In this document: piece after piece, positions 1 through 64,000 of the stretch | Layout of the letters: each line of letters begins with the position of its first letter | How positions within the stretch are numbered: position 1 is the stretch's first letter | Assembly (NCBI GenBank): GCA_000467715.1 | Contig: AJFK01000227.1 | Coordinates: 62,001 to 126,000, forward strand | From: Hysterium pulicare CBS 123377 | Lineage: Eukaryota; Ascomycota; Dothideomycetes; Hysteriales; Hysteriaceae | Direction: 5' to 3' | Length of the DNA stretch: 64,000 nucleotides | Notes under the pieces: generated by a model | Told to the model about the DNA's origin: nothing | Databases searched by the model: none | The model's input: the letters and a program-made list of their open reading frames with translations, nothing else | Program-made: the position numbers and the translations under genes

Positions 1-479
1 TAACAAAGAAGAAAGAAAGTGTCAAAGAGCATGAGCTCCCCTACTACTCCAAATACCTCCTCTGCGCCGCCTACCTCGCCTCTTACAACCCCTCCCGCAC
101 CGACCCCCTCTACTTCATGAAAACCAGCGACAAGCGCCGTCCCCGCCGTAAAAACACTACCGGAGCCAACCGCATAAACTCTAAATCCTCGCGGCGGATC
201 CCGCGGCATCTGCTTTCCCCGTCCCCGTTTCCCCTCGATCGTCTTCTGGCGATTTTTAGAGCTATAGTGGATGGACCCGTGCCGCAGGCTGCGGATTTGT
301 ATACGCAGATTGCGACGTTGACTAGTCTGCGGTTGCTGGTTAGGGCGGGGGTTGCGGGAGCGGATGTGCTGGATCCGGGGTGCAAGTGGAAGGTCGGGTT
401 TGGGTGGGAGTGGATTCAGAGAGTGGGGAGGGGGGTGGGGTTCGAGATGGGGGAATTTACTGCTGGGGGGATGGAGTAG
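1..479 (+). CDS. ORC5: Origin recognition complex subunit 5, C-terminal part (partial)
   Basis: The reading frame is open from the window edge (first full codon at 3) to TAG at 477-479, so only the last ~158 residues are seen. The segment reads ELPYYSKYLLCAAYLASYN, then a basic linker containing KRRPRRKN, then HLLSPSPFPLDRLLAIFRAI, then LYTQIATLTSLRLLVR and a final WKVGFGWEWIQRVGR stretch. This order matches the C-terminal winged-helix region of fungal Orc5, a subunit of the hexamer that binds replication origins and loads MCM helicase. The AAA+ ATPase core would lie upstream, outside the window. The assignment rests on recognising the family pattern, not on a search. The gene ends convergently with the WD40 gene downstream. 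Confidence 0.8.
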   Translation, partial: TKKKESVKEHELPYYSKYLLCAAYLASYNPSRTDPLYFMKTSDKRRPRRKNTTGANRINSKSSRRIPRHLLSPSPFPLDRLLAIFRAIVDGPVPQAADLYTQIATLTSLRLLVRAGVAGADVLDPGCKWKVGFGWEWIQRVGRGVGFEMGEFTAGGME

Positions 480-844
480 ATGTAGTATACAGTACGTGCA
501 CGGCGGGTGTCATTATTCGTCGTACTGCGGACCACCTTGGCTGTACAAGTCTAGAGTGTACATGTTCCGTATGATACTTTCCGAATAGCCTTGGTGATGG
601 CAACTTGCTTTCAAGCCTTGTGCAGAGTCTGAATCGGCTTTGCAGGCTGGTAGTACAGAAGGTGGTAGTCGCATACCCACCCTCCGAAAACGACGAGTAT
701 GGCACCCCTTGTGGTGCACATTTATTGTTGCTAGGATCGTACTGGGGACTCATTCGATATGCTGTGGCCATTTGAACACTACTCTATGTCACTTCTAGTC
801 CGTCGCAATTATTGCTCCAGCTGGTGCACACCACCATAAGAGCC
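480..844. other. Convergent intergenic region
   Basis: This lies between two 3' ends. Short ORFs on both strands overlap each other and show no family pattern. I see no gene here. Confidence 0.6.
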
Positions 845-2684
845 TCACCACCCGAACCTCACGATCCCCCTACTTAGATTCGCCCAAAGCCCAACCCCCT
901 CCTCCTCATCCACATCCTCCATAAACCTGACACACCGTATCCTATCATATTTCCCAAATCCCCCCTTGTTACTCGGTTGACCATCCCACTGCCTCAACAC
1001 ACTTCCTGTCTGCAGACTATAAAGCAACACTCTCCCTTCCTCGTCTGCAGCGGCTACGAGGCCGAGTTGAGCGTGTACGTCGAGGCCTAGATCCGGGTAC
1101 GCGGTGTTTGAGTAGGGAAAGGTGAGAACGGGGATGGAGGGTGTGTATGGAGGAAAGGAGGATTGGGTGCTGAGTAGGTCGGGGTAGAAATGGTTCTTAT
1201 CCTTTTCTCGTCGACGCTTCTCAATGCGGTTTTGGCGTTGTTGTTCTAGCGTGAGGCTACGATTTGATGTGGAGCGGCGCTTCTCCAGCTCTGAAGTGTG
1301 GGTTGTGGGGGGATTAGGTTTGATGAGATTGATGTGTGCTCTAGGGACTCCGAAGTGAGGGTTCGGTTTTGGCATGCGGATGTCGTAGAGGGCTAGAGAG
1401 TTAAGGAGACCGGAGCATACGAGACGTGTGCTGTCGTCTGCACGTCGAAGCGCGTTTACCGGACTATTATGCGTGAGGATATGCGCGCTTCCCTTCGAGC
1501 GGCTATCGTAAAGATGGATGGTTGAGTCTCTGCATCCTAGAGCTAGCGTTGTTGGGGTAAGCCATGTCAAAGCTTGGACATCTGTGTCGAATTTGACCGG
1601 GCCTTCATGGCTCCATGTCCCGGATGGAGGGCGGTTGATGAATATGAGACTACTCGACGCGCCGATTGCGACGGTCTCTGTGGTTGTTGGAAGGATTGAG
1701 TTTGCTTTCTCGGGAGAGAAGGAGGGACAAGGTGCACTGGTCCAGATTGTGGTCGCCTCTCGCGGCGTGTACTGTTCCGCTATCCCCGGCCCATCTTGCT
1801 CGGGGTTGGAGATGTGAATTACGGGTGGGCGATCGGAGCCCAGAGTGGTTACGACCATCGTGCGGGACGCGGGGAGAAGATTCAAAGATGACACTTGCGA
1901 TGTCATTGCATGAAGGCGAGGCTCATATCCGGAGTAGTAAGAGTCGGATGGCGGGCTCGTAGACCGGGATCGGGATCTTCGTACTTGGTTGATCGATTGC
2001 TGATATGCTGCTGCGTGTCGGTCGCCACGATTCCGGGATAGAGAACTGTAAGGATTTTCTGCTGCCCTGAGGCGCAAGCGCTCAATCGTCGTGTCTTCAT
2101 TTGCCACGTACAAGACCTTCGCTGCGGGATCTCTGTCGAAGTATCTAATGGTTGTGTAGCCGGTCATGGCCTGCGGTTTGAAGCCAGATGCGCATGATAT
2201 TGACCAGTCGTTCTTGATTTGAATAGACCGAGTATGCGTTCCGATCTCTCGATTCAAGGAAGTAATCACTGTAGACGGGATATTGTTGGAAGACCGAACT
2301 GTCTCCTCTGCTTTTCTCTGGGTAAGTAGGTCGACCCTTTTCCGTTTCTAGTTCAATGTTTAGCGAAGTAGTGAATTATGTGACATCTATGAGATGGACT
2401 GCAGGGAATCAAGAGAAACGCCGACCGAAGAGCATCGAAAAAGCTCTTTGTGAAACAGAAATGCAAGCAACTTTCAAGACAGATGGATTGTGCTTACTTT
2501 AGACTCTTTCTTCGCCCTGTCAATGTTCGGCTTCGCGTACGCTGACTCTTCTCGCGGGCCATTGTGGCTAGGAAGAATGGCAAAGTACTTCTTCTTCTCC
2601 TTGTCTGTCGGTGATCAGAAGGTGCATGTAACTATCATTTCTGGACATACCATAATAGAAACCAGGCAGCTCTCTCCCATCCAT
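845..2684 (-). CDS. DCAF4/WDR21-like WD40 repeat protein
   Basis: Three exons (2684-2651, 2604-2498, 2347-845) give 547 aa. Exon 1 encodes MDGRELPGFYY, and the split codon to exon 2 makes PGFYYDKEKKKYFAI, the hallmark N-terminus of the DCAF4/WDR21 family. A lysine-rich segment (KKESKKRKR) follows. A 150-nt intron ends at CTAG with a CTAAAC branch site just upstream. The rest is a degenerate beta-propeller: repeat-like pieces include LALGCRDSTIHLYDSR and VCSGLLNSLALYDIR, the latter resembling the WDxR/DWD box used to contact DDB1. A low-complexity R/S-rich stretch sits near residue 165 and a basic helix (EKRRREKDK) near 420. Known family members act as substrate receptors of CUL4-DDB1 ubiquitin ligases; that role here is inferred. 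The long terminal exon opens with GTG and would be mistaken for a complete gene without the two upstream exons. Confidence 0.8.
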
Positions 2685-3029
2685 AGCTGCGAAATGTTGA
2701 AAGCCGGAATGCCATGAACATGAATGCAGGTGTGGGCCTGTTATGATAGCTTCATACGCCGTCTTGAGATGGTCTGTCCATTAGTAGTACAATGTAGCAT
2801 ATAGTAGGACGAAGACTGAGGTTGTTGAAGTTAAAATGGTGTTGAAGTTACTGTTGTAGGTCTAGTCCGGCGCGAGTCAGTCATCTCGAAAAACGCTTAT
2901 CGATAAGATGCAATTCGCCTCGGTATGACGTTTGGATGGAGGTAAGACCTCGATTCGTCGTCCCTCACACTGTCTGTCTTCGCCTCATAAACTTCTCCTC
3001 GTCCCTTCCTTTCGGGTTGCTCATTGTAC
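2685..3029. promoter_or_regulatory. Divergent promoter region of the DCAF4-like and SelO genes
   Basis: This stretch of 345 bp separates two start codons that point away from each other. It must hold both promoters unless the real transcripts start inside flanking sequence. No TATA box stands out. A short CT-rich stretch precedes the SelO start. Confidence 0.5.
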
Positions 3030-5049
3030 ATGCTCTCAAGAGCTCCTCTCCTTCGGCTGAAACCCACATCTTCACGCCTCCCAATGCGCCTCGCCCAAAT
3101 GGCAAACCATCTCAGCAACGGCTCCTCCGCCGCCACCACGAACGGGGCTTCCTCCTCATCTTACACACTCCGCCATCTCCCTAAATCGAATGTTTTTACC
3201 TCCAATTTACCCACCGATCCCGCCTTTCCTACGCCTGCCGACTCTCATAAAGCGCCGCGACAAACGTTGGGCCCACGAATGGTGAAAGGCGCTCTATACA
3301 CCTATGTTCGACCGGAACCAACCGAGTCCCCCGAACTCCTCGCCGTGTCAGAGCGAGCGCTATCCGACATTGGCATCAAACCTTCCGAAGTCGAGACAGA
3401 CGAGTTTAAAGAAGTAGTCGCAGGCAACAAAATCCTGACATGGGATGCAGAGAGAGAGGAGGGAATATACCCTTGGGCTCAATGCTATGGCGGATATCAA
3501 TTCGGACAATGGGCAGGCCAACTTGGTGACGGACGAGCCATATCTCTTTTCGAGACCACGCATCCCTCGACCGGTAGACGCTATGAAATCCAACTGAAAG
3601 GCGCAGGAAAGACACCGTACTCGAGATTTGCCGATGGTAAAGCGGTGTTACGGAGTTCGATCAGGGAGTTCATTGTCTCAGAGTATCTGAATGCGATTGG
3701 GATACCCACAACAAGAGCGCTAGCATTGACGTTGTGCCCCAAGGCTAGGGTATTCAGAGAAAGAATCGAACCGGGCGCCATTGTAACCAGGTTTGCGCAG
3801 AGTTGGGTTAGGTTAGGAACGTTTGACCTCCAAAGGACAAGAGGCGACAGAGATCTGTTACGAACACTAGCAACATACACCGCTGAGCACATCTACGGAG
3901 GGTGGGACAAGCTCCCCTCAAAACTTCCTTCTGGCGACGCAGACAAAACGCACGCCGATATTAAAACCGGCATTTCAGTAGACACGATCGAAGGTGAAGG
4001 CACAGAGTCGGAGAACCGTTTCACGCGTCTCTACCGCGCCGTCTGTCGCGCGAATGCAAAGACGGTAGCCGCCTGGCAAGCTTATGGCTTCATGAACGGA
4101 GTCCTCAATACCGATAACACCTCTATCCTCGGTCTCTCCATCGACTTCGGGCCTTTCGCCTTCCTCGACACCTTCGATCCTACCTACACCCCCAACCATG
4201 ACGATCATATGCTCCGATACTCCTACCGCAACCAGCCCACGATAATATGGTGGAACCTCGTTCGCTTCGGCGAAGCGCTGGGCGAGCTCATGGGTGCCGG
4301 CGTCAAAGTCGACGACCCTGAGTTCGTTGAAAAGGGCGTGAAAGAAGAAGCAGCAGATGATCTGATAAAAACAGCTGAAGGATGCATTGAGCGTGCAGGT
4401 GAAGAATACAAAGCTGTTTTCATGGCAGAGTATAAGAGACTCATGATGGCGCGATTGGGTCTCAAAACGCATAAAGAGAGTGATTTCGAAGAACTTTTTA
4501 GTGAGTGGTTGGATCTTCTTGAAGCACATGAGCTTGATTTCCATCATGGTTTTAGGAGACTGGGAAGTGTGAGGTTGGAGGAGGTGGCATCGGAGCAGGC
4601 AAGGAAAGATGTTGCAGGCAGATTCTTTAAGAAGAATGAATGGCCTAGACAAGAAGACCCGGCGCGCGAGAGGATCGCGAAGTGGCTGGAGAAATGGAGT
4701 GTCAGGGTGAGAGAAGATTGGGGCGAGGGCAAAGATCAGGAAAGGGAAGCGGAGATGGCAAAGGTGAATCCGAAGGTAGGATATCCAGCTCTTTTGTCCC
4801 CTCCATTACCAGCCCACTCCTAAAGACATATGCTAATATGCTCAATAGTTCGTTCCCCGCTCCTGGATCCTAGACGAAGTCATCGAACGGGTCGAAAAGA
4901 AGGAAGAAAGAGATATCTTGAAGGGTGTTATGAAGCTGAATCTTAATCCTTTCGAGGAACATTGGGGTTGGGACGAAGCCGAGGAGGAAAGGTTTTGTGG
5001 GGATGTGCCGAAATATAGGGGCATGTTGCAATGTAGTTGTAGCTCGTGA
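3030..5049 (+). CDS. SelO/Fmp40 family protein AMPylase (UPF0061)
   Basis: Two exons (3030-4775 and 4849-5049) give 648 aa. I chose ATG 3030 because the open frame before it has only a TTG. The N-terminus (MLSRAPLLRLKPTSSRLPMR) is basic and Ser/Thr-rich, like a mitochondrial presequence. Pseudokinase-fold motifs are present: LKGAGKTPYSRFADG, VLRSSIREF, GIPTTRAL, the loop GFMNGVLNTDNTS and DFGPFAFLD, where Asn and Asp bind metal and ATP in an inverted orientation. The family transfers AMP to Ser/Thr/Tyr of mitochondrial proteins in redox regulation (yeast Fmp40, bacterial YdiU, animal SelO). The last exon encodes NPFEEHWGWDEAEEE and ends CSCSS-stop, so Cys stands where animal SelO carries selenocysteine near the C-terminus. 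The 73-nt intron has a GTAGGA donor and a TAG acceptor. Confidence 0.93.
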
Positions 5050-5915
5050 GATTCGAGGAATAAATGTTTGGAATGGGATAATATCGAGAAGGCTTTTGAG
5101 CTGTGGCCGGCCATTATGGCGTACTGAGCTATGTTCCAGTGTTGCCTCAGGCATGACCAGGTGCGAAAAGCTTCCTAATCCGGTAATGCCAGCAAAAGGT
5201 GTTGATTCCGGAGAACAAATGCCATAATTCGAGGTGCGAGGCTGCTCATGCACTAGCGCGATTTGGTGGGTGCATTCACCGCTGTTAGCGAGGGTGAATG
5301 CGGTCCTAGAGATGAATGACCGGGGAAGGCTCCGTAATATTGGAGGTTCAATCGACGCTGGACCAAGATGAGCGGGAGAAGATGGAAGCGAGTAGAAACA
5401 AATGATATCAGTGGATTTGAGATGTGTTCATAAAGAGAAAAAGATAGCATATAGCAGTACTTGCAATCAGTCCAGCTCATTTTGCACTCCCGAAAGATCT
5501 CTCATATTCTTCCTCTAATGGTGCCACAATACCTTCGTAAAAGTTCTCTTGGGGTCCTCGATCATGAAGATCTGAATTTCGAACGTCAAAGATAAATCTA
5601 GTACATCTTAAAGGAGCCATTGCGTAATGCCGCTGTTCGCGCTTTTCCATTCCATCAGCCAGTCGTTGTGCCGCGCAGTATTCGGTCATAGCATCTCACC
5701 GCCATGACTCTTCTGTGCGGGCCAGTGCAGCTACCGTATGACTCCAAGACAACTAGATAAGAGTAACACCGCTGTCGTGGACCTTCTTCTTCTTTCACCC
5801 AACAGCTGCCATCGAATGAAGCTCAAAGCAACACTCAGTACCTTTTCTGTATAGCATCAACTCCGTTCGCATCCTTATCCGCAGCTGAGTTCCATACCTT
5901 TATCACTTCCTCAAC
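5050..5915. other. Intergenic region with one doubtful short ORF
   Basis: No convincing gene is seen. On the minus strand, 5689-5477 is an ATG-started 70-codon ORF (contains RCTRFIFDVRNSDLHD and ENFYEGIVAPLEEEY) that looks protein-like and could be the last exon of a small or decayed gene. I recognise no family and found no convincing upstream exon. Confidence 0.4.
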
Positions 5916-7822
5916 ATGTCCGTCTTCAACAAGCACATTCAGTGCTGCCAGGCTTTCAGAGACCTCATCGATGCTCTCCAGCATCCCGTGCGCGACTTCG
6001 GAGCTCAGTTCCCACTCGATGACATTCAAGAGCAGTTCAAGCAGTACAAGATATGGGCGGGGAATGTAGGCGTAGAGTGTGAGGAGGATACTGCACAGCA
6101 ATATGATTCGTTCGTAAGAGAGTCGTGGTTTGCGGAGCAGGTATCTAGTATCTTGGAGATTCTGGCAGATCGACTCCTAAATGGTATGAATTTTTTCAGC
6201 AGACTCATTAGCGTGCGATTTATCAGGTATCACCTAGCTTACCGCTATCGTTAGCTATTGAGCTCATCGAAAATAAAAGAAGACCTTTCGAAGAAGAGCA
6301 ACAAGCATTTCCACAAGGCATCGACACAGAGGAGCTTACCGACTCCGACCATGACTCGTTATCAACATCAAGCTGTAACAGTCTGGAAGAGCCTCAGCAA
6401 GAATCAGTCGAAGCGCAGGATCATACTCCCAATATTGCGACGAGCTCCACAGGGCATCTTGGTCGAGTGCCGACTTCAGAAATGCCTGCTATTCTTGAAT
6501 CCATCAAATTCACAATCCAAAGCCTCCAGTCAATGTCTACTCAAAGACCAGCCACACTCGATCGATATAGTCATCCGTCTGCCAAAGCAATGTCTCCATA
6601 CCAGAAGTTCGACGTGTTGTACGTGATGGATAAATTCCTTTTACTTGATCATGGGGTGGCGAGACGATTGGGCAAGATGATAACGCAACGGCGCCAAATG
6701 ATATGGAGAAAGCTGCGGCACTACGAAGGAGCGAAGGAGCCTCTCGGGTTCCAAGACGAGCCAGTACGCATGGAGTCGGACACAGAATCGGAGCCGTTGA
6801 CAGTTTCCAGCTATGCCGAGAAAGCGCTCATTGTGGATGTACCACCGTTGCCGCCTAAATTAAGGGGATTCAGCGGAGAAGAGCTACCTGGCTTCAAATG
6901 TCCACTTTGCCCGGAAAGCAAATATAAGCCGACGCCTGAAAACTGGAGGTAAGCTGCTCTATGTACCGTAAATGTATTTGACTTACTGGTGGTTAGGGAA
7001 CACATACTGAAGGATCTAATGCCCTATGTCTGTACCTATCCAAAATGCGAGCTCCACGAATTCGTATTCCGAAACAAAGAAGAATGGTTCATGCATGAAG
7101 CCCGACACCACAGATGGAAGTGGTTCTGTAATACCGAAGGACACCCAATGTTTGACGAAGCAGACGAGTTTGTGGCACATTTCAAGGAATGCCAAGATAT
7201 AATGATCGGAAACAGTCTTCACAAGGTGCAAAGCATGTTTCAGAGTCCATCGATGGCTAACGAGGGGCTTTGTAACCTTTGCAAGCGACATTCTACAAGA
7301 CTCAGGAGCCATGTATCATCTCACCTGAAGCAGATAGCTCTGTTCGCGTTGCCGAAACACTTTGAGGCTTCATATGATGATCCCTCTGCCATTCCACGGC
7401 CTAGTCAGACATTCGAGAGCAATACAGTGGAAGCACGCACTGGATTGGACCGAGACGATCCACTAGAGGTCGACCTACAAGAAGCTGACATGCAGCAATG
7501 GCCATTGGAGCCTTCTGAAGAATTATCATCGAATGATCTGGGCTCGCGGAGCTATGAATGGGGATTTCTAGGTGGCCATTTCCAATCGGTTGCCGTTGAA
7601 GTACCGATTGTGTCATTTGAGCAGCTCTCACTTCTGGAGACGGAGAAACCATTGGCACGCGACACAATTGCCTCCAAGCTTAAGGGGAATGAGGATAATC
7701 GACCAGCCGAGAGAGCACCGAGTTCATGGATTGGTTTGGATATCGCAGCTAGGAGCATGCGTAGGTTGCGTCGCTGTACAAGGAAAGTTTGGACTTCGGG
7801 AGTGAGTGGTTCAAGAGAGTAG
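5916..7822 (+). CDS. C2H2-type zinc-finger protein, fungal-specific
   Basis: Three exons (5916-6183, 6255-6948, 6997-7822) encode 595 aa. Residues 1-90 form a helical region (CCQAFRDLIDALQHPVRDFG ... KIWAGNVGV ... ILEILADRLLNAIE) typical of a large Pezizomycotina family in which it precedes zinc fingers. An acidic, Ser-rich linker follows. Zinc-binding motifs begin near residue 305: FKCPLCPESKY with a downstream His; CTYPKCE ... FMHEARHH; a WFCNTEGH/FKECQ segment; and LCNLCKRHSTRLRSHVSSHLKQIALFALP. The last motif, ending in IALFALP, is characteristic of this family. The C-terminal 200 residues are acidic and low in complexity. The molecular role is unknown; DNA, RNA or protein binding are all possible. 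Introns are 71 and 48 nt and phases agree across both junctions. Confidence 0.8.
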
Positions 7823-10545
7823 TGAGAAGCGCCATCGCGCTGGGTCCAATGCCGCAAATGGAATGCTGGGCTGTTAAGTACTGTGCCTAGTGATTCAATG
7901 AAAGCTTTCGTGTGCTGTGAGCCACATGTTGCGGGTCTGTTGTGATGATAGGATAACACGAAGATACCGGTGGAAGATCTAACTCCTACAGCGGGCGAGT
8001 CAGGGAATCGTGCACGGACAATCAACGCGAGTAAGCTTTCACGTGATGTATTATGTCATCAGTCCTCTTCTGGCAGCCTATATAAACCTCCTCACCTCCT
8101 TCCAGAAACCTCTTTTCTTTTCTTTAGCTCTCTTTGCCTTTTGGCTTAGGTCAGTATCTTCCAACCACCACCCTTCCCTTTCCAAATCACATCTTGCTAA
8201 CACATTCACAACAGATCAAGTGTAGTATCTGTTCTTTTCAGTTTAATCTCTGGAACGTGGTTACGGCCACATCTTTGATTAATCTACTTTTTGGACTCAG
8301 TTCTCTGGCCGCTGGGCTTGCTCATGTCAGAGAACACAGTGTCGCTCGTATTGCACTGCCTCGGGCTGACGCGAATCCATTATTTTTTTCATTGATCACT
8401 GGCCTTGAGCTGGGGTTGAAGAAGAATCTACTTGGCCTTTTCGTATTTCTTAGGCTTTTGGACATGGTGGTGAGACTGCACGATGGAGCTACGTTGTGAG
8501 TGAGAGCGAGAGTGAGTTTGAAGATTGCCTTGATCGTCACGTATATGTCATTTCCAATATTATATCGAACTCGATCTGCCATTTGAACGTAGGGAGCCGT
8601 GTTTGTGTGTAGTGGCTTCGGCTTGTTGTTTCACTTCTGGCAGTTCGTGGTAAGCGCGCGTTGACGCGTCAACGGTGAGACTCAACGTGGGCATGACGGC
8701 CGCAGAATGGCGGCTTCGGTGAAGTGAGAGGACTCTGTCCTTGTGTTCATGACAGGACGTACCCAGCGTCTTGCACATAGTTTTGAATCTTCGTTTTTCC
8801 GGCCTGTCCATGGCCGGCCAGGACGAAGCCAAACAACACCGCCCCAAGCCTCAGGCAAGAAACAGGAAATGAATCCCTATACAAAGCCCGCTCCAACCCA
8901 GCACTGTCCCGTCTCCATATACTTACAGCCACTAATCTAGTCTATCTTTTCCACCAGCTTGTTGTTCGTATACACCACCAGACCTCACCTACGTCATCTG
9001 AGCACACGGTTATGGAGATCCTCATCGTCATTCAGCATTCGTAGACGCCCGGCAGTCTCATCCAGTGCCATCATCAAATGTACACTGTTCTTCTCCAGCA
9101 CACCATCCAATGGTAGTAGCCTGTCCCCCTCACTTCTCGGAAGCGAAAGCGGAATGATCCAGTCCCTATATGGGCACAGCAAGAGGCGCCACAACCTAGC
9201 TCCTTCCAACCTTCACCCTCCTTCGGCTTTAACCAATACCAATCTACCAGACTACCAACATTTACAAAGAATAGGAAGCTCGGATATAATGGGAGGCTGT
9301 GGGTTGGGGAATTTAAAATACAGCCTAGGATATAGAAATAGGGTCCGAGAAAGGTAGCAATGGTGGGATGGAGTTAGGCAGGCGAACTGGATTTCTACCG
9401 TAGTACGCAGGTCAATCCGTCAGTGTACGCGGACGTTACCTTCCATGGAGTGACTTAGAATACGTGAGCTTTTCTTGTGTCAAGCGAGGAAGAGATTCAT
9501 GAAAAGAAAACCAACATAGGCCTAGCTAAAGCTAAGCTGTCTGGGAGTGTGAAGATCAGAAAAGTTAGAGAAATGGGGAGACTATATTCAACTATTCATT
9601 TCATGAATATAGACATGGTGAACTGGTGTCTCAAAGACGATAACCTAGGTCTAGTACTGTCAAAACTATTTGGAACAACAGTTGACATTAATAAAGCTCT
9701 AGCTGGGAAGAACACGTGGGAAAGGATAATATCGGAGAGTATCTCTACTAGAGTTGCTTAAGCAAAGGCGCAACAACTAAAGAAGATGGTACAGAAAGAA
9801 CGTGGAACAGATATATATCGGATTACTTGGGCCAAAGGACCCTTACTTGCGCCTTTCGGAGCATGTCTTTCCAAGATTAGAGTTCTTTCAGAGCGCCATG
9901 GCGCTGGGCGAGAAGTTTGTTGGGACTCTGTGGTTGTTTCACCTCCGACGGTCAACAATTTCTTTTGCGCGGTTTCTAAGAAGACAGAGGGTCTCTTGAT
10001 TCAGTCTCATCAATTTGCAGCTATGATCAACAGTGGAGTGGAGAAGCTTGTGGAGCTGGATGAACTTGGTCGGCCTTTTCAGGCTTTCCACTAATGCGGA
10101 ATGGGCATTGTGTTCGGCCAGAGCATTTGGTTTTCGAGTCACTGAAGAAGAATGAGGACTGTAAGCCTCATCATGTAGGGATGCCGCCTGCACTTGCAAT
10201 AACCGATGTATCGTAAATGGTCGCGCAAGATAGAGGATACGAAACGAAGCTATGAGTTGGAGAGACTTCCATTTTCCAACCAACGTGATGTCAGCCAGAA
10301 CGATGTTAAAAAAGAAGAGTCAAAACCCAAGGTCAGGAACTGGCTTCGATCCACACACAGTTCACTCTAGCTAAGTGCCGCTGCGTCTCCGTGCTAAACG
10401 ATCAAGTCCCTCTTCTCTGCAGGCTCAACCAGCTCGTCATCTACGTCATCTGAGCATACGTTCATGAGGTCCAACGCATCTTTTTATCTCAGTATCTACA
10501 CTGGAATAGCTTACCCGCATAATGCTCCGCCACTCTCTTACCTAC
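7823..10545. other. Gene-poor region of 2.7 kb
   Basis: No intact recognisable gene is seen. At 8079-8086 a TATATAAA box is followed by a CT-rich tract (about 8090-8130), as in fungal core promoters. Downstream plus-strand ORFs (8134-8499, then 8959-9357) have no family pattern, so the box may drive a non-coding or very short transcript. A block of decayed reading frames at 9573-10094 is described separately. Confidence 0.4.
9573..10094 (+). other. Unrecognised ORF block, possibly gene remnant
   Basis: One plus-strand frame is open from ATG 9573 (MGRLYSTIHFMNIDMVNW) to TAA at 9759-9761. The same frame reopens at once and runs to 10094 (contains MVQKERGTDIYRITWAKG). A second frame over 9780-9999 (contains EQIYIGLLGPKDPYLRLSEH) looks equally protein-like. 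I cannot decide which frame was coding and recognise no family. The 5' half is richer in A and T than the neighbouring genes. It may be the remains of a gene or a mobile-element fragment; an intact gene is unlikely. Confidence 0.25.
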
Positions 10546-12273
10546 CTACACCACATACCTAAACAACTTATTCTCTCTATCCGTCAAATCCATAAACTCG
10601 ATATTCCCGGTCCCCTTCCCTTCGCCCTCCCTCTCCGTCTCCGCCTGCGCATGCAACTTATCCCTCCGATGATTCTCCCATCGATTCAACGTAAAAAAGG
10701 CCATAAGCACCAAAATTGACACGACCCACAGCACAACCAGCGAGATCTTCGCATGCGCGTAGAAAGGCGGATCCCTAAACGTCTGCGGTCCGACGAAGTA
10801 TGCGACACCGAGAATGAGGAATACTATGGAGTTGAGCGTAGTCTTTTTGGTGGTCCCGAGAACGTTTGAGGAGATCATGGATATAACGATGAACCAGGCT
10901 GTTGAACAGGATCCGCTCATGAAGAAGTAGGCGACTAGTTGACCGTAGCGGCGGTAGAAGTGGCCTTCGTTTCCGAGGCCAATGTAGAGAGCCGCCCAGA
11001 AGAGCGAGAAGATACCGGCGGCGATGGCGGCTCCAGAGCGTTGTTTGGTGTAGTCGGCCAGAAAGCCAAAACCTACATTACAGAGGACGGAGATGAAGCC
11101 TTGGGGGATGTTGAGGAGGAGAGTCTCTTTGGTAGTGAAACCGAGGCTCTTAATGAGGATAGACTGGAGCAGGACGAGGCCGGCAGAGGGTATCTGAGAA
11201 GATAGCACGAAGACAACGTACATCCAGGTCTGTACGAAAGTGAGCTTCGCATCCGCAAGCCAAAGTTCTGAGGTATACTCACCCTAACATCTGTAACAGC
11301 CTCAACAGCTTGATACCGCTTATACTTTGTACTTCCAGCGCCCTGATGATTATCCCTCAACCTCTCTACCGCAAGCATCTTCTCCTGCTCCGTAAACCAC
11401 CTCGCCTGCACCGCCGATGGCGCCATAATATAGAACATGCATCCTCCATATACGACCGAAACCAGCCCAGTGATCAGCGCGAGGATCTTCCAGCTAGAAA
11501 ATGAGCTCGGATGCTTCGCTTCCCCATCTACACACCCAAAAGCGATGAGCCCTCCAATCATAGTCGCGAATCCCGTACACGCAGACCAGATACCGACTCG
11601 AGTCCCGTGCTCATACTTGCGATACCAAGCGGCTGTGATGAGGGAGAAGCCGCAGTTGATGGAAGCTTCGAGGGCGCCGAGCACGGTGCGCTGGACCATG
11701 AGACCGGCGAAATTGTGGCAGGCGGCCATGCAGGTGAGCGTCACGCCCCACGCGATAACGCAGCAAGCTATCCATTGGGAAGGCGGGAAAACTTGAAACA
11801 TGCGGTTATGGATTGGAGCAGCGACTATGTAGCCGGCGTAGTAGATGCTACCGAGCCATGTGTACTGACTACTGCTGAGCCCGGTCTCGGCTTGGAGGCC
11901 CATCACACCGGCGTAAGAGAGCCTGGTCCCCAATCAATACACAAGTTTCCTTCGAGGCTTGGTTGAAAGATACTCACACCCCTTTATCCAGATACTGCAA
12001 AACGTATAATCCACAAAGCCACGGCAGAACATGCAAGTCAATTTTCCTGACTAGCCGTCTATTCGTCGCGTCGTCAATCGTTATAGCAGCCGCACTCGCA
12101 TATGCAAACATCTTGTCTGCACCTTTCAGTTCGGCGACATGACCCGGCTCGATTCCTAACTCTTCTGCTTTATGTTCTGCGATCTTAAGTTCCTTCGAGA
12201 TCTTGTCGCTGGCAGCATTGGGCCTGTTGACGGGTGCTGTGGGTGAGGCTGCGGCATCCACGTGCTTCTCCAT
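10546..12273 (-). CDS. MFS transporter, allantoate permease (Dal5-like) family
   Basis: Three exons (12273-11978, 11922-11283, 11229-10546) give 539 aa. After a soluble N-terminus of about 75 residues comes RKIDLHVLPWLCGLYVLQYLDKGVLSYAGVMGL, the usual first membrane helix and loop of the anion:cation symporter/allantoate permease group. About twelve hydrophobic segments follow, with a central cytoplasmic loop (QARWFTEQEKMLAVERLRDN). Relatives in fungi carry allantoate, pantothenate, nicotinate, biotin or dipeptides across the plasma membrane with protons; the substrate here cannot be told. The tail (RWENHRRDKLHAQAE) is charged. Introns are 55 and 53 nt with GTGAGT donors. The neighbour is an oxygenase on the same strand, with no evidence that they work together. 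Confidence 0.88.
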
Positions 12274-12906
12274 ATTGAAGGGTCAATGTTGATGGGAGCT
12301 TAAAGTAGCGAATGAGCAGCTTGAGTTGATTTGTTCATTGTTTTGTCTTGCGTTATGTAGTGAAGTATGGTTCCTAATGTTTCGGCAGCGCGCTCATCTC
12401 CGCCGGTATTATGGCTGGCGATCATCCTTTTGGACATAGATGCGAAGATATAGATAGGGAAGATAGGCAGAGTGAAACGCGTCGAAAATAGACTTCCAAT
12501 CCTTCTCGGAAATTCGGAAGGTGGAAGAGTGCAAGGAAGTTGGCGAAAGTGGAGGTCTGATAAGAAGACGTCGATGCTTTCCGAATTGGGTTATGGTGGA
12601 TGCAGGGATGTTTTGCGTGAGTAAGCAACACCATAGTTTTTCAAGGACACAACTCTTACAAGTAGGGATAGAAGTAATTGGGTTAGACTTACCGCAGCGA
12701 AAGCACTTGGGTACATCGCGCTGAGATCAAACTATCCATGTGGATACAGGTGAACTGGACATACAAACGCTGACAAAGCGTCCGAAAAGCGAAAATGGAG
12801 ATTTAGTGTAGGTCTTGTATACACAACTGACCTATGAAGGGGTAAATATTTCGAATTGATTTAAAGACATGTACATTCTGACTATGCAAAGCTTATATTT
12901 CACGCC
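12274..12906. other. Intergenic region
   Basis: This is the upstream region of the MFS gene and the 3' flank of the oxygenase gene. Only short overlapping ORFs are present. No gene, repeat or RNA is recognised. Confidence 0.5.
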
Positions 12907-14124
12907 CTAAGCAGTCGCCGTAACCTCCGCCGTGGGAAAATCCTGCACCCTCGGCGCCGGCTTCCCCTTATTACTCGGATGCTGCCATCTCGCTGCCTTC
13001 AACCTCTCCAAGAAGTAATCCCCGGCATTGACCTCCTCATACACCTTTCCTTCCTCTTGGCAATTAGGAACTACCGATAGTGTGGCCTCGCGATTAGGCG
13101 AAAAGAAAAAGGGCATCGAGTAGCGCTCTTCGCCACTCCTGTTTAACACCCTATGCACAGTTGACTTGAACTTGTTGTTTGTGATTTGACTGAGAAAGTC
13201 GCCAACGTTGACGACGTAGGTGCGAGGCTTGGGGGGTGCATCAACCCAGATACCGTTTGCGTTGAGGACTTGAAGAGCTGCAACACTCTCCTGCTGCACC
13301 AACGTAAAAAAGTCATAGTCGGTATGAGCACCTAGACCAATGTCTCTAGCCTTGGGAGACTCTTGTGGCGGGTAATGCAGAATGCGTACTCCGACCATGG
13401 GGAAAGACGTTGCTTTATCGAAATAGGTTTCTGGCAAGTCCAAAGCCAGAGCGAAGATTTGCATGAGCTTCTTGGAGAAGGCTAAGACGCGGGTGTAGTA
13501 GTCGTACATAGCTGGACGGAATTCCGGATATTTGCTTGGCCACGAGTTGCGCTTGGGTTCCTCGGGGCCGGGGGTGAATGGTGGGTTTTGCTCGGGTTCG
13601 GAAGCATCATCTCCCATGCTGAAGGCCTCTTTCATGTCTAAATGAATATCGTCAGCGAAATTCTTATAAAGGTGGAAATGGGTGCGCATACCTCCCTTGC
13701 CTGCGCCCTCCAACTTGGTCTCAAACAGCGGCTCATAACCCCTCAATGCCTTCGACTTATGAAGATGCACCTCCATCTTATCTTCATGAGGCATCGCAAA
13801 GAATTTCTTGACCGAGTCAAAAGTATGGGCGATCACTTCATCTGGAATATCGTGATTCTCGGCATAGAAGAATCCGACTTCACTGCATGCTTTTCCGATT
13901 TGTGCTGCAACCTTTTTGCGGTCTTCGATGTTTGGCGACCAAATACCGGATACATCGACGACGGGAATTGAGTCAAATGTATTCTTCGCATCTGCACCGC
14001 GAAGAACGGGGCGAGATCCTCGTTTACCTCCGGCGTGGTAGTAAACGTACTATGAATCTGTTAATGCGATATGACCAATCAGGGCAATGGCGGCTCGACG
14101 AACCTCGGTGTCCGTGACAGCCAT
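12907..14124 (-). CDS. 2-oxoglutarate/Fe(II)-dependent dioxygenase (isopenicillin N synthase-like)
   Basis: Three exons (14124-14104, 14049-13692, 13637-12907) give 369 aa. The N-terminal DIOX_N domain reads FDSIPVVDVSGIW and KACSEVGFFYAENHDIP. The C-terminal jelly-roll has the iron ligands HTD (in GLGAHTDYDFFTL) and His in STVHRV, and the RYSMPFFF strand supplies the Arg-x-Ser that holds 2-oxoglutarate. It lacks a signal peptide, so it is probably cytosolic. The family hydroxylates, desaturates or cyclises small molecules; the substrate is unknown. The 54-nt second intron (GTATGC...TTAG) is open in frame, so a naive ORF carries 18 extra residues. The first intron uses a weak GTTCGT donor, making the tiny first exon (MAVTDTE) the least certain part. 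Confidence 0.85.
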
Positions 14125-14556
14125 GATGGTCAATCCAACGAGTCTCAAGCCCGGAAGAACTGGTGATGGCTGGGTGTATTGCAAGACCAAAAGTTTGAAA
14201 ACGTTAGTAGACGCCTATTAGTGGTATATATCGACGAGGCGCTTGATTGATAATGAGTATCGGAGTTGCGCACGCTGCCCCGCCTACAACGGCAACTTAA
14301 ACATGGTCCATTTCGGTTAGTGGAATATCATCCCCGCCCGATTCTGATAGGCGATAGGCGAAGGCGTTCGCCGATGCCGAAACATGCGCCGGGAATGATC
14401 GTCTGGGGATACATTAATCCCTTGGAGAGAGGGCAAAGACCTTAGTTAGACGAGAAGATGAGCAACCGGTAACGGGTTGTGGATTGAGGAATCCCGTAGG
14501 CTTAATGAGAACGGATTTGAACGATAATGCTTAGAAATCCACATACCACTGCTCCA
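14125..14556. other. Intergenic region
   Basis: This is the promoter side of the oxygenase gene and the 3' side of the membrane-protein gene. No features are recognised. Confidence 0.5.
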
Positions 14557-16377
14557 TCATCGATCATCATTCCTTACTTCAAAATATAGCACTCCTTCTT
14601 TCTGCACTTCCTTCATTCGTCCAGGTGGCCCAAGTCCTACGTGTTGATATCCCTTATCAGCCTCATCCAAATCAACACCAAACATAACCTCCGTCTGCTC
14701 CATATTGGCCCTCAGCTTATAATCACCTTTTACACAGCCACTAGAAAGCTGTTGATCCCACCACGTGCCCCTGACAGCGTTCGCAATAGTGAGGAATGTG
14801 AAGCTCCGAAAGGGTAGGTGCTGTAGTTTGTGGAGAATGATATCCACTACACTCAGGATTGCAACGGCAACGAGTAGGATAAGAACGATGATAAGAACAT
14901 AGACGCGTACGACATAGACCGGCTTTGCTGGTTCGCCAACCGTCGGAACAGTAGCCGTGCCGTAATACCCTGCGGTAGAGACTGACGCGAGGGCCTGCGC
15001 TAGTTGTCCTAAAAGGCTTGTCACAGCTCTTAAATCGGGGACCATGTAGATTGGTTGCATGGTTACGCTCCAGATGTAGTCATCGCGGGAGTAGAGAAGC
15101 CAGGGTACAGCGAACATATATCCACCCAAAGCGTCTAACCCGACAGTATCAAGTTCGGTGGTGTTTGCTCCCGGAGTTGGTGTGCAATTGCTCATCTGTT
15201 CGAACACTTCGTCCCAGATGCAGGAGCTCACGCGCCATTCAAAAGTCGGACTACACTTCATCCTAACGATCCAAGTGTCATTTGTAAAGCTCGCGCTGCT
15301 ATTGTCCGGGTTAAGGATGGAAGGAAGCAGTGGTCCCGCCATGGCCATGTACAGCGAGCCGACAAGAGGAACGTTGTTCGTCGTGCGATCCTGTGAGTCA
15401 CTCCAGATGAAGAGAGGGAGCGTGGCATTGTTGGTGCTGTCGACAGAGCCGCCGGGGAATGTGAAGGTCACGTTTGGCACTAGACCTGTCCTTGGGCCAG
15501 CCGTATATTGAATATCCTCCATCGCGGGTTCGCAATTACCGTCCCAGCTGTATGTGACTAGACCATCATAGCGGACCCCAGACTCGAATGTAATGTTGAC
15601 AGTTGAAACTGGCCCAAGGTCACCCGGTCGAGCATCCGTTATGCCACGTTTGCCGATGATGCTACCTCTGTAAGCATCCATGATGAGAGTCAAGAATTGG
15701 TTGGTAGAGGGATCATATGTCGGCCTGAAGGTACCAATGCCCTGATAGCCCATCGAGGTGCTCATCGTAGAAGTAACAGTGTCGGAAAATTTCGCGGGCA
15801 GCCCCACCGTTGCTGTACGGATCGTTTTTGGAGCGTATTCTCCTATCGTGATCGAAAGGGTAGCAATAGGTACAAGGAAAGCCCCAGCAAGCATTAAAAC
15901 AGTCCTCATCGAAGCCCTCCAGGTAGAATATTTGAAAGTCGTCCACAAGGCATACACGCCAGGATCCCCCATGCGATCCAAGTCAGCCACCTTGACTGGC
16001 CTCTTGGCCGCAATGCTTAAAGGATGGAGAAGAGTGAAGTCTGTACTCATTGTGCGGATGACGATTGCAACAGGAGCACAACTAATAGAAAGGAAGAGAC
16101 CCGAATAGAACTGGTCGATTTTGACGTTGTCGGTCCTGAAGACCCATCGTCCACCTCCGAGAGCAGGTCCTAGAAGACTCCAAACAAGCATCACCACGAT
16201 GCCAATCGTATATAGACAAACGATGCCTAGGAGCCATGACATTTCTTCCCGAAAAGTATACATGGATTCAGCCTCGCTCCCACGGTAGCGTTTGGATCCG
16301 GAATGCTTTTTCTGGAAGCGAGATGAGGATTGAGGAACCGTGTCATATGAATACATTTCCCCAGATCCAAGACCCAT
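14557..16377 (-). CDS. Uncharacterised multi-pass membrane protein with large extracytoplasmic domain
   Basis: This is a single exon of 606 aa. I start at ATG 16377; the frame continues upstream only from a TTG. A basic cytoplasmic N-terminus (FQKKHSGSKRYRG) is followed by hydrophobic helices near residues 50-75 and 95-115. A further helix (MRTVLMLAGAFLVPIATLSI) lies near 170, then a long loop rich in N-glycosylation sequons (NITF, NVTF, NNATL, NDTW, NTTE) and paired cysteines. The last helix (VYVLIIVLILLVAVAILSVV) is near 515-535 and leads to a cytoplasmic tail. The layout recalls fungal DUF3433-type proteins, but I cannot confirm membership. Its likely place is the plasma membrane or secretory system; the function is unknown. 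Confidence 0.75.
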   Translation of the reverse strand: MGLGSGEMYSYDTVPQSSSRFQKKHSGSKRYRGSEAESMYTFREEMSWLLGIVCLYTIGIVVMLVWSLLGPALGGGRWVFRTDNVKIDQFYSGLFLSISCAPVAIVIRTMSTDFTLLHPLSIAAKRPVKVADLDRMGDPGVYALWTTFKYSTWRASMRTVLMLAGAFLVPIATLSITIGEYAPKTIRTATVGLPAKFSDTVTSTMSTSMGYQGIGTFRPTYDPSTNQFLTLIMDAYRGSIIGKRGITDARPGDLGPVSTVNITFESGVRYDGLVTYSWDGNCEPAMEDIQYTAGPRTGLVPNVTFTFPGGSVDSTNNATLPLFIWSDSQDRTTNNVPLVGSLYMAMAGPLLPSILNPDNSSASFTNDTWIVRMKCSPTFEWRVSSCIWDEVFEQMSNCTPTPGANTTELDTVGLDALGGYMFAVPWLLYSRDDYIWSVTMQPIYMVPDLRAVTSLLGQLAQALASVSTAGYYGTATVPTVGEPAKPVYVVRVYVLIIVLILLVAVAILSVVDIILHKLQHLPFRSFTFLTIANAVRGTWWDQQLSSGCVKGDYKLRANMEQTEVMFGVDLDEADKGYQHVGLGPPGRMKEVQKEGVLYFEVRNDDR

Positions 16378-17556
16378 CTTGATTTGGATTGTAAGATTAG
16401 CAGCTAGAAACACAGCGGTCAAATGGCTTTAAGCCGTGGTATGGAGGCAAAGCCGACCAGCACAGCTCAAGATCCTTCTAGAATACTTGGATAGCGGTAC
16501 AAGATAGAACGTACCTAGGACCTCTATCGTATGACGAAGTTTGAATACTGAACAAAAAAGGCAAACCTGGTGCTTAGTAAAAGATTTTCAATATTCCAGT
16601 CTCGGGGGCAGCTCGGGTGGTCCATCTTATTATCTGTATTTCAGCCTGGCATTAGCCTGATATTGATGACTGAACCTCTCGCATTCATATGCAAAGCTAG
16701 GTCAAGATCCCATTTTGGCGAATCACTGGCAGCTCTAAAAATTGGCAAAGCTGACAATCATCTGTAAGAGCGGCTGAAACTTGGCATTAACCTCGACACC
16801 GCTTCTGACAAGAGACTTTTCACACACACTTCACCGCGATTGGCCTGAAATTCACCTAGCATACGTTTAGGAAAAGATGCTGAAAAGAGCACAGGAGACG
16901 GGAGGACCGACAAAAGCAAAATAAAGGAATGGCTTACGAAGCAGTGAGAATGCCAAGATCGAAGACATCATCGCACGCCTCACGGTTTGGAGGTCGAGGC
17001 GAGAAGTATGTGCGTAGAACACGGCTGTATAAATTGAGGAGCTTCGATGAAGGATGATGTCGATGGTAGATATGAGAATGAAGTTGAGATTCGAGTTAGG
17101 TGCACAAGGAACAGGTGGATCGATTTCGCGAGAATTGCACCTAACTTAATCGGGAGTCGTATCACGTGTGTCTGCTGGAATGCATAAGCAGATCTCATCC
17201 TATCGGCATACCGTATAGTCTCGCGAACGCCGGGCAGTCTAACGTAGCAGAGTTGAATGAAAGAAGGCTAAATGGGTGGATGACTAAAGACCTTACCGTG
17301 CAGATTTAAATTGCTGCTCCATATTAGCCCCGAATTTAAGCCGTTCTCTCGGTCTTGTAGAATCAGATATACTGAGTACAATATCCTTCGGGTTAGAATT
17401 CAGTACCTCGTAGCCTTTGAGGTCATTTCAATGATTCAATTGAACCAATGTAGATGGACGGGAAAACAGAGAATAAGACCAGGCATACATCATAATATAG
17501 AGCCAGCCCTTCAAATCCAATGACACTGACAACCGATCCCAAGGCCCTTCAGCCCA
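16378..17556. other. Intergenic region of 1.2 kb
   Basis: This holds the upstream region of the membrane-protein gene and the 3' flank of the Ayg1-like gene. ORFs on both strands are short and without pattern. A minus-strand ORF at 17198-16980 is rich in Ser and His and unconvincing. I see nothing else. Confidence 0.45.
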
Positions 17557-18908
17557 TCAACTCCCCATAACCTCCTCCATCCAGGGATAAACAACAGAGT
17601 TCGCCTCCGGATACCCCATATGAAACCTCTCCCTAATAAACCTCATTTCCTTCGGGCTACCATACTCCGCCAACAACATGGAATCCTCAATCGGCATACA
17701 ACCATCCAAAACCCCGTTGATCAACAACATCCTACAACTCTTCATTCCCATCCCCACAACCGGGACACCCTTCCCTTCCCCAGATATTAGAGAGAAAGTC
17801 TTCTGACACTTTTCTTTCATCTCTTCGAAGGACGAGTAGCCATATTTCTCGCAGTAGGCACGCTCGAGTCCAAAGGGATATTCGTGTTTCGAGATCTCCG
17901 AGAGCCATTCGCGGCCGACGTAGTGATGAGTTCCGGCGCCATGACCCACGCTTCCAGCTAATTTATCTGCGTGAGTGTGGGCGAGGCGGATGGCATAGTA
18001 GCCGCCCGCGCTTAGGCCCCATGCGATGACTTGCTTCGAGTTGAAGTGAGGTTGCGAGTCTATCCATTCGAGAATGGACGCGAAGAGCCGGTCGGGTGAG
18101 AGAGGGTCGGTTTTCAAAGCGGGACAGTCCACGGTTGTGCCGGGTATGTCGCAGATTACTGTTGCCCAGCCGCGTTTTAAGTGCTCGTCTGTTCGCTATA
18201 ACATTTTATTAGTTTTGTAGCCAGACTGAATTCCCCAATATAAGCGTCACCTACCTCAGTATTATCAGGTCTATGCCCATCTAACCCTGTAATCAACAAC
18301 ACTACCGGACACGGGCTATCCTTCGAAGCATTCGGAGGAGTCCTTAGATAAAGCGGAATCTCCTTCCCATCTCCCTCCGTCGCAAACTTATGAGGAATCA
18401 CCTCTTCCTCAATCGGAACCTCCCATAACTTCGTCCCCTTCATGTACGCGTCTTTCTGCATCTCAAAGACATTTTTCTTCAGCGGCGTCCCTATGTACGG
18501 AAACCGAGCAAGTCTAAATACAGCATTTGCTCTTTTGTAAAGTTTGATCGCTTCTCCTTTACCCGTGGCTTCTATTTCTCCCGCTTTCTTAACAAGTGCT
18601 TCGGCGGTGGGTACGAAGGCAGATGTGTATTCATCCGAGTAAGGATCATTTATGTTCTTCTCAATCAAATGATCGAAAATGGGTTCGAAATCCTCGTATT
18701 TGCCATCATGGAAAGGATAGACGCTTCGCCGACATGGGAACATCCATCTCAGTTCCCAGAGATTCTTTATTGAGCCCTGGTGGCCGTAGTCTTTGGCGAA
18801 GAGATCGCCTAGGATCCAATTGACCATTTTATGAGCTTGAGAAGGGGGGATAGAAGTGGAGATGAGGCCTCGATTTATGAATTTGACTAAATCATGGTTG
18901 CTGTACAT
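17557..18908 (-). CDS. Alpha/beta hydrolase, Ayg1-like (DUF1100/FrsA-type)
   Basis: Two exons (18908-18255, 18195-17557) give 430 aa; the start is ATG 18908, since the codon before it is TTG. An N-terminal cap (about residues 1-190, with WELRWMFPCRRSVYPFHDG and AIKLYKRANAVFRLARFPYI) precedes the hydrolase core. The core shows PCPVVLLITGLDGHRPDN (oxyanion region), the nucleophile elbow GLSAGG, the acid region INGVLDGCMP and the His in RFHMGYPEAN. This arrangement is that of Aspergillus Ayg1, which shortens a heptaketide naphthopyrone in melanin synthesis, and of bacterial pseudooxynicotine hydrolases. It is probably a C-C hydrolase or esterase. No polyketide synthase is near, so a melanin role is not supported here. 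The 59-nt intron splits TE|RT in phase 0. Confidence 0.85.
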
Positions 18909-19080
18909 CAAACACGATATTTAAATCCGTTCTCGGCGATGGGTGGGGGGGGAACCGAGAAACGGCATCCCGAGCGGAAACGAACGGACGGCCCCGCATT
19001 TTGTACCTGGTAGGGCTGAAAATAGCACCTGCATAATCTGCCTTGCGGTTGATAATGTGAAATGGCTTCGAAGAGAATAT

Positions 19081-20644
19081 TCAATCCAGATCGAGCAATT
19101 GTTGTCCGCTACGACAATACTGCCTCACGACATCCACCAACTTCTGCCTTCTCGCCTTTCGATCGAAAACCTGAGCATGATCGCATTCCGGAAACCACAG
19201 GATGTCTAACCCATCTCCTTTCCAGGCCTTCTCCTTCCAACCCCCGTCCTCCACATCATCATGGAGTGTTCCAGCGAGATACCTCCCCACCGTCTCAGTA
19301 TCAACAATTAAGTCTCGTCCGCCGAGAACGACAGTAAGCTTATGGCTGGGGACATCCTCTTTCCACAACAAATTTTCGCTCCAAAAGAAGTGTCGCGAGA
19401 GTGTATGGGCAACCATCATATCCTTGGATGCGAAATAGTAGAGTTGATGTTCATTCGCGCCTCGTGGTGTTCGAACGGTGAAGTTATATGCAACGTCTGG
19501 CAGATGCAAAAGGAACGTGACAGGGTCTATCAGGAGAATTGAATCGATTTTTCCTGCCGTCCCCGGGGTTTCCAGCAAGTGAGTGGAGATTACGGTCCCG
19601 TACGAGTGTGATGCGAGAACGAATTTAGTCCAACCGTGTGATTCAACAATGGCGTTTATTTGCTTGCACATTTCTGCTTTGCCCAATGCCGGGCTGGTAA
19701 GCCTAAAACTGACAGCCATTATCTCCAGCGCGATGATACCGATGCCTCCGTCCGAGGACGTGTCGTCCTCCTTCGCATTGATCTCGGCTAAGAAGTTGAC
19801 GTAGGGATAGAGTCCAATGCCGATGCCATGCAGGAATAGGACAGGTAGCCTAGTCTTGGAAGTATGAGGGTGGTACCAGTATGAGAGATCAGATGCAGGG
19901 CTACGATGGGTACTGAGGAGTGCGAAGAAGCGGAAGGGAAAGACCGAAAAGAACTGTCGCAGGTCGTTGCGATAGAACGTGAAAGAGTGATACTTTAGGC
20001 GAGCTGCAGTAGCCGTGTCTACTATGCCAACCAGCTGATGAAATCTGGTTAGTCCTAATCTACCTGAATTGGATGAAAGGAAGACTGGATCTTACCATAT
20101 ACCAAAACAAGGAACGATGCATCATGTCCACTTCATCCACGGTCAGGCGCAGACACTTCGCCTGCCCTCTACCATGCTCTAGCTTCCGACCTAAGAGCTG
20201 TTCGACATCATCGGTATAGTGTTCGAGCTCCTCGTTGTCGGCAATGCTGAAAAGGCCCGTGTTCAAAAACGCCCAACGGAAGAACTCCTTGACATTTTCG
20301 CGTTTGATCTGCTCCAGCGGGCTGCCCAGAAACCACTTGGACAAGTAGCGTTCGGGATTTGGCACGGTATCGATGCATCGCCGGGAAAGCAGTTGACGTT
20401 GCTCAGGACTAAGGAGCTCTGGATGGCGGGCGGGGCTTTGGAGCTTGTGTTTTCGAGGAAGGTATACCAGGAAATAGAATGCTGACTCGACTGTGGTCCA
20501 TGCTAGCAGGACCTTGGTGAGAGGTGTCTGGGGAGGGTAAACGATAGAGAAGCCGCAGAAAAGGATGCTGAGGGGAGTGATGGCGCGCAAGGCAGCGATA
20601 CAGCCTCGGATGAAGATATACTCCGGGAAAGAGGTGCCTATCAT
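19081..20644 (-). CDS. Membrane-anchored alpha/beta hydrolase, fungal family
   Basis: Two exons (20644-20096, 20034-19081) give 500 aa. The N-terminal ~75 residues contain two hydrophobic segments (CIAALRAITPLSILFCGFSIVY and VLLAWTTVESAFYFLVYLP), suggesting an anchor. The middle includes RYLSKWFLGSPLEQIKRENVKEFFRWAF, a conserved block of a fungal family of unknown function. The hydrolase domain has LFLHGIGIGLYPYV (oxyanion loop), the nucleophile in ASHSYGTV, the Asp in GGRDLIVD and the His in ECDHAQVF, a complete Ser-Asp-His triad. The substrate is unknown; a lipid or ester is plausible. The 61-nt intron was open in frame on its 5' side and is set by GTAAGA and TTTCATCAG. The gene follows the Ayg1-like gene on the same strand across about 170 bp; shared function is not shown. 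Confidence 0.82.
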
Positions 20645-21285
20645 GGCGGAGCGAGTGTCACCGAATATGCAACGAGGGCGTTCTCCGTATTAAGAACGTA
20701 GACGCGGCTTTGTTGAACCTCAACGAGGGTTTGTTGAGCATCTTCGGGGCGTGAGGTCTGACAAGCTGTGGATACCTAGGGAAGCTGCAGGATGGGTGGT
20801 GGTCCAAGGTCAGGTAGGCTTCCACTTTCCCTTCCACTTTGCATGTGACGCGGAGCTGGCGGGGACCAAGGCGCCATAACACGCGCCGACCGCGTCGCGA
20901 CGGCACCGGGCAAGCAACCCGACCACTTATCCTCCACCATGCTCTCATCAGATGCCTAGGTATCTTCATTTGATGAAGCTCACATGCAATGCCCAGACGT
21001 GACCCATACTACTCAGGTGTGTTTGTACAATCTTGGATTTGCTCGATCAAACGCTAGCCACCCATTCCGCGCCATTACCGTCTCCCTTTCATCTAATTCA
21101 TCCCAAAGGTACTGTCCAAGTCTAGCCGTTGCTATGCATTATGCTGAATGATATTGTCCAAGGCTATCATCGCGTCGTAAGTGAATTCTTCTCCCAGTCC
21201 CATATAATACAGTCCTTGCGTGTGTTTTTCCTTTGCTTTCATCCTGTCTTTCACGTGTATACATACCGTCCATACAGATCAGTAT
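20645..21285. other. Intergenic region
   Basis: This lies between the start of the hydrolase gene and the 3' end of the aquaporin gene. A CT-rich tract is present on the plus strand around 21185-21265. No gene is recognised. Confidence 0.5.
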
Positions 21286-23340
21286 TTACTTCTCTCCATG
21301 TCCATCCATGCGACGCCCCTCGTGTCTGCCCATAATGCCAATATTGCCCGCCTCGAGATCATCCTTTGCATCCTGCTTTTTGTTGGATCCGAACATGCCA
21401 GTCTTGAGCCACTTTCCCTTGGTTCCCTGCCTGGCCTTCTTTCTCTTGATTCTGGGGTAGTTGATGGGGCTTTCAGGCCCTTCAAAGATAGCGACATCGT
21501 AGATAAGACCACCCGCAAGACCGCCGAAGATGGCTGCGCACCACGCCTCTGCCCACCACCCTTGTTTCCACATGACTGAGCCATACCCAACCACATTCGG
21601 GACAAATCGAGTTGCGAGATCTTTTGCTGGATTCGTCTGTGGTCCTGTGTTATATCCCAAGGACGACGCCATGGCAAATCCTATCAAGCCGATGATGAAG
21701 GCATGCATACCCGCACCTGGGGGAGAGTTGGTGTCATCACCCATTGCGAGAACTAATCCGCTCCTAAATATGATGTTAGGTACGCATTCGCAACGTGTGT
21801 CATTCAAACTTACATCACTGCAGCGGAAGTAAAGTCGGTCATGAACGCAGTAATGGGAGTAGCGAATGGCTGCGGCAGGGTGAAGAATGATGTGCCGGTC
21901 CCGTCCGTTGTAGATGTTAATTTGGGGTCGTAGTTCATGATTGCGTCTTTGTAGATTCCATACGCTATCCAGACCGCACATATAGCACCAAGGATTTGGG
22001 CGCAGATGTAGACAAGGCACTTGCGAGCGGGAAAACCACGGAAGACGCTAAGCAGGATCGAAATCATTGGATTGCCTAGGGATGTTGCGTTAGCATGATA
22101 GGAAGCTGAAGTCTAGGAACCGAAAACGAACAATGAGCGCCGGATACGCCTCCAGCTATGTAAATGGCCATCATAGTTCCGAGACCCCACGCAGCAGCTT
22201 CTGATACGAAGCTGCCTGCCTTTCCGTTTGACGTCTTCACTTGAAGATTTGCCGATACACCTATCAGGACAGCGACCAATGTTCCGAGCCATCTGTTGCT
22301 GAGGTGAGCGATGGTGCCAACGAACGTCATGAAGATTACTTACTCTGCCAGAGGCTCTCTCAGTTGACGACGAATTGCGAACCAGTAGTTTGGCTCTTCG
22401 TCGTCGTCGTCATCGTCATCATCCTCATCCTCATCCTCATTCTTCTCAGTCAAGGTCTGGTCGCTGTCATGTCGACCCGTCTCGCTGTAGCCGTTCGCAC
22501 CATCCGCTAACTGCTCGACCCAGTTCGAGTTTCCTCCCTGGTCCTCGTCCTCTGGATTCCTTCCATGTCCCGCGGGCCCTCCAGATGTCTCACCCATCGG
22601 TCTTCCTCTAACGGGTGAACCGTGATGACCACCAGGGCCACCTCCTACCTGTGCTATACGTCAGCGTCTAGAGCACAATAGGCTGCCTTCAACAAATAAC
22701 TCACCTGGCCTTGAGGCTTGCCACTGTCGCTGGGTTCCTGAACCCGAGTCCCGCTTTGGACTCGCTTTGGTTCACCTTTCGCGGCTTGGTTCCTGTTCTT
22801 CTTCTTCTTCGACCATCTACTTTGATTCGAATGTGGGAATGGCTGACCCAACCCGAACTTTGGCTTAGGTCTGGAAGTCTGACCATTGCTGTATCCCAGA
22901 TCTGTCCCATCCTCTTCATCGCTGTCTTGGCCAGGTTTTGGTCCAGCAAGAGAATATTGCTGCTTTGGATCTTTCTTCTTCTTCGACCTTCCCCTCGACA
23001 CACCACGATCTTCATCATGCTCACCATCACCCGAGTCCCCGATGGCGTTGTTTACCCTGTTCTCCAATTTGTCTTGGCGTTGCATAAGACGGTTGAAGAG
23101 ACTGCTTGCCTTTGAAGGCTGCCGGCTGATCTTCTTGTCCTTCTTCCCGGTCTCAGGCAGTAATGAGTACTGGCGGAATGGTGCTCTCTCATAACGAGCA
23201 TATGTTTCGTCCGGATTAGTCGGCGATGTCAATCGAGTCGTTGACCGCTGGGCAGGACCATGCTCCTGGGAAGAATCCTGGCTTGGGGACAGAGGGACAT
23301 TTGAGAGCTCGAAGTCCAGTTCATCGCTGCGGTTACTCAT
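21286..23340 (-). CDS. Aquaglyceroporin (MIP family) with long charged N-terminus
   Basis: Five exons (23340-22705, 22648-22344, 22292-22132, 22075-21814, 21763-21286) sum to 613 aa with all phases consistent. Residues 1-310 are hydrophilic and low in complexity: Ser/Lys/Gln-rich, a GGGPGGHHG stretch and an Asp/Glu run just before the pore. The pore begins at QLREPLAEWLGTLVAVLIG. The first pore loop reads SGAHCNPMIS, so the usual NPA is NPM. The second reads TNPAKDLATRF, where Lys takes the place of the selectivity-filter Arg that normally follows NPA. The C-terminus is basic (IKRKKARQGTKGKW). The family moves glycerol or other small solutes, often in osmotic stress. The NPM/NPAKD pair and the long N-terminus suggest a fungal-specific Fps1-like subgroup. 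The exon 3 donor is a weak GTTCGT. Confidence 0.88.
22396..22446. repeat. Coding trinucleotide microsatellite (Asp/Glu run)
   Basis: Plus-strand TCG/TCA/TCC triplets encode, on the minus strand, an uninterrupted run of Asp and Glu in the aquaglyceroporin N-terminus immediately before the first membrane helix. Such tracts change length readily. Confidence 0.8.
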
Positions 23341-24748
23341 GATGCCAGACAGATGAAAGGATTAGTAAGATGTGAAACGACAAGACGAGGAGAACACGTT
23401 GGATGAGGCTCTGTGGAAGAAGCCCGATAAGCTGTAGAGCCAAGTACCGTGACAGCAGCAGCAAAGGATCCTTTTATTGATCGAGATTCACGGTGCGTGC
23501 AGCAATGATATCATCTCACCTCACGCATACCTTCCTAGGGCAATAAACAACAATGATACGTCTCAGGAGGCCGATCACAGCAAAACCCGACAAGAAACTT
23601 GGTCAACAATCCCTCAGAAGGCCAAAAGGAGAAATTTCCCCATTAGCAAACGATTCCATGCTGCAAGTGTTCGATTTGACACCAAATCCCGATCGAAGTT
23701 GTATTGTTAAGTACCGTGCGCAGATAAGGAAACCGACCCATGAAAAGAAATGGGGTTTTGATGCCTTATTCGCCGTAAGGTTGGGTGAGATGGAAGATTA
23801 TCTGGTGGTGGTTAGGGGAGACAACTTGGCAAGACCCTTGCCGAGCTCTGATATTGGAAACTCGCCAAGTGCTCGCCTGCATCCGCTTAACAACAACGGG
23901 CGCCAGTCAATGCTGATCTCCCGGGGATGCTTGCACCATCAAATGTCCGTGCCTGACGTGGTGTTTCAGAACTCGGGATGGCGCACCACAAGCGCCCTGT
24001 CAACCCTCGCTTTCCACGCATGCAATTTCGACATGGCATTTAAATCGGGAAGTGATGGGAATGTGAGCATACACCAACATGACGTAGCATCCAGGATATG
24101 CTTCGCAGTCTTCCCATAACAGCGCCTCCGTACGCAATTCTTAACATTCACCTTTATTATTGACCTTCAAGCTTATGACGTCCCGTTTCATCACGCACGT
24201 CCTTATAATGTCCAATTTGCGCTCCTCGCATGCGCTTACTGGACTTCAATACCTGAAATAACACCTGAACATTTAGCCAGAAGCAACCCATCTTTACGGC
24301 ATCGAATTCAATATTTGGCATCCCTAAAATGAGACGGAAAGATGATACTACTTCCCTCAAACGCACGTGCGTTGCCTGTCCGGCATCCGGCACTGCGTTC
24401 GAAGGGTCCCGCGGAGCATAGCAACTGCTAACTGACTTGGACGTCCTTGCTTAGTTCTTCAGACATTCACATAGGCCTGCGTTTAGACTTATTAACATTG
24501 TTTACGAACAGTCCTCTCATCTCCATTATGACATCGCCGTTATGCTTCACTTATACTCAGTGCAGATCACGTCGTCGTCTAAACACGCATATGTTTCGGC
24601 AATTTGCCCTTCTATTTCTACATCTACTACGTTTGCGTAAGCGAAAATCTAATATTAGGTATATCGATCGGTATATTGGTCTTGCCGACGGTAAATGCGT
24701 CCATACTGAAACCAATGGGTTTTAAGTAACCGCTAGACCATTTTGCAG
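23341..24748. other. Intergenic region of 1.4 kb
   Basis: This is the promoter region of the aquaglyceroporin gene and the 3' flank of the nuclease-like gene. A 188-codon ATG-started plus-strand ORF (23553-24119) exists, but its composition is not that of a typical folded protein, it shows no family motif and no neighbouring exon supports it. I regard it as chance. Confidence 0.4.
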
Positions 24749-26053
24749 TCAATCGTGCTGATCTCTCAGTGAACTCCAGTCCTGCGTCAACTTCCACAAA
24801 CACCTAGCGCCAGTATGCGTTCTATAAAACGGATTCCCAGCTTCCCGACAGTGAACACACTCAAGCGGTGCTATGCATCGAATCCGAGTATGGCCGGTGC
24901 TCTCGCAACGCGTGCAAAAGGTGCGAATACCGAACCGTGGCTCGATGCTGGATGATCGTACCTGTCCCCATACCTTAGCATTGAAGACAATGTCCTGAAT
25001 TGATGGTGGGGGATCTGTAGGAGAAGGATGCGTAGTGCTTACGATGCCAGCCCGCTGAGCCTGTGATGGAGGAGCAGAGAGCGTGTTGTCGGTGCCTGTT
25101 ATCGTGACCTCATCTGGGTCCATGTCTGTCCCTAGAAACGCAAAGCGTATTACTGAACGAACCTCGTCAGCTGTGAGTAGCTGCGGGCCACTGTCAGTTT
25201 CCATCTCCCAAGTAGTAATTTCACCATCGCCATCAGTTCTGCCGTCAGCATGAGGCGCGGGCAAAGACTTATACGCCATCAACAGCGCGCAAAACATACC
25301 ATACGCCGCCCGATTTCCCGTCCCCTTCACGTCCATCCCATCCATCCCCAACTTATCCGTCAAAGCCTCAAGGTCCATAATCTCGCCCTCCTCACAAAAC
25401 CCCATCTGCGATGCCAGGTACCAAGTATCAAGCACCTTGGCAACGTGTTCCGAACCTTCGACATCAAAACCGGCCGTAGTACTAAGCTCTTTCAGAACGC
25501 TAAATACTCCATGGCCTAAAATTACTTTAGGCATTATCGGCGAAGAAGGATCGTTGGGATCTGCTTTTCGATGGAGTAGGTCTGCAATCATGAGTATGGC
25601 TTCTTCTGTGCTCACCCACTCCGTAGCTCCAAAACAGAACGTCTCGCCTCCGTGCAAGGTTGTCCTCTCCGGGCACTGACAAGGCTCGCACTCCCGCTCA
25701 TCTCTATTCCGCAAATCGGCGAATTCGCGGATCCGGAAGTGCTGGTGTCGGGTCTCCGAGATCCAGTGCTGGGCTGAGGGACCGGGCGGTTTGGTCTGGA
25801 CATAGCCGTCGTCGAAGATGTCGCGGGTGTCGAGCGTGGAGACGGATATACCAGTGAGATGGTAGGGTGGGTGCTCGTAGGTTGTTGTGCTGATGGAGTA
25901 GATTATGGTGGGACGAGGTCGGGATAAGGGGGAAGATGGCGTGCCGTCCTTCGAATAGCCAAGAATTTGGAGGAGGGCGTCTTGGGAATTGAGGTTGGAG
26001 AGGTGGTTTCTGAAGGAGGCTGTTGTGGCGGACGGGCCTTTTGAGGGGGCCAT
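24749..26053 (-). CDS. Gfd2/YDR514C-like nuclease-fold protein with zinc knuckles, catalytic residues lost
   Basis: This is a single exon of 434 aa. Its fold-level pattern matches the DEDDh-type Gfd2/YDR514C-like domain and the paralogue at 52842-53870. Shared anchors are IIY...STLDTRDI, ILGHG, VLDTWYLASQ and GNRAAYGMF, followed by a C-x2-C-x4-H-x4-C zinc knuckle (FCTRCESTGHTRIRC) and a second Cys/His cluster ending CLWKL. Aligned without gaps to the paralogue, the Asp-x-Glu of motif I (LDVEW) is ISTTT. The motif II Asp (TNDIRAL) is Val, and the motif III His and the position of its final Asp are Lys and Arg. So no exonuclease metal site remains. A role in binding RNA or protein through the zinc knuckles is an inference. 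Confidence 0.75.
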   Translation of the reverse strand: MAPSKGPSATTASFRNHLSNLNSQDALLQILGYSKDGTPSSPLSRPRPTIIYSISTTTYEHPPYHLTGISVSTLDTRDIFDDGYVQTKPPGPSAQHWISETRHQHFRIREFADLRNRDERECEPCQCPERTTLHGGETFCFGATEWVSTEEAILMIADLLHRKADPNDPSSPIMPKVILGHGVFSVLKELSTTAGFDVEGSEHVAKVLDTWYLASQMGFCEEGEIMDLEALTDKLGMDGMDVKGTGNRAAYGMFCALLMAYKSLPAPHADGRTDGDGEITTWEMETDSGPQLLTADEVRSVIRFAFLGTDMDPDEVTITGTDNTLSAPPSQAQRAGIVSTTHPSPTDPPPSIQDIVFNAKVWGQVRSSSIEPRFGIRTFCTRCESTGHTRIRCIAPLECVHCREAGNPFYRTHTGARCLWKLTQDWSSLRDQHD

Positions 26054-26319
26054 TCTAGTTTGATGGTTTGAGTTGGTGGGGTTTGAAGATGGTAAGTTGT
26101 TATTCGAGTTGATGATATTGGCGTGGTTCGAAAGTGTTAATGAGAAAGGTGAGAGAGAATAGGAAGTGGATCAAGCAAGCGGAGATTATTTAAGGATCTG
26201 CTATTTCGTTCGTTGCGAATGCACAATGTTCTGAGATGAGTGGGAGTCATCAAGGGTCCTGCATTGTGATTGAATATCGATCATGGCGCAGAGCATACCA
26301 CAATAGCTGGAATCATTGG

Positions 26320-26430
26320 TTCACTTTTCCAGCACACGTAATAACAAAGTTCTATACAGACGATAATTTCAACGTTCGCTGAATGCTGGATACGCCTTCA
26401 ACGTCACTTCTCAAAGGTCGAATGGTATCT
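26320..26430. repeat. Diverged direct repeat, copy 1
   Basis: About 110 bp starting TTCACTTTTCCAGCACACG is repeated 194 bp downstream (26514-26625) at roughly 80% identity by eye. Most differences are transitions. It lies upstream of the eroded nuclease-like gene. The motif CCTTCAACGTC inside it also occurs near 54480, upstream of the paralogous gene. Confidence 0.65.
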
Positions 26431-26513
26431 ACGGACAGCATGAAGAGTTTTTGAACTATTAGCCCCACTCTAATACACTATGAAGAGTACATCGCAATAC
26501 ATGTAATAACAGA

Positions 26514-26625
26514 TTCACTTTTGCAGCACACTCAATAACAAAACTCTGTATAGACGACAATCTCGACGTCCGCTGCAGGCTAGATACGCCTTTAACGTCA
26601 CATCTCACAGGTCGAACTAGTACTA
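26514..26625. repeat. Diverged direct repeat, copy 2
   Basis: This is the second copy of the 110-bp unit, starting TTCACTTTTGCAGCACACT. AT-rich sequence without ORFs follows from 26626 to 26969. Confidence 0.65.
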
Positions 26626-26969
26626 TATTGTTCAATATATAGAAAAAGTTAATTCTTAGTCTAGTAACTTATAACATTTAATATTTTTGTTGGACATACG
26701 AGTACTTGCTTATACTATTGAATTATACTACTTAAGTTCACGGAGGTTCAAGTGTTTAAACAATGAAATATAACTTCTTTCTTATTCCCCGCGGGTAAGC
26801 ACTATTATCCTTCTTCTTTTCGGTCAGCATTCAGAGACTTCACAGCCTTTCAAGCCCCTTTACCAAGTGCAATCTGTCTGTGTACAATTCGAACAACATC
26901 CTATGTGCTATCCTCCATGGCCTACCAGAAGCTAGATGTCTAAGAGCAAATACGGCCTAAGCGTAGCAG

Positions 26970-27271
26970 CAGTGCTCGCAATGGAGTGGAGCTGAGGTTT
27001 TGTGGATTGGATTAAGGCCTTAAATTTATGGATTAAGGCTCTAGATTTATGGATTAGATTAGATTAGACTACACTTTGCTGGCGCTCTTAGAGCTCTAGG
27101 ACCTTTATCTTTAATATGCTAAGATTTACTATTTTCAGGTATATTACTAATCTATTAGATAACGTAGATAACGTGGATTTAGCCTCAAATTTATGGATTC
27201 AAATTATGAATTAGGTGGATAAGGTGGATTTGACGGCACATCTACTCCAGTCCACTCCATTGCGACCACTG
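26970..27271. mobile_element. Non-autonomous hAT-type MITE, 302 bp
   Basis: The ends are terminal inverted repeats. The left begins CAGTGCTCGCAATGGAGTGG; the right, read on the minus strand, begins CAGTGGTCGCAATGGAGTGG, with one mismatch in the first 20. The flanks carry an 8-bp target-site duplication with one difference: CGTAGCAG (26962-26969) and GGTAGCAG (27272-27279). TIRs opening with CAGTG and 8-bp duplications are the marks of hAT transposons. The interior has no ORF, is AT-rich and holds tandem-like TTATGGATTA and GATTAGATTAG units. It cannot encode a transposase and must have been moved by one in trans. Confidence 0.75.
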
Positions 27272-27657
27272 GGTAGCAGTAATCTTGAAAAGCAAGGCTT
27301 CCACTTGCAGGAATGAGAACTGATTATTTTCTAATCTAAAAGGAATAGCAATCAAGAGGTTCAATCGCATAGATTGACCATTGCAGTTTTGGAAATAGTT
27401 TAGGAAAAGACAGTTGTGGTTCGATGGGTTTACGTCATGAAAAAGAAAAGTGAAACGCCCAATCTGTAACAAGGTTTTCCTCAATAGATAGCCCTCATGC
27501 GTCCAACTGCTTCAGATCCTTTCCATCAGCCTCGGCGAGCTTTTGGACGTTTGGTGAAAGCTCGACGTGCGAAGACAATTCCCAAAGAAGTGTATTCAAT
27601 TCCGGATCATCCCAAGTTGTGCCCATATTTACCCTCAGACGGAGATAAACGCCCTTG

Positions 27658-30132
27658 TTAGTCGGTATCCGAAACCCGACCATCTCTATGGGCTTCAGCA
27701 TTTTCCGGGACCGCCACTGACTCAACTTGCGGCTGAGGACCTTCCTCGGAGATTTGATGGAGAGGCACGGTTTCTGGTAGGAGAACGAACTTGTTTGGCC
27801 TAGGCGAGGAGGAAGTTCTTTCAGCAGAATGGTCATCAATGCAGTCGATAGCGTGGGTCGATGGGCCTTCGGCGGCGCCAGCATCTGCACTTCCAGCCTC
27901 CAGAACGATGGCAGAGATGTCGGCTGGCTGGTGGGCTGGCTGGTCGGTCATCTCTTGTGATGGGGTCCTCGGTTCTTCCTCTGGCGGTTTCTCTGACCCT
28001 TCATCCCCGTCTAAAGCCGAGTCCACAGGTCGTCGAAGAAGAGGGTGGCTTTCGTCGGAGATGTCGAGTACCCCAGTAGTTCTCCACCATCTGTAACTGG
28101 AATAGAGTCCACAGCGTGGGACCATACTCCCAAGCCAAGCTCCTCGTGGGCCAGCCGCTGGAGCTGTAGGGGTCCTGTCGATTTTCATTCTAGTCGAGCA
28201 TGTTGCGACTTAAAGCCAACGTTCTTAGGGCACGCATATATGCAGTCTCGAAAGGAGTCGATGCACAAATCTAGTATCGTGATGATGCCGCCAACGATCA
28301 AGATAATAGACATTCCAAGGACATTGAAAGAGTAGTACTTTGTACTCACTATCTTCTGTGTAGTTTTATTAGTAGCAAATCTAATATAAGACAAGACACC
28401 ATATCTTACCTGATTTTGGCACATAAATCGCGAACGCGATGTGGCATTTGGACGGTACACAAAAGGCTCAAGAACTTTCACGGATTGTCCAATTGCAGTA
28501 TCAACAAAAAGAGCTTGCGTAGATGCAAGGGTAGTTTGAAACCAGGTTGTCATGTCAATTTGCCATTGATCTGCGGGAAGTCACGGAAGTGGAGCTTGTA
28601 GACCATCATAGAGGGAGAACCTTGAGGTCAACGCTGATATCCCGTTCACATTAGCCACTTCTGTGAATCCGGACATAGTTCCATAGGTCATGATTCTGGC
28701 CATAAACGACATTCTATCCCTTTCAGTAGGACTTGGCCATACACTTAGAATGAAATCTTCGTCGATGGCGGTGCCACTCGAAAAAGGAGTGCAACGCGTG
28801 GCATTGGGGAGATCAGGGTTGCAAACCTGAATTTGCATGGTACATCCCATGACACCCGCCGCCTCATCAGCACCATAGAGGATTTGGGTAACGGATGATG
28901 TTGTGTTGAACATCTGACCAACTCGCCTGTGCGCAGCTTACCATGGATCGTCAACTTCATTAAAATGTCCAATTCCAGCTGCTGTTAGGAATATTAGCAT
29001 AATATCTGCATCCGGAATGGGAATAAAGTTGTCTTTCGTCACATTCACGCGCGAATGTCCTACGATGGTCCTAATTGATCCGTGAGAACATGAAGATATG
29101 ATTCCTGGTCCGACAGGAAGTCCAGTATTTTTCGTCAAGAACATTCCCAATGCTATAATCTGGCGATATGCCTTGTGTTGTGGTGTAGTTGTCATAGTCT
29201 AGGTTCGAGAAGTTGACGGGAACTTCATAGGTGAAAGAATTGTCGAACCGTGGGCCTGGAGGCAATGTTGTGGATCCATAGTAACATCTCATCAGCGTAA
29301 TGTTTAGGTGTTCTCTATGTAGGTTTTCTCGATTGACATACGGTTTGGAAAATCCTTGAGTTACTAGCGGCGCGCATTTACTGACAAATCGGAGTAAAAC
29401 CCGTTCGCGAGGAGGAGCATTGACCCCAAGGTCATGATGACTATCTAGGTATCCAGTATCCAAGAACAAATTGTTCGACGGGATTCGGCAAATCTCGCTT
29501 GCAAAAGGTCAGGTGATATTGGGATTAGCAAAGTACGGCAATCTTTGCTTGGCGTATAACTGACAAGCGCCGGAATTCGAGGTATTTGAATAACACTGTA
29601 CTGCGTAGTTGAAACTTCCGTCCGCTATGCGCTTCCAAGATGTAATTGTTGGTATTGATGATAGTTGAGAATTGGTTAGATAGACCAGGCCACAATTTCT
29701 TCCCGAGAGAAGTACTTCATTGGCAGTATTTGTTGTCACTCGTGATGAAAAATCCCTGCGACTGCAAATGACACGACTGATAGAATAGCAAAAGCAATAG
29801 CAGGGGCGATGCGACGGCATGGTTGCCGAACGTTTTTTTGTTTCCGCCAGGCGAACCCTAGGTAGATCAGACTCCGGACGCTCCCAAGGGCGCTATCCGC
29901 GTTGCGAAGAATGGCTTGTCGTTGATGGTATATACCGTCATGGGGATCCGTAGACGAAAAGTATCGATGAAGGGCGATCAGACCAGGGATCCTCTTCCCC
30001 AAGGACTAATTACATGGCAACAGCAGAAAAGATCTAACCTCTTCGGATATATGGCTTCGTGGACTGTCGTACAGCGGACCTATCTATGGGCTCGATCGCA
30101 TCCAACTCGCGAGTCGCCCCAAGGTGCGGATC
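27658..30132 (-). pseudogene. Broken fungal multi-pass membrane protein gene
   Basis: Minus-strand pieces line up in order as one member of an uncharacterised fungal membrane-protein family. The order is LGATRELDAIEPIDR (upstream exon), RRIAPAIAFAILSVVSFAVAG, EVLLSGRNCG, LDSHHDLGVNAPP, a luminal domain with Cys and N-glycosylation sites, then VLGMSIILIVGGIITILD and an acidic tail. I count four in-frame stops: TGA 29509-29511 where Cys is expected, TAA 28938-28940, TGA 28581-28583 and TGA 28185-28187. At least three frameshifts are present, at a T-run near 29750, between 29195 and 29071, and near 28070. One intron (about 28410-28357) still has good splice sites. The gene is dead but recent enough to read. 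The function of intact relatives is unknown. Confidence 0.75.
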
Positions 30133-30556
30133 GAGGAATCGTAACCATACACCTGTGGATATGCACACCTGATTTTAATGCCGGGGCCGAATTGGAATCA
30201 ATATATTTCCCTGAAGTATTTCGAAGTCAATTTACATGGCCGCCGGCATTGATCGCTTCCCTCCTGTTCGAGCTCAGATTGAGGTTTCACGTCCCCAGTG
30301 ACTTACAACCTCTTCAATAATGCTCCCATGTCAGCTTCGCTCGAACGACTTCTCCTACTGAACAAAGAGATCCTAGTTCTCGCCATCATCGGCACTTACC
30401 ATACCATTACCGATTTCGCCCACTCACCACAGAAGCCACTCACTTGATGGCGTTGAGAATAGTGGAATCTGAATTTGCCGAATCTGTGGTGGTGATACAA
30501 TCCAGCCTGCATCCTTCTTAAGCCCAAGCTTAAAATTCTACTTTCGCCGGCCAAAT
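30133..30556. other. Intergenic region
   Basis: This lies between the 5' side of the pseudogene and the 3' end of the rhodopsin-like gene. No features are recognised. Confidence 0.5.
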
Positions 30557-32032
30557 TTACTTTGCAATATGCGTTGCATCGACCGAATACTCTTCTTTCC
30601 TAAAAATCCCCCCATGGAGAGGCCCTTGGGCTTGAAGTTGATGAATTAATCCATCACTGCTCTCCCCTCTCCGGACACCACTTTGATATCCCATACCGTC
30701 TCCCCTCATTGCTAACTCTTCTTGAAAGTCCCCCTCACTATGATCAGTATCATTCTTTGAGGCCAAGGTACTCCCAAGCGTGTCCCCCAAGCCTCTCGGT
30801 TTTGGACGCATCCGATTCCGCCTCGAGCCGATGGTAGGTGGTAACTCTAAAGCCTCGCGGTCTTGATCGGACTTTCTCGGCCTCTTGTTGGAAAAGATTA
30901 TAGGGCCCAGTGTAGGTACGCAAGCAACCATGATTCCGGAGGCCATTTCGCCGGTTACTAGAATAGAGCTATCAAGAGCGCAGAAAGATAAGTCGGGGTT
31001 GGCGGGGCACTTCAGGGTTTGGATAATCCTTCCAAGGTTGATGGCCGCAGTGCTATATGATAACACGTAGTGTCAGCGACGTCAGCAAAAGGCCCTGGAA
31101 TCTGGATTCATGGCGGATGTGGGTGCCGAGCAAAATTGCGGGAGTATGAAGAGATGCAGAGCATGCGCGGGCATAAAAGGAGAAGCTGTAGACTCACGTC
31201 AAACCCAGAGCAAATGATGCAGTAACACCCCATTTCTTCTGCTGTGACATGTGTAGCTTCCAAATAATAGGTAAGGGCAAAAAGACAACCCAAAAGTCAA
31301 TGACCATATTGAAGGCCCCAGAGAAGATCTCGATGGCTGTGACATTACCGCATGTACCGTTCAGTGTCAAATCCCAGTTGAATGCAACTGGTCGACATAA
31401 CAGTAGAATAGCAAGCACGCAAGCTACCCAGTAGGAGGCTACGATAACTGCAGTTCCCATCGCGATCCAGTGAAAGATGGTTGTGCGAAATATTTCCATG
31501 TATAGAAACAATATAGCAAGACGGAAAGAGGCGACTCCCGTCGCCCAAAACCATTCTGAGACCCAGAAAGCCTGATATCAATGTGGACGTTAATCTCAAT
31601 ATAGATTTACGGTTGCATTGATGGGGTGGGGGACCGACTCTTGGGGTACAAGGTTAGAGATGGATTGACCTTCAATGTGATCATGATCCGATATTCAGAA
31701 AGATTTCCGACATGAACGCCATATCCTCCAATGAATATTCCTTTACAAGTTAGACGTGTGTTTTGACTATACTGTTGAAGTGATCAATATACCCGCTAGG
31801 ACGTCTCCAATATGGCCAATCAGGCACGCCTATATTGATTCTTAACAATCACCACTTCATTAGGTATCTGACCACTTACTAGACTTAGAAATACAAGGTA
31901 GTCATGCACCTTCAAAGCTCTTTGTCGGATTCGCATAGATAGGAACCGCAGAATTACAGCTGAGATGCTCAATGAGAGGCAAATGCTGACCAGGGCTAGA
32001 TAGGTTGCTGTCTTTTGGCTAACGCGTGCCAT
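30557..32032 (-). CDS. SAT4/rhodopsin-domain integral membrane protein
   Basis: Five exons (32032-31880, 31829-31793, 31740-31670, 31571-31198, 31052-30557) give 376 aa in consistent phase. The seven-helix fungal rhodopsin-like domain is visible: SICLSLSISAVILRFLSMR, HDYLVFLSLACLIGHIGDVLAG, GGYGVHVGN, AFWVSEWFWATGVASFRLAILFLYMEIFR, a loop with CGNVTAIEIFSGAFN, FWVVFLPLPIIWKLHM and GEMASGIMVACVPTLGP. A basic, Gly-rich cytoplasmic tail of about 120 residues follows. Members of this family (Pth11-related and SAT4 proteins) sit in the plasma membrane; some sense surfaces or ligands and some lie in secondary-metabolite clusters. The donor after exon 3 (GTCAAT) is atypical, and exons 2 and 3 are short, so those two junctions are the weakest. 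The gene lies at the edge of the UbiA gene group. Confidence 0.82.
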
Positions 32033-32768
32033 TGTTGCTAAATTTGGGTTGTATTACCGCACAGATCGAGAGAGCTAGATAATTTGAAGGATAGTTGCTT
32101 TTTTCAAAAAAAAAGTCCACGAGTCGTCGGCCCACAAGCCAATTATGTATGTACTGTCGTCTCGGCCCCCACAATATGGAAAACCGCATTCGTCAGCGGC
32201 TCGGCTTGGACCAGACAGTATGGCAACAATACTCCCTAGGCTACTAGCGCTCGGGATTCATTTGCAACAGATGGTGGTCAGCACATCTATGCATGTTGAA
32301 GATGCTTTCCTGTTTCTTCCGGGGTACAAGCACCATACGCCTGATGTTATCAAGCGCAGGTCCTTGTTTTACCCCGAGGTGCATCTATGACCGCCGAAGC
32401 CAATGAAGTTCCATGTGATCATGCAATCATGCAGTACGTGAGTGCCAATTGGGTGGTATTGACACGCAGATGTACGAACGCCGCATGGCAGGACGGCAGT
32501 GTCAATATCCAGATAGGGGCTGTGCCGCAATCAAGCGGGAAACATGAGAATGCACTAGGCAGCAGACTGGGGCTATCGATACTCGGGACCACTTTCTGCC
32601 TTTCTCCCGCAAGGCTCATAGTCAGCTGTGATTTACGGCCCGGTGGAGTGGTAGCATAAGTACGTGCACACATCACCTTTTCCATATCACTCCCTCGACA
32701 GATTTTGGGGCGGGAAAAATCTAACCCCGGTTACAAGTCCGGGTTCTCTGATTTAGAAGTCTGGAACA
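32033..32768. promoter_or_regulatory. Divergent intergenic region, rhodopsin-like gene and methyltransferase
   Basis: This stretch of 736 bp lies between two start codons pointing away from each other and holds both promoters. Two plus-strand ORFs inside (32145-32390, 32387-32659) lack any pattern and are taken as chance. Confidence 0.45.
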
Positions 32769-33732
32769 ATGTCGGATATATACGCTGAGAACATGGGGAG
32801 GGATGCTATCGAGGCCCAAAGGTTAGAGCTTACCTAGTCAATTCGAATAAGTCGTTGTCTAACTAATGATTGTTATAGATTAGACGAACAATTTGACCTG
32901 CTGACTGAGTGTGGCGTTCTCAGCCCAGCCGTGGCCCCCATTGTCATCTCGTCTAACGCTTATCAGGAACATTGGCTACATCCTACATCCATGTATTCGG
33001 TCTTCACTTCCAGAAAACCCACGCATTGCGGATATAGGGACTGGAACTGGAATCTTCCTTCGGCGCATACATGAGTCATTCCCATCGGCAACCTTGCACG
33101 GATACGATATCTCTTCCGCCCTGTTTCCTCCCCAAGAAGACATTCCATCAGGTATAAAGCTGGGAAACCTAGATGTCAAGCATCCTATCCCAAACGAACT
33201 TCACTTCAGTTATGATCTCGTTCATGTGCGTCTCCTTGCTGCCGCAGTGGAGCCCAATGAGTGGACAGAAGTAGTCCGCAACGTATCTTCATTGCTGAAA
33301 CCGGGAGCAAAAATTCAGTGGGAGGAGTGTGATTTTGCCAATGTTCACCACTTACGAGGTCAGCTGGACTCTAGTGTTGGTGCCGCACGCCATATGGGAA
33401 TGATGTTTCGAGACGGCCTGAAGCAACGATTTCAACATGGGTGGAAACCGTTGCAGGAAGATATGAGAAAAGCAGGTTTTGAAGCCGTGGAGTACGACAT
33501 TGTGAGCTCAGATAGGGTTCCTGAAACAAGGACAAGATTGACGGTGAACGGTATGAAGGCGATATTTCCTTGGGCGCGTATGATGGCTGTAAAAGGGGTT
33601 TCAGACTCGCTGGCGACTCGGGAACTTCAAGAATTGGAAAAACAGGTGTACGAGGACATTAAATCTGGCTGCTACGTTAGGTTTGACGTGTACGTGGTGT
33701 ATGCTACTCTACCGATATCACCATCTATGTAG
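32769..33732 (+). CDS. SAM-dependent methyltransferase, secondary-metabolism type
   Basis: Three exons (32769-32821, 32879-32908, 32967-33732) give 282 aa. Exon 2 is only 30 nt; it is fixed by phase and by the CTAAC branch site 13 nt before the TCAG that opens exon 3. The joined N-terminus MSDIYAENMGRDAIEAQRLDEQFDLLTENIGYILHP matches a large fungal class I methyltransferase family. Motif I is IADIGTGTGIFL, the acidic loop is LHGYDIS, and the post-motif region reads FSYDLVHVRLL, then LLKPGAKIQWEECD. It would transfer a methyl group from S-adenosylmethionine to O, N or C of a small molecule. Its 3' end faces that of a P450 gene across 175 bp. I place it in the UbiA gene group by context. Confidence 0.87.
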
Positions 33733-33907
33733 CCATATCATCCGAAGCCAAGTGATGTCCGTGGACGTTGGTTATTCATAAGCTATTGAAAACAAAGGAG
33801 CACCTTGAATACTTCGTGGAAGTTAAAGTGTGATTTGAAGGATAGGAAATACTTGAGAACGGACATGTCCATAGAACTAGACTCCAACCTAATGCTCGAC
33901 GAAAGTA

Positions 33908-35919
33908 CTATCTCCTTTGAAAGACAACTTTCAGCTCTCCAGGGTTGGAGGTTAGCTGATCCCTCATGTCTCTTTCTACAGCAACACCATTATCCGTTTC
34001 TTGGGCAAACTTCAGATAATATGTGCGAATGAGCGTTGCCGTCACCAGTCTAAGTTGGGCCATGGCAAGCTGCTTGCCTACACAGCTCGTGCGACCTGCA
34101 TGCATATAGATCAATAGTTTTCCTCGTGGGGGGATCTGCGGTAGTAGGGTGTGAATGCATATGAAGTGCGGATTAAAAGCAACTATTTCTCACTTACCTA
34201 CGCCAAATGGTGCAAAAGCACGTTTGTCCTTAATCAATTCAGGGCGGCTGTACCACCTTTCTGGTATGAACGCATGAGGGTCTAGGAAAGCAGATTCCAC
34301 TACGACGTAGTCAGCGTGAAATCACTCAGAGATTGGAATACTGTAGCAAAAGATATGAGACTAACTTCTTCCAATGGAATACCGTGGCGCACAGATTTTG
34401 ACGTGTCCAGGAATGAAAGTGCCGTCAATCATCAGGCCTTCAGGTGGAGTGACTCTCGAACTGAAAGTCAAGATCGAAGGAAGAAGTCGCATTGACTCGT
34501 TTATTGCCCCAGTAAGATGAGGAAGTGTCGATAGAGTCCTCAGATCCGAAGGGTCTACGCTCTCCAGCTCTTGATAGATCAGTTGTACGTGCTTCGGATG
34601 ACGAGCCAGAAAGTACAGAAGAATAATCAGACTGGGTGCCGTTGTGTCACTAATTGAAAGTTAGAATAGGTTGAAGACCGTGAGGACAGGTTAAAAGTTC
34701 ACCTCCCAGCAACCACCATGGTCGCAGTATCTCCGCTAAGTAGTCGCTTGCTAACGTCATCTGCTCCTCGACTTCGATAATCTTCGATGAACCATGAAGC
34801 AATATCTAGATGCTGCAGTGTCCGCTGCATAATACTTAGCAGCATAATGAACTAGGGCACCGTTTGTATGAAGCCTTACCTCCTTTCGGCGCTCCATACA
34901 CGTATCGCAGAATGCAAGCATTTGGAACCAGTCTTTTACTTTCCAAACACCGGGAATGAACGCAAAAGCAATTCGTGGAATCCAAATTGCAGGACTGAAT
35001 GGGCCAAGCAGGGTGATTGCTGATCGGAGGTACAGAGCTCCATCATGCCATTTCCCGTTCTTCATCATGCCAAAGTCTTCGCCAAATCCAAAATCACCCA
35101 TTGAATCGAAAGCGAACCAGTACATAAGCTCGTTGACAGCCAACTCTTTGGATTCGTAATTCGAGATAAAGCGTTCAAGAACTTGGACTTGCTGCACAAT
35201 TCTTTGGGTATACTGGTTAAGCGCTGTAACTCGAATCAGATGATGAACATTTGGTGATTTCAAACTAAGGGAGCTAAAATTTCGGGGCAACGTACCTGAT
35301 GTATTCAATGCATAGTCCCACAATTTCCTCCTCGTATCGTGCACGTTTCTATCTCTTGTGAAGATGGACGAAATCCTCGGATAAAGCAGATCGTACCAAT
35401 CTGATCTGATGTTTCGATTCTTCGGGCCGTCCATGGCTTCGTATGCTGCCGGGTGGAAAATGGTGATCTCGTTTGGGCCTTGATCTATCGTGTTAGAAAA
35501 ATCTGGACGAGACTCCGCATAGTACGCTCACCTGTTCGAACAAACGGGCCGTATTGCTGATGCCACAGTTCGAGAACATGGTGTCCCCGAGAATCCCGGC
35601 ATTTCCAGACATGCCATAACTTCGACAAAGCGGCCAAATGAGGACCAGGGAACTTTCTTAGACGATGGAAGTAGAAACGATACGTCGCAATGCTTAGAAA
35701 TAGGAACAACAAATAGCAGGCGATGAGGATGGTTGCAAGGAGCAAGCTTTCAAGTGGGCCACTAGCACCAGAAGCAAGATAGGCCGCACAAAGCAGGACG
35801 AATAGAATGATGTGCGTAGCAAGAATTGCTGGAGCCTGCAAATGCCATTCTCCCCGTCTGAATATGAGTTGATGAACTGCGACTCCTAGGGCGGACGCAA
35901 CAATCTCGTAGCTCAACAT
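33908..35919 (-). CDS. Cytochrome P450 monooxygenase
   Basis: Seven exons (35919-35532, 35478-35296, 35223-34880, 34824-34703, 34649-34366, 34299-34198, 34095-33908) sum to 536 aa. I start at ATG 35919. Two or three N-terminal hydrophobic helices (HIILFVLLCAAYLASG, LLLATILIACYLLFLFLS) anchor it in the ER, followed by the proline hinge KFPGPHLAALSKLW. The I-helix oxygen-binding motif is AGSDTT, the K-helix is ESMR (ExxR), PERW follows, and the heme loop is FAPFGVGRTSCVGKQLA with Cys as the thiolate ligand. All hallmarks of a working enzyme are present. It would hydroxylate or otherwise oxidise a lipophilic substrate. The multi-helix N-terminus is common in P450s of fungal secondary-metabolite clusters. 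Its start faces the alpha/beta hydrolase gene. Confidence 0.92.
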
Positions 35920-36324
35920 GTCGGAGGTCAAGTTGTGTTCTCAGCGTACGTGTAAGCGGAGGGAAGACAAGAAAAATACCGAGCCTTGCGCAGACCAGAA
36001 TCATTACGCTCCTTGTAATCGCACCATTCTTGCAGCCCTCGTCGCTGACGTTCATCGTTAGCCGGGCATTGTTACTCTACATTGGGGCGAGGATGCACGG
36101 CGAAGTTGTGCAAGTGGGGTCCGAGCCAGAGCAGGGACACATTAAGCGCCTGTCTCTTTTTTGATCCTTCCCCACAGGCATGTCCCTGCGTGATTCAAAC
36201 ATGCAGGGAATTGGTGTTCTGTCAATCAAACTGGCTCGGCGCTCATATATCAAAGGCAACCAAAGCAATAGACTCTCATCTGCCACTCCGCTCTCACCGA
36301 CCTTTTCTCTTGAACCTCCATAGA
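35920..36324. promoter_or_regulatory. Divergent promoter region, P450 and alpha/beta hydrolase
   Basis: This 405-bp stretch between divergent start codons probably co-regulates both genes. No TATA box or known binding motif is clear to me. Confidence 0.5.
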
Positions 36325-37239
36325 ATGCCTTCACTTACCGATCTCGCTGTGGTCATCTGCCATGGTAGCTATCACTCACCAGCACCATACATGCCATTGG
36401 TCGAGGCCTTCAAAGCGAGGCGAGTTGATGCCTATTGCCCCCAGCTTCCTACAGCAGACCTCACCAAGCTGAATGTGGGCGATGTCAACAACCCCGACTT
36501 TGACCGCGAGCCACCTTCGGGAGGGTATCCGCAGGGTATGGAAGATACCGAAGTTATACTCAGCGTGCTGAAGCGATTGATTGAAGAGCAAGGCAAGTCA
36601 GTCATTTTGATTGGCCACTCCGCCGGCGGATGGGTTGCCACCGAAGCTGCAAGACCAGAATTGCAGGCAAAGACGCGAAAGGCAAAGAACCTGTCTGGGG
36701 GTGTGATCGGAATACTGTACATGGGGGCATTCATCATTCCCGTTGGGGAATCGGTGCACAGCTTTTTTCAACCGAAAGATGGTACGTTCGTGACGCCGCC
36801 ATTTATGGAGTTCCACGTAAGTATACCGAATCGAGACTTGTCCCCTTGACTTGAGCTATGATGGCTGATAGCATGCCGTTACGAATAGAAACACGGTGCA
36901 GCTGGTCTAGGGACTATGGTTCAAGCAGAGCATTTCCTCTTCAATGATCTTGATCCTGAAGCTGGAAAAAAATGGGCACATACTCTGACTGCTTCGCCTG
37001 TTCTAACAGCGAAGTTGACAAACGATGCGTACTCAGCTCTGCCATGTGCTTACTTGGTTTTGGAAGGAGACCAAACCCTCCCCAAGGAGTATCAAGAGGG
37101 TATGGCAGCGGCACAGGGACAAGCTACCGGCAGGTCTTTCATTATGTATCGTTGCCCGGCTGGTCATTCTCCTCATTTGAGCTGGACCACAGGTGTGATT
37201 GACACGACTGAAGACTTTTTGAGGAACATCGAAGCTTAG
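36325..37239 (+). CDS. Alpha/beta hydrolase (serine hydrolase)
   Basis: Two exons (36325-36816, 36889-37239) give 280 aa. The start codon (AGAATG) is followed by MPSLTDLAVVICHGSYHSP, where HGSYHSP is the oxyanion-hole strand. The nucleophile elbow is GHSAGGWV; the acid is probably in LVLEGDQTLP and the His in AGHSPHLSW. The protein is short and lacks a signal peptide or lid insertion, like cytosolic esterase or lactonase-type enzymes of the AB_hydrolase_6 group common in fungal pathways. An open frame extends upstream of the ATG but starts outside any pattern. The 72-nt intron (GTAAGT...ATAG) joins FMEFH to KHGAAG in phase 0. It is convergent with the UbiA gene and divergent from the P450 gene, so probably part of that group. 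Confidence 0.87.
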
Positions 37240-37454
37240 GTGCACGGTAATCCTGACACGAGAATCTTATATAGTTGGTCTTTCACTATTGCTAAGTTCA
37301 GAGATGGCAATGCAAGGTTATTTATAGGAGGAAATTGAACCAAACTTGTGATTCTTATACATGTTATTCCTGGACCTCTGAATGTCAAGCCTGGCCTCCG
37401 TCATCCTCAAGCATATAGTTATACATTTCAAACAGAGCAACTAATTTCTACAAT

Positions 37455-38417
37455 TCAGTACGTAGAGTCTTGTTTAAAGAGCGGTAGAACATATATTACA
37501 GACATCCATAGGTTCCATACCAGAAACGTTTTCTTATCATCTGCAACCTGTCGAAATTTCAGGGTCCGAATTGCAACTATTAAGGCCAAGAAAGAGCTCA
37601 GTCCCAATATAATAGCTCCTGTGTTCCAGAATGCCGGACACAGTATACCCCAGAAAACCATGAAAGCGGCAATGATCCAACGAGCTGTCAAATCTCCCAC
37701 AACTAGTGGTACAGTTCTTCGACCCCGTTTGGCATCACCCTCCTGATCGTACATATCCTGTGCATGCACGGTAGAAAGAATGATACCCGCGATGATGCCG
37801 AGCCATTGAATGAGAAGTGGCGTTCGAAGGAAGGAAATAGGCCTTCCAAAATTCACTTCCAAAGCACCGGACGTAAAGCAGAGATATCCGAAAGCATTGA
37901 TCAAGTTACGAATGAATGGATTAACGTCGCCGCCTCCGAAATTGTTGTACCATGTGCCGAGGAAGAGGAGGCTCGCCGACTGCCTGAATGCTCCCACCAC
38001 TGTTGCACTAAATGCTTGTGCCGCAAGATAGAGAAGAACCATGAGAGATATTGCTTCAGCTGGCGACATTCGCCGACTTGGGAGGGTCCTCCATGGCTTG
38101 TTGATAGTGTCCTCGGCGATGGCTGAGTCACTCCTTTGATTATTTATTGCAAAGGGAAACAAATTGAGCCAGACCCAGCACAGAGCGTGAGGAAAGCGTC
38201 GAAGAGCAGCGATTTCATTGACGGGCGCAGTAGCTGTCTCGAGACCGTACTTTTTAGCTGCCAGGGTATTTGCGATGCCAAAGATGGTACTAGGAATAAC
38301 AATTGTTTTGAGATCGCTATACGTGAATAGCCAGAGAGAATACAGTTGATACGATACTCTTTCGAACCATTTTGTAACACTGCGAATCGTCTCGGGCGAG
38401 TTGTGGAGGAACAACAT
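37455..38417 (-). CDS. UbiA-family prenyltransferase or UbiA-type terpene cyclase
   Basis: This is a single exon of 320 aa from ATG 38417; the frame is open further upstream but without an in-frame ATG, and an extra 5' exon is possible. Seven or more hydrophobic helices are seen. The first Asp-rich motif reads NNQRSDSAIAEDTINKPWRTL, and the second DMYDQEGDAKRGRRTVPLV, the two Mg-diphosphate sites of the UbiA fold. Canonical aromatic prenyltransferases have NDxxDxxxD at the first site; here it is NNQRSDSAIAED. That divergent form with NKPWR is known to me from fungal UbiA proteins linked to meroterpenoid or terpenoid pathways. One of these, Fma-TC of the fumagillin cluster, is a membrane sesquiterpene cyclase. 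Whether this enzyme prenylates an acceptor or cyclises farnesyl diphosphate cannot be told from sequence. Confidence 0.88.
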   Translation of the reverse strand: MLFLHNSPETIRSVTKWFERVSYQLYSLWLFTYSDLKTIVIPSTIFGIANTLAAKKYGLETATAPVNEIAALRRFPHALCWVWLNLFPFAINNQRSDSAIAEDTINKPWRTLPSRRMSPAEAISLMVLLYLAAQAFSATVVGAFRQSASLLFLGTWYNNFGGGDVNPFIRNLINAFGYLCFTSGALEVNFGRPISFLRTPLLIQWLGIIAGIILSTVHAQDMYDQEGDAKRGRRTVPLVVGDLTARWIIAAFMVFWGILCPAFWNTGAIILGLSSFLALIVAIRTLKFRQVADDKKTFLVWNLWMSVIYVLPLFKQDSTY

Positions 38418-39844
38418 GCTACTGAACACTAGATGTTTGGTAGTGAGTATAGCTCGATCTTCAGAAATTTGCCGGTCTGTACGGTACTTAGATGGGCATT
38501 CCTTGACATGGCAATTATACCTTCGCTTACATGACTCAGGTTCCAAGATTATTTGATACTAAAACCATGCAATCCTTTAACGTAAAACCGACCACAAGGC
38601 GTTTACCTGCATGCTAGAAAAGTGGGAAAGAGATGCGAGCTGAGTTGGAAGCTAGTCACGCAGTTATTCGGTGCCCTATAATATCTTCATCCTGGATAAC
38701 TAACGGCTCTGAAAAGGGTAGGCCTGTCTCCATATGATCTCCCTGCTACCAAGTATCAAGACCCCATGTCTCAAAGCAGCATTTCTACCTCTCTGGTTCT
38801 ACGAAGGCAACCACGCGACTCGGATGTGTGCCATTATCCATATTAGGCTGCTTTAATGGAAGCCCAGTCGGTGACATAATCTCGAGGACGTTAGGGTGTT
38901 CGATAGTCAAGGGGCCTGACGAGCTGCTTAGAACTAGCTGAGGACTCGACACACATTTTTCACCAAAACCAACCAAAACCCTAGCTGCTACTGCCAACTT
39001 GGGGGCCAGACAGAAATTAAAATAACATCATACGACCCAACGAACGCTTACACTTGATTTATGGTCTTGGTGTTCTGATCCATGTAAATGCATACCAGGA
39101 ACTTTAAATACGGATCATGTGTTGGAAGTCACATGGGTCGAAGCTTTAGACCAAGCAAGCCGCCCGTTCGGAACTTCAGATCTGAGGGAGCGGAGTCGGG
39201 GTACTACGGGCCTGCATTGCAGAATTCTTTTAAGAAGGCTGGTGGTCCAATGAAGCCCGAGTTAGCATGGGCATTTGATACACGCAGACGCCTTTATTCC
39301 GAGACATGCATCTGGATATTGTTTATTGCGGATACTAAGTCGTGCCGCAATATGTCCTTATTGCCGAGATAACGGGATTCCAACTTTCCCGACGGTAGAA
39401 CTTCAGCTGAATCAAAAGAGCGGTTGATGTGGAACCAACAGAGGTAATTGTGTTATCCTGAGATTGCGGCGTAGCACGGCAGAATAGCTGCAACACCTTT
39501 GATCTGATGATGACCGTTTCTCATAACACGGCAGTTCAATTCGGTTCAAACGAGCAAGTCTAAGCGCTGATGCACTGTGCTAAATACAAGGCTGCATACC
39601 TGGCTTGCCTTTCGAGGACGAAAATTTGTTATTAAAATAGTCTCCTTATTATGTTCTCCATGCATCAATGGGACGCGAATCCTTGTCTGAATTCCCGGTT
39701 TGGTTGCCGTCAGTAGCATCATAGCGATGGCGAGGCGTAGTGATATTACTTTGATAGCATCGATATGAGTGAATAGTCAAATAGAAGTTCCTTTGGCATG
39801 ATATCCGTAGGCGAAGTGTTTTCCCCGTGATTTTCTCAGTCATC
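38418..39844. promoter_or_regulatory. Long divergent intergenic region, UbiA and FAD oxidase
   Basis: This stretch of 1.4 kb between divergent start codons contains no convincing ORF; the longest, at 39088-39372 (+), has no pattern. It probably holds both promoters. A transcription-factor or small gene is not evident. Confidence 0.45.
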
Positions 39845-41608
39845 ATGAGCAAAATGAAACGCCGCGCTAGTCCTATATTTCTACATTTCTTTATCCTCTT
39901 CACTGCAAAAGCAATTACGTCAGTTCCACAAGGCGTAGAATACCCTTATTCCTGTCGTTGTTTCCCCGGAGATGCTTGCTGGCCAGCGAAAGATGTGTGG
40001 ACGACTTTCAATCAGTCACTAGGCGGCAAGTTGATAGAGACAGTACCAATTGCAGCATCTTGCCATTATAGTGCATTTGGACCGTATAGCCCACAGAAAT
40101 GTCAAGCACTGCAAGACGTGTGGTTTTACCCCGAGACACATTTGGCGAGCTCCTCCTCCATCATGGCCCCCTTCTTCACAAATAACAGTTGCAATCCTTT
40201 CCTAAATGCAACTGTATTGGGCACTGCAACTCCTTGCACCATTTCTAATTACGTCGAATATACTGTCAACGCCACGAGTGCTGAGGACTATCAAAAAACC
40301 GTAAACTTCACTCGTGATCACAATATCCGCTTAGTTGTTCGCAACACTGGCCATGACTACAATGGAAAGTCGACGGGAGCTGGAAGTCTCGCACTTTGGA
40401 CGCAGCATCTCAAGAATATGGAACTGAAAGTGTACAACGATACCCGATATGCTGGAAAGGCCTTCAAGTTTGGAGCAGGAGTCCTTGTCAAAGAGGTATA
40501 TGAATTCGCAGCATCGCATGGTTTGACGGTCGTTGGCGCGAATGAGGCAACTGTAGGGCTTACCGGAGGATATACACAAGGGGGTGGACATGGCCCATTA
40601 GCGTCCAAGTTCGGCTTAGGGGCAGACCAAGTTCTGGAGTGGGAACTTGTAATGAGTACAGGAGAACTGGTCAGGGCGCATCCGGCATCTCCACAGTATG
40701 AAGATCTGTATTGGGCATTGTGCGGAGGTGGAGGCGGAACCTACGGGATGGTTGTCTCAGTAACGTTGAAGGCGCACCCTCACATGATCATGACAGTCGC
40801 CAATATGACCTTTGCAAGTTTGGGCTCGCCATCAAACATGACCATGGAACCCTACTACGATATCATCAGCACCTTCATTCAAAATATCCCGGCGTTGAAC
40901 GACGCCGGGGGAGTTGCGATTTGGTTTGTAACCGCTCAGTCATTTGTACTGTCTTCGGCGTTCGGACCAGGACTGCACAAAGCCGATCTCGACAAGCTCC
41001 TTGAACCAACTATAAGTAAACTACAGAGGGTTACAAGCGCGCTTCAGTACACATATTTCTCACAAGAGTATCCGACATTTCTGGAAGGGTTCCAACGTAT
41101 GCCCCGAGTCAACGTCTCGAACCTTAGCATTGGTGGACGCTTAATACCGCGATCGCTTGTCGAAAATAACATCACTGCACTGATGGTGGCAATCCAGAAT
41201 ATCATACTTCAAGGAGCTGTTTTCTCGGGTGTATCTTTCAATGTATCGAATTCAAGCCCAGGCACTGTTGCAGCGAATCCCTACTGGCGTGAAGCGGTTT
41301 TCGATGCCGTTTTAGGGTTGCCTTTTGACTACGCAAACTGGACCAACAACGTCCAACAACAAGACAAGCTGACCACGGAACTACTCCCACAGCTCGAGAG
41401 GTTGACTCCCAGCGGGGGTGTTTACCTAAATGAAGCAGATTTTCAGCAGCCTGATTGGAAAGACACCTTCTACGGGAAGAATTACAATCGGCTCAGCGAG
41501 ATTAAGGCAAAATACGACGCCGACGATCTATTTTATGCACTTGGAGCGGTTGGAAGTGATCGTTGGTCTCAGAGAAGCGACGGTAGACTTTGTAGAACGA
41601 CTGGATGA
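39845..41608 (+). CDS. Secreted FAD-linked oxidase, BBE-like
   Basis: This intronless gene encodes 587 aa. The start is ATG 39845; the longer frame begins with GTG. A basic start and hydrophobic stretch (SPIFLHFFILFTAKAITS) form a signal peptide. Next comes the fungal hallmark CRCFPGDACWPAKDVW, the FAD_binding_4 domain, and a C-terminal BBE motif (YYGKNY-like: FYGKNYNRLSEIKAKYD). The His of VVRNTGHDYNGKS is the usual covalent FAD attachment. The second attachment Cys of bicovalent enzymes would fall in GANEATVGLTGG, where Glu stands instead, so FAD is probably held by His alone. There are many N-glycosylation sites. Relatives oxidise alcohols or close rings in alkaloid, oligosaccharide and polyketide pathways. 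It sits next to the UbiA gene. Confidence 0.92.
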   Translation: MSKMKRRASPIFLHFFILFTAKAITSVPQGVEYPYSCRCFPGDACWPAKDVWTTFNQSLGGKLIETVPIAASCHYSAFGPYSPQKCQALQDVWFYPETHLASSSSIMAPFFTNNSCNPFLNATVLGTATPCTISNYVEYTVNATSAEDYQKTVNFTRDHNIRLVVRNTGHDYNGKSTGAGSLALWTQHLKNMELKVYNDTRYAGKAFKFGAGVLVKEVYEFAASHGLTVVGANEATVGLTGGYTQGGGHGPLASKFGLGADQVLEWELVMSTGELVRAHPASPQYEDLYWALCGGGGGTYGMVVSVTLKAHPHMIMTVANMTFASLGSPSNMTMEPYYDIISTFIQNIPALNDAGGVAIWFVTAQSFVLSSAFGPGLHKADLDKLLEPTISKLQRVTSALQYTYFSQEYPTFLEGFQRMPRVNVSNLSIGGRLIPRSLVENNITALMVAIQNIILQGAVFSGVSFNVSNSSPGTVAANPYWREAVFDAVLGLPFDYANWTNNVQQQDKLTTELLPQLERLTPSGGVYLNEADFQQPDWKDTFYGKNYNRLSEIKAKYDADDLFYALGAVGSDRWSQRSDGRLCRTTG

Positions 41609-42028
41609 TAATCTAGTTCCAAGAAGGGTCACTGAAGGGGGCCTGTTGTACTTAGCGGTTCTCACTGGTAACTGGTTTTGACCTGCTGCTGCTGTTGATG
41701 ATGACGGGATTAGGAAAGTTGGGAATCGGTAGCTAGAGTAGTTTAGATGGAGTAAGGATTGAACAGATAAATGTAGTCTGAGAATTTGAACCCAGTAAGA
41801 CGGATGCAGACCAAGGCAACAATGATGAAGCTCCAGCAGTAAGGCCCAATAACTATACACCTCTGCTGACAAAATCCTTAGCGACCCCTTTCAAGTTTTG
41901 ATTAGAATTAATCGTCATGCTCCAACAAGCCTCATCATGATATTTCAGCAAAAGAAAAACGCTACCGTTGATACCAGTTATTCAACCCAACCCAACTCAA
42001 TTTAAACCTCTCCATAAAAACTTTCCCC
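41609..42028. other. Convergent intergenic region
   Basis: This lies between the 3' ends of the FAD oxidase and the Prm10-like gene. No features are recognised. Confidence 0.5.
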
Positions 42029-44803
42029 CTAGAAACTAAACAACCCACTTCTCTTCTTCCCAAGCGGATACACCAGCAACGCGGCAAGGAATAACCCCAC
42101 CGTAATCCCGATAGCAACCTGAATAACACTAAACCCCACATTCAACGCCACCCGATTCACATTACTAGCCGCATCCGTCCCATTCGAGATTGTCGTGACT
42201 CCCGTCTGGTTTCTAGTAATCTGATCCGCGGACGTGATGCCCGAGACCAGAGACCCGGAGACTGAAAGGCCCGAGGGAACCTGTACGAAGATGGCGGGAA
42301 GCATAGCCGCGGCCGCGAGCCCGTACCCGATTTTCCGCACTGAGGGGATGAACTCGTCGGGGGTGGAGGCTCCGCTTCGTGGCATGTAGTCTTTGTTGTG
42401 ATGGCGTTGCTGATGGGGCCAAGTGGATCGACCGTGGTGCGAGCGTAGCCAGCGCTTACGGAATCGGATCAAGCGGGGTCGGAGACGATCTTCCCAGATA
42501 TCGAGACACCAATTCTCGACGTAGCGGCCGAAGCGGGCGTGGATATTTGCTGTGACGCCGATTGCGAGCGCGCCGAGGGTGTTACTGACTTGGGCGTTGC
42601 CTTTGAAGTATGTAGAGCTGTGGTAGTTTACGACGTAGCCGATGAGGGAGATGATGAGCATGGCGGGTGCTTGCTTCCATTTTGCTTGATTGATGATTAT
42701 GAGACAGAGGGTGAAGGCTAGGACGAAGAAGTAGTACCAGGATGAAGACATTGGGGCAGTGCAGCTGGTGGAGGAGGTGGCGTTCTTATCCAGCATACCG
42801 AAGAGGACGGTGCCGATTGTGATGCCGAAGCCGAGAAAGAGGGAGTAGATGATGGCGTAGACCATGCGGACGGACCCTGCGACAATGTGACGAGATTGTA
42901 GTTCGAGACTGGCAGACAGCACGGTAAAGCCCGGCAGGATGAGTGCTATGCTAGACTGGGCCATGGCGCTGAAGCAGAAGAGTTCTGTACCGTTGTGCCT
43001 GATGGAACCAAGTCCTCGTGCGATGAAGGATGTGATGACTGCCGCACTGATCTCGAAGACATTGGAGATCATTTCGTTTTGAGGGGCGACAATAAGCTGT
43101 AGCCATCCCAGGATACAACCCAGGAGAAAGCAGAATGGTAGATCGATGGGTCGAGCTTGGAAAGCGAAAGGCCCAACGGTTGCAGATGCTAAGCCATACA
43201 CCGGAACGCGGAGCCAATCATTGAACTTGGGTTTGCGAGCGATGATGGCGTCCAGGCGCGGAGTGGCTTCATCAACAGCAACACGGTCATGCACAACATC
43301 CTTGTAGATTTCGTGAGTATCGCGGAGTTTACCGAGATCGACTCCCTGGGATGTACGGACCAGTTTGACTTCGGTCGTATGAACAGAGGAATCGTCGAAC
43401 GAGATGATCATGCAGCCAGGAATGTAGAGAAATTGTGCTTCAATCTCTAGTACTCGAGCAGACATGCTCATGTACTCTTCCAGCCGGTGGGTAGGAGCTC
43501 CGAATTTCATGAGGGCTTTGCAAAGTCTTCGAAGGTACGTTTGTCGCGCCAGCGTCCCGGCTAAATGTATTTTGATTTTGATCTCCTCTCGGCTAGGTTT
43601 ACTCATCTTGCTGAAAGCTGAAGCGATTGAAGTTCCGCTCTTCGATCGTTTACCCATGCCAGGACGAGACTTTTTCGACATGTCTGCCATCTCGTGGGCA
43701 AAATCCTTCTGGCCTGGAGCAGCCAACATGGCTGACGAGTCCAAGAGCTTCGATATCGATGTAGATGAGTGATTAGCACTTCTACTATACCAGTGTCTAG
43801 CTCCATGACGTGGGTTTAAGGGTGTGGTAGTTCCAGAAGTGGGAGGAGACGGTTGCGGAGTCGTGGCAGCTGTGGAGGCGCCGCTCAAGCTACCTGATGT
43901 CTCCCAGCTAGAGCCACGCGGATGCATTGATGGTCTAGATTGTTTGGGGTCAAGTTGCTTGAGTGCATCAAATGAAGGAGCGCGGGGTCCAGACGCAGCT
44001 TTAAGCAGTGTCCCTAAGACACCAGTTCTGAACCTCTTCGGACGAGGTACGTACTCATCGTCTACCTCGTTGAGAGGAGTGACTTGGCCAGATTGAAGTG
44101 CCGCCATCTCAGAATGATATAGGTCTTCCGACCTGAATCTCGGAGCATTGCGCACGGTATGTTGTCGTATTAATTGGTCCGCTTGAGCGATGAATTCTTT
44201 CCTTGTAGTGGGCTCGGGAGCCTCCTCATCTTCAGTCTCCCCATCGAATGTGACAATGTTACTCAAAGGAATACGATCAGGCCTGCCAGCAGGACGATTA
44301 GGTGGAGTACTAGATAGTAATTTCTCGCTCGAATTCCGACGCGACCCCGGCGCCGAGTAGCTTCCCACAGCTCTTGCAAGTTTTGTGGCTCGCTCCTGGG
44401 CGAGAATGCCGGACAGTCGCTTTGTAGAGTCATCCTCTTCGTCTTCATCGCCGAGAAGGAATTGGGTAGGAGGAGTTCGGGATGTTCTTCGAATTGCAGG
44501 CCTCGGCTTGGGAATGTAGGGTTTACCAAAAGCTTTGTGGATCTCTTCAGACAGTTCCGCATGTGAGACATCGGAGCGTTGGCCAGGCGCGGGAGAATTA
44601 TTAGAGCCGGAACCACTGTCCAGCGGGTACTCGATGAGTTCTATGTTTGATAATGATTCGTCGGGAGTGATGATAGCGGGGGGAGCAGAGTCCGAAGTAA
44701 AGCCAACTCGTTTGCGGCCTGACTGATGAGGCGGCATCGAACCGTCAGGTGAATGATGGGAATGAGATGCTTGGTGATGCCAGGAAGTATCAGAGGACTC
44801 CAT
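42029..44803 (-). CDS. Prm10/ThrE-like (DUF1212) membrane transporter
   Basis: This is a single coding exon of 924 aa. I start at ATG 44803 (GCCATGGAG, a strong context). Upstream the frame has only a GTG, and splice-like signals there suggest a 5' UTR intron. Residues 1-430 are hydrophilic, Ser/Pro-rich and probably regulatory. The DUF1212/ThrE domain begins at LAGTLARQTYLRRLCKALMKFGAPTHRLEEYM, followed by IPGCMIISFDD and RLDAIIARKPKFNDW. About ten membrane helices follow, including FAFQARPIDLPFCFLLGCILG, LPGFTVLSASLELQSR and SLIGYVVNYHSS; a last pair lies near the C-terminus. Bacterial relatives export threonine and serine, and yeast Prm10 is pheromone-regulated. It is probably a vacuolar or plasma-membrane carrier and probably not part of the biosynthetic group. 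Confidence 0.9.
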   Translation of the reverse strand: MESSDTSWHHQASHSHHSPDGSMPPHQSGRKRVGFTSDSAPPAIITPDESLSNIELIEYPLDSGSGSNNSPAPGQRSDVSHAELSEEIHKAFGKPYIPKPRPAIRRTSRTPPTQFLLGDEDEEDDSTKRLSGILAQERATKLARAVGSYSAPGSRRNSSEKLLSSTPPNRPAGRPDRIPLSNIVTFDGETEDEEAPEPTTRKEFIAQADQLIRQHTVRNAPRFRSEDLYHSEMAALQSGQVTPLNEVDDEYVPRPKRFRTGVLGTLLKAASGPRAPSFDALKQLDPKQSRPSMHPRGSSWETSGSLSGASTAATTPQPSPPTSGTTTPLNPRHGARHWYSRSANHSSTSISKLLDSSAMLAAPGQKDFAHEMADMSKKSRPGMGKRSKSGTSIASAFSKMSKPSREEIKIKIHLAGTLARQTYLRRLCKALMKFGAPTHRLEEYMSMSARVLEIEAQFLYIPGCMIISFDDSSVHTTEVKLVRTSQGVDLGKLRDTHEIYKDVVHDRVAVDEATPRLDAIIARKPKFNDWLRVPVYGLASATVGPFAFQARPIDLPFCFLLGCILGWLQLIVAPQNEMISNVFEISAAVITSFIARGLGSIRHNGTELFCFSAMAQSSIALILPGFTVLSASLELQSRHIVAGSVRMVYAIIYSLFLGFGITIGTVLFGMLDKNATSSTSCTAPMSSSWYYFFVLAFTLCLIIINQAKWKQAPAMLIISLIGYVVNYHSSTYFKGNAQVSNTLGALAIGVTANIHARFGRYVENWCLDIWEDRLRPRLIRFRKRWLRSHHGRSTWPHQQRHHNKDYMPRSGASTPDEFIPSVRKIGYGLAAAAMLPAIFVQVPSGLSVSGSLVSGITSADQITRNQTGVTTISNGTDAASNVNRVALNVGFSVIQVAIGITVGLFLAALLVYPLGKKRSGLFSF

Positions 44804-46770
44804 GGCTGAAGTATTAGGGATCCGCAGATAGCGGCGCCTGTCGCTCTGAATTTGGAAGGGACGTGTTGTCACTAGCCCAATAATAGCAACTGACGAAGCT
44901 TACGTCTGATCGAGCCTGGAGGCGCGGCTTGGGAGCGATAGCTGTGAAGTTTGCTAGCAGAGCAAAGACGCTCGGATTCGACGGATGGCACCAATGGCTC
45001 CGGCAAGATGACGATGGAGTCAATTCTCGCAGCACAGCAGTTGGAGACGGAGAGATACGCAACCGAAAACGGAATTGCAAGAGGCAAAATCACGACAGGT
45101 CGTAGGTTGAAGATGCGGAATTATGACGATTTCGGAGCGGCGGGAGAGTAGATCCAAACCTGGACGCTAAGAAAGGCGTGGCGTCACCGCATTCATTCTT
45201 CAGCAAAGACAAAGGAGGCTTAGCGAGATGCGAGAACAGAATCCATCCCTAAAGAGAGGCACCGAAATACAAAGACCCACACACGGAGGAACGTCGGGCG
45301 AGACTCTTTTGAATGGAAACTCAAAACTCAGCAATCTTGGGCAGCGGCAGCAGTTGCCAGTGATGGATACTCTTAGCAGGTTGCTGTGTGGCATATCAAC
45401 TTATCGCAAACTCAACAAAACTCTCAACCATTGTTGTTGCAACGCTCTTCGTATCAGAGAGCTCCACTCGAGATGGCGTAATGTTCTCTCTCAGCCGCAA
45501 TGGTCCTTGTCGGAGCCGCCATGGTCGGTTTTGATTTTCATAATGGGAACGCCGAAGATAGCAAAGTGGGTATAAAATGGGCCCTCTTACTGGAATATGT
45601 CCAATAACGCGAGCGATAGGGGGATGGTGTTGCATGTACACGTTGATAAGACGGTGGTTTTTTGGGCATGTCGCGCTTCGCGTCGGTCGAAAACATCTAA
45701 CGGTGAGTCAAGAGGCCAATAGGTACCAGTGGTTGCAAAACAGAGGCTGCCCTCGAAACCAGAGCAACGGGTTAGACTTTAGGCAGATGTCGATTTATAT
45801 GAAGAGTGATGAGGAATTGTGATGAATATTGGAGCCCAGGAAGGCGTGGAGGAAAAGAAAGGTGTCGACGTTTCAGCGGCTTAAAATCGGCTTTGCACCG
45901 TAACAAGCCACCCAAAACTTTTCTCGCCTCCGCCACCAGCCCTATGTAGACACCCTATCGCCATCGCTATCACTCATCAATCTCTTTCACATGCTCAGGT
46001 ACCGCCATCCAATCGGAGATTTTACATCCTTGCGCTTCATCAACCACTACTATCACAACATCACGATGTATTAATAGCATCAGATAGATTGGTTGATGCC
46101 CTTGAGTGGAACGCCTGCCCCAACTTGGTGAAGACGACAAGCTTTCACAGCGTTTACGAGATCAACACCAGGCATCTTGACAGCGCGTATACACCTCATC
46201 TCAACGCATTCTCCTCAGAGCCCTTCGATTTCTTTCATCAAACCCAGGTAGAAATCACGTCCAGACCACGTGACGTCAATCCTATTACCATGATGCCCTG
46301 TACTGAAACATCTAAACCGGATATCTTGGCTCAGGCAGCCTAGCTGTTGAAGCTGTTGGAAGTTCTATCAGGGTGTTCTTAGGTTGCTCAAGGAACACTG
46401 TGGTACCACATGATGAGTAGTCAGCCTTGTTCCATTCCATACACTCGCGTGCTCACTCCCTAGTACCATTGATGGATGGATAGAAATGTACCGCTGTCGT
46501 CCCACCTCCCACGTACGATACCAGCGGTAGGACAAGCGTGGCCTCGGGCTGCAATGGTGCAGGTCCGTAGGTAGCTAGACAGATAGGTAGGTGGTAGCAT
46601 CATGTGGGGCCTTCGTCTCCCCGCACTTGGAGCAGTAGACCCTGCATCCACACCATCTCCTCCAACATGTGGGGTAATATATTTCGACTCTCTTATAATT
46701 CTCATACAAGCAAAAATTGTGTACATTCACCAATCTTCACTCAAAGAACAAGCCGAATCCTACACCAGCC
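44804..46770. promoter_or_regulatory. Intergenic region of 2 kb, divergent promoters
   Basis: The Prm10-like and FAD-monooxygenase genes both start at the borders of this region. The Prm10-like 5' leader probably extends to about 45.1 kb. ORFs inside are short and without pattern. No repeat or RNA gene is recognised. Confidence 0.45.
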
Positions 46771-48209
46771 ATGCCTAAAATCAATAAGGTATGCTGAAAT
46801 TTACCCTTCGAGATTCACACGCTAATAAACAAAAAGGTCGTAATCGTCGGTGCCGGGCCGTCAGGTCTGCTATTGGGCATAATGCTCGCCCGACATGGCA
46901 TCACTGTTCAGATTCTTGATATGGGCTTGGAACTCGACAAGAACCCGCGAGCAGCCCATTATGCTCCCTCGGCCGTCTATGACTTCACGCGAGCAGGGAT
47001 AATCGATGATGTCAATGCTGCTGGTTTTCATCCCGGAGGTGTCTGCTGGCGAGAGATTGATGGGAAGTTCTTGGCAGGTATGGGACGGGCATGGACCGGC
47101 GGATTCGATACTGCGGACGACGTGCCCAAGGGCAAATACCCTATGGTTGTGCTGCCGTTGGATAGGTTGGGAAAGGTCTTCCAGAAGCATTTCGAGAGCT
47201 ACAAGACCACGGAGATTCTGTGGAATCACAAAGTCGTCGCCATCGATCAGGATGAGAAGCAGGCAAGAGTGATTGTGGAAACACCAGAGGGCCAGAAGAC
47301 ATTTTCAGGAGACTATGTAATCGGCGCAGATGGCGCGAACAGTCAGGTTCGTCGCTCACTATTCGGGGATTTAAACTATCCTGGAGAGACATTACCGGAG
47401 CAGATTATTGCTACAAATGTAAGTCCCAGACCCTCCCCTTGAGGCTTACTCTGTGGAAGACTAATTGTCGTTGTAAGGTCTACCTCGACTTCACAAAATT
47501 CGGCTACTGGGATTCAAACTTCATCGTTCACCCGACAGACTGGTACATGGCTGCTAGAATTACTACTGACGGCATGTGGAGAGTTACGTATGGCGATATA
47601 CCCGGCTTGACACGAGAAGAATATCTCGAACGTCAACCCATGCGATATGAGAAAATCCTCCCCGGGCACCCGAAGCCAGAGGAGTACAAGCTCGTCGGCG
47701 CCAGCCCCTACAAACTTCAACAACGATGTGCACCCAGCTTCCGCGTCGGTCGATTTATTCTTGTTGCTGATGCAGCCCATCTGTGCAATCCTTTCGGTGG
47801 TCTAGGTCTCACAGGAGGTTTCGCAGATGTCGGGTCTCTCTACGACTGCCTTATCGGTATTCACGAGGACAAGGCAGACGACAGCATATTAGACAAGTAC
47901 AGCGAGGTTCGAATCAAGCTTTGGAAGGAAATGATCGACCCCCAATCCAGGGCGAATTTCCATCGCTTATGGGATGAGAAATGCATTTCCGACCGAGAGG
48001 CATTCTTCAAGATTTGCGAGAAGGCGGCGAATGATCCAGAATTTGCATCACAAATGAACGATGTGAGCATTGGTATCCCCTTCTGAACTGAGATGTACAC
48101 AAACTAACCACGTCTTTCTTAGGGAATTCACGCTATCCGACACGACTTCACGCAATACTATAAGGATGCTCCTGCAAAATCGAACGGACAACTGAACGCG
48201 GCTCAATAG
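46771..48209 (+). CDS. FAD-dependent aromatic-type monooxygenase
   Basis: Four exons (46771-46788, 46837-47418, 47478-48062, 48123-48209) give 423 aa. The first exon is only MPKINK; the join to exon 2 gives VVIVGAGPSGLLLG, the Rossmann GxGxxG that binds FAD. Further motifs are the DG motif YVIGADGANSQVRRSLFG and the GD-like motif FILVADAAHLCNPFGGLGLTGGFADV, which complete the class A flavin monooxygenase fold (salicylate/phenol hydroxylase type). These enzymes use NAD(P)H and oxygen to hydroxylate or epoxidise rings. It lacks a C-terminal membrane helix, so it is probably soluble. It is followed on the same strand by a P450 gene; together they could be tailoring genes of the nearby UbiA group or an independent pair. 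Confidence 0.9.
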
Positions 48210-48761
48210 AACCGAACTGATATATATTAAGATTTTATATCACATGTACCTAAGAATCATCATGTATTATGTCATTCGTCCAACCCTGTGTGAAGCCCTG
48301 CAGGCATCCCTTCAGGTTACTTCGTTTGTTTGCTTACACATCTTCAATACTGAACATCAATCCAATAGATATACAATTCCTGAACATTTTGCGCTCTCTC
48401 TGAATATAAATACTGTTAATCTTAATGGATTTAAATGATGTTCTCTATATTCTTTTCATTTAATATTGCCACAGCAAATCAGCCCCACCATGTTCACGTC
48501 CAGATTTTACCCCACAACACGCCAACGCCACAGCACGTGCGCTCTTTATCCACGCCAGCTTCAGCCTTGTTTCAACCCTCGGCAATTCAACTCTAACGTG
48601 CATAGTACAGAGCTAGGATGGATGCGCAGCCCTGCATTTGGAGAGTAAACTTACCCCAGCCAACAAAATGTGCGCTCTTATTAAGTCGTTACGAAACCCC
48701 GCCAAACTTCGTGATTCTCCAACAGCTGCTACCTCCGTAGCATCACCGACTTCTCTAGAGA
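48210..48761. other. Intergenic region
   Basis: This is the 3' flank of the monooxygenase and the promoter of the second P450. AT-rich in its first half. No features are recognised. Confidence 0.5.
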
Positions 48762-50545
48762 ATGGCTGACGTTTACTTATATACTTCGGCCCTAGCTGCC
48801 GTTGCTCTGATCTTAGTGAAGTTATGGAGTAATTACCAGTTCAATTGGAAGTATAAGCTTCCACCGGGCCCACCAGGTCTACCGATCTTTGGAAACATGC
48901 CGACCTTTGGGAATGTATTTGGAGATAGGTTTCAGATGCCGCCGTATCATCAGGGACCGTGGGCGAAGAAAATGGCTGAGAAATATGGAGAGATGTAAAC
49001 CCCATCATCCACTTGTCCCTCCCACTGCGCCTTTCATCAAGTTCCCACAAAAATCCCATCTGTAGCTTTACTAGACTGACCTATACAACATAGGATGACC
49101 CTCCGCATAGGCCCCAACAACATGGTCTTCCTCAACAGCTCGCGCACCACAAATCTCCTCCTAGAAAAGCGCTCCGCGATCTACTCTTCTCGCCCCTACT
49201 ACCCCTACGCATCAGATATCCTCTCCGGCAGCTGCCGCATAGTAATGCAACCCTACGGCCCCCAGTGGCGTAGCGTGCGTAAAATCATGCACGCCTGCCT
49301 CAACATCAGCATGGCTCCCACATTCGAGCCCTTCCAAGAACTCGAATCGCGGCACCAACTCTACGAATACTTGACCGCGCCTCAAGACTGGTGGAAAGCG
49401 AATCTGAGATATGCGAATAGTGTCATTATGAGTGTGGTGTTTGGCAAAAGAATGCAGCCGAACGACCCCAACCTAAAAGCGCTCTTCGCCTCCTCCAACG
49501 AATTCATCCTCTCCATCCAACCAGGCGCCATAGCAGTCGACACCTTCCCCCTCCTTGCCCACCTGCCCAAACCGCTTCAATGGTGGCGATCCCACGGCAC
49601 GCGCGAGTTTCAGAAAACAGTCAACGTCTACCAAACCGAAGTCGCCGATCTAAAACGCAGAATGGAAGCCGGGACATGTCGCCCTTGCTTCGCAACCGAG
49701 TTCCTCAAGAACCCCGAGACAGAGAAGTTGGGAGAGACGCAGACGCTTTTTGCGTTGGGCAGCCTCATGGAAGCAGGCTCCGACACCTCTCGAATGAGTA
49801 TATCGCAAGTCATCGCCGCCGCCGCAACCGACCACCGCTGGGTCCGCACCGCGCAAGCCGAACTCGACAAGATCTGCGGAAGCAACGCCGAGCGCCTCCC
49901 ACAATTCTCCGATCGCGAGAACCTGCCATATCTCAGTGCGGTGGTGAAGGAAGGGTTTCGATGGCGGCCGTTTACCGAAATCGGCACTTTCCATATGTTG
50001 ATGAAGGATGATGAGTTTGAAGGGTACAGATTCCCGGCCGGCACGCAGTTTACGTGGAATAATTGGGCTATTGCACTTAGTGAGGCGGAATATGAGGATC
50101 CGCATCGGTTTTGGCCCGAGAGGTTCTTGAAGGGGGAGGGAGGGGTGGAGAGGGATCCGCTGCAGGGACATTGGAGTTTTGGGGCTGGTGAGTTTTTGGT
50201 AGTGGGGGAGATGGTGACTTAGCTAATCGATTATTATTAGGGAGGAGAGTTTGTACGGGGTTTAGGGTTGGGGATACGAATGTTTGGATTGCGATTGCTA
50301 GGCTTTTGTATTGCTTTGACTTTGACCAGGTGCCGGTAAGTGAACTCCTGCCACTATTTCATTAACTGGCTAGGTTTTGATGGAGGAAGCTAACACTTTT
50401 AAAGGGCAAAGAAATCGACACTTTCAATACCAACTGGGCTGAACATAGATTTGCACCTTACGATCTCAAGATCACGGTCAGGAGTCCGGCGCATAGAGCC
50501 TTGATAGAGAGGGTTGGGAAGGAGGCTGCGGAGACGGTGTATTAG
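48762..50545 (+). CDS. Cytochrome P450 monooxygenase
   Basis: Four exons (48762-48994, 49094-50187, 50241-50335, 50405-50545) give 520 aa. One N-terminal anchor helix (YLYTSALAAVALILVKLW) leads to the hinge KLPPGPPGLPIFGNMP. The I-helix motif is EAGSDTS, the K-helix EGFR (ExxR), PERF follows, and the heme loop is FGAGRRVCTGF, split by an intron after FGAG. The last exons encode CFDFDQVPGKEIDTFNT. All key residues are intact. The pattern is that of fungal P450s related to O-methylsterigmatocystin oxidoreductase (CYP64-like). Exon 2 is noticeably C-rich in codon third positions compared with the first P450 in the window, suggesting a different expression level or history. The substrate is unknown. 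Confidence 0.92.
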
Positions 50546-52050
50546 ACGGTATAAGCTGAATTGAGCATTTGAGCTACGTATTACATGTGCCAGTGTGGTA
50601 AACATGCACATCTAAGAGCTCAATCACTGCTTGCCAGAACTTTTGCAAATGTCTCCTATGGCCAACATCCCAGGTGTCTTTGGCTAACTTTATCTGACTA
50701 CTATAAAAGATCCTAATACCTTAAGCGTCGTATCGCAAGTGTGGGCAGCTTTACAATCCACGCATCTATCTCCGATAGAGCCATTGCATTCTACCCGGGC
50801 GCGGCAATTCTGGCGGAGATGTCGAGAGCTATTACAGCGAATACAATACACTTGACGACCCCAATGTTGGGTTGGGGGATTCTCTTTGGCATACGCCTTG
50901 AAGTTATCAAAAACTTCCTGAGCGGTTCGAGTGGGCCTGCCGTGAAGATTTGAATATTCATAGGAGTCGGATGCTCTGAATTGTCGATGAAGTTGGAACG
51001 GGTATTAGAAGGTCCACGCGAGATATCGGATCCTTGAACGGTGATTTCATTGTGGAATCAGAAGAAATATGAATGAAACCAGATCTCAAAGGGTGATATT
51101 GGTGTGGCCAATATGAGATGCATTATCTATCACTTGGATCGTGACTTTTAGGACATGCGTGGAAGCCTACCAGTCCAGCTCGCTTGAAGAGAACAGCGAA
51201 AACAACAAGTTGCGATAGAAAAGGTTGCTTGGGGATTGAACAAGAGGACCTTCAAACCACCTTGAAGCGTTGAACATTTTCAGGTTACGTTCGTCTCGTT
51301 TATATTGGCACTGGAGAATCGTTTGCAGCCGGTTTGCGGCAGGTTTGCGGCCTTTGGATCGATCATCGGCGGAAGTAAATGGTTAGCCAAAGTTAGGTTT
51401 TCCGTCAAGAGTAGTCCACTTCGACATCGCGAGAGGAGAAGGCCTCGGTAAGGAAGATTATATTTTGAAGTTGACCACAATGGTTATCGCTCATGCACTC
51501 GCGACGACCTGCAAAGACGCTAGCATCGGTTGATCAACCAATGAAATCTTCTTGAAAAGTGGCTCGAAGAGGTTTAGCTTCTTGTGAGGGCAAAGGGACA
51601 GAGAACTGAGAGATAGTGTAGATTGATCTTATGTACGAAAGGTTGGTGTAGGGAGCAAGCTGGAGGTTGAGGTTCGGCTGGAGCGGTACTTCGTAATTCT
51701 CCGGATTTAAGCTGAAAGTTGACTACCCGAATAACCACTCAACAATACGAAAACAAACTAAAAAATTAGAGATTCTAGCTCGCAAGGAGAAGCTGAAGAT
51801 TGAAGAGTAAGATTTCTTCTTTTTAGAAGTGTTAGTGAGGAAATTTAACGTGCTTTATTTGTTCGTAGCATTCGCTTACTTCCGGAGATTACTTTCGTCC
51901 CCACCTTCTATAAGTAGCCTAGTCTCTAATTATCTCATATTAGTAATAGCGGTGCCTAATACTAGAAAAAGCATTCCTTCACCTACTGCTCTTTTTCTTT
52001 GGTTATATATAATGCTTTCATTTCCAACCGATAAATTCAATACCTCATTC
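50546..52050. other. Intergenic region of 1.5 kb
   Basis: ORFs are short and without pattern (for example 50741-50953 +). A perfect 12-bp palindrome GGTTGATCAACC lies near 51528. The part next to the tRNA gene (51840-52050) is AT-rich. No gene is recognised. Confidence 0.45.
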
Positions 52051-52121
52051 GGTGGTGTGGTCTAGTGGTATGACGTTTCGTTGTGGCCGAAATAGCCAGG
52101 GTTCGATTCCCTGCACCGCCA
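52051..52121 (+). tRNA. tRNA-His (anticodon GTG)
   Basis: The sequence folds into a full cloverleaf of 71 nt. The acceptor stem is GGTGGTG with CACCGCC and discriminator A; the D stem is GTC/GAC. The anticodon stem TTTCG/CGAAA carries loop TTGTGGC, so the anticodon is GTG. The T arm is CAGGG-TTCGATT-CCCTG. No intron is present. GGTTCGATTCC is the B box. In eukaryotes an extra 5' G is added after transcription. Confidence 0.95.
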
Positions 52122-52123
52122 GA

Positions 52124-52149
52124 TTTTTATTTTTTTTATTTTTTTTTTA
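52124..52149 (+). terminator. RNA polymerase III terminator of the tRNA gene
   Basis: Runs of five and more T residues start 3 nt after the tRNA 3' end, as expected for Pol III termination. Confidence 0.85.
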
Positions 52150-52841
52150 TTTAGCATTTCTTCGCATGTTATGGAAGAATCCATCGAGTCCATTCGGAAT
52201 GCCAAATGACCTTGTGGTGGTGTCAGGGATGTAGAGGTCTATTCGTCGCATCAAAGACGCGACATCTTTTATGAGGCGGGGAGGCGGCAAGGTGATCGTA
52301 ATATTCTTGTTCCTAAGAACTCATAGAACAACTTCACGTCGAAATTCTAGGGGAATTAGATTGATTCCAGTTACTAGAGCCAACTAATCTTGAAGTACCT
52401 GTATTTTATCTCGCCATAGAGTGCGTCTCTCGACATAGGGACAGACATTAATGTTACACTTCAGGAAACATCGAGCCAACTGGCTGGAGTGAACTAGCTT
52501 TAATCAACGGTACAGGGGTCAAACACGATCTGCATCAGGGTGGAGGTGCTTTACGTCGTGCTATGAACAGTACTCCGTCTTACAAAGCCGAGATTAGAGT
52601 ATTCAGAAATAGTACCAGGTCACTTTCACACATAGATTTCATTGGGTTATGTAACGGTCATCCGCTCAACTTTTCATATAATCTAAATACGGCACATTTG
52701 CCAGACAACCAAGATCGCGGTCAACAGAATACGACTGCGGTGCCCTTAGTCCATATTGTATCAATCTTGCGTCTTATATTACACCCACTGTCTTATGCAC
52801 CAACATCAAATCCCGCTTCTACTCGAAGCCAGATAGAAAGA
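52150..52841. other. Intergenic region
   Basis: This lies between the tRNA gene and the 3' end of the nuclease gene. A plus-strand ORF (52563-53216) overlaps that gene in antisense and is taken as chance. No other feature is seen. Confidence 0.5.
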
Positions 52842-53870
52842 TCAATCACGCCACAAGCACTTATGCGTCAAGTGGTGGGTGAATCTACGTCCCGCTTGCG
52901 TGCAGTTGGCACATACGACGGGAGTCTTGCATCGGTGGGCCCAATGGTTGGTCATATCGCAGCGGGTACAGAATATCCGTCGTCCGTACGCGTTAATATC
53001 CGGGCCAGCTTTACGAGAGTTTTTGAGTTCTTCTACCATTTCTTCAATGGAATTTCCTCCTGCTGGATCAGCGTAACCCAAACAATTGCTAGCGGGGGGG
53101 ATGGTACGGGAGCGGTCGGCCTCGAGAGCAATAAGGGGTGCACAGATCATGGTGTAGGCACTGCCGTTGCCCGCATTATGCATATGAACAGGTGTGAAAC
53201 CCAGGGACTGGCATAGAGGAGTGAGGCCGATCCACTCGCCTCTACTAGGGATTCCGGCTTGGCGAGCGAGAACCTGTGTATCAAGCGTCCGTACGATCGT
53301 CCCGAGTGCCGCGGCATTGAAACCTAGATGCTCACCTAATGCGCGTATGTCATTTGTGATAGCATGGCCCAAGAAAATTACGGGGCGGTTAGGTCCTCCT
53401 GCGGTCGCTGGCCATGCGAAACAGTCATTCAGCATTCCCCTAGCTTCGGCGATGGTAACGAATTTAGTGGTGCCGAAATCAAACTTCCTAGGGTCCCCGG
53501 GGCAGAACCGCTTGTTCTCCATGTGTGCGTTCTCTTGGATCCGGAAATGATAGAAATCTATAGCGGATAGCCAGTTCACGGCATTCACTCCCGAATCCAC
53601 ATCCTTAATATCACGGGTGTCGAGACATGCGATACCAATCTCAGTCATTGCGCGTGGTTCCCGTTCGTACCATTCTACGTCTAAAGCGTAGATGATCAAG
53701 TCGTGGAACTCCGCTGGCGTTCCCTGACCGGAGAGTCCAAGTGCATATCGTAAAACCTCAAGCTGGGACTTACCCTCGAGGTAAGACCGCAATGAGGTTA
53801 TATCCATTGGGCTAGCTGCAGCAGTGGTTGCGTTAGCGTTCCCTTGCTGGGAGTTTCTAGTATCAGACAT
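52842..53870 (-). CDS. Gfd2/YDR514C-like nuclease-domain protein with zinc knuckles
   Basis: This is a single exon of 342 aa. The DEDDh-type domain spans about residues 55-260. Motif I is YALDVEWYE with Asp-x-Glu intact, motif II is FLGHAITNDIRAL with Asp intact, and motif III is MHNAGNGSAYTM. In motif III the His is kept, but the Asp normally found after AGN is Gly. C-terminal to it are a C-x2-C-x4-H-x4-C zinc knuckle (FCTRCDMTNHWAHRC) and a second Cys/His group (CANCTQAG ... HLTHKCLW). So four of the five metal or catalytic positions remain. It is the paralogue of the gene at 24749-26053, sharing LDTRDI, GH, LDT and the whole zinc region. Family members are thought to act on nucleic acids; the partner is unknown. 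Confidence 0.8.
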   Translation of the reverse strand: MSDTRNSQQGNANATTAAASPMDITSLRSYLEGKSQLEVLRYALGLSGQGTPAEFHDLIIYALDVEWYEREPRAMTEIGIACLDTRDIKDVDSGVNAVNWLSAIDFYHFRIQENAHMENKRFCPGDPRKFDFGTTKFVTIAEARGMLNDCFAWPATAGGPNRPVIFLGHAITNDIRALGEHLGFNAAALGTIVRTLDTQVLARQAGIPSRGEWIGLTPLCQSLGFTPVHMHNAGNGSAYTMICAPLIALEADRSRTIPPASNCLGYADPAGGNSIEEMVEELKNSRKAGPDINAYGRRIFCTRCDMTNHWAHRCKTPVVCANCTQAGRRFTHHLTHKCLWRD

Positions 53871-55032
53871 TACGGTCGAGCTTTGGGTATCCGAAGGCCA
53901 AGTTGATTTGTTTCGGTTATTCGAGTTGGAGAAAGTGCTCGTGGAGAAACGGGTAGGTAGAGTTGTATGAAGAGTTATAGAATTACTGAAAGGACATTAT
54001 ATAGAAATAGATTGTCGTGAAAGCTCGCACTACATTGTTCGTGAATTATGCAACAGGAGTGGGTAACTGAATAGCCTGGCATGACGACTGGGAGAGTCAT
54101 TGGGGAAGTTGGACATTGTGCATTCACATCGTAGTCGATGTGAATGTTGGGAGGATCGAGGGTAATATGCATGTGATTGAATGTACAACTCATATTGTAC
54201 GTATGGTGTGAATTGACATCGAGGTGGTCAAGATACCGTATGATTTACGAGATAGGTGGCAAAGCCCCTGCTGGGCACTTGAAGCCGAATCTAACATGTA
54301 GGAGATAATTTGCATGGCCAGGATGAAGCCGAGCTTCTCCACTCCCGAATATACTCCCCACTTGCGTGGATGACTGCCGACCCTGGTAAACGCGGTCAGT
54401 TTCGTGCAACGACGTTATAGAAAGCTTACAAGTGAAACTCATACCATTTCGAAACGCTGAATATACTCAGGTACCTTCAACGTCTTTTATATTGGCATCG
54501 CGGAGTTGTCTGTTTGAAAAAGCGCCTGCTTGACGGGCGGAAGCAAACGAGGAGCCGGTTCAGTCAATCAAAACCAGAAGAAGTCAAACATTGTGAATAA
54601 GATTTCTCTGGAACATTCCAGTCAGCATCAACACAGATCTTGACAGTATCCTTCCTTCATGTCTTCTCGAAGTATTGGCGTGAAGTGGTGGAGAATCAGA
54701 GCGCCGGGACCAGGGCACGGAAAAACTAAAGAGAGTATCGCTACATATTCTGTTCGGTGTAGGATCTCCTCGCTGAATAAGTAACGACTTCGAAGATTTG
54801 GAGTATTTTACGTTGGAGAGAACAAGGTGTCGTGAAGTTGAAAGGAAGGTAAGCGAACCAGGAGGTTGAAACCATCGCCAAGGTCATTAGTAAGTGCTGA
54901 CTATACACAACGCTGAATCCAACCTTCAGGTTTTCCCTACTACTCCGAAATAGACTTGAGTAGGAGAGTATGTCACGAGATGCTCTCATTCTACTATGAG
55001 TAATTCTAAGCCTCTCGGAGAGCTCGGAACGC
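53871..55032. other. Intergenic region of 1.2 kb
   Basis: This is the promoter region of the nuclease-like gene and the 3' flank of the next gene. It shares with the paralogue's upstream region a 13-bp string GTTATTCGAGTTG (near 53922 here and 26100 there) and a segment with CCTTCAACGTC (near 54480 here, 26395 there). No gene is recognised. Confidence 0.45.
54121..54146. repeat. Perfect inverted repeat, 11-bp arms
   Basis: CATTCACATCG and its exact reverse complement are separated by TAGT. The repeat lies about 250 bp upstream of the nuclease-like gene's start codon. It could be a dimeric transcription-factor site or a hairpin; neither is shown. Confidence 0.6.
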
Positions 55033-56334
55033 TCAGCATACCTCGAAGGCTTCAGTATCGATAGGTACGAATGAGGTCAAACGCCATGAACTCGAAGATG
55101 CCCTTTCCTGAACACTCTGTCTCCAGTCCTCAATAACCATAGCAGTTTGATGATCTAGCGCGATGTCTCTCTCATCATCCCCATGAATCCCCATTCCCCG
55201 CGCATCCCGCTCAACATGCTGCCCGGACTCTTGTTCTTCCAGGTAAGATTTGCCCTCGCTATCGTCGTAGCAAGATATGACCAGTGTCGGGCCCTGGGGG
55301 TACATCGGGCGTAATGCAAGACCGTGCCAAGAATGCGGCGACCGCCGTAGTCTGATCCCTTCCGTTCCCAAAGAACCACCGCCCTCGAGAACTCTGGATC
55401 GAACTGCATGCACAAAGCCTGCCCTGGCCACAATACGCTCCTTGTCAAAACGGTAAGTCGGGTCGGTGGTATTAAACTCCAACTTTAGAGAGAAGGATTT
55501 CAGCGGACCAATCCGAAGTAGTTCTGTCGCCCACTGTGCTTGTTGTATTTCTTCGGTCGTCTGAAGGCGAGATTGATCCGTAAAAGTAAGTCCCAGATGG
55601 TGCAAGGTGAGATGCTCTCTAATCCATTGGAACAGTCCAGAAGCCTCCTTATCTGCAAATGGAAGGCCTTGCTCATGGGCGAATGAAGCGGAGACTGTGA
55701 AGTGAAAATGAACAGAACGAAGAACATCCCACACCACTGGGCGATCTTTGAAGAAAGAGGTGGCGCATCGAGCTAATTCTTTCAAGCATGTTTGATCTGG
55801 ATATTTCGTTCCAAAAACGAACGTGTTCATCTTGTAGAATATATCTGAAGCCTCCTCGTAGATTTGCCGACTTGTGAAGAAGATGGTTGTTCTAACTGTA
55901 GCTTGCTTCAACTCGTAGCTGATCTTGTCCGGAAAATGCATTCCGTGTTTGTATCGTTGAAGTGGGTACCATACAACTCTTCTATCTTCTTGACCGAGAC
56001 CCTGGCCCTTTCTGGGCCACCAGAATGACCGCTTGACAATGGGACGACGAAGGTTGGATGGCTGAGTGATGTCACTATTATTTTCCGCACCACGGCTAGA
56101 TTCGTTTGATGGTCGCTGACCTTCGCGTATTTCCAGTTCAGAGTCCGGATCCACAAGGAGCATCTCGTATATCATGTTGCGTATCTCAGCTGGAAGAGAG
56201 AGGAATGTCAATCGTCCGGTGGTGGTCTCGTTTGCCGGCTTCATCTTCTTTGTGCCTGTGGCTGCTCTCCACGTACGCGTAGTACCATGATCTCCAGCCA
56301 GAGATGCATCGGCTTTGCGCTTGCGTTTGCCCAT
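55033..56334 (-). CDS. F-box-like / DUF7730-type fungal protein
   Basis: This is a single exon of 433 aa. A basic N-terminus (MGKRKRKAD ... KKMKPAN) resembles a nuclear localisation signal. Next is LTFLSLPAEIRNMIYEMLLV, the start motif of a very large fungal family in which an F-box-like helix pair (LPxEIRxxIYxxLL) is followed by a domain of unknown function. The next conserved stretch, TTIFFTSRQIYEEASDIFYKMNTFVFG, fits this family. The C-terminus is acidic and then ends SWRLTSFVPIDTEAFEVC. True F-box proteins recruit substrates to SCF ubiquitin ligases; for this family that role is unproven. I see no introns. Confidence 0.8.
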   Translation of the reverse strand: MGKRKRKADASLAGDHGTTRTWRAATGTKKMKPANETTTGRLTFLSLPAEIRNMIYEMLLVDPDSELEIREGQRPSNESSRGAENNSDITQPSNLRRPIVKRSFWWPRKGQGLGQEDRRVVWYPLQRYKHGMHFPDKISYELKQATVRTTIFFTSRQIYEEASDIFYKMNTFVFGTKYPDQTCLKELARCATSFFKDRPVVWDVLRSVHFHFTVSASFAHEQGLPFADKEASGLFQWIREHLTLHHLGLTFTDQSRLQTTEEIQQAQWATELLRIGPLKSFSLKLEFNTTDPTYRFDKERIVARAGFVHAVRSRVLEGGGSLGTEGIRLRRSPHSWHGLALRPMYPQGPTLVISCYDDSEGKSYLEEQESGQHVERDARGMGIHGDDERDIALDHQTAMVIEDWRQSVQERASSSSWRLTSFVPIDTEAFEVC

Positions 56335-56762
56335 TTTCGTGGCAAGATGGAGAGTCGATTCGCGTGCAGAGGTTGAGGTGAAGATGTAGAAGAAAACGGA
56401 GATGTATGTGCATTTGGTTGCCTAAAGCTTATGACGTCATTGTGTTACTGGTGCTGGCTTGAAGTACCATGGAATTACTTGCCACAGAAACTATAGACGA
56501 AAGTAAGCTTTAAATTATGGGAGACTTTCTTATTTAGTTTGGGTTTCACTTTTCCTCCACATTCAATAACATAATACTACCCAGTCGATCGTTGGTTAAT
56601 TCGCTACGGTGTAGATACTCCTCTAAACTATGAGGAAGAGCTCAAACAGTTTACACTGGCAGCAAGAACAGTCATTACTAGGCTAATAGACAACCCAAAA
56701 TCTGGTGAGTCATTACACCCAGAGTGCGCCCCAAATCCGTCCGGACAAATATGAAACACTAC
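56335..56762. other. Intergenic region
   Basis: This is the promoter side of the F-box-like gene and the 3' flank of the RING gene. A stretch near 56549-56580 (GGTTTCACTTTTCCTCCACA) weakly resembles the start of the direct repeat at 26320. No gene is recognised. Confidence 0.45.
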
Positions 56763-57461
56763 TCAAAGGAGTCTTGAGCTCTCTTGAAAGAGAACATTGA
56801 GCGCCAGTAAGAATAGGAGCAGAGCTTGGTCAAGCTTTTGGAACCGGCCCTTGATGAATAGTACCCACGTCAAAAGTATCAAGGCCTCGCGGCCGATTAG
56901 CAGGTTAAATGTCTCTACAGCGTACGCGATGATTGATAGAAACGGGATCGACTTCAAACATGCTATAACAGCTTGCTCGAATGCCACAAGTAGTGTCGGA
57001 AAGCGTAGCATCCCAAAGTAGAAATAATGCGGGTTTCGGCGCTTGATCCCAGTGAAGCTAAGAAACATGCTACTCCAGAGAGCGATACTCTTCGGTTTCA
57101 TTGTGGCAACCCATAGCAGGAAGGACGCCCTTGGAGCGGGGCCTGAGTCGTCTAACATAGCCAGGAAAATGGAGGATATTGCCCAAAGATCTGCCAAAAG
57201 TTCTCCCCAGAAGGAGCGACGAAACAGCGTTTGGTTACAGAACACGCAGCGTCTAGGCCGAGAATAGTGCTTAAGCCATGCGAAGAGACAGCTCCTGCCG
57301 TAAACGTGGCCGCAGGAGATTATTCGGACGGCAGAATGCCCAGCTTCGTCGTATTCGTCATGACAGATGGGACATAGTTCTTCCTTGAACTGATCGAAAT
57401 CAGTAGCTTCAACAATGCAATTCGACAGGAATTGGGATTTGCTGGGTAGTTGTTGCGTCAT
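56763..57461 (-). CDS. RING-finger membrane protein, intact copy
   Basis: This is a single exon of 232 aa. A RING-like zinc finger occupies residues 28-80: CPICHDEY ... ISCGHVYGRSCLFAWLKH ... CVFCNQ. One usual ligand after the His is Gly (CGHVYG), as in many fungal members. The rest has several hydrophobic helices (SFLLWVATM, IALWSSMFLSF, FPTLLVAFEQAVIACL, LLLFLLALNVLF), so it is probably anchored in an internal membrane. RING proteins act as E3 ubiquitin ligases; the target is unknown. It lies head-to-head with a diverged copy at 58084-58815 across about 620 bp, sharing LPxKxxFLSxC at the start and IKRRxxxxFYxGxLxFP in the membrane part. Confidence 0.8.
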   Translation of the reverse strand: MTQQLPSKSQFLSNCIVEATDFDQFKEELCPICHDEYDEAGHSAVRIISCGHVYGRSCLFAWLKHYSRPRRCVFCNQTLFRRSFWGELLADLWAISSIFLAMLDDSGPAPRASFLLWVATMKPKSIALWSSMFLSFTGIKRRNPHYFYFGMLRFPTLLVAFEQAVIACLKSIPFLSIIAYAVETFNLLIGREALILLTWVLFIKGRFQKLDQALLLFLLALNVLFQESSRLL

Positions 57462-58083
57462 AAGCTGCGATACTGGTTGTCGACGGCGGATAGGAGTGTT
57501 GTGTTTGTTGCCGGGTGGTTAGTCGAATTTAGAAAAACACCATGATACCCTACATATACGTACAAGGGGACGGAGCCTGGAAGTGATTTTCTTCTGGAAG
57601 AGCCTGTGATTTGAACCGCGGGAATTGCTTCTAAGAAATTTCCGCAAATCAAATACGCAAACGAGTGAACTGATAGGTTAGCAAAGCTCATAGATAGTTC
57701 TAGTACGACGACAATCAAATGTGAATTGACTTTGGAGGTAACTAGTGATGCGGAGAAAGGGACCAACTCTGTGCGCTCCTCATCGTGATTCTTCCCTTGT
57801 TCCCTAAAGCAACAGTATGTTTGAATTTGTACAATGCCTCCCAAGCATGTCAGGCGAAATTCCACTTCCGATATGAATCACAGAAAACCTCAAAATATAA
57901 CTCACCATTCCTTCACAATTGTGGGAGTTTCTTCACGGCATCCAGCTTGTCTTCCATTCCGAAAATGATTCGTCTCTGAACTATCTGTATTTGAGTTCGG
58001 GGCAAAACTTCTCTTTCTCCAATGCCCGTCGAACAAGTCCCCTAAGAATCGAAACGTATCTACACGAAATCAAACATTTCACA
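57462..58083. promoter_or_regulatory. Divergent intergenic region of the RING pair
   Basis: This stretch of 622 bp lies between the two start codons of the inverted RING copies and presumably includes both original promoters. Minus-strand and plus-strand ORFs here show no pattern. Confidence 0.45.
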
Positions 58084-58815
58084 ATGGCCAAAAAGTTGCC
58101 TACGAAAGCTAAGTTTCTATCGATCTGCCTTGTTCCGGTCAGCGACAACGACAAATTCAACACTGGCGACTGTCCAATCTGTTTAAGTCCCTACAATACC
58201 GACGATCACATTGCTGTCCGCGTCCCCTGTCATCATGTCTATGGCAAGCCATGTCTTGTTACATGGCTACGGCACGAATCATCGCCTAATGAGTGCATGT
58301 TCTACAAGAAGCAGCCATTCAAAGTCCCGAAATAGGATGTTATAATGTTCTACTTCTGAGAACTTGTTATCTATTACCGCAACGCTTTGGATAGGAGCGA
58401 CATCTTACCAATATACGGGTGGCAGATGGTGAAATGGTGTGCGCATGGCATCGATATTTCTCTCTTCTGCCTTGTTAGGGTCTCCTTGTACCTTCTTACC
58501 ACTATACTTTCCAAGTATTCGGATATCAAACGACGACATTCTAGACATTTCTATTTGGGGATACTGCATTTTCCACTCGTCGTGGCGTGGACACTACAAA
58601 AGTATCTATATCACTTCGCTCTCGATGGAGCATTAGGACGATTGGTCATTCTCGTTTCCATCCTTCTCGACTGGAAGTTTTTCATCCGAGGCCGATTTCA
58701 CCCCACAGATCAAGCTTTGCTTATTGCATTCACAATGTTCAGCGTCTGGTGCCATGGGTCAGGCGTATTCCCCTGGATTTTCTGTGGTGGTAAGCGGCAC
58801 GGCATGTACAAGTAG
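58084..58815 (+). pseudogene. RING-finger membrane protein, broken copy
   Basis: One frame runs from ATG 58084 to 58815 with two stops inside: TAG 58333-58335 and TGA 58357-58359. The N-terminal RING reads CPICLSPY ... VPCHHVYGKPCLVTWLRH ... CMFYKKQ, with Tyr where the intact copy has the last zinc-binding Cys. Aligned without gaps to the intact copy from FRRSFW/FKVPK, both stops fall exactly on Trp codons of that copy. After the stops the frame continues with the same membrane region (IKRRHSRHFYLGILHFP, KFFIRGRFHPTDQALL). All three changes can be G-to-A on the coding strand. It might still yield an 83-residue truncated RING peptide, but the loss of a zinc ligand argues against function. Confidence 0.72.
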
Positions 58816-59430
58816 ATGAGAGCCAGATTATCAGTCTTAAGCGTCGACATAGTAGATTCGTCAGCGAACACATAAATTCAAGATGGTTTCCAATTGGACG
58901 TAGGAACGAATGCACTCGAATGGTTGATGAGACCTTGGCTGGAAAAGCCCGGCAAGTAGCAAAGAGTCTTACAATGAGCACTTTACACTTTCATTGCTTC
59001 CAATACGATTCGTGATTTTGAACCCACTTCTAATCAGTTTAACAATGTGACAGCTCTATATCGATAGCATAGACTGGAAGAGGCCTTATGAAGTCTACAA
59101 ATTTCTCCTCTTCGTACGGACGAAGTTCAGGCTTTGTGTCAGGAGGTGGATCACTCCTTTTACCTAGTACAGAGCACGATAAATATCTAGGCTAGGGATT
59201 GAAGCCACTTCACTATACTGACCCATCTCAACGTATAAAAGCAGTACAAAGCTCAGATAATATAGTCATTACACAAGCAATCAATAAAAAATAAGGTGTG
59301 GGCCTAGCATCTGAATTCATCTTAGACGCCAAGTGCTCATAGTAAAGAAGCATTTTTACCACGCTATATCCGCGCACCCCTCACGTCCACCCAATACTTC
59401 CTCACTCTATACACAACTTCCCGACCTAGT
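58816..59430. other. Convergent intergenic region
   Basis: This lies between the 3' ends of the broken RING copy and the beta-galactosidase gene. A minus-strand ORF at 58981-58739 overlaps the pseudogene and has no pattern. Nothing else is recognised. Confidence 0.5.
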
Positions 59431-62400
59431 TCAAGTATATCTCAACCTCCCCTCATCCCACCTAGGCCTCAACTCGCCCCCATCAAAATTCACATCAAAC
59501 CCACTCTCGAGCACATACTTCTCCACAATTTCAACCCCAATTTCCGCCTCCTCCTCACTCTGTGCCCAAACAGCGACTCCCACCGTATTAACCCCATCGT
59601 AATCCAACACGCCCACCGGAACAGGGAACTCAACCTGATTCCCCACCCAAGGATTAAACCGCGCATACTGATACCCATTCACGAAAAGTAACGCCCTCAG
59701 TTTCTTCGTCTTCAGCGCTGACAGCCGGAACGCGAGGGAAACGTCGATACCAGAGGGGATGCGGAGGGGGAAGGTGGTACGGTAGAATTTGACGCCCGGA
59801 CCGGAGAAGCTGAGGGGAGGAGAGGAGGAAGTAGGCCAGGCGGAGTCGTTGAAGCCGGGGAGATGCCAGCCCAGGCGCTCGGCTGTGAGACCGCCTTCGT
59901 TGTAGACGCCGCGGATGGGATCGATGTTGGACTCGCCACCTGCGGTTCCGGCTACTTTCCAGGATGTGAAGGAGATGTTGGTGCCGAGGAGCGTGGCATT
60001 GATGATGCCGCGTGGGTTTAGGGCGGCGGTTGTTTCGTCGTGGCCGCTGTTGTCTTGGATTACGAGGAGGATGTTTTCAGAGGCGTTGAGAGTCGTGTTT
60101 GTGAAGGAGAGGGTGGCGTTTCTGGCGTCCATGGTTATGTTGCCGAGGAATGAGCCTAAGAAGTGGCCGTTTAGCCAGGCGCTCCAGCCGAAGACGCTTC
60201 CTCCTTGCACATTTAGGAAGACTCCGGTTGCGGAGGTGCCAGTGAAGCGGCCGCGCCAGAGGTGGATGCCGTTGTGGAATCCATATTCGTCTATGTAGAG
60301 ATAGGGAAGGGTGGCGTTTTTGTAGACGGATGGTGTGGTCATGTGGTCTGCTGCTACCCATGCTGGACCGGAGTCGTTATATGATGGGAGGCGTTCTGGG
60401 AGACTGTCCTGCACTTTCCAGGGGCCGAGTGTGGGAATTGAGGTGCTGTGCGCATTGGGCTCGGGAATTTGGGCACGTAGACTAGAGTACGAAGTTCTGG
60501 ACGTCTTGAGGAGTTTGCCATTCCATCTGATAGTACGTGCGCTTGCTTTGGCGAAGACTTCAATGGTAGTCACGTTGCTGGAATCGCCGGTGATTTCAAC
60601 GGTATCCTCATTCTCGCTATATGAGGCACCGCGTACGAGGTATGGCCCTTGGACAAGCACTGGATCCTGTTAGTTTGCTCTATGCTGCACAGTGCTGTGC
60701 TTACCTGTCTTGTCAGCAGGAACTGATGGATCGGTCGTCAAGGCAGGTGCCCAGAAAGGGTAAGCATATGTGCGATCTAAGATCACTACTCGGATATTCT
60801 TGTCAAGCTGTAATACTGTCATACCGATGTCCTGGACAAAGCTGACTAGAAGACCACGCTTGTCTGAGTGGAAGTGCACGTTAGAGCAGCCATTACAAGA
60901 TGAAATAATACCGTTCTTTCCATCCGCGAGGTAAAATTCTCCAGATTCACCTGTTGGAACCCAGAGCACAATGGTAGGGACTCCATCAAGCATTGCATAT
61001 GTGAGCACTTCTGCCGTCGAGTAAACCAAAGTATAAGGACCAAATTGGAAGTCGGTAACAATGATTTTAGATTGGTGGCCTTTCAGAATGATCGACCCAT
61101 CTTGCTGCGGTACAGTCAAAGCTCCAACCGACGTATTGACTCTGAGCTGGAATGACTCGACTGTGCTGGAGGAGGTATTTGCGTGAACCGTAACGTAAAA
61201 TGCACCATTAGTTTCCGGATTTCTAAGCTCAGTGGCCAATATGTTCGCGTTCGTCGAATAAGACGTACTGTTTCCGAGGCGATTCGTCATCGTAAGGTCT
61301 TCAGCAACTCGTGTAAACAGTGCTAAATTCTTGGTCTCGTAGTACTTGTCTCTCAGAGACCGATCTTCTGCAATAGGCGCCGAGTAGTCGTAACTTGTAG
61401 CTACTACCGTTGCGGCGAGCCAGCCCCAATTGGTTCCACCATAGATCATGTAAAGGTTCATCGCGGTGACTCTCTCAGCAATATTATGGCGGTAAAATAG
61501 ATTCGCGAAGTCCCAGTCGGAATTCTGCACGCATCCTTCTGCTGGTCCATTCCATGGATTGTACGCGCCGCCCTGAAACTCTGGCATAAACTCTGGCTGA
61601 GTTGGAGACACCGAATGGAAATGTTCGTAATACTCCTGGACTTTGAAAGGAACATATGCGCCGTTGGTACCAGTACATTCGTCCAAATGACAAGACCAGC
61701 ATGCGGGATAAGAATCCACACCATAGATATCGACATCCCCGCCAATTCCAGCTCCATAGTCTTTGGACCATGACTTGCTGTTCATGTTCGGATTGTTGTG
61801 GAAAAGAGGAACGTCAATACCATTTTCGCGAGCGTTCGATTCTAGAAGTTCCATATAGGCAATTCCGGTATCATTCGGAATCTTCCTATTCGCGTCGGTC
61901 CATTGATACCCGTACTCGTTTTCAATCTGGTAAGTGAGCGCATTCTGGCCGGAAGAGACCTGATACTTTGACGTTATCTTGGCAAATTCAGTCTGGTATG
62001 GCTCCCATGCTGCCGTGTACCGAGAATCGTTATTTCGGAGGCTTCCATAATCACCAGTTGTGACCCACAAAGGAAATCCGCCACCGTTGGATTCAGCATT
62101 AACGTACGGACCAGGTCGTACAATTACATAGAGCCCTATTCGATGTGCGATTTCGAAAATGCGTGTAAAATCGTGAGCTCCATTTTCGAAATCGAGGGTA
62201 GTTGGGCTGGGTGCGTGATATCCCCAATGACCGTAGATGCTCACAGCGTTGCACCCAGCGGCCTTGATTTTTTGAAGGACGTCTGTGGATCGTTAACTAA
62301 ATCAAACCAAGTCGTTGGAGACCCTTAAATAGATGATCTGTTTCTACCTACCCTCCCAAAGCTGAGGTACTGGAAGGCGCCAGTAATGAAACTCTCCGGA

Positions 62401-62607
62401 GAAGATGAAGATACGTGTTCCATTGACCATGACGCTGAAATGATCCCATTGAACAACGTCGCTGAAGCCATCATTGTGAAGAGGCCATTGAGAAGCTGAG
62501 GTGTTTTGCCCGGCTGCCGGTCCTATCAAGAGAAGGTTGCATAGCAGCGACAATGTAAGTTGTATTAGGAGCCAGGGATTACCCATTGTGTTGGCTCCAA
62601 GAAGCAT
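59431..62607 (-). CDS. Beta-galactosidase, glycoside hydrolase family 35
   Basis: Three exons (62607-62352, 62282-60705, 60659-59431) give 1020 aa, the usual length for fungal secreted GH35 enzymes. The signal peptide is [26 protein letters not shown]; either ATG 62607 or 62586 could be used. The catalytic barrel shows [40 protein letters not shown], the acid/base Glu in YQIENEYG and the nucleophile Glu in [14 protein letters not shown]. Later domains are beta-rich with many N-glycosylation sites, ending with the jelly-roll [21 protein letters not shown]. It removes terminal galactose from plant cell-wall polymers or lactose outside the cell. The 45-nt second intron was placed by phase: the acceptor is GATCCAG, 9 nt after a CTAAC branch site, not the earlier AACAG. 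Confidence 0.94.
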
Positions 62608-63492
62608 TGAACGAACGAGGTATGAGAACCATAGCCGGGGCCTAGAGCACTTGTATTCATTTTTGGAGAAATTGTCTAGCCCAAGAACCGGGTTGCCCGT
62701 CTGCGGAGAAGTGTGGCTGGGATATGATGTACCTGCAGAAACTGGTCAGGAAGCCGATGATGATGATGTCGTTTGTGGTTCTTCAGATATTAGTTAAACG
62801 CGGAGACGGAGCTTAGATCGTCGCATCTCCCCATTCCAGCTTTAGAATAACCGAGACCACACCCGTGTCCAATAACGCGACTCCTGTGTCGACTTTGTGC
62901 AGTGCAGGAATTTTCCACCAATCTATCAGGCCGTCGAACGGTTCATTCTCCGATCTTCCAAAGATCGGGAGGCGGATGTGGTACGCCTTCAGGCAAGTTT
63001 TCCGGAGCCACGACTGGCTCACTAATATGGAGTATGAAGTGTGGAGCGTGCTAGATGTTCGCAGAAGTCGGTCGAGTGTTGAACGAGGTGCACAGCAAGG
63101 CTTCCACACTAAGCCTCATAGAGAGAGCTTGAGCACGGACCATCGCAATAGGGTTTCCCCAAGGCTGTCACACCTAGACACCACCACCCTCACCTTTGGC
63201 TATCAAGGCAACGACAGGCATCATGATCCCTCACCATTCATCTAGTGAACTCAACCATAACCTTAGTCACCGACTCATGGCACTGACCGGTTGCCTCCGA
63301 AGGATCAATAAAGACTTCATCGCTGTTCCTGAGTGGCTGCTGCCTGGTCAATGTGCAGCTACGCCGTAGATCATAACATAAACATAGCTTCCTATAAGTA
63401 CCGCATCTCAATTGATTTGTTTCTGTCAGTCTGAAATCTTGTTTCATACCACGGTGCTTCGCATTGAACCAGCAACTTATTAATTGCCCAAA
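62608..63492. promoter_or_regulatory. Divergent intergenic region
   Basis: This stretch of 885 bp lies between the divergent beta-galactosidase gene and the gene at 63493, and so holds both promoters. ORFs inside are short and lack any pattern. Confidence 0.45.
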
Positions 63493-64000
63493 ATGTCCGC
63501 AGCATCGAGTGTCCTGTCGCAGACTCTCCAGTCCATTACGACCACCAAGATGCGTGAGCAGGACAAGCGCAGAAAGTCATTCGAAAATCACAAATCCAGG
63601 ATTATTCAGGATGCCGATAAGACAGATGATCTGGTCGAGCGACTCAAAACCCTCTTGCTCGGGATCAAAAAAAATTCATCCATCAATACTGGCGTTGGGT
63701 ACCTCGACGATGATCTCAAGAGTCTGATCGCAAACATCAGTCGCTATATCGAACAGTCTCAATATGATCCATCAGTCTCTCCCGCCATTCTTCAAACTTT
63801 CGAAGCCTCCCTCCGCAACAAACTCGAACAAGAAAGCCATCGCCTCAACTTCGCGGACCTGTACTACCGACTGCTTGTTGAATGGGTCGAACCATCCAAA
63901 GAACCGATCTCATACTCGGAGCAGACATCACTGGATGGGCCATTTGAACACGTCGAGCGTGATCGCCTCCAGCAGCTAAAAGACAAGTTCGCTCGAGTTG
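63493..64000 (+). CDS. Unrecognised protein, N-terminal part (partial)
   Basis: The frame is open from ATG 63493 (CAAAATGTCCGCAGC) to the window edge, giving 169 residues. It starts MSAASSVLSQTLQSITTTK and continues with charged, helix-forming sequence (MREQDKRRKSFENHKSRI, DDLVERLKTLLLGI) that could form a coiled coil, then LKSLIANISRYIEQSQYDPS and FADLYYRLLVEWVEP. Codon use and the steady amphipathic pattern support a real gene, and the QTLQSITTTK start seems to me to be shared among fungal proteins I cannot name. No domain with a known function is visible. It continues beyond the window. Confidence 0.7.
   Translation, partial: MSAASSVLSQTLQSITTTKMREQDKRRKSFENHKSRIIQDADKTDDLVERLKTLLLGIKKNSSINTGVGYLDDDLKSLIANISRYIEQSQYDPSVSPAILQTFEASLRNKLEQESHRLNFADLYYRLLVEWVEPSKEPISYSEQTSLDGPFEHVERDRLQQLKDKFARV

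Follow-up and report, generated by a model that had tools for sequence, protein, structure and literature searches.

Five intact neighboring genes, all of biosynthetic type, lie within 8.8 kb of the window, the 64-kb stretch of DNA analyzed here, on contig C180 of a genome of 37.2 Mb and 596 contigs that is fungal judging by its genes and was searched as a whole. The leftmost encodes a SAM-dependent methyltransferase (32769..33732, plus strand; 282 aa, with exons 32769-32821, 32879-32908, and 32967-33732 and two introns), matches Pfam Methyltransf_12 in its unspliced frame (2e-10), and has a next-best match anywhere in the genome of only 31%. A cytochrome P450 gene follows (33908..35919, minus strand; 538 aa, seven exons, six introns), with the heme motif FGVGRTSCVG and a Pfam p450 match of 1.1e-49. 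The alpha/beta hydrolase gene (36325..37239, plus strand; 280 aa, one intron) contains a GHSAGG motif, matches Abhydrolase_6 (6e-22), and has its top paralogue at C90:70456 (63%). The last two genes are intronless and encode a UbiA-superfamily membrane protein, proposed to be a terpene cyclase (37455..38417, minus strand; 320 aa), and a probably secreted VAO/BBE-type FAD oxidase (39845..41608, plus strand; 587 aa).

Gene models were spliced by hand-picked splice sites, and Pfam was applied to the five genes, parts of the neighboring SAT4-type gene, and seven other reading frames of the window, the remainder being inspected by eye. An earlier note on this DNA had listed the five genes in this order and on these strands with spacers of 175, 405, and 215 bp, and all of this is present in the spliced models and Pfam matches; the fourth spacer, between the UbiA and oxidase genes, was absent from that description and measures 1427 bp. 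Two observations weigh against a cluster. Visual inspection of the five-gene block showed neither a regulator nor a transporter nor a prenyl diphosphate synthase, and the three divergent promoters have no word of 8, 9, or 10 bases in common, while random window segments have on average 1.5, 0.28, and 0.075 common words of these lengths.

The earlier note described the block as lacking a PKS, NRPS, or class I terpene synthase. A search of the genome in all six frames placed on C180 none of 62 ketoacyl synthase matches, none of 33 condensation domain matches, and none of five matches to Terpene_syn_C_2 (PF19086), the one profile by which class I enzymes were sought.

The UbiA protein and the FAD oxidase

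The UbiA protein scores 69.2 bits against the Pfam UbiA profile (4.3e-19; curated cut-off 34.2), and its NCBIfam matches all fall far under the curated cut-offs. Both Mg-diphosphate motifs are as the earlier note had described them, including the odd first one: motif I reads NNQRSDSAIAED (NQRSDSAIAED) and lacks the canonical first Asp, and motif II (QDMYDQEGD) is an exact fit to the published QDXXDXXXD.

Nine UbiA proteins were recovered from the genome. In a tree of these nine, the window protein groups with two paralogues on contigs C43 and C95 (100/100), and the other six, COQ2 and COX10 among them, fall outside this subfamily with the same support. Identity to COQ2 and COX10 is 15-16%, and the subfamily as a whole is 10-20% identical to the COQ2-like proteins of the genome. 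The window protein is thus neither COQ2 nor COX10, and the grouping with these housekeeping enzymes that would have spoken against the earlier interpretation is not seen within this genome. The 37 Mb yielded no more than three members of this subfamily.

No relatives were found in viral contigs of public collections, and none in public genome contigs searched with the whole UbiA alignment; a search of the latter with the motif region returned two Chitinophaga proteins (27-28% identical), which likewise lack the first Asp of motif I. E102, D103, D221, D224, and D228 are invariant in all five aligned proteins, the two from Chitinophaga included, and Y157 is not kept in the latter. Both fungal paralogues carry D where the window protein has S98. 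One of the two Chitinophaga genes appeared by eye to be flanked by two histidine kinase-like frames. Among solved structures the best match had an E value of 0.37 and the UbiA-family match, chlorophyll synthase, 0.76; a structure predicted for the protein alone was unusable (mean pLDDT 42.5).

Published fungal cyclases offer further parallels. Their motif I is given as NXXX(G/A)XXXD, lacking the canonical NDxxD; the window protein has Ser rather than Gly/Ala, and the string of Pb_BisA, a protein of Penicillium brasilianum called a gamma-bisabolene synthase (PMC11745945), has two residues more than this formula. Motif I of Pb_BisA, NQRHPGSVAED, equals that of the window protein in length (NQR-x6-ED), and position 6 is occupied in both by a residue other than Asp, namely Gly in Pb_BisA and Ser in the window protein; at position 5 they have Pro and Asp, respectively. 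The second motifs, QDMYDQPGD and QDMYDQEGD, have QDMYDQ-x-GD in common. Further work cited in PMC11745945 also announces a non-canonical motif I, a likeness by description. In the bisabolene synthase Tps1A, exchange of D100, Y155, D215, D218, or D222 for Ala abolished the product (PMC9835599), and D103, Y157, D221, D224, and D228 of the window protein are the apparent counterparts, as mapped by motif and spacing only: the spacing within motif II is identical, and the Tyr follows the Asp by 54 residues here and by 55 in Tps1A. These published and bacterial parallels to the variant motif I help the reading of the protein as a cyclase, although motifs alone may fail to tell cyclases from prenyltransferases.

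The oxidase matches Pfam FAD_binding_4 (3.9e-19) and BBE (5e-13), and a hydrophobic stretch at residues 9-27 resembles a signal peptide, which makes secretion probable. Alignments show that the His FAD anchor is kept (RNTGH, H170) and that the Cys anchor (CxxVG) is replaced by Glu234, so that the pairing of an R/KxxGH His with a Cys that marks bicovalent VAO/BBE enzymes is incomplete and FAD attachment is predicted to be mono-covalent. The nearest solved structure, MtVAO615 (PDB 6F72; E 1.1e-109), has the His anchor in common with the window oxidase but forms a second FAD bond through Cys222, the equivalent of Glu234 (PMC6017366). Both oxidases on C43 also have Cys here. AspoA has lost the same Cys and is still active, isomerizing or rearranging its substrate without net oxidation (PMC8752850).

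A partial repeat of the block on contig C43

Within 12.4 kb of contig C43 (29.9-42.3 kb), a P450, two oxidases, and one UbiA paralogue occur together. The window oxidase has its two best paralogues (56 and 48%) at this locus, and the window P450 has its best one there. When the search was reversed, starting from one of the C43 oxidases and from an N-terminal portion of the P450 on C43, the window genes ranked first apart from the queries themselves. By our own grouping, the C43 copies occupy the first two places among 20 other oxidase loci and the first place among 68 other P450 loci; the chance estimate made on this basis is rough and post hoc. The recurrence of UbiA, P450, and oxidase genes is a within-genome stand-in for synteny, drawn from one genome, and it supports the idea that the window genes belong together.

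The repeat is partial. The C43 UbiA protein is 45% identical to its C95 counterpart and 35% to the window protein, so the UbiA pair departs from the pattern of the P450 and the oxidase. Examination of 40 kb on C43 turned up no homologue of the methyltransferase or hydrolase, and in the 10 kb read around the hydrolase paralogue on C90 none of the remaining window genes had a homologue. The C95 UbiA gene lies alone among unrelated genes, with no homologue of the window partners in the 30 kb read.

To the left of the block, a gene (30557..32032, minus strand) encodes a fungal rhodopsin/SAT4-type membrane protein (Pfam Fung_rhodopsin 2e-29 for one of its exons), which the earlier note had set at the edge of the cluster. 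It belongs to a large family with 60 genome matches; its nearest relative (59%) is at C180:46377, on the same contig beyond the window, and the better of its C43 copies ranks merely 7th, the query itself counted. It was therefore ruled out as a cluster marker; its position is uninformative, and its membership is unsupported.

Proposed pathway and alternatives

On balance, we consider it somewhat probable that the five genes form a small UbiA-type terpenoid gene cluster. The separation of the UbiA protein from COQ2/COX10, the partial repeat on C43, and the parallels to motif I strengthen this interpretation, which the earlier note had put forward, and its SAT4-type edge falls away. Situated in an internal membrane, the UbiA protein would bind a prenyl diphosphate, most likely FPP and possibly GGPP, with Mg2+ for the substrate held by D103 of motif I and D221, D224, and D228 of motif II. 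It would then ionize and cyclize the substrate to a hydrocarbon or alcohol, with no prenyl transfer to an aromatic acceptor. The P450 would oxidize the skeleton, perhaps to a carboxylic acid, and the methyltransferase would methylate an oxygen, for example to a methyl ester, like the P450/methyltransferase pair Tps1H/Tps1D of Antrodia. The hydrolase may open, cleave, or trim an ester or lactone, and the FAD enzyme, given its signal peptide-like N-terminus, may make the last change outside the cell.

An unlikely alternative casts the UbiA protein as a prenyltransferase of the AscA or StbC kind, which would place a farnesyl or geranylgeranyl group on an acceptor made elsewhere in the genome, as part of a split-pathway meroterpenoid. 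PMC9835599 describes AscA as a UbiA prenyltransferase acting in FPP transfer, StbC corresponds to it in a different cluster, and Hericium has been proposed to encode a prenyltransferase apart from the PKS. Moreover, an FAD monooxygenase gene (FAD_binding_3, 46798-48086) and a second P450 gene (48759-50219) lie 5-8 kb to the right of the block; FAD monooxygenases of meroterpenoid pathways epoxidize prenyl chains, and this P450 is 47-55% identical (two main matches) to a P450 on contig C196 that has a COQ2-like UbiA gene some 7 kb away. However, the lack of any ketoacyl synthase or condensation match on C180 argues against this reading, as does the distance of the subfamily from the COQ2-like proteins, and no Pyr4-type cyclase was seen on inspection by eye. 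The phylogeny in PMC9835599 likewise sets UbiA-type cyclases apart from prenyltransferases, AscA included.

It is less probable still that the genes have no common pathway and that the likeness to C43 goes back to an ancient event in which a P450 and an oxidase gene were duplicated together, with the UbiA gene as a bystander. The UbiA genes of the window and C43 do not follow the reciprocal pattern, the methyltransferase and hydrolase are missing from the examined stretch of C43, and the UbiA gene on C95 and the hydrolase paralogue on C90 lack the partners in the stretches read, all of which would fit; but two of the three subfamily proteins in the genome adjoin the same P450 and oxidase families, and five genes of biosynthetic type are packed into 8.8 kb. 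Least probable, and in our view very unlikely, is that the UbiA protein of the window has diverged and lost or changed its catalysis, in a cluster that is decaying or has new chemistry. Motif I has lost the Asp of the paralogues, and the oxidase has Glu for the Cys of both C43 oxidases and MtVAO615. Yet the five reading frames are intact, the essential residues of Tps1A have apparent counterparts, that Asp is likewise absent from Pb_BisA and the relatives in Chitinophaga, and AspoA is active despite the same loss of Cys.

Returning to the terpenoid cluster, a more far-reaching version of it is speculative and, in our estimate, improbable: the genome may have two diverged modules of UbiA-type cyclase, P450, and secreted VAO-type flavoenzyme that finish a terpenoid outside the cell. 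The window copy would then be altered at both ends, with the acid of motif I shifted (D97 and S98 versus D98 of the paralogues) and a lost Cys-FAD bond, and its flavoenzyme may, like AspoA, isomerize or rearrange the substrate with no net oxidation. No description of such a module was found in the literature searched, in which subscription journals were mostly not covered. A pair of related UbiA/P450/flavoenzyme loci in one genome, with differences at catalytic positions, would permit a direct test of motif I in cyclases versus prenyltransferases and would also probe why a terpenoid pathway ends with a secreted flavoenzyme. If the locus is ordinary, it is still one additional terpenoid locus for the fungus. 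UbiA-type terpene cyclases are easily missed, since SMURF disregarded UbiA-like genes in the survey of Parastagonospora (PMC4205913).

Comparison with known clusters

The novelty of the locus is lower than the earlier note implied, as clusters of UbiA-type cyclases with P450, methyltransferase, or FAD oxidase partners have already been published (tps1, eri). Fumagillin synthesis additionally requires a PKS, unlike the window set. Fma-TC of the fumagillin cluster is a UbiA-family membrane terpene cyclase (PMC9835599, PMC4205913) and belongs to the same motif class as the window protein according to PMC9835599, a likeness by description rather than by sequence. In the erinacine (eri) cluster, the UbiA-type cyclase EriG is accompanied by P450s and an FAD-dependent oxidase, which resembles the window, but this is a diterpene pathway with its own GGPP synthase, a glycosyltransferase, and a transporter (PMC12843870). 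The tps1/tps2 bisabolene clusters of Antrodia cinnamomea combine a UbiA-type cyclase, a P450, and a methyltransferase (Tps1A, Tps1H, and Tps1D) as the window does (PMC9835599). The Antrodia cluster, from a basidiomycete, counts ten or more genes and includes several P450s and reductases, whereas a VAO-type oxidase and an alpha/beta hydrolase belong to the window set, as compared by description and motifs.

Five-gene block and its partial repeat

Spliced models and Pfam confirmed the five adjacent genes proposed in the earlier note, on the claimed strands and with the claimed short spacers: a methyltransferase (32769-33732, +; 282 aa), a P450 (33908-35919, -; 538 aa), an alpha/beta hydrolase (36325-37239, +; 280 aa), a UbiA protein (37455-38417, -; 320 aa) and an FAD oxidase (39845-41608, +; 587 aa). 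Splice sites were picked by hand, the family of each gene was backed by Pfam, and no model contained an internal stop; the original observation is sound. The UbiA-oxidase spacer of 1427 bp far exceeds the other three, and 39845 is probably the oxidase start. The SAT4-type membrane protein (30557-32032, -) had been placed at the cluster edge, but its family is too large for it to be informative there. No promoter word of 8-10 bases was common to the block's promoters, a point against the cluster reading. In whole-genome domain searches (37.2 Mb assembly, 596 contigs), none of the 62 ketoacyl synthase, 33 condensation domain or five Terpene_syn_C_2 matches lay on C180, of which the window is bases 62001-126000; class I terpene synthases were covered by the Terpene_syn_C_2 family alone. 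Genes with introns, the fungal rhodopsin protein and overall gene content identify the source as a filamentous fungus.

Another contig of this genome, C43, holds a P450, two FAD oxidases and a UbiA gene of the same families at 29.9-42.3 kb. Both C43 oxidases are the best other genome matches of the window oxidase (661 and 526 bits, against 385 bits for the next match, on C336), and the C43 P450 is the best other gene for the window P450 among the 80 of 174 candidates scored. Searches in reverse, with one C43 oxidase and with the N-terminal part of the C43 P450, ranked the window oxidase and P450, respectively, first among non-self places. Grouping of matches gave 20 other oxidase loci and, from the 80 of 174 candidates scored, at least 68 other P450 loci. 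If rank and place are independent, the observed C43 ranks have a chance of about 8e-5, a rough, post hoc figure with P450 scored for 80 of 174 candidates. This repeat is the strongest new evidence for a cluster.

Against the cluster reading, the repeat leaves out the methyltransferase and hydrolase, neither of which has a counterpart in the 40 kb examined on C43. The best hydrolase paralogue (63%) is on contig C90, with no homologues of other window genes in the 10 kb read around it. The C43 UbiA is nearer to a lone UbiA on contig C95 than to that of the window, so the UbiA genes are out of step with the P450 and oxidase pattern. The C95 gene has unrelated neighbors, several of which read by eye as housekeeping genes, and the 30 kb read there held no homologues of other window genes.

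UbiA subfamily and motifs

Eleven UbiA matches in the genome resolved into nine genes. COX10 and COQ2 were recognized by sequence, and four further COQ2-like or related proteins carry ND..D or SD..D motifs. The other three have a different motif I (window, NQRSDSAIAED; C43, NQRLPDSALED; C95, NQRLPDAVAED), and the window protein departs from NDxxDxxxD as previously claimed. In a tree of the nine proteins these three form one group (100/100), sharing 35-45% identity with each other and 10-20% with the other six, and a direct genome search with the window UbiA at E up to 10 retrieved only itself, C43 and C95. The window protein therefore does not group with COQ2/COX10, a placement that would have spoken against the cluster.

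The UbiA-type terpene synthases Tps1A, Tps2A, Fma-TC and EriG deviate from NDxxDxxxD, and the formulae published for such enzymes are NXXX(G/A)XXXD for motif I and QDXXDXXXD for motif II (PMC9835599). This motif I formula is two residues short of the string given for Pb_BisA, termed a gamma-bisabolene synthase (NQRHPGSVAED; motif II, QDMYDQPGD; PMC11745945). Both window motifs equal those of Pb_BisA in length, motif II differs by a single letter (QDMYDQEGD), and motif I position 6 lacks Asp in both proteins; Asp is present there in the C43 and C95 proteins.

Two UbiA proteins on Chitinophaga contigs from public genome collections (L053 and L054; 4770-5726) carry motif I NQLHSIAED, without the first Asp; on L053 the gene is flanked by frames resembling histidine kinases. 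Across the five aligned proteins (three fungal, two Chitinophaga) the first Asp of motif I varies, and E102, D103, N106, K107, P108 and the three motif II Asp are invariant. Tps1A product was lost in D100A, D215A, D218A, D222A and Y155A (PMC9835599), positions whose apparent counterparts, by motif and spacing, are window D103, D221, D224, D228 and Y157; in the alignment, Y157 is kept in the three fungal proteins and not in Chitinophaga. The window protein appears to retain residues known to matter for cyclization. This is not proof of cyclization, since a prenyltransferase of the same subfamily may use the same residues.

FAD oxidase

The solved structure nearest to the window oxidase is MtVAO615 (PDB 6F72; E 1.1e-109), a flavoprotein (PMC6017366). 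The FAD-carrying His is kept (RNTGH), and Glu234 aligns with MtVAO615 Cys222, the site of the second covalent FAD bond, where both C43 oxidases retain Cys. AspoA, a BBE-like enzyme with Gly in place of Cys, isomerizes a double bond, apparently without FAD use (PMC8752850). A hydrophobic stretch at residues 9-27 suggests that the window oxidase is secreted. In other pathways, secreted flavoenzymes are known to perform late natural-product steps extracellularly or within the cell wall (PMC11375781). A late step outside the cell is the natural guess here. On C336 (26392-32455), about 3.5 kb separates the next-ranked paralogue from a ketoacyl synthase domain, which suggests that several natural-product clusters make use of this oxidase family.

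Competing readings and proposed pathway

The serious rival is that the UbiA protein is a prenyltransferase whose acceptor is made elsewhere in the genome. Among the reasons is another possible biosynthetic pair (46798-50219) 5-8 kb right of the five genes, in which an FAD monooxygenase of the FAD_binding_3 family stands beside a second P450; a ThrE-domain protein (42029-44899) separates this pair from the five genes. Over its two main matches, this P450 shares 47-55% identity with a C196 P450 whose distance from a COQ2-like UbiA gene on that contig is about 7 kb. Less likely readings are that the five genes form a chance neighborhood or that the window set is a diverged or decaying copy. A class I terpene synthase fragment (PF19086; C43:65335-65595), 23 kb past the C43 group, counts against the cluster reading.

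C196:22236-40919 is itself an apparent second kind of UbiA cluster. Its frames, with Pfam run on the UbiA frame only, read as an FAD monooxygenase, transcription factor, P450, Baeyer-Villiger-like monooxygenase, short-chain dehydrogenase, COQ2-like UbiA, O-methyltransferase and multicopper oxidase; the genome domain search gave no ketoacyl synthase match on C196. By eye, window stretches 24749-26170, 50693-51004 and 52842-53996 form a small local gene family with a common zinc-knuckle-like C-terminus (C.RC...H..RC); an LDTRD region is shared as well by the two longer stretches.

The terpenoid-cluster interpretation is likely in outline. The UbiA protein would cyclize FPP or GGPP and the P450 would oxidize the product, with methylation and hydrolysis inside the cell and completion by the flavoenzyme outside it. 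The part meriting specialist attention is the duplicated UbiA/P450/flavoenzyme set with changed catalytic residues. The P450 and methyltransferase steps of the proposed pathway are paralleled by Tps1H and Tps1D in the Antrodia cinnamomea tps1 cluster (PMC9835599), and the erinacine cluster likewise combines a UbiA cyclase with P450s and an FAD oxidase (PMC12843870).
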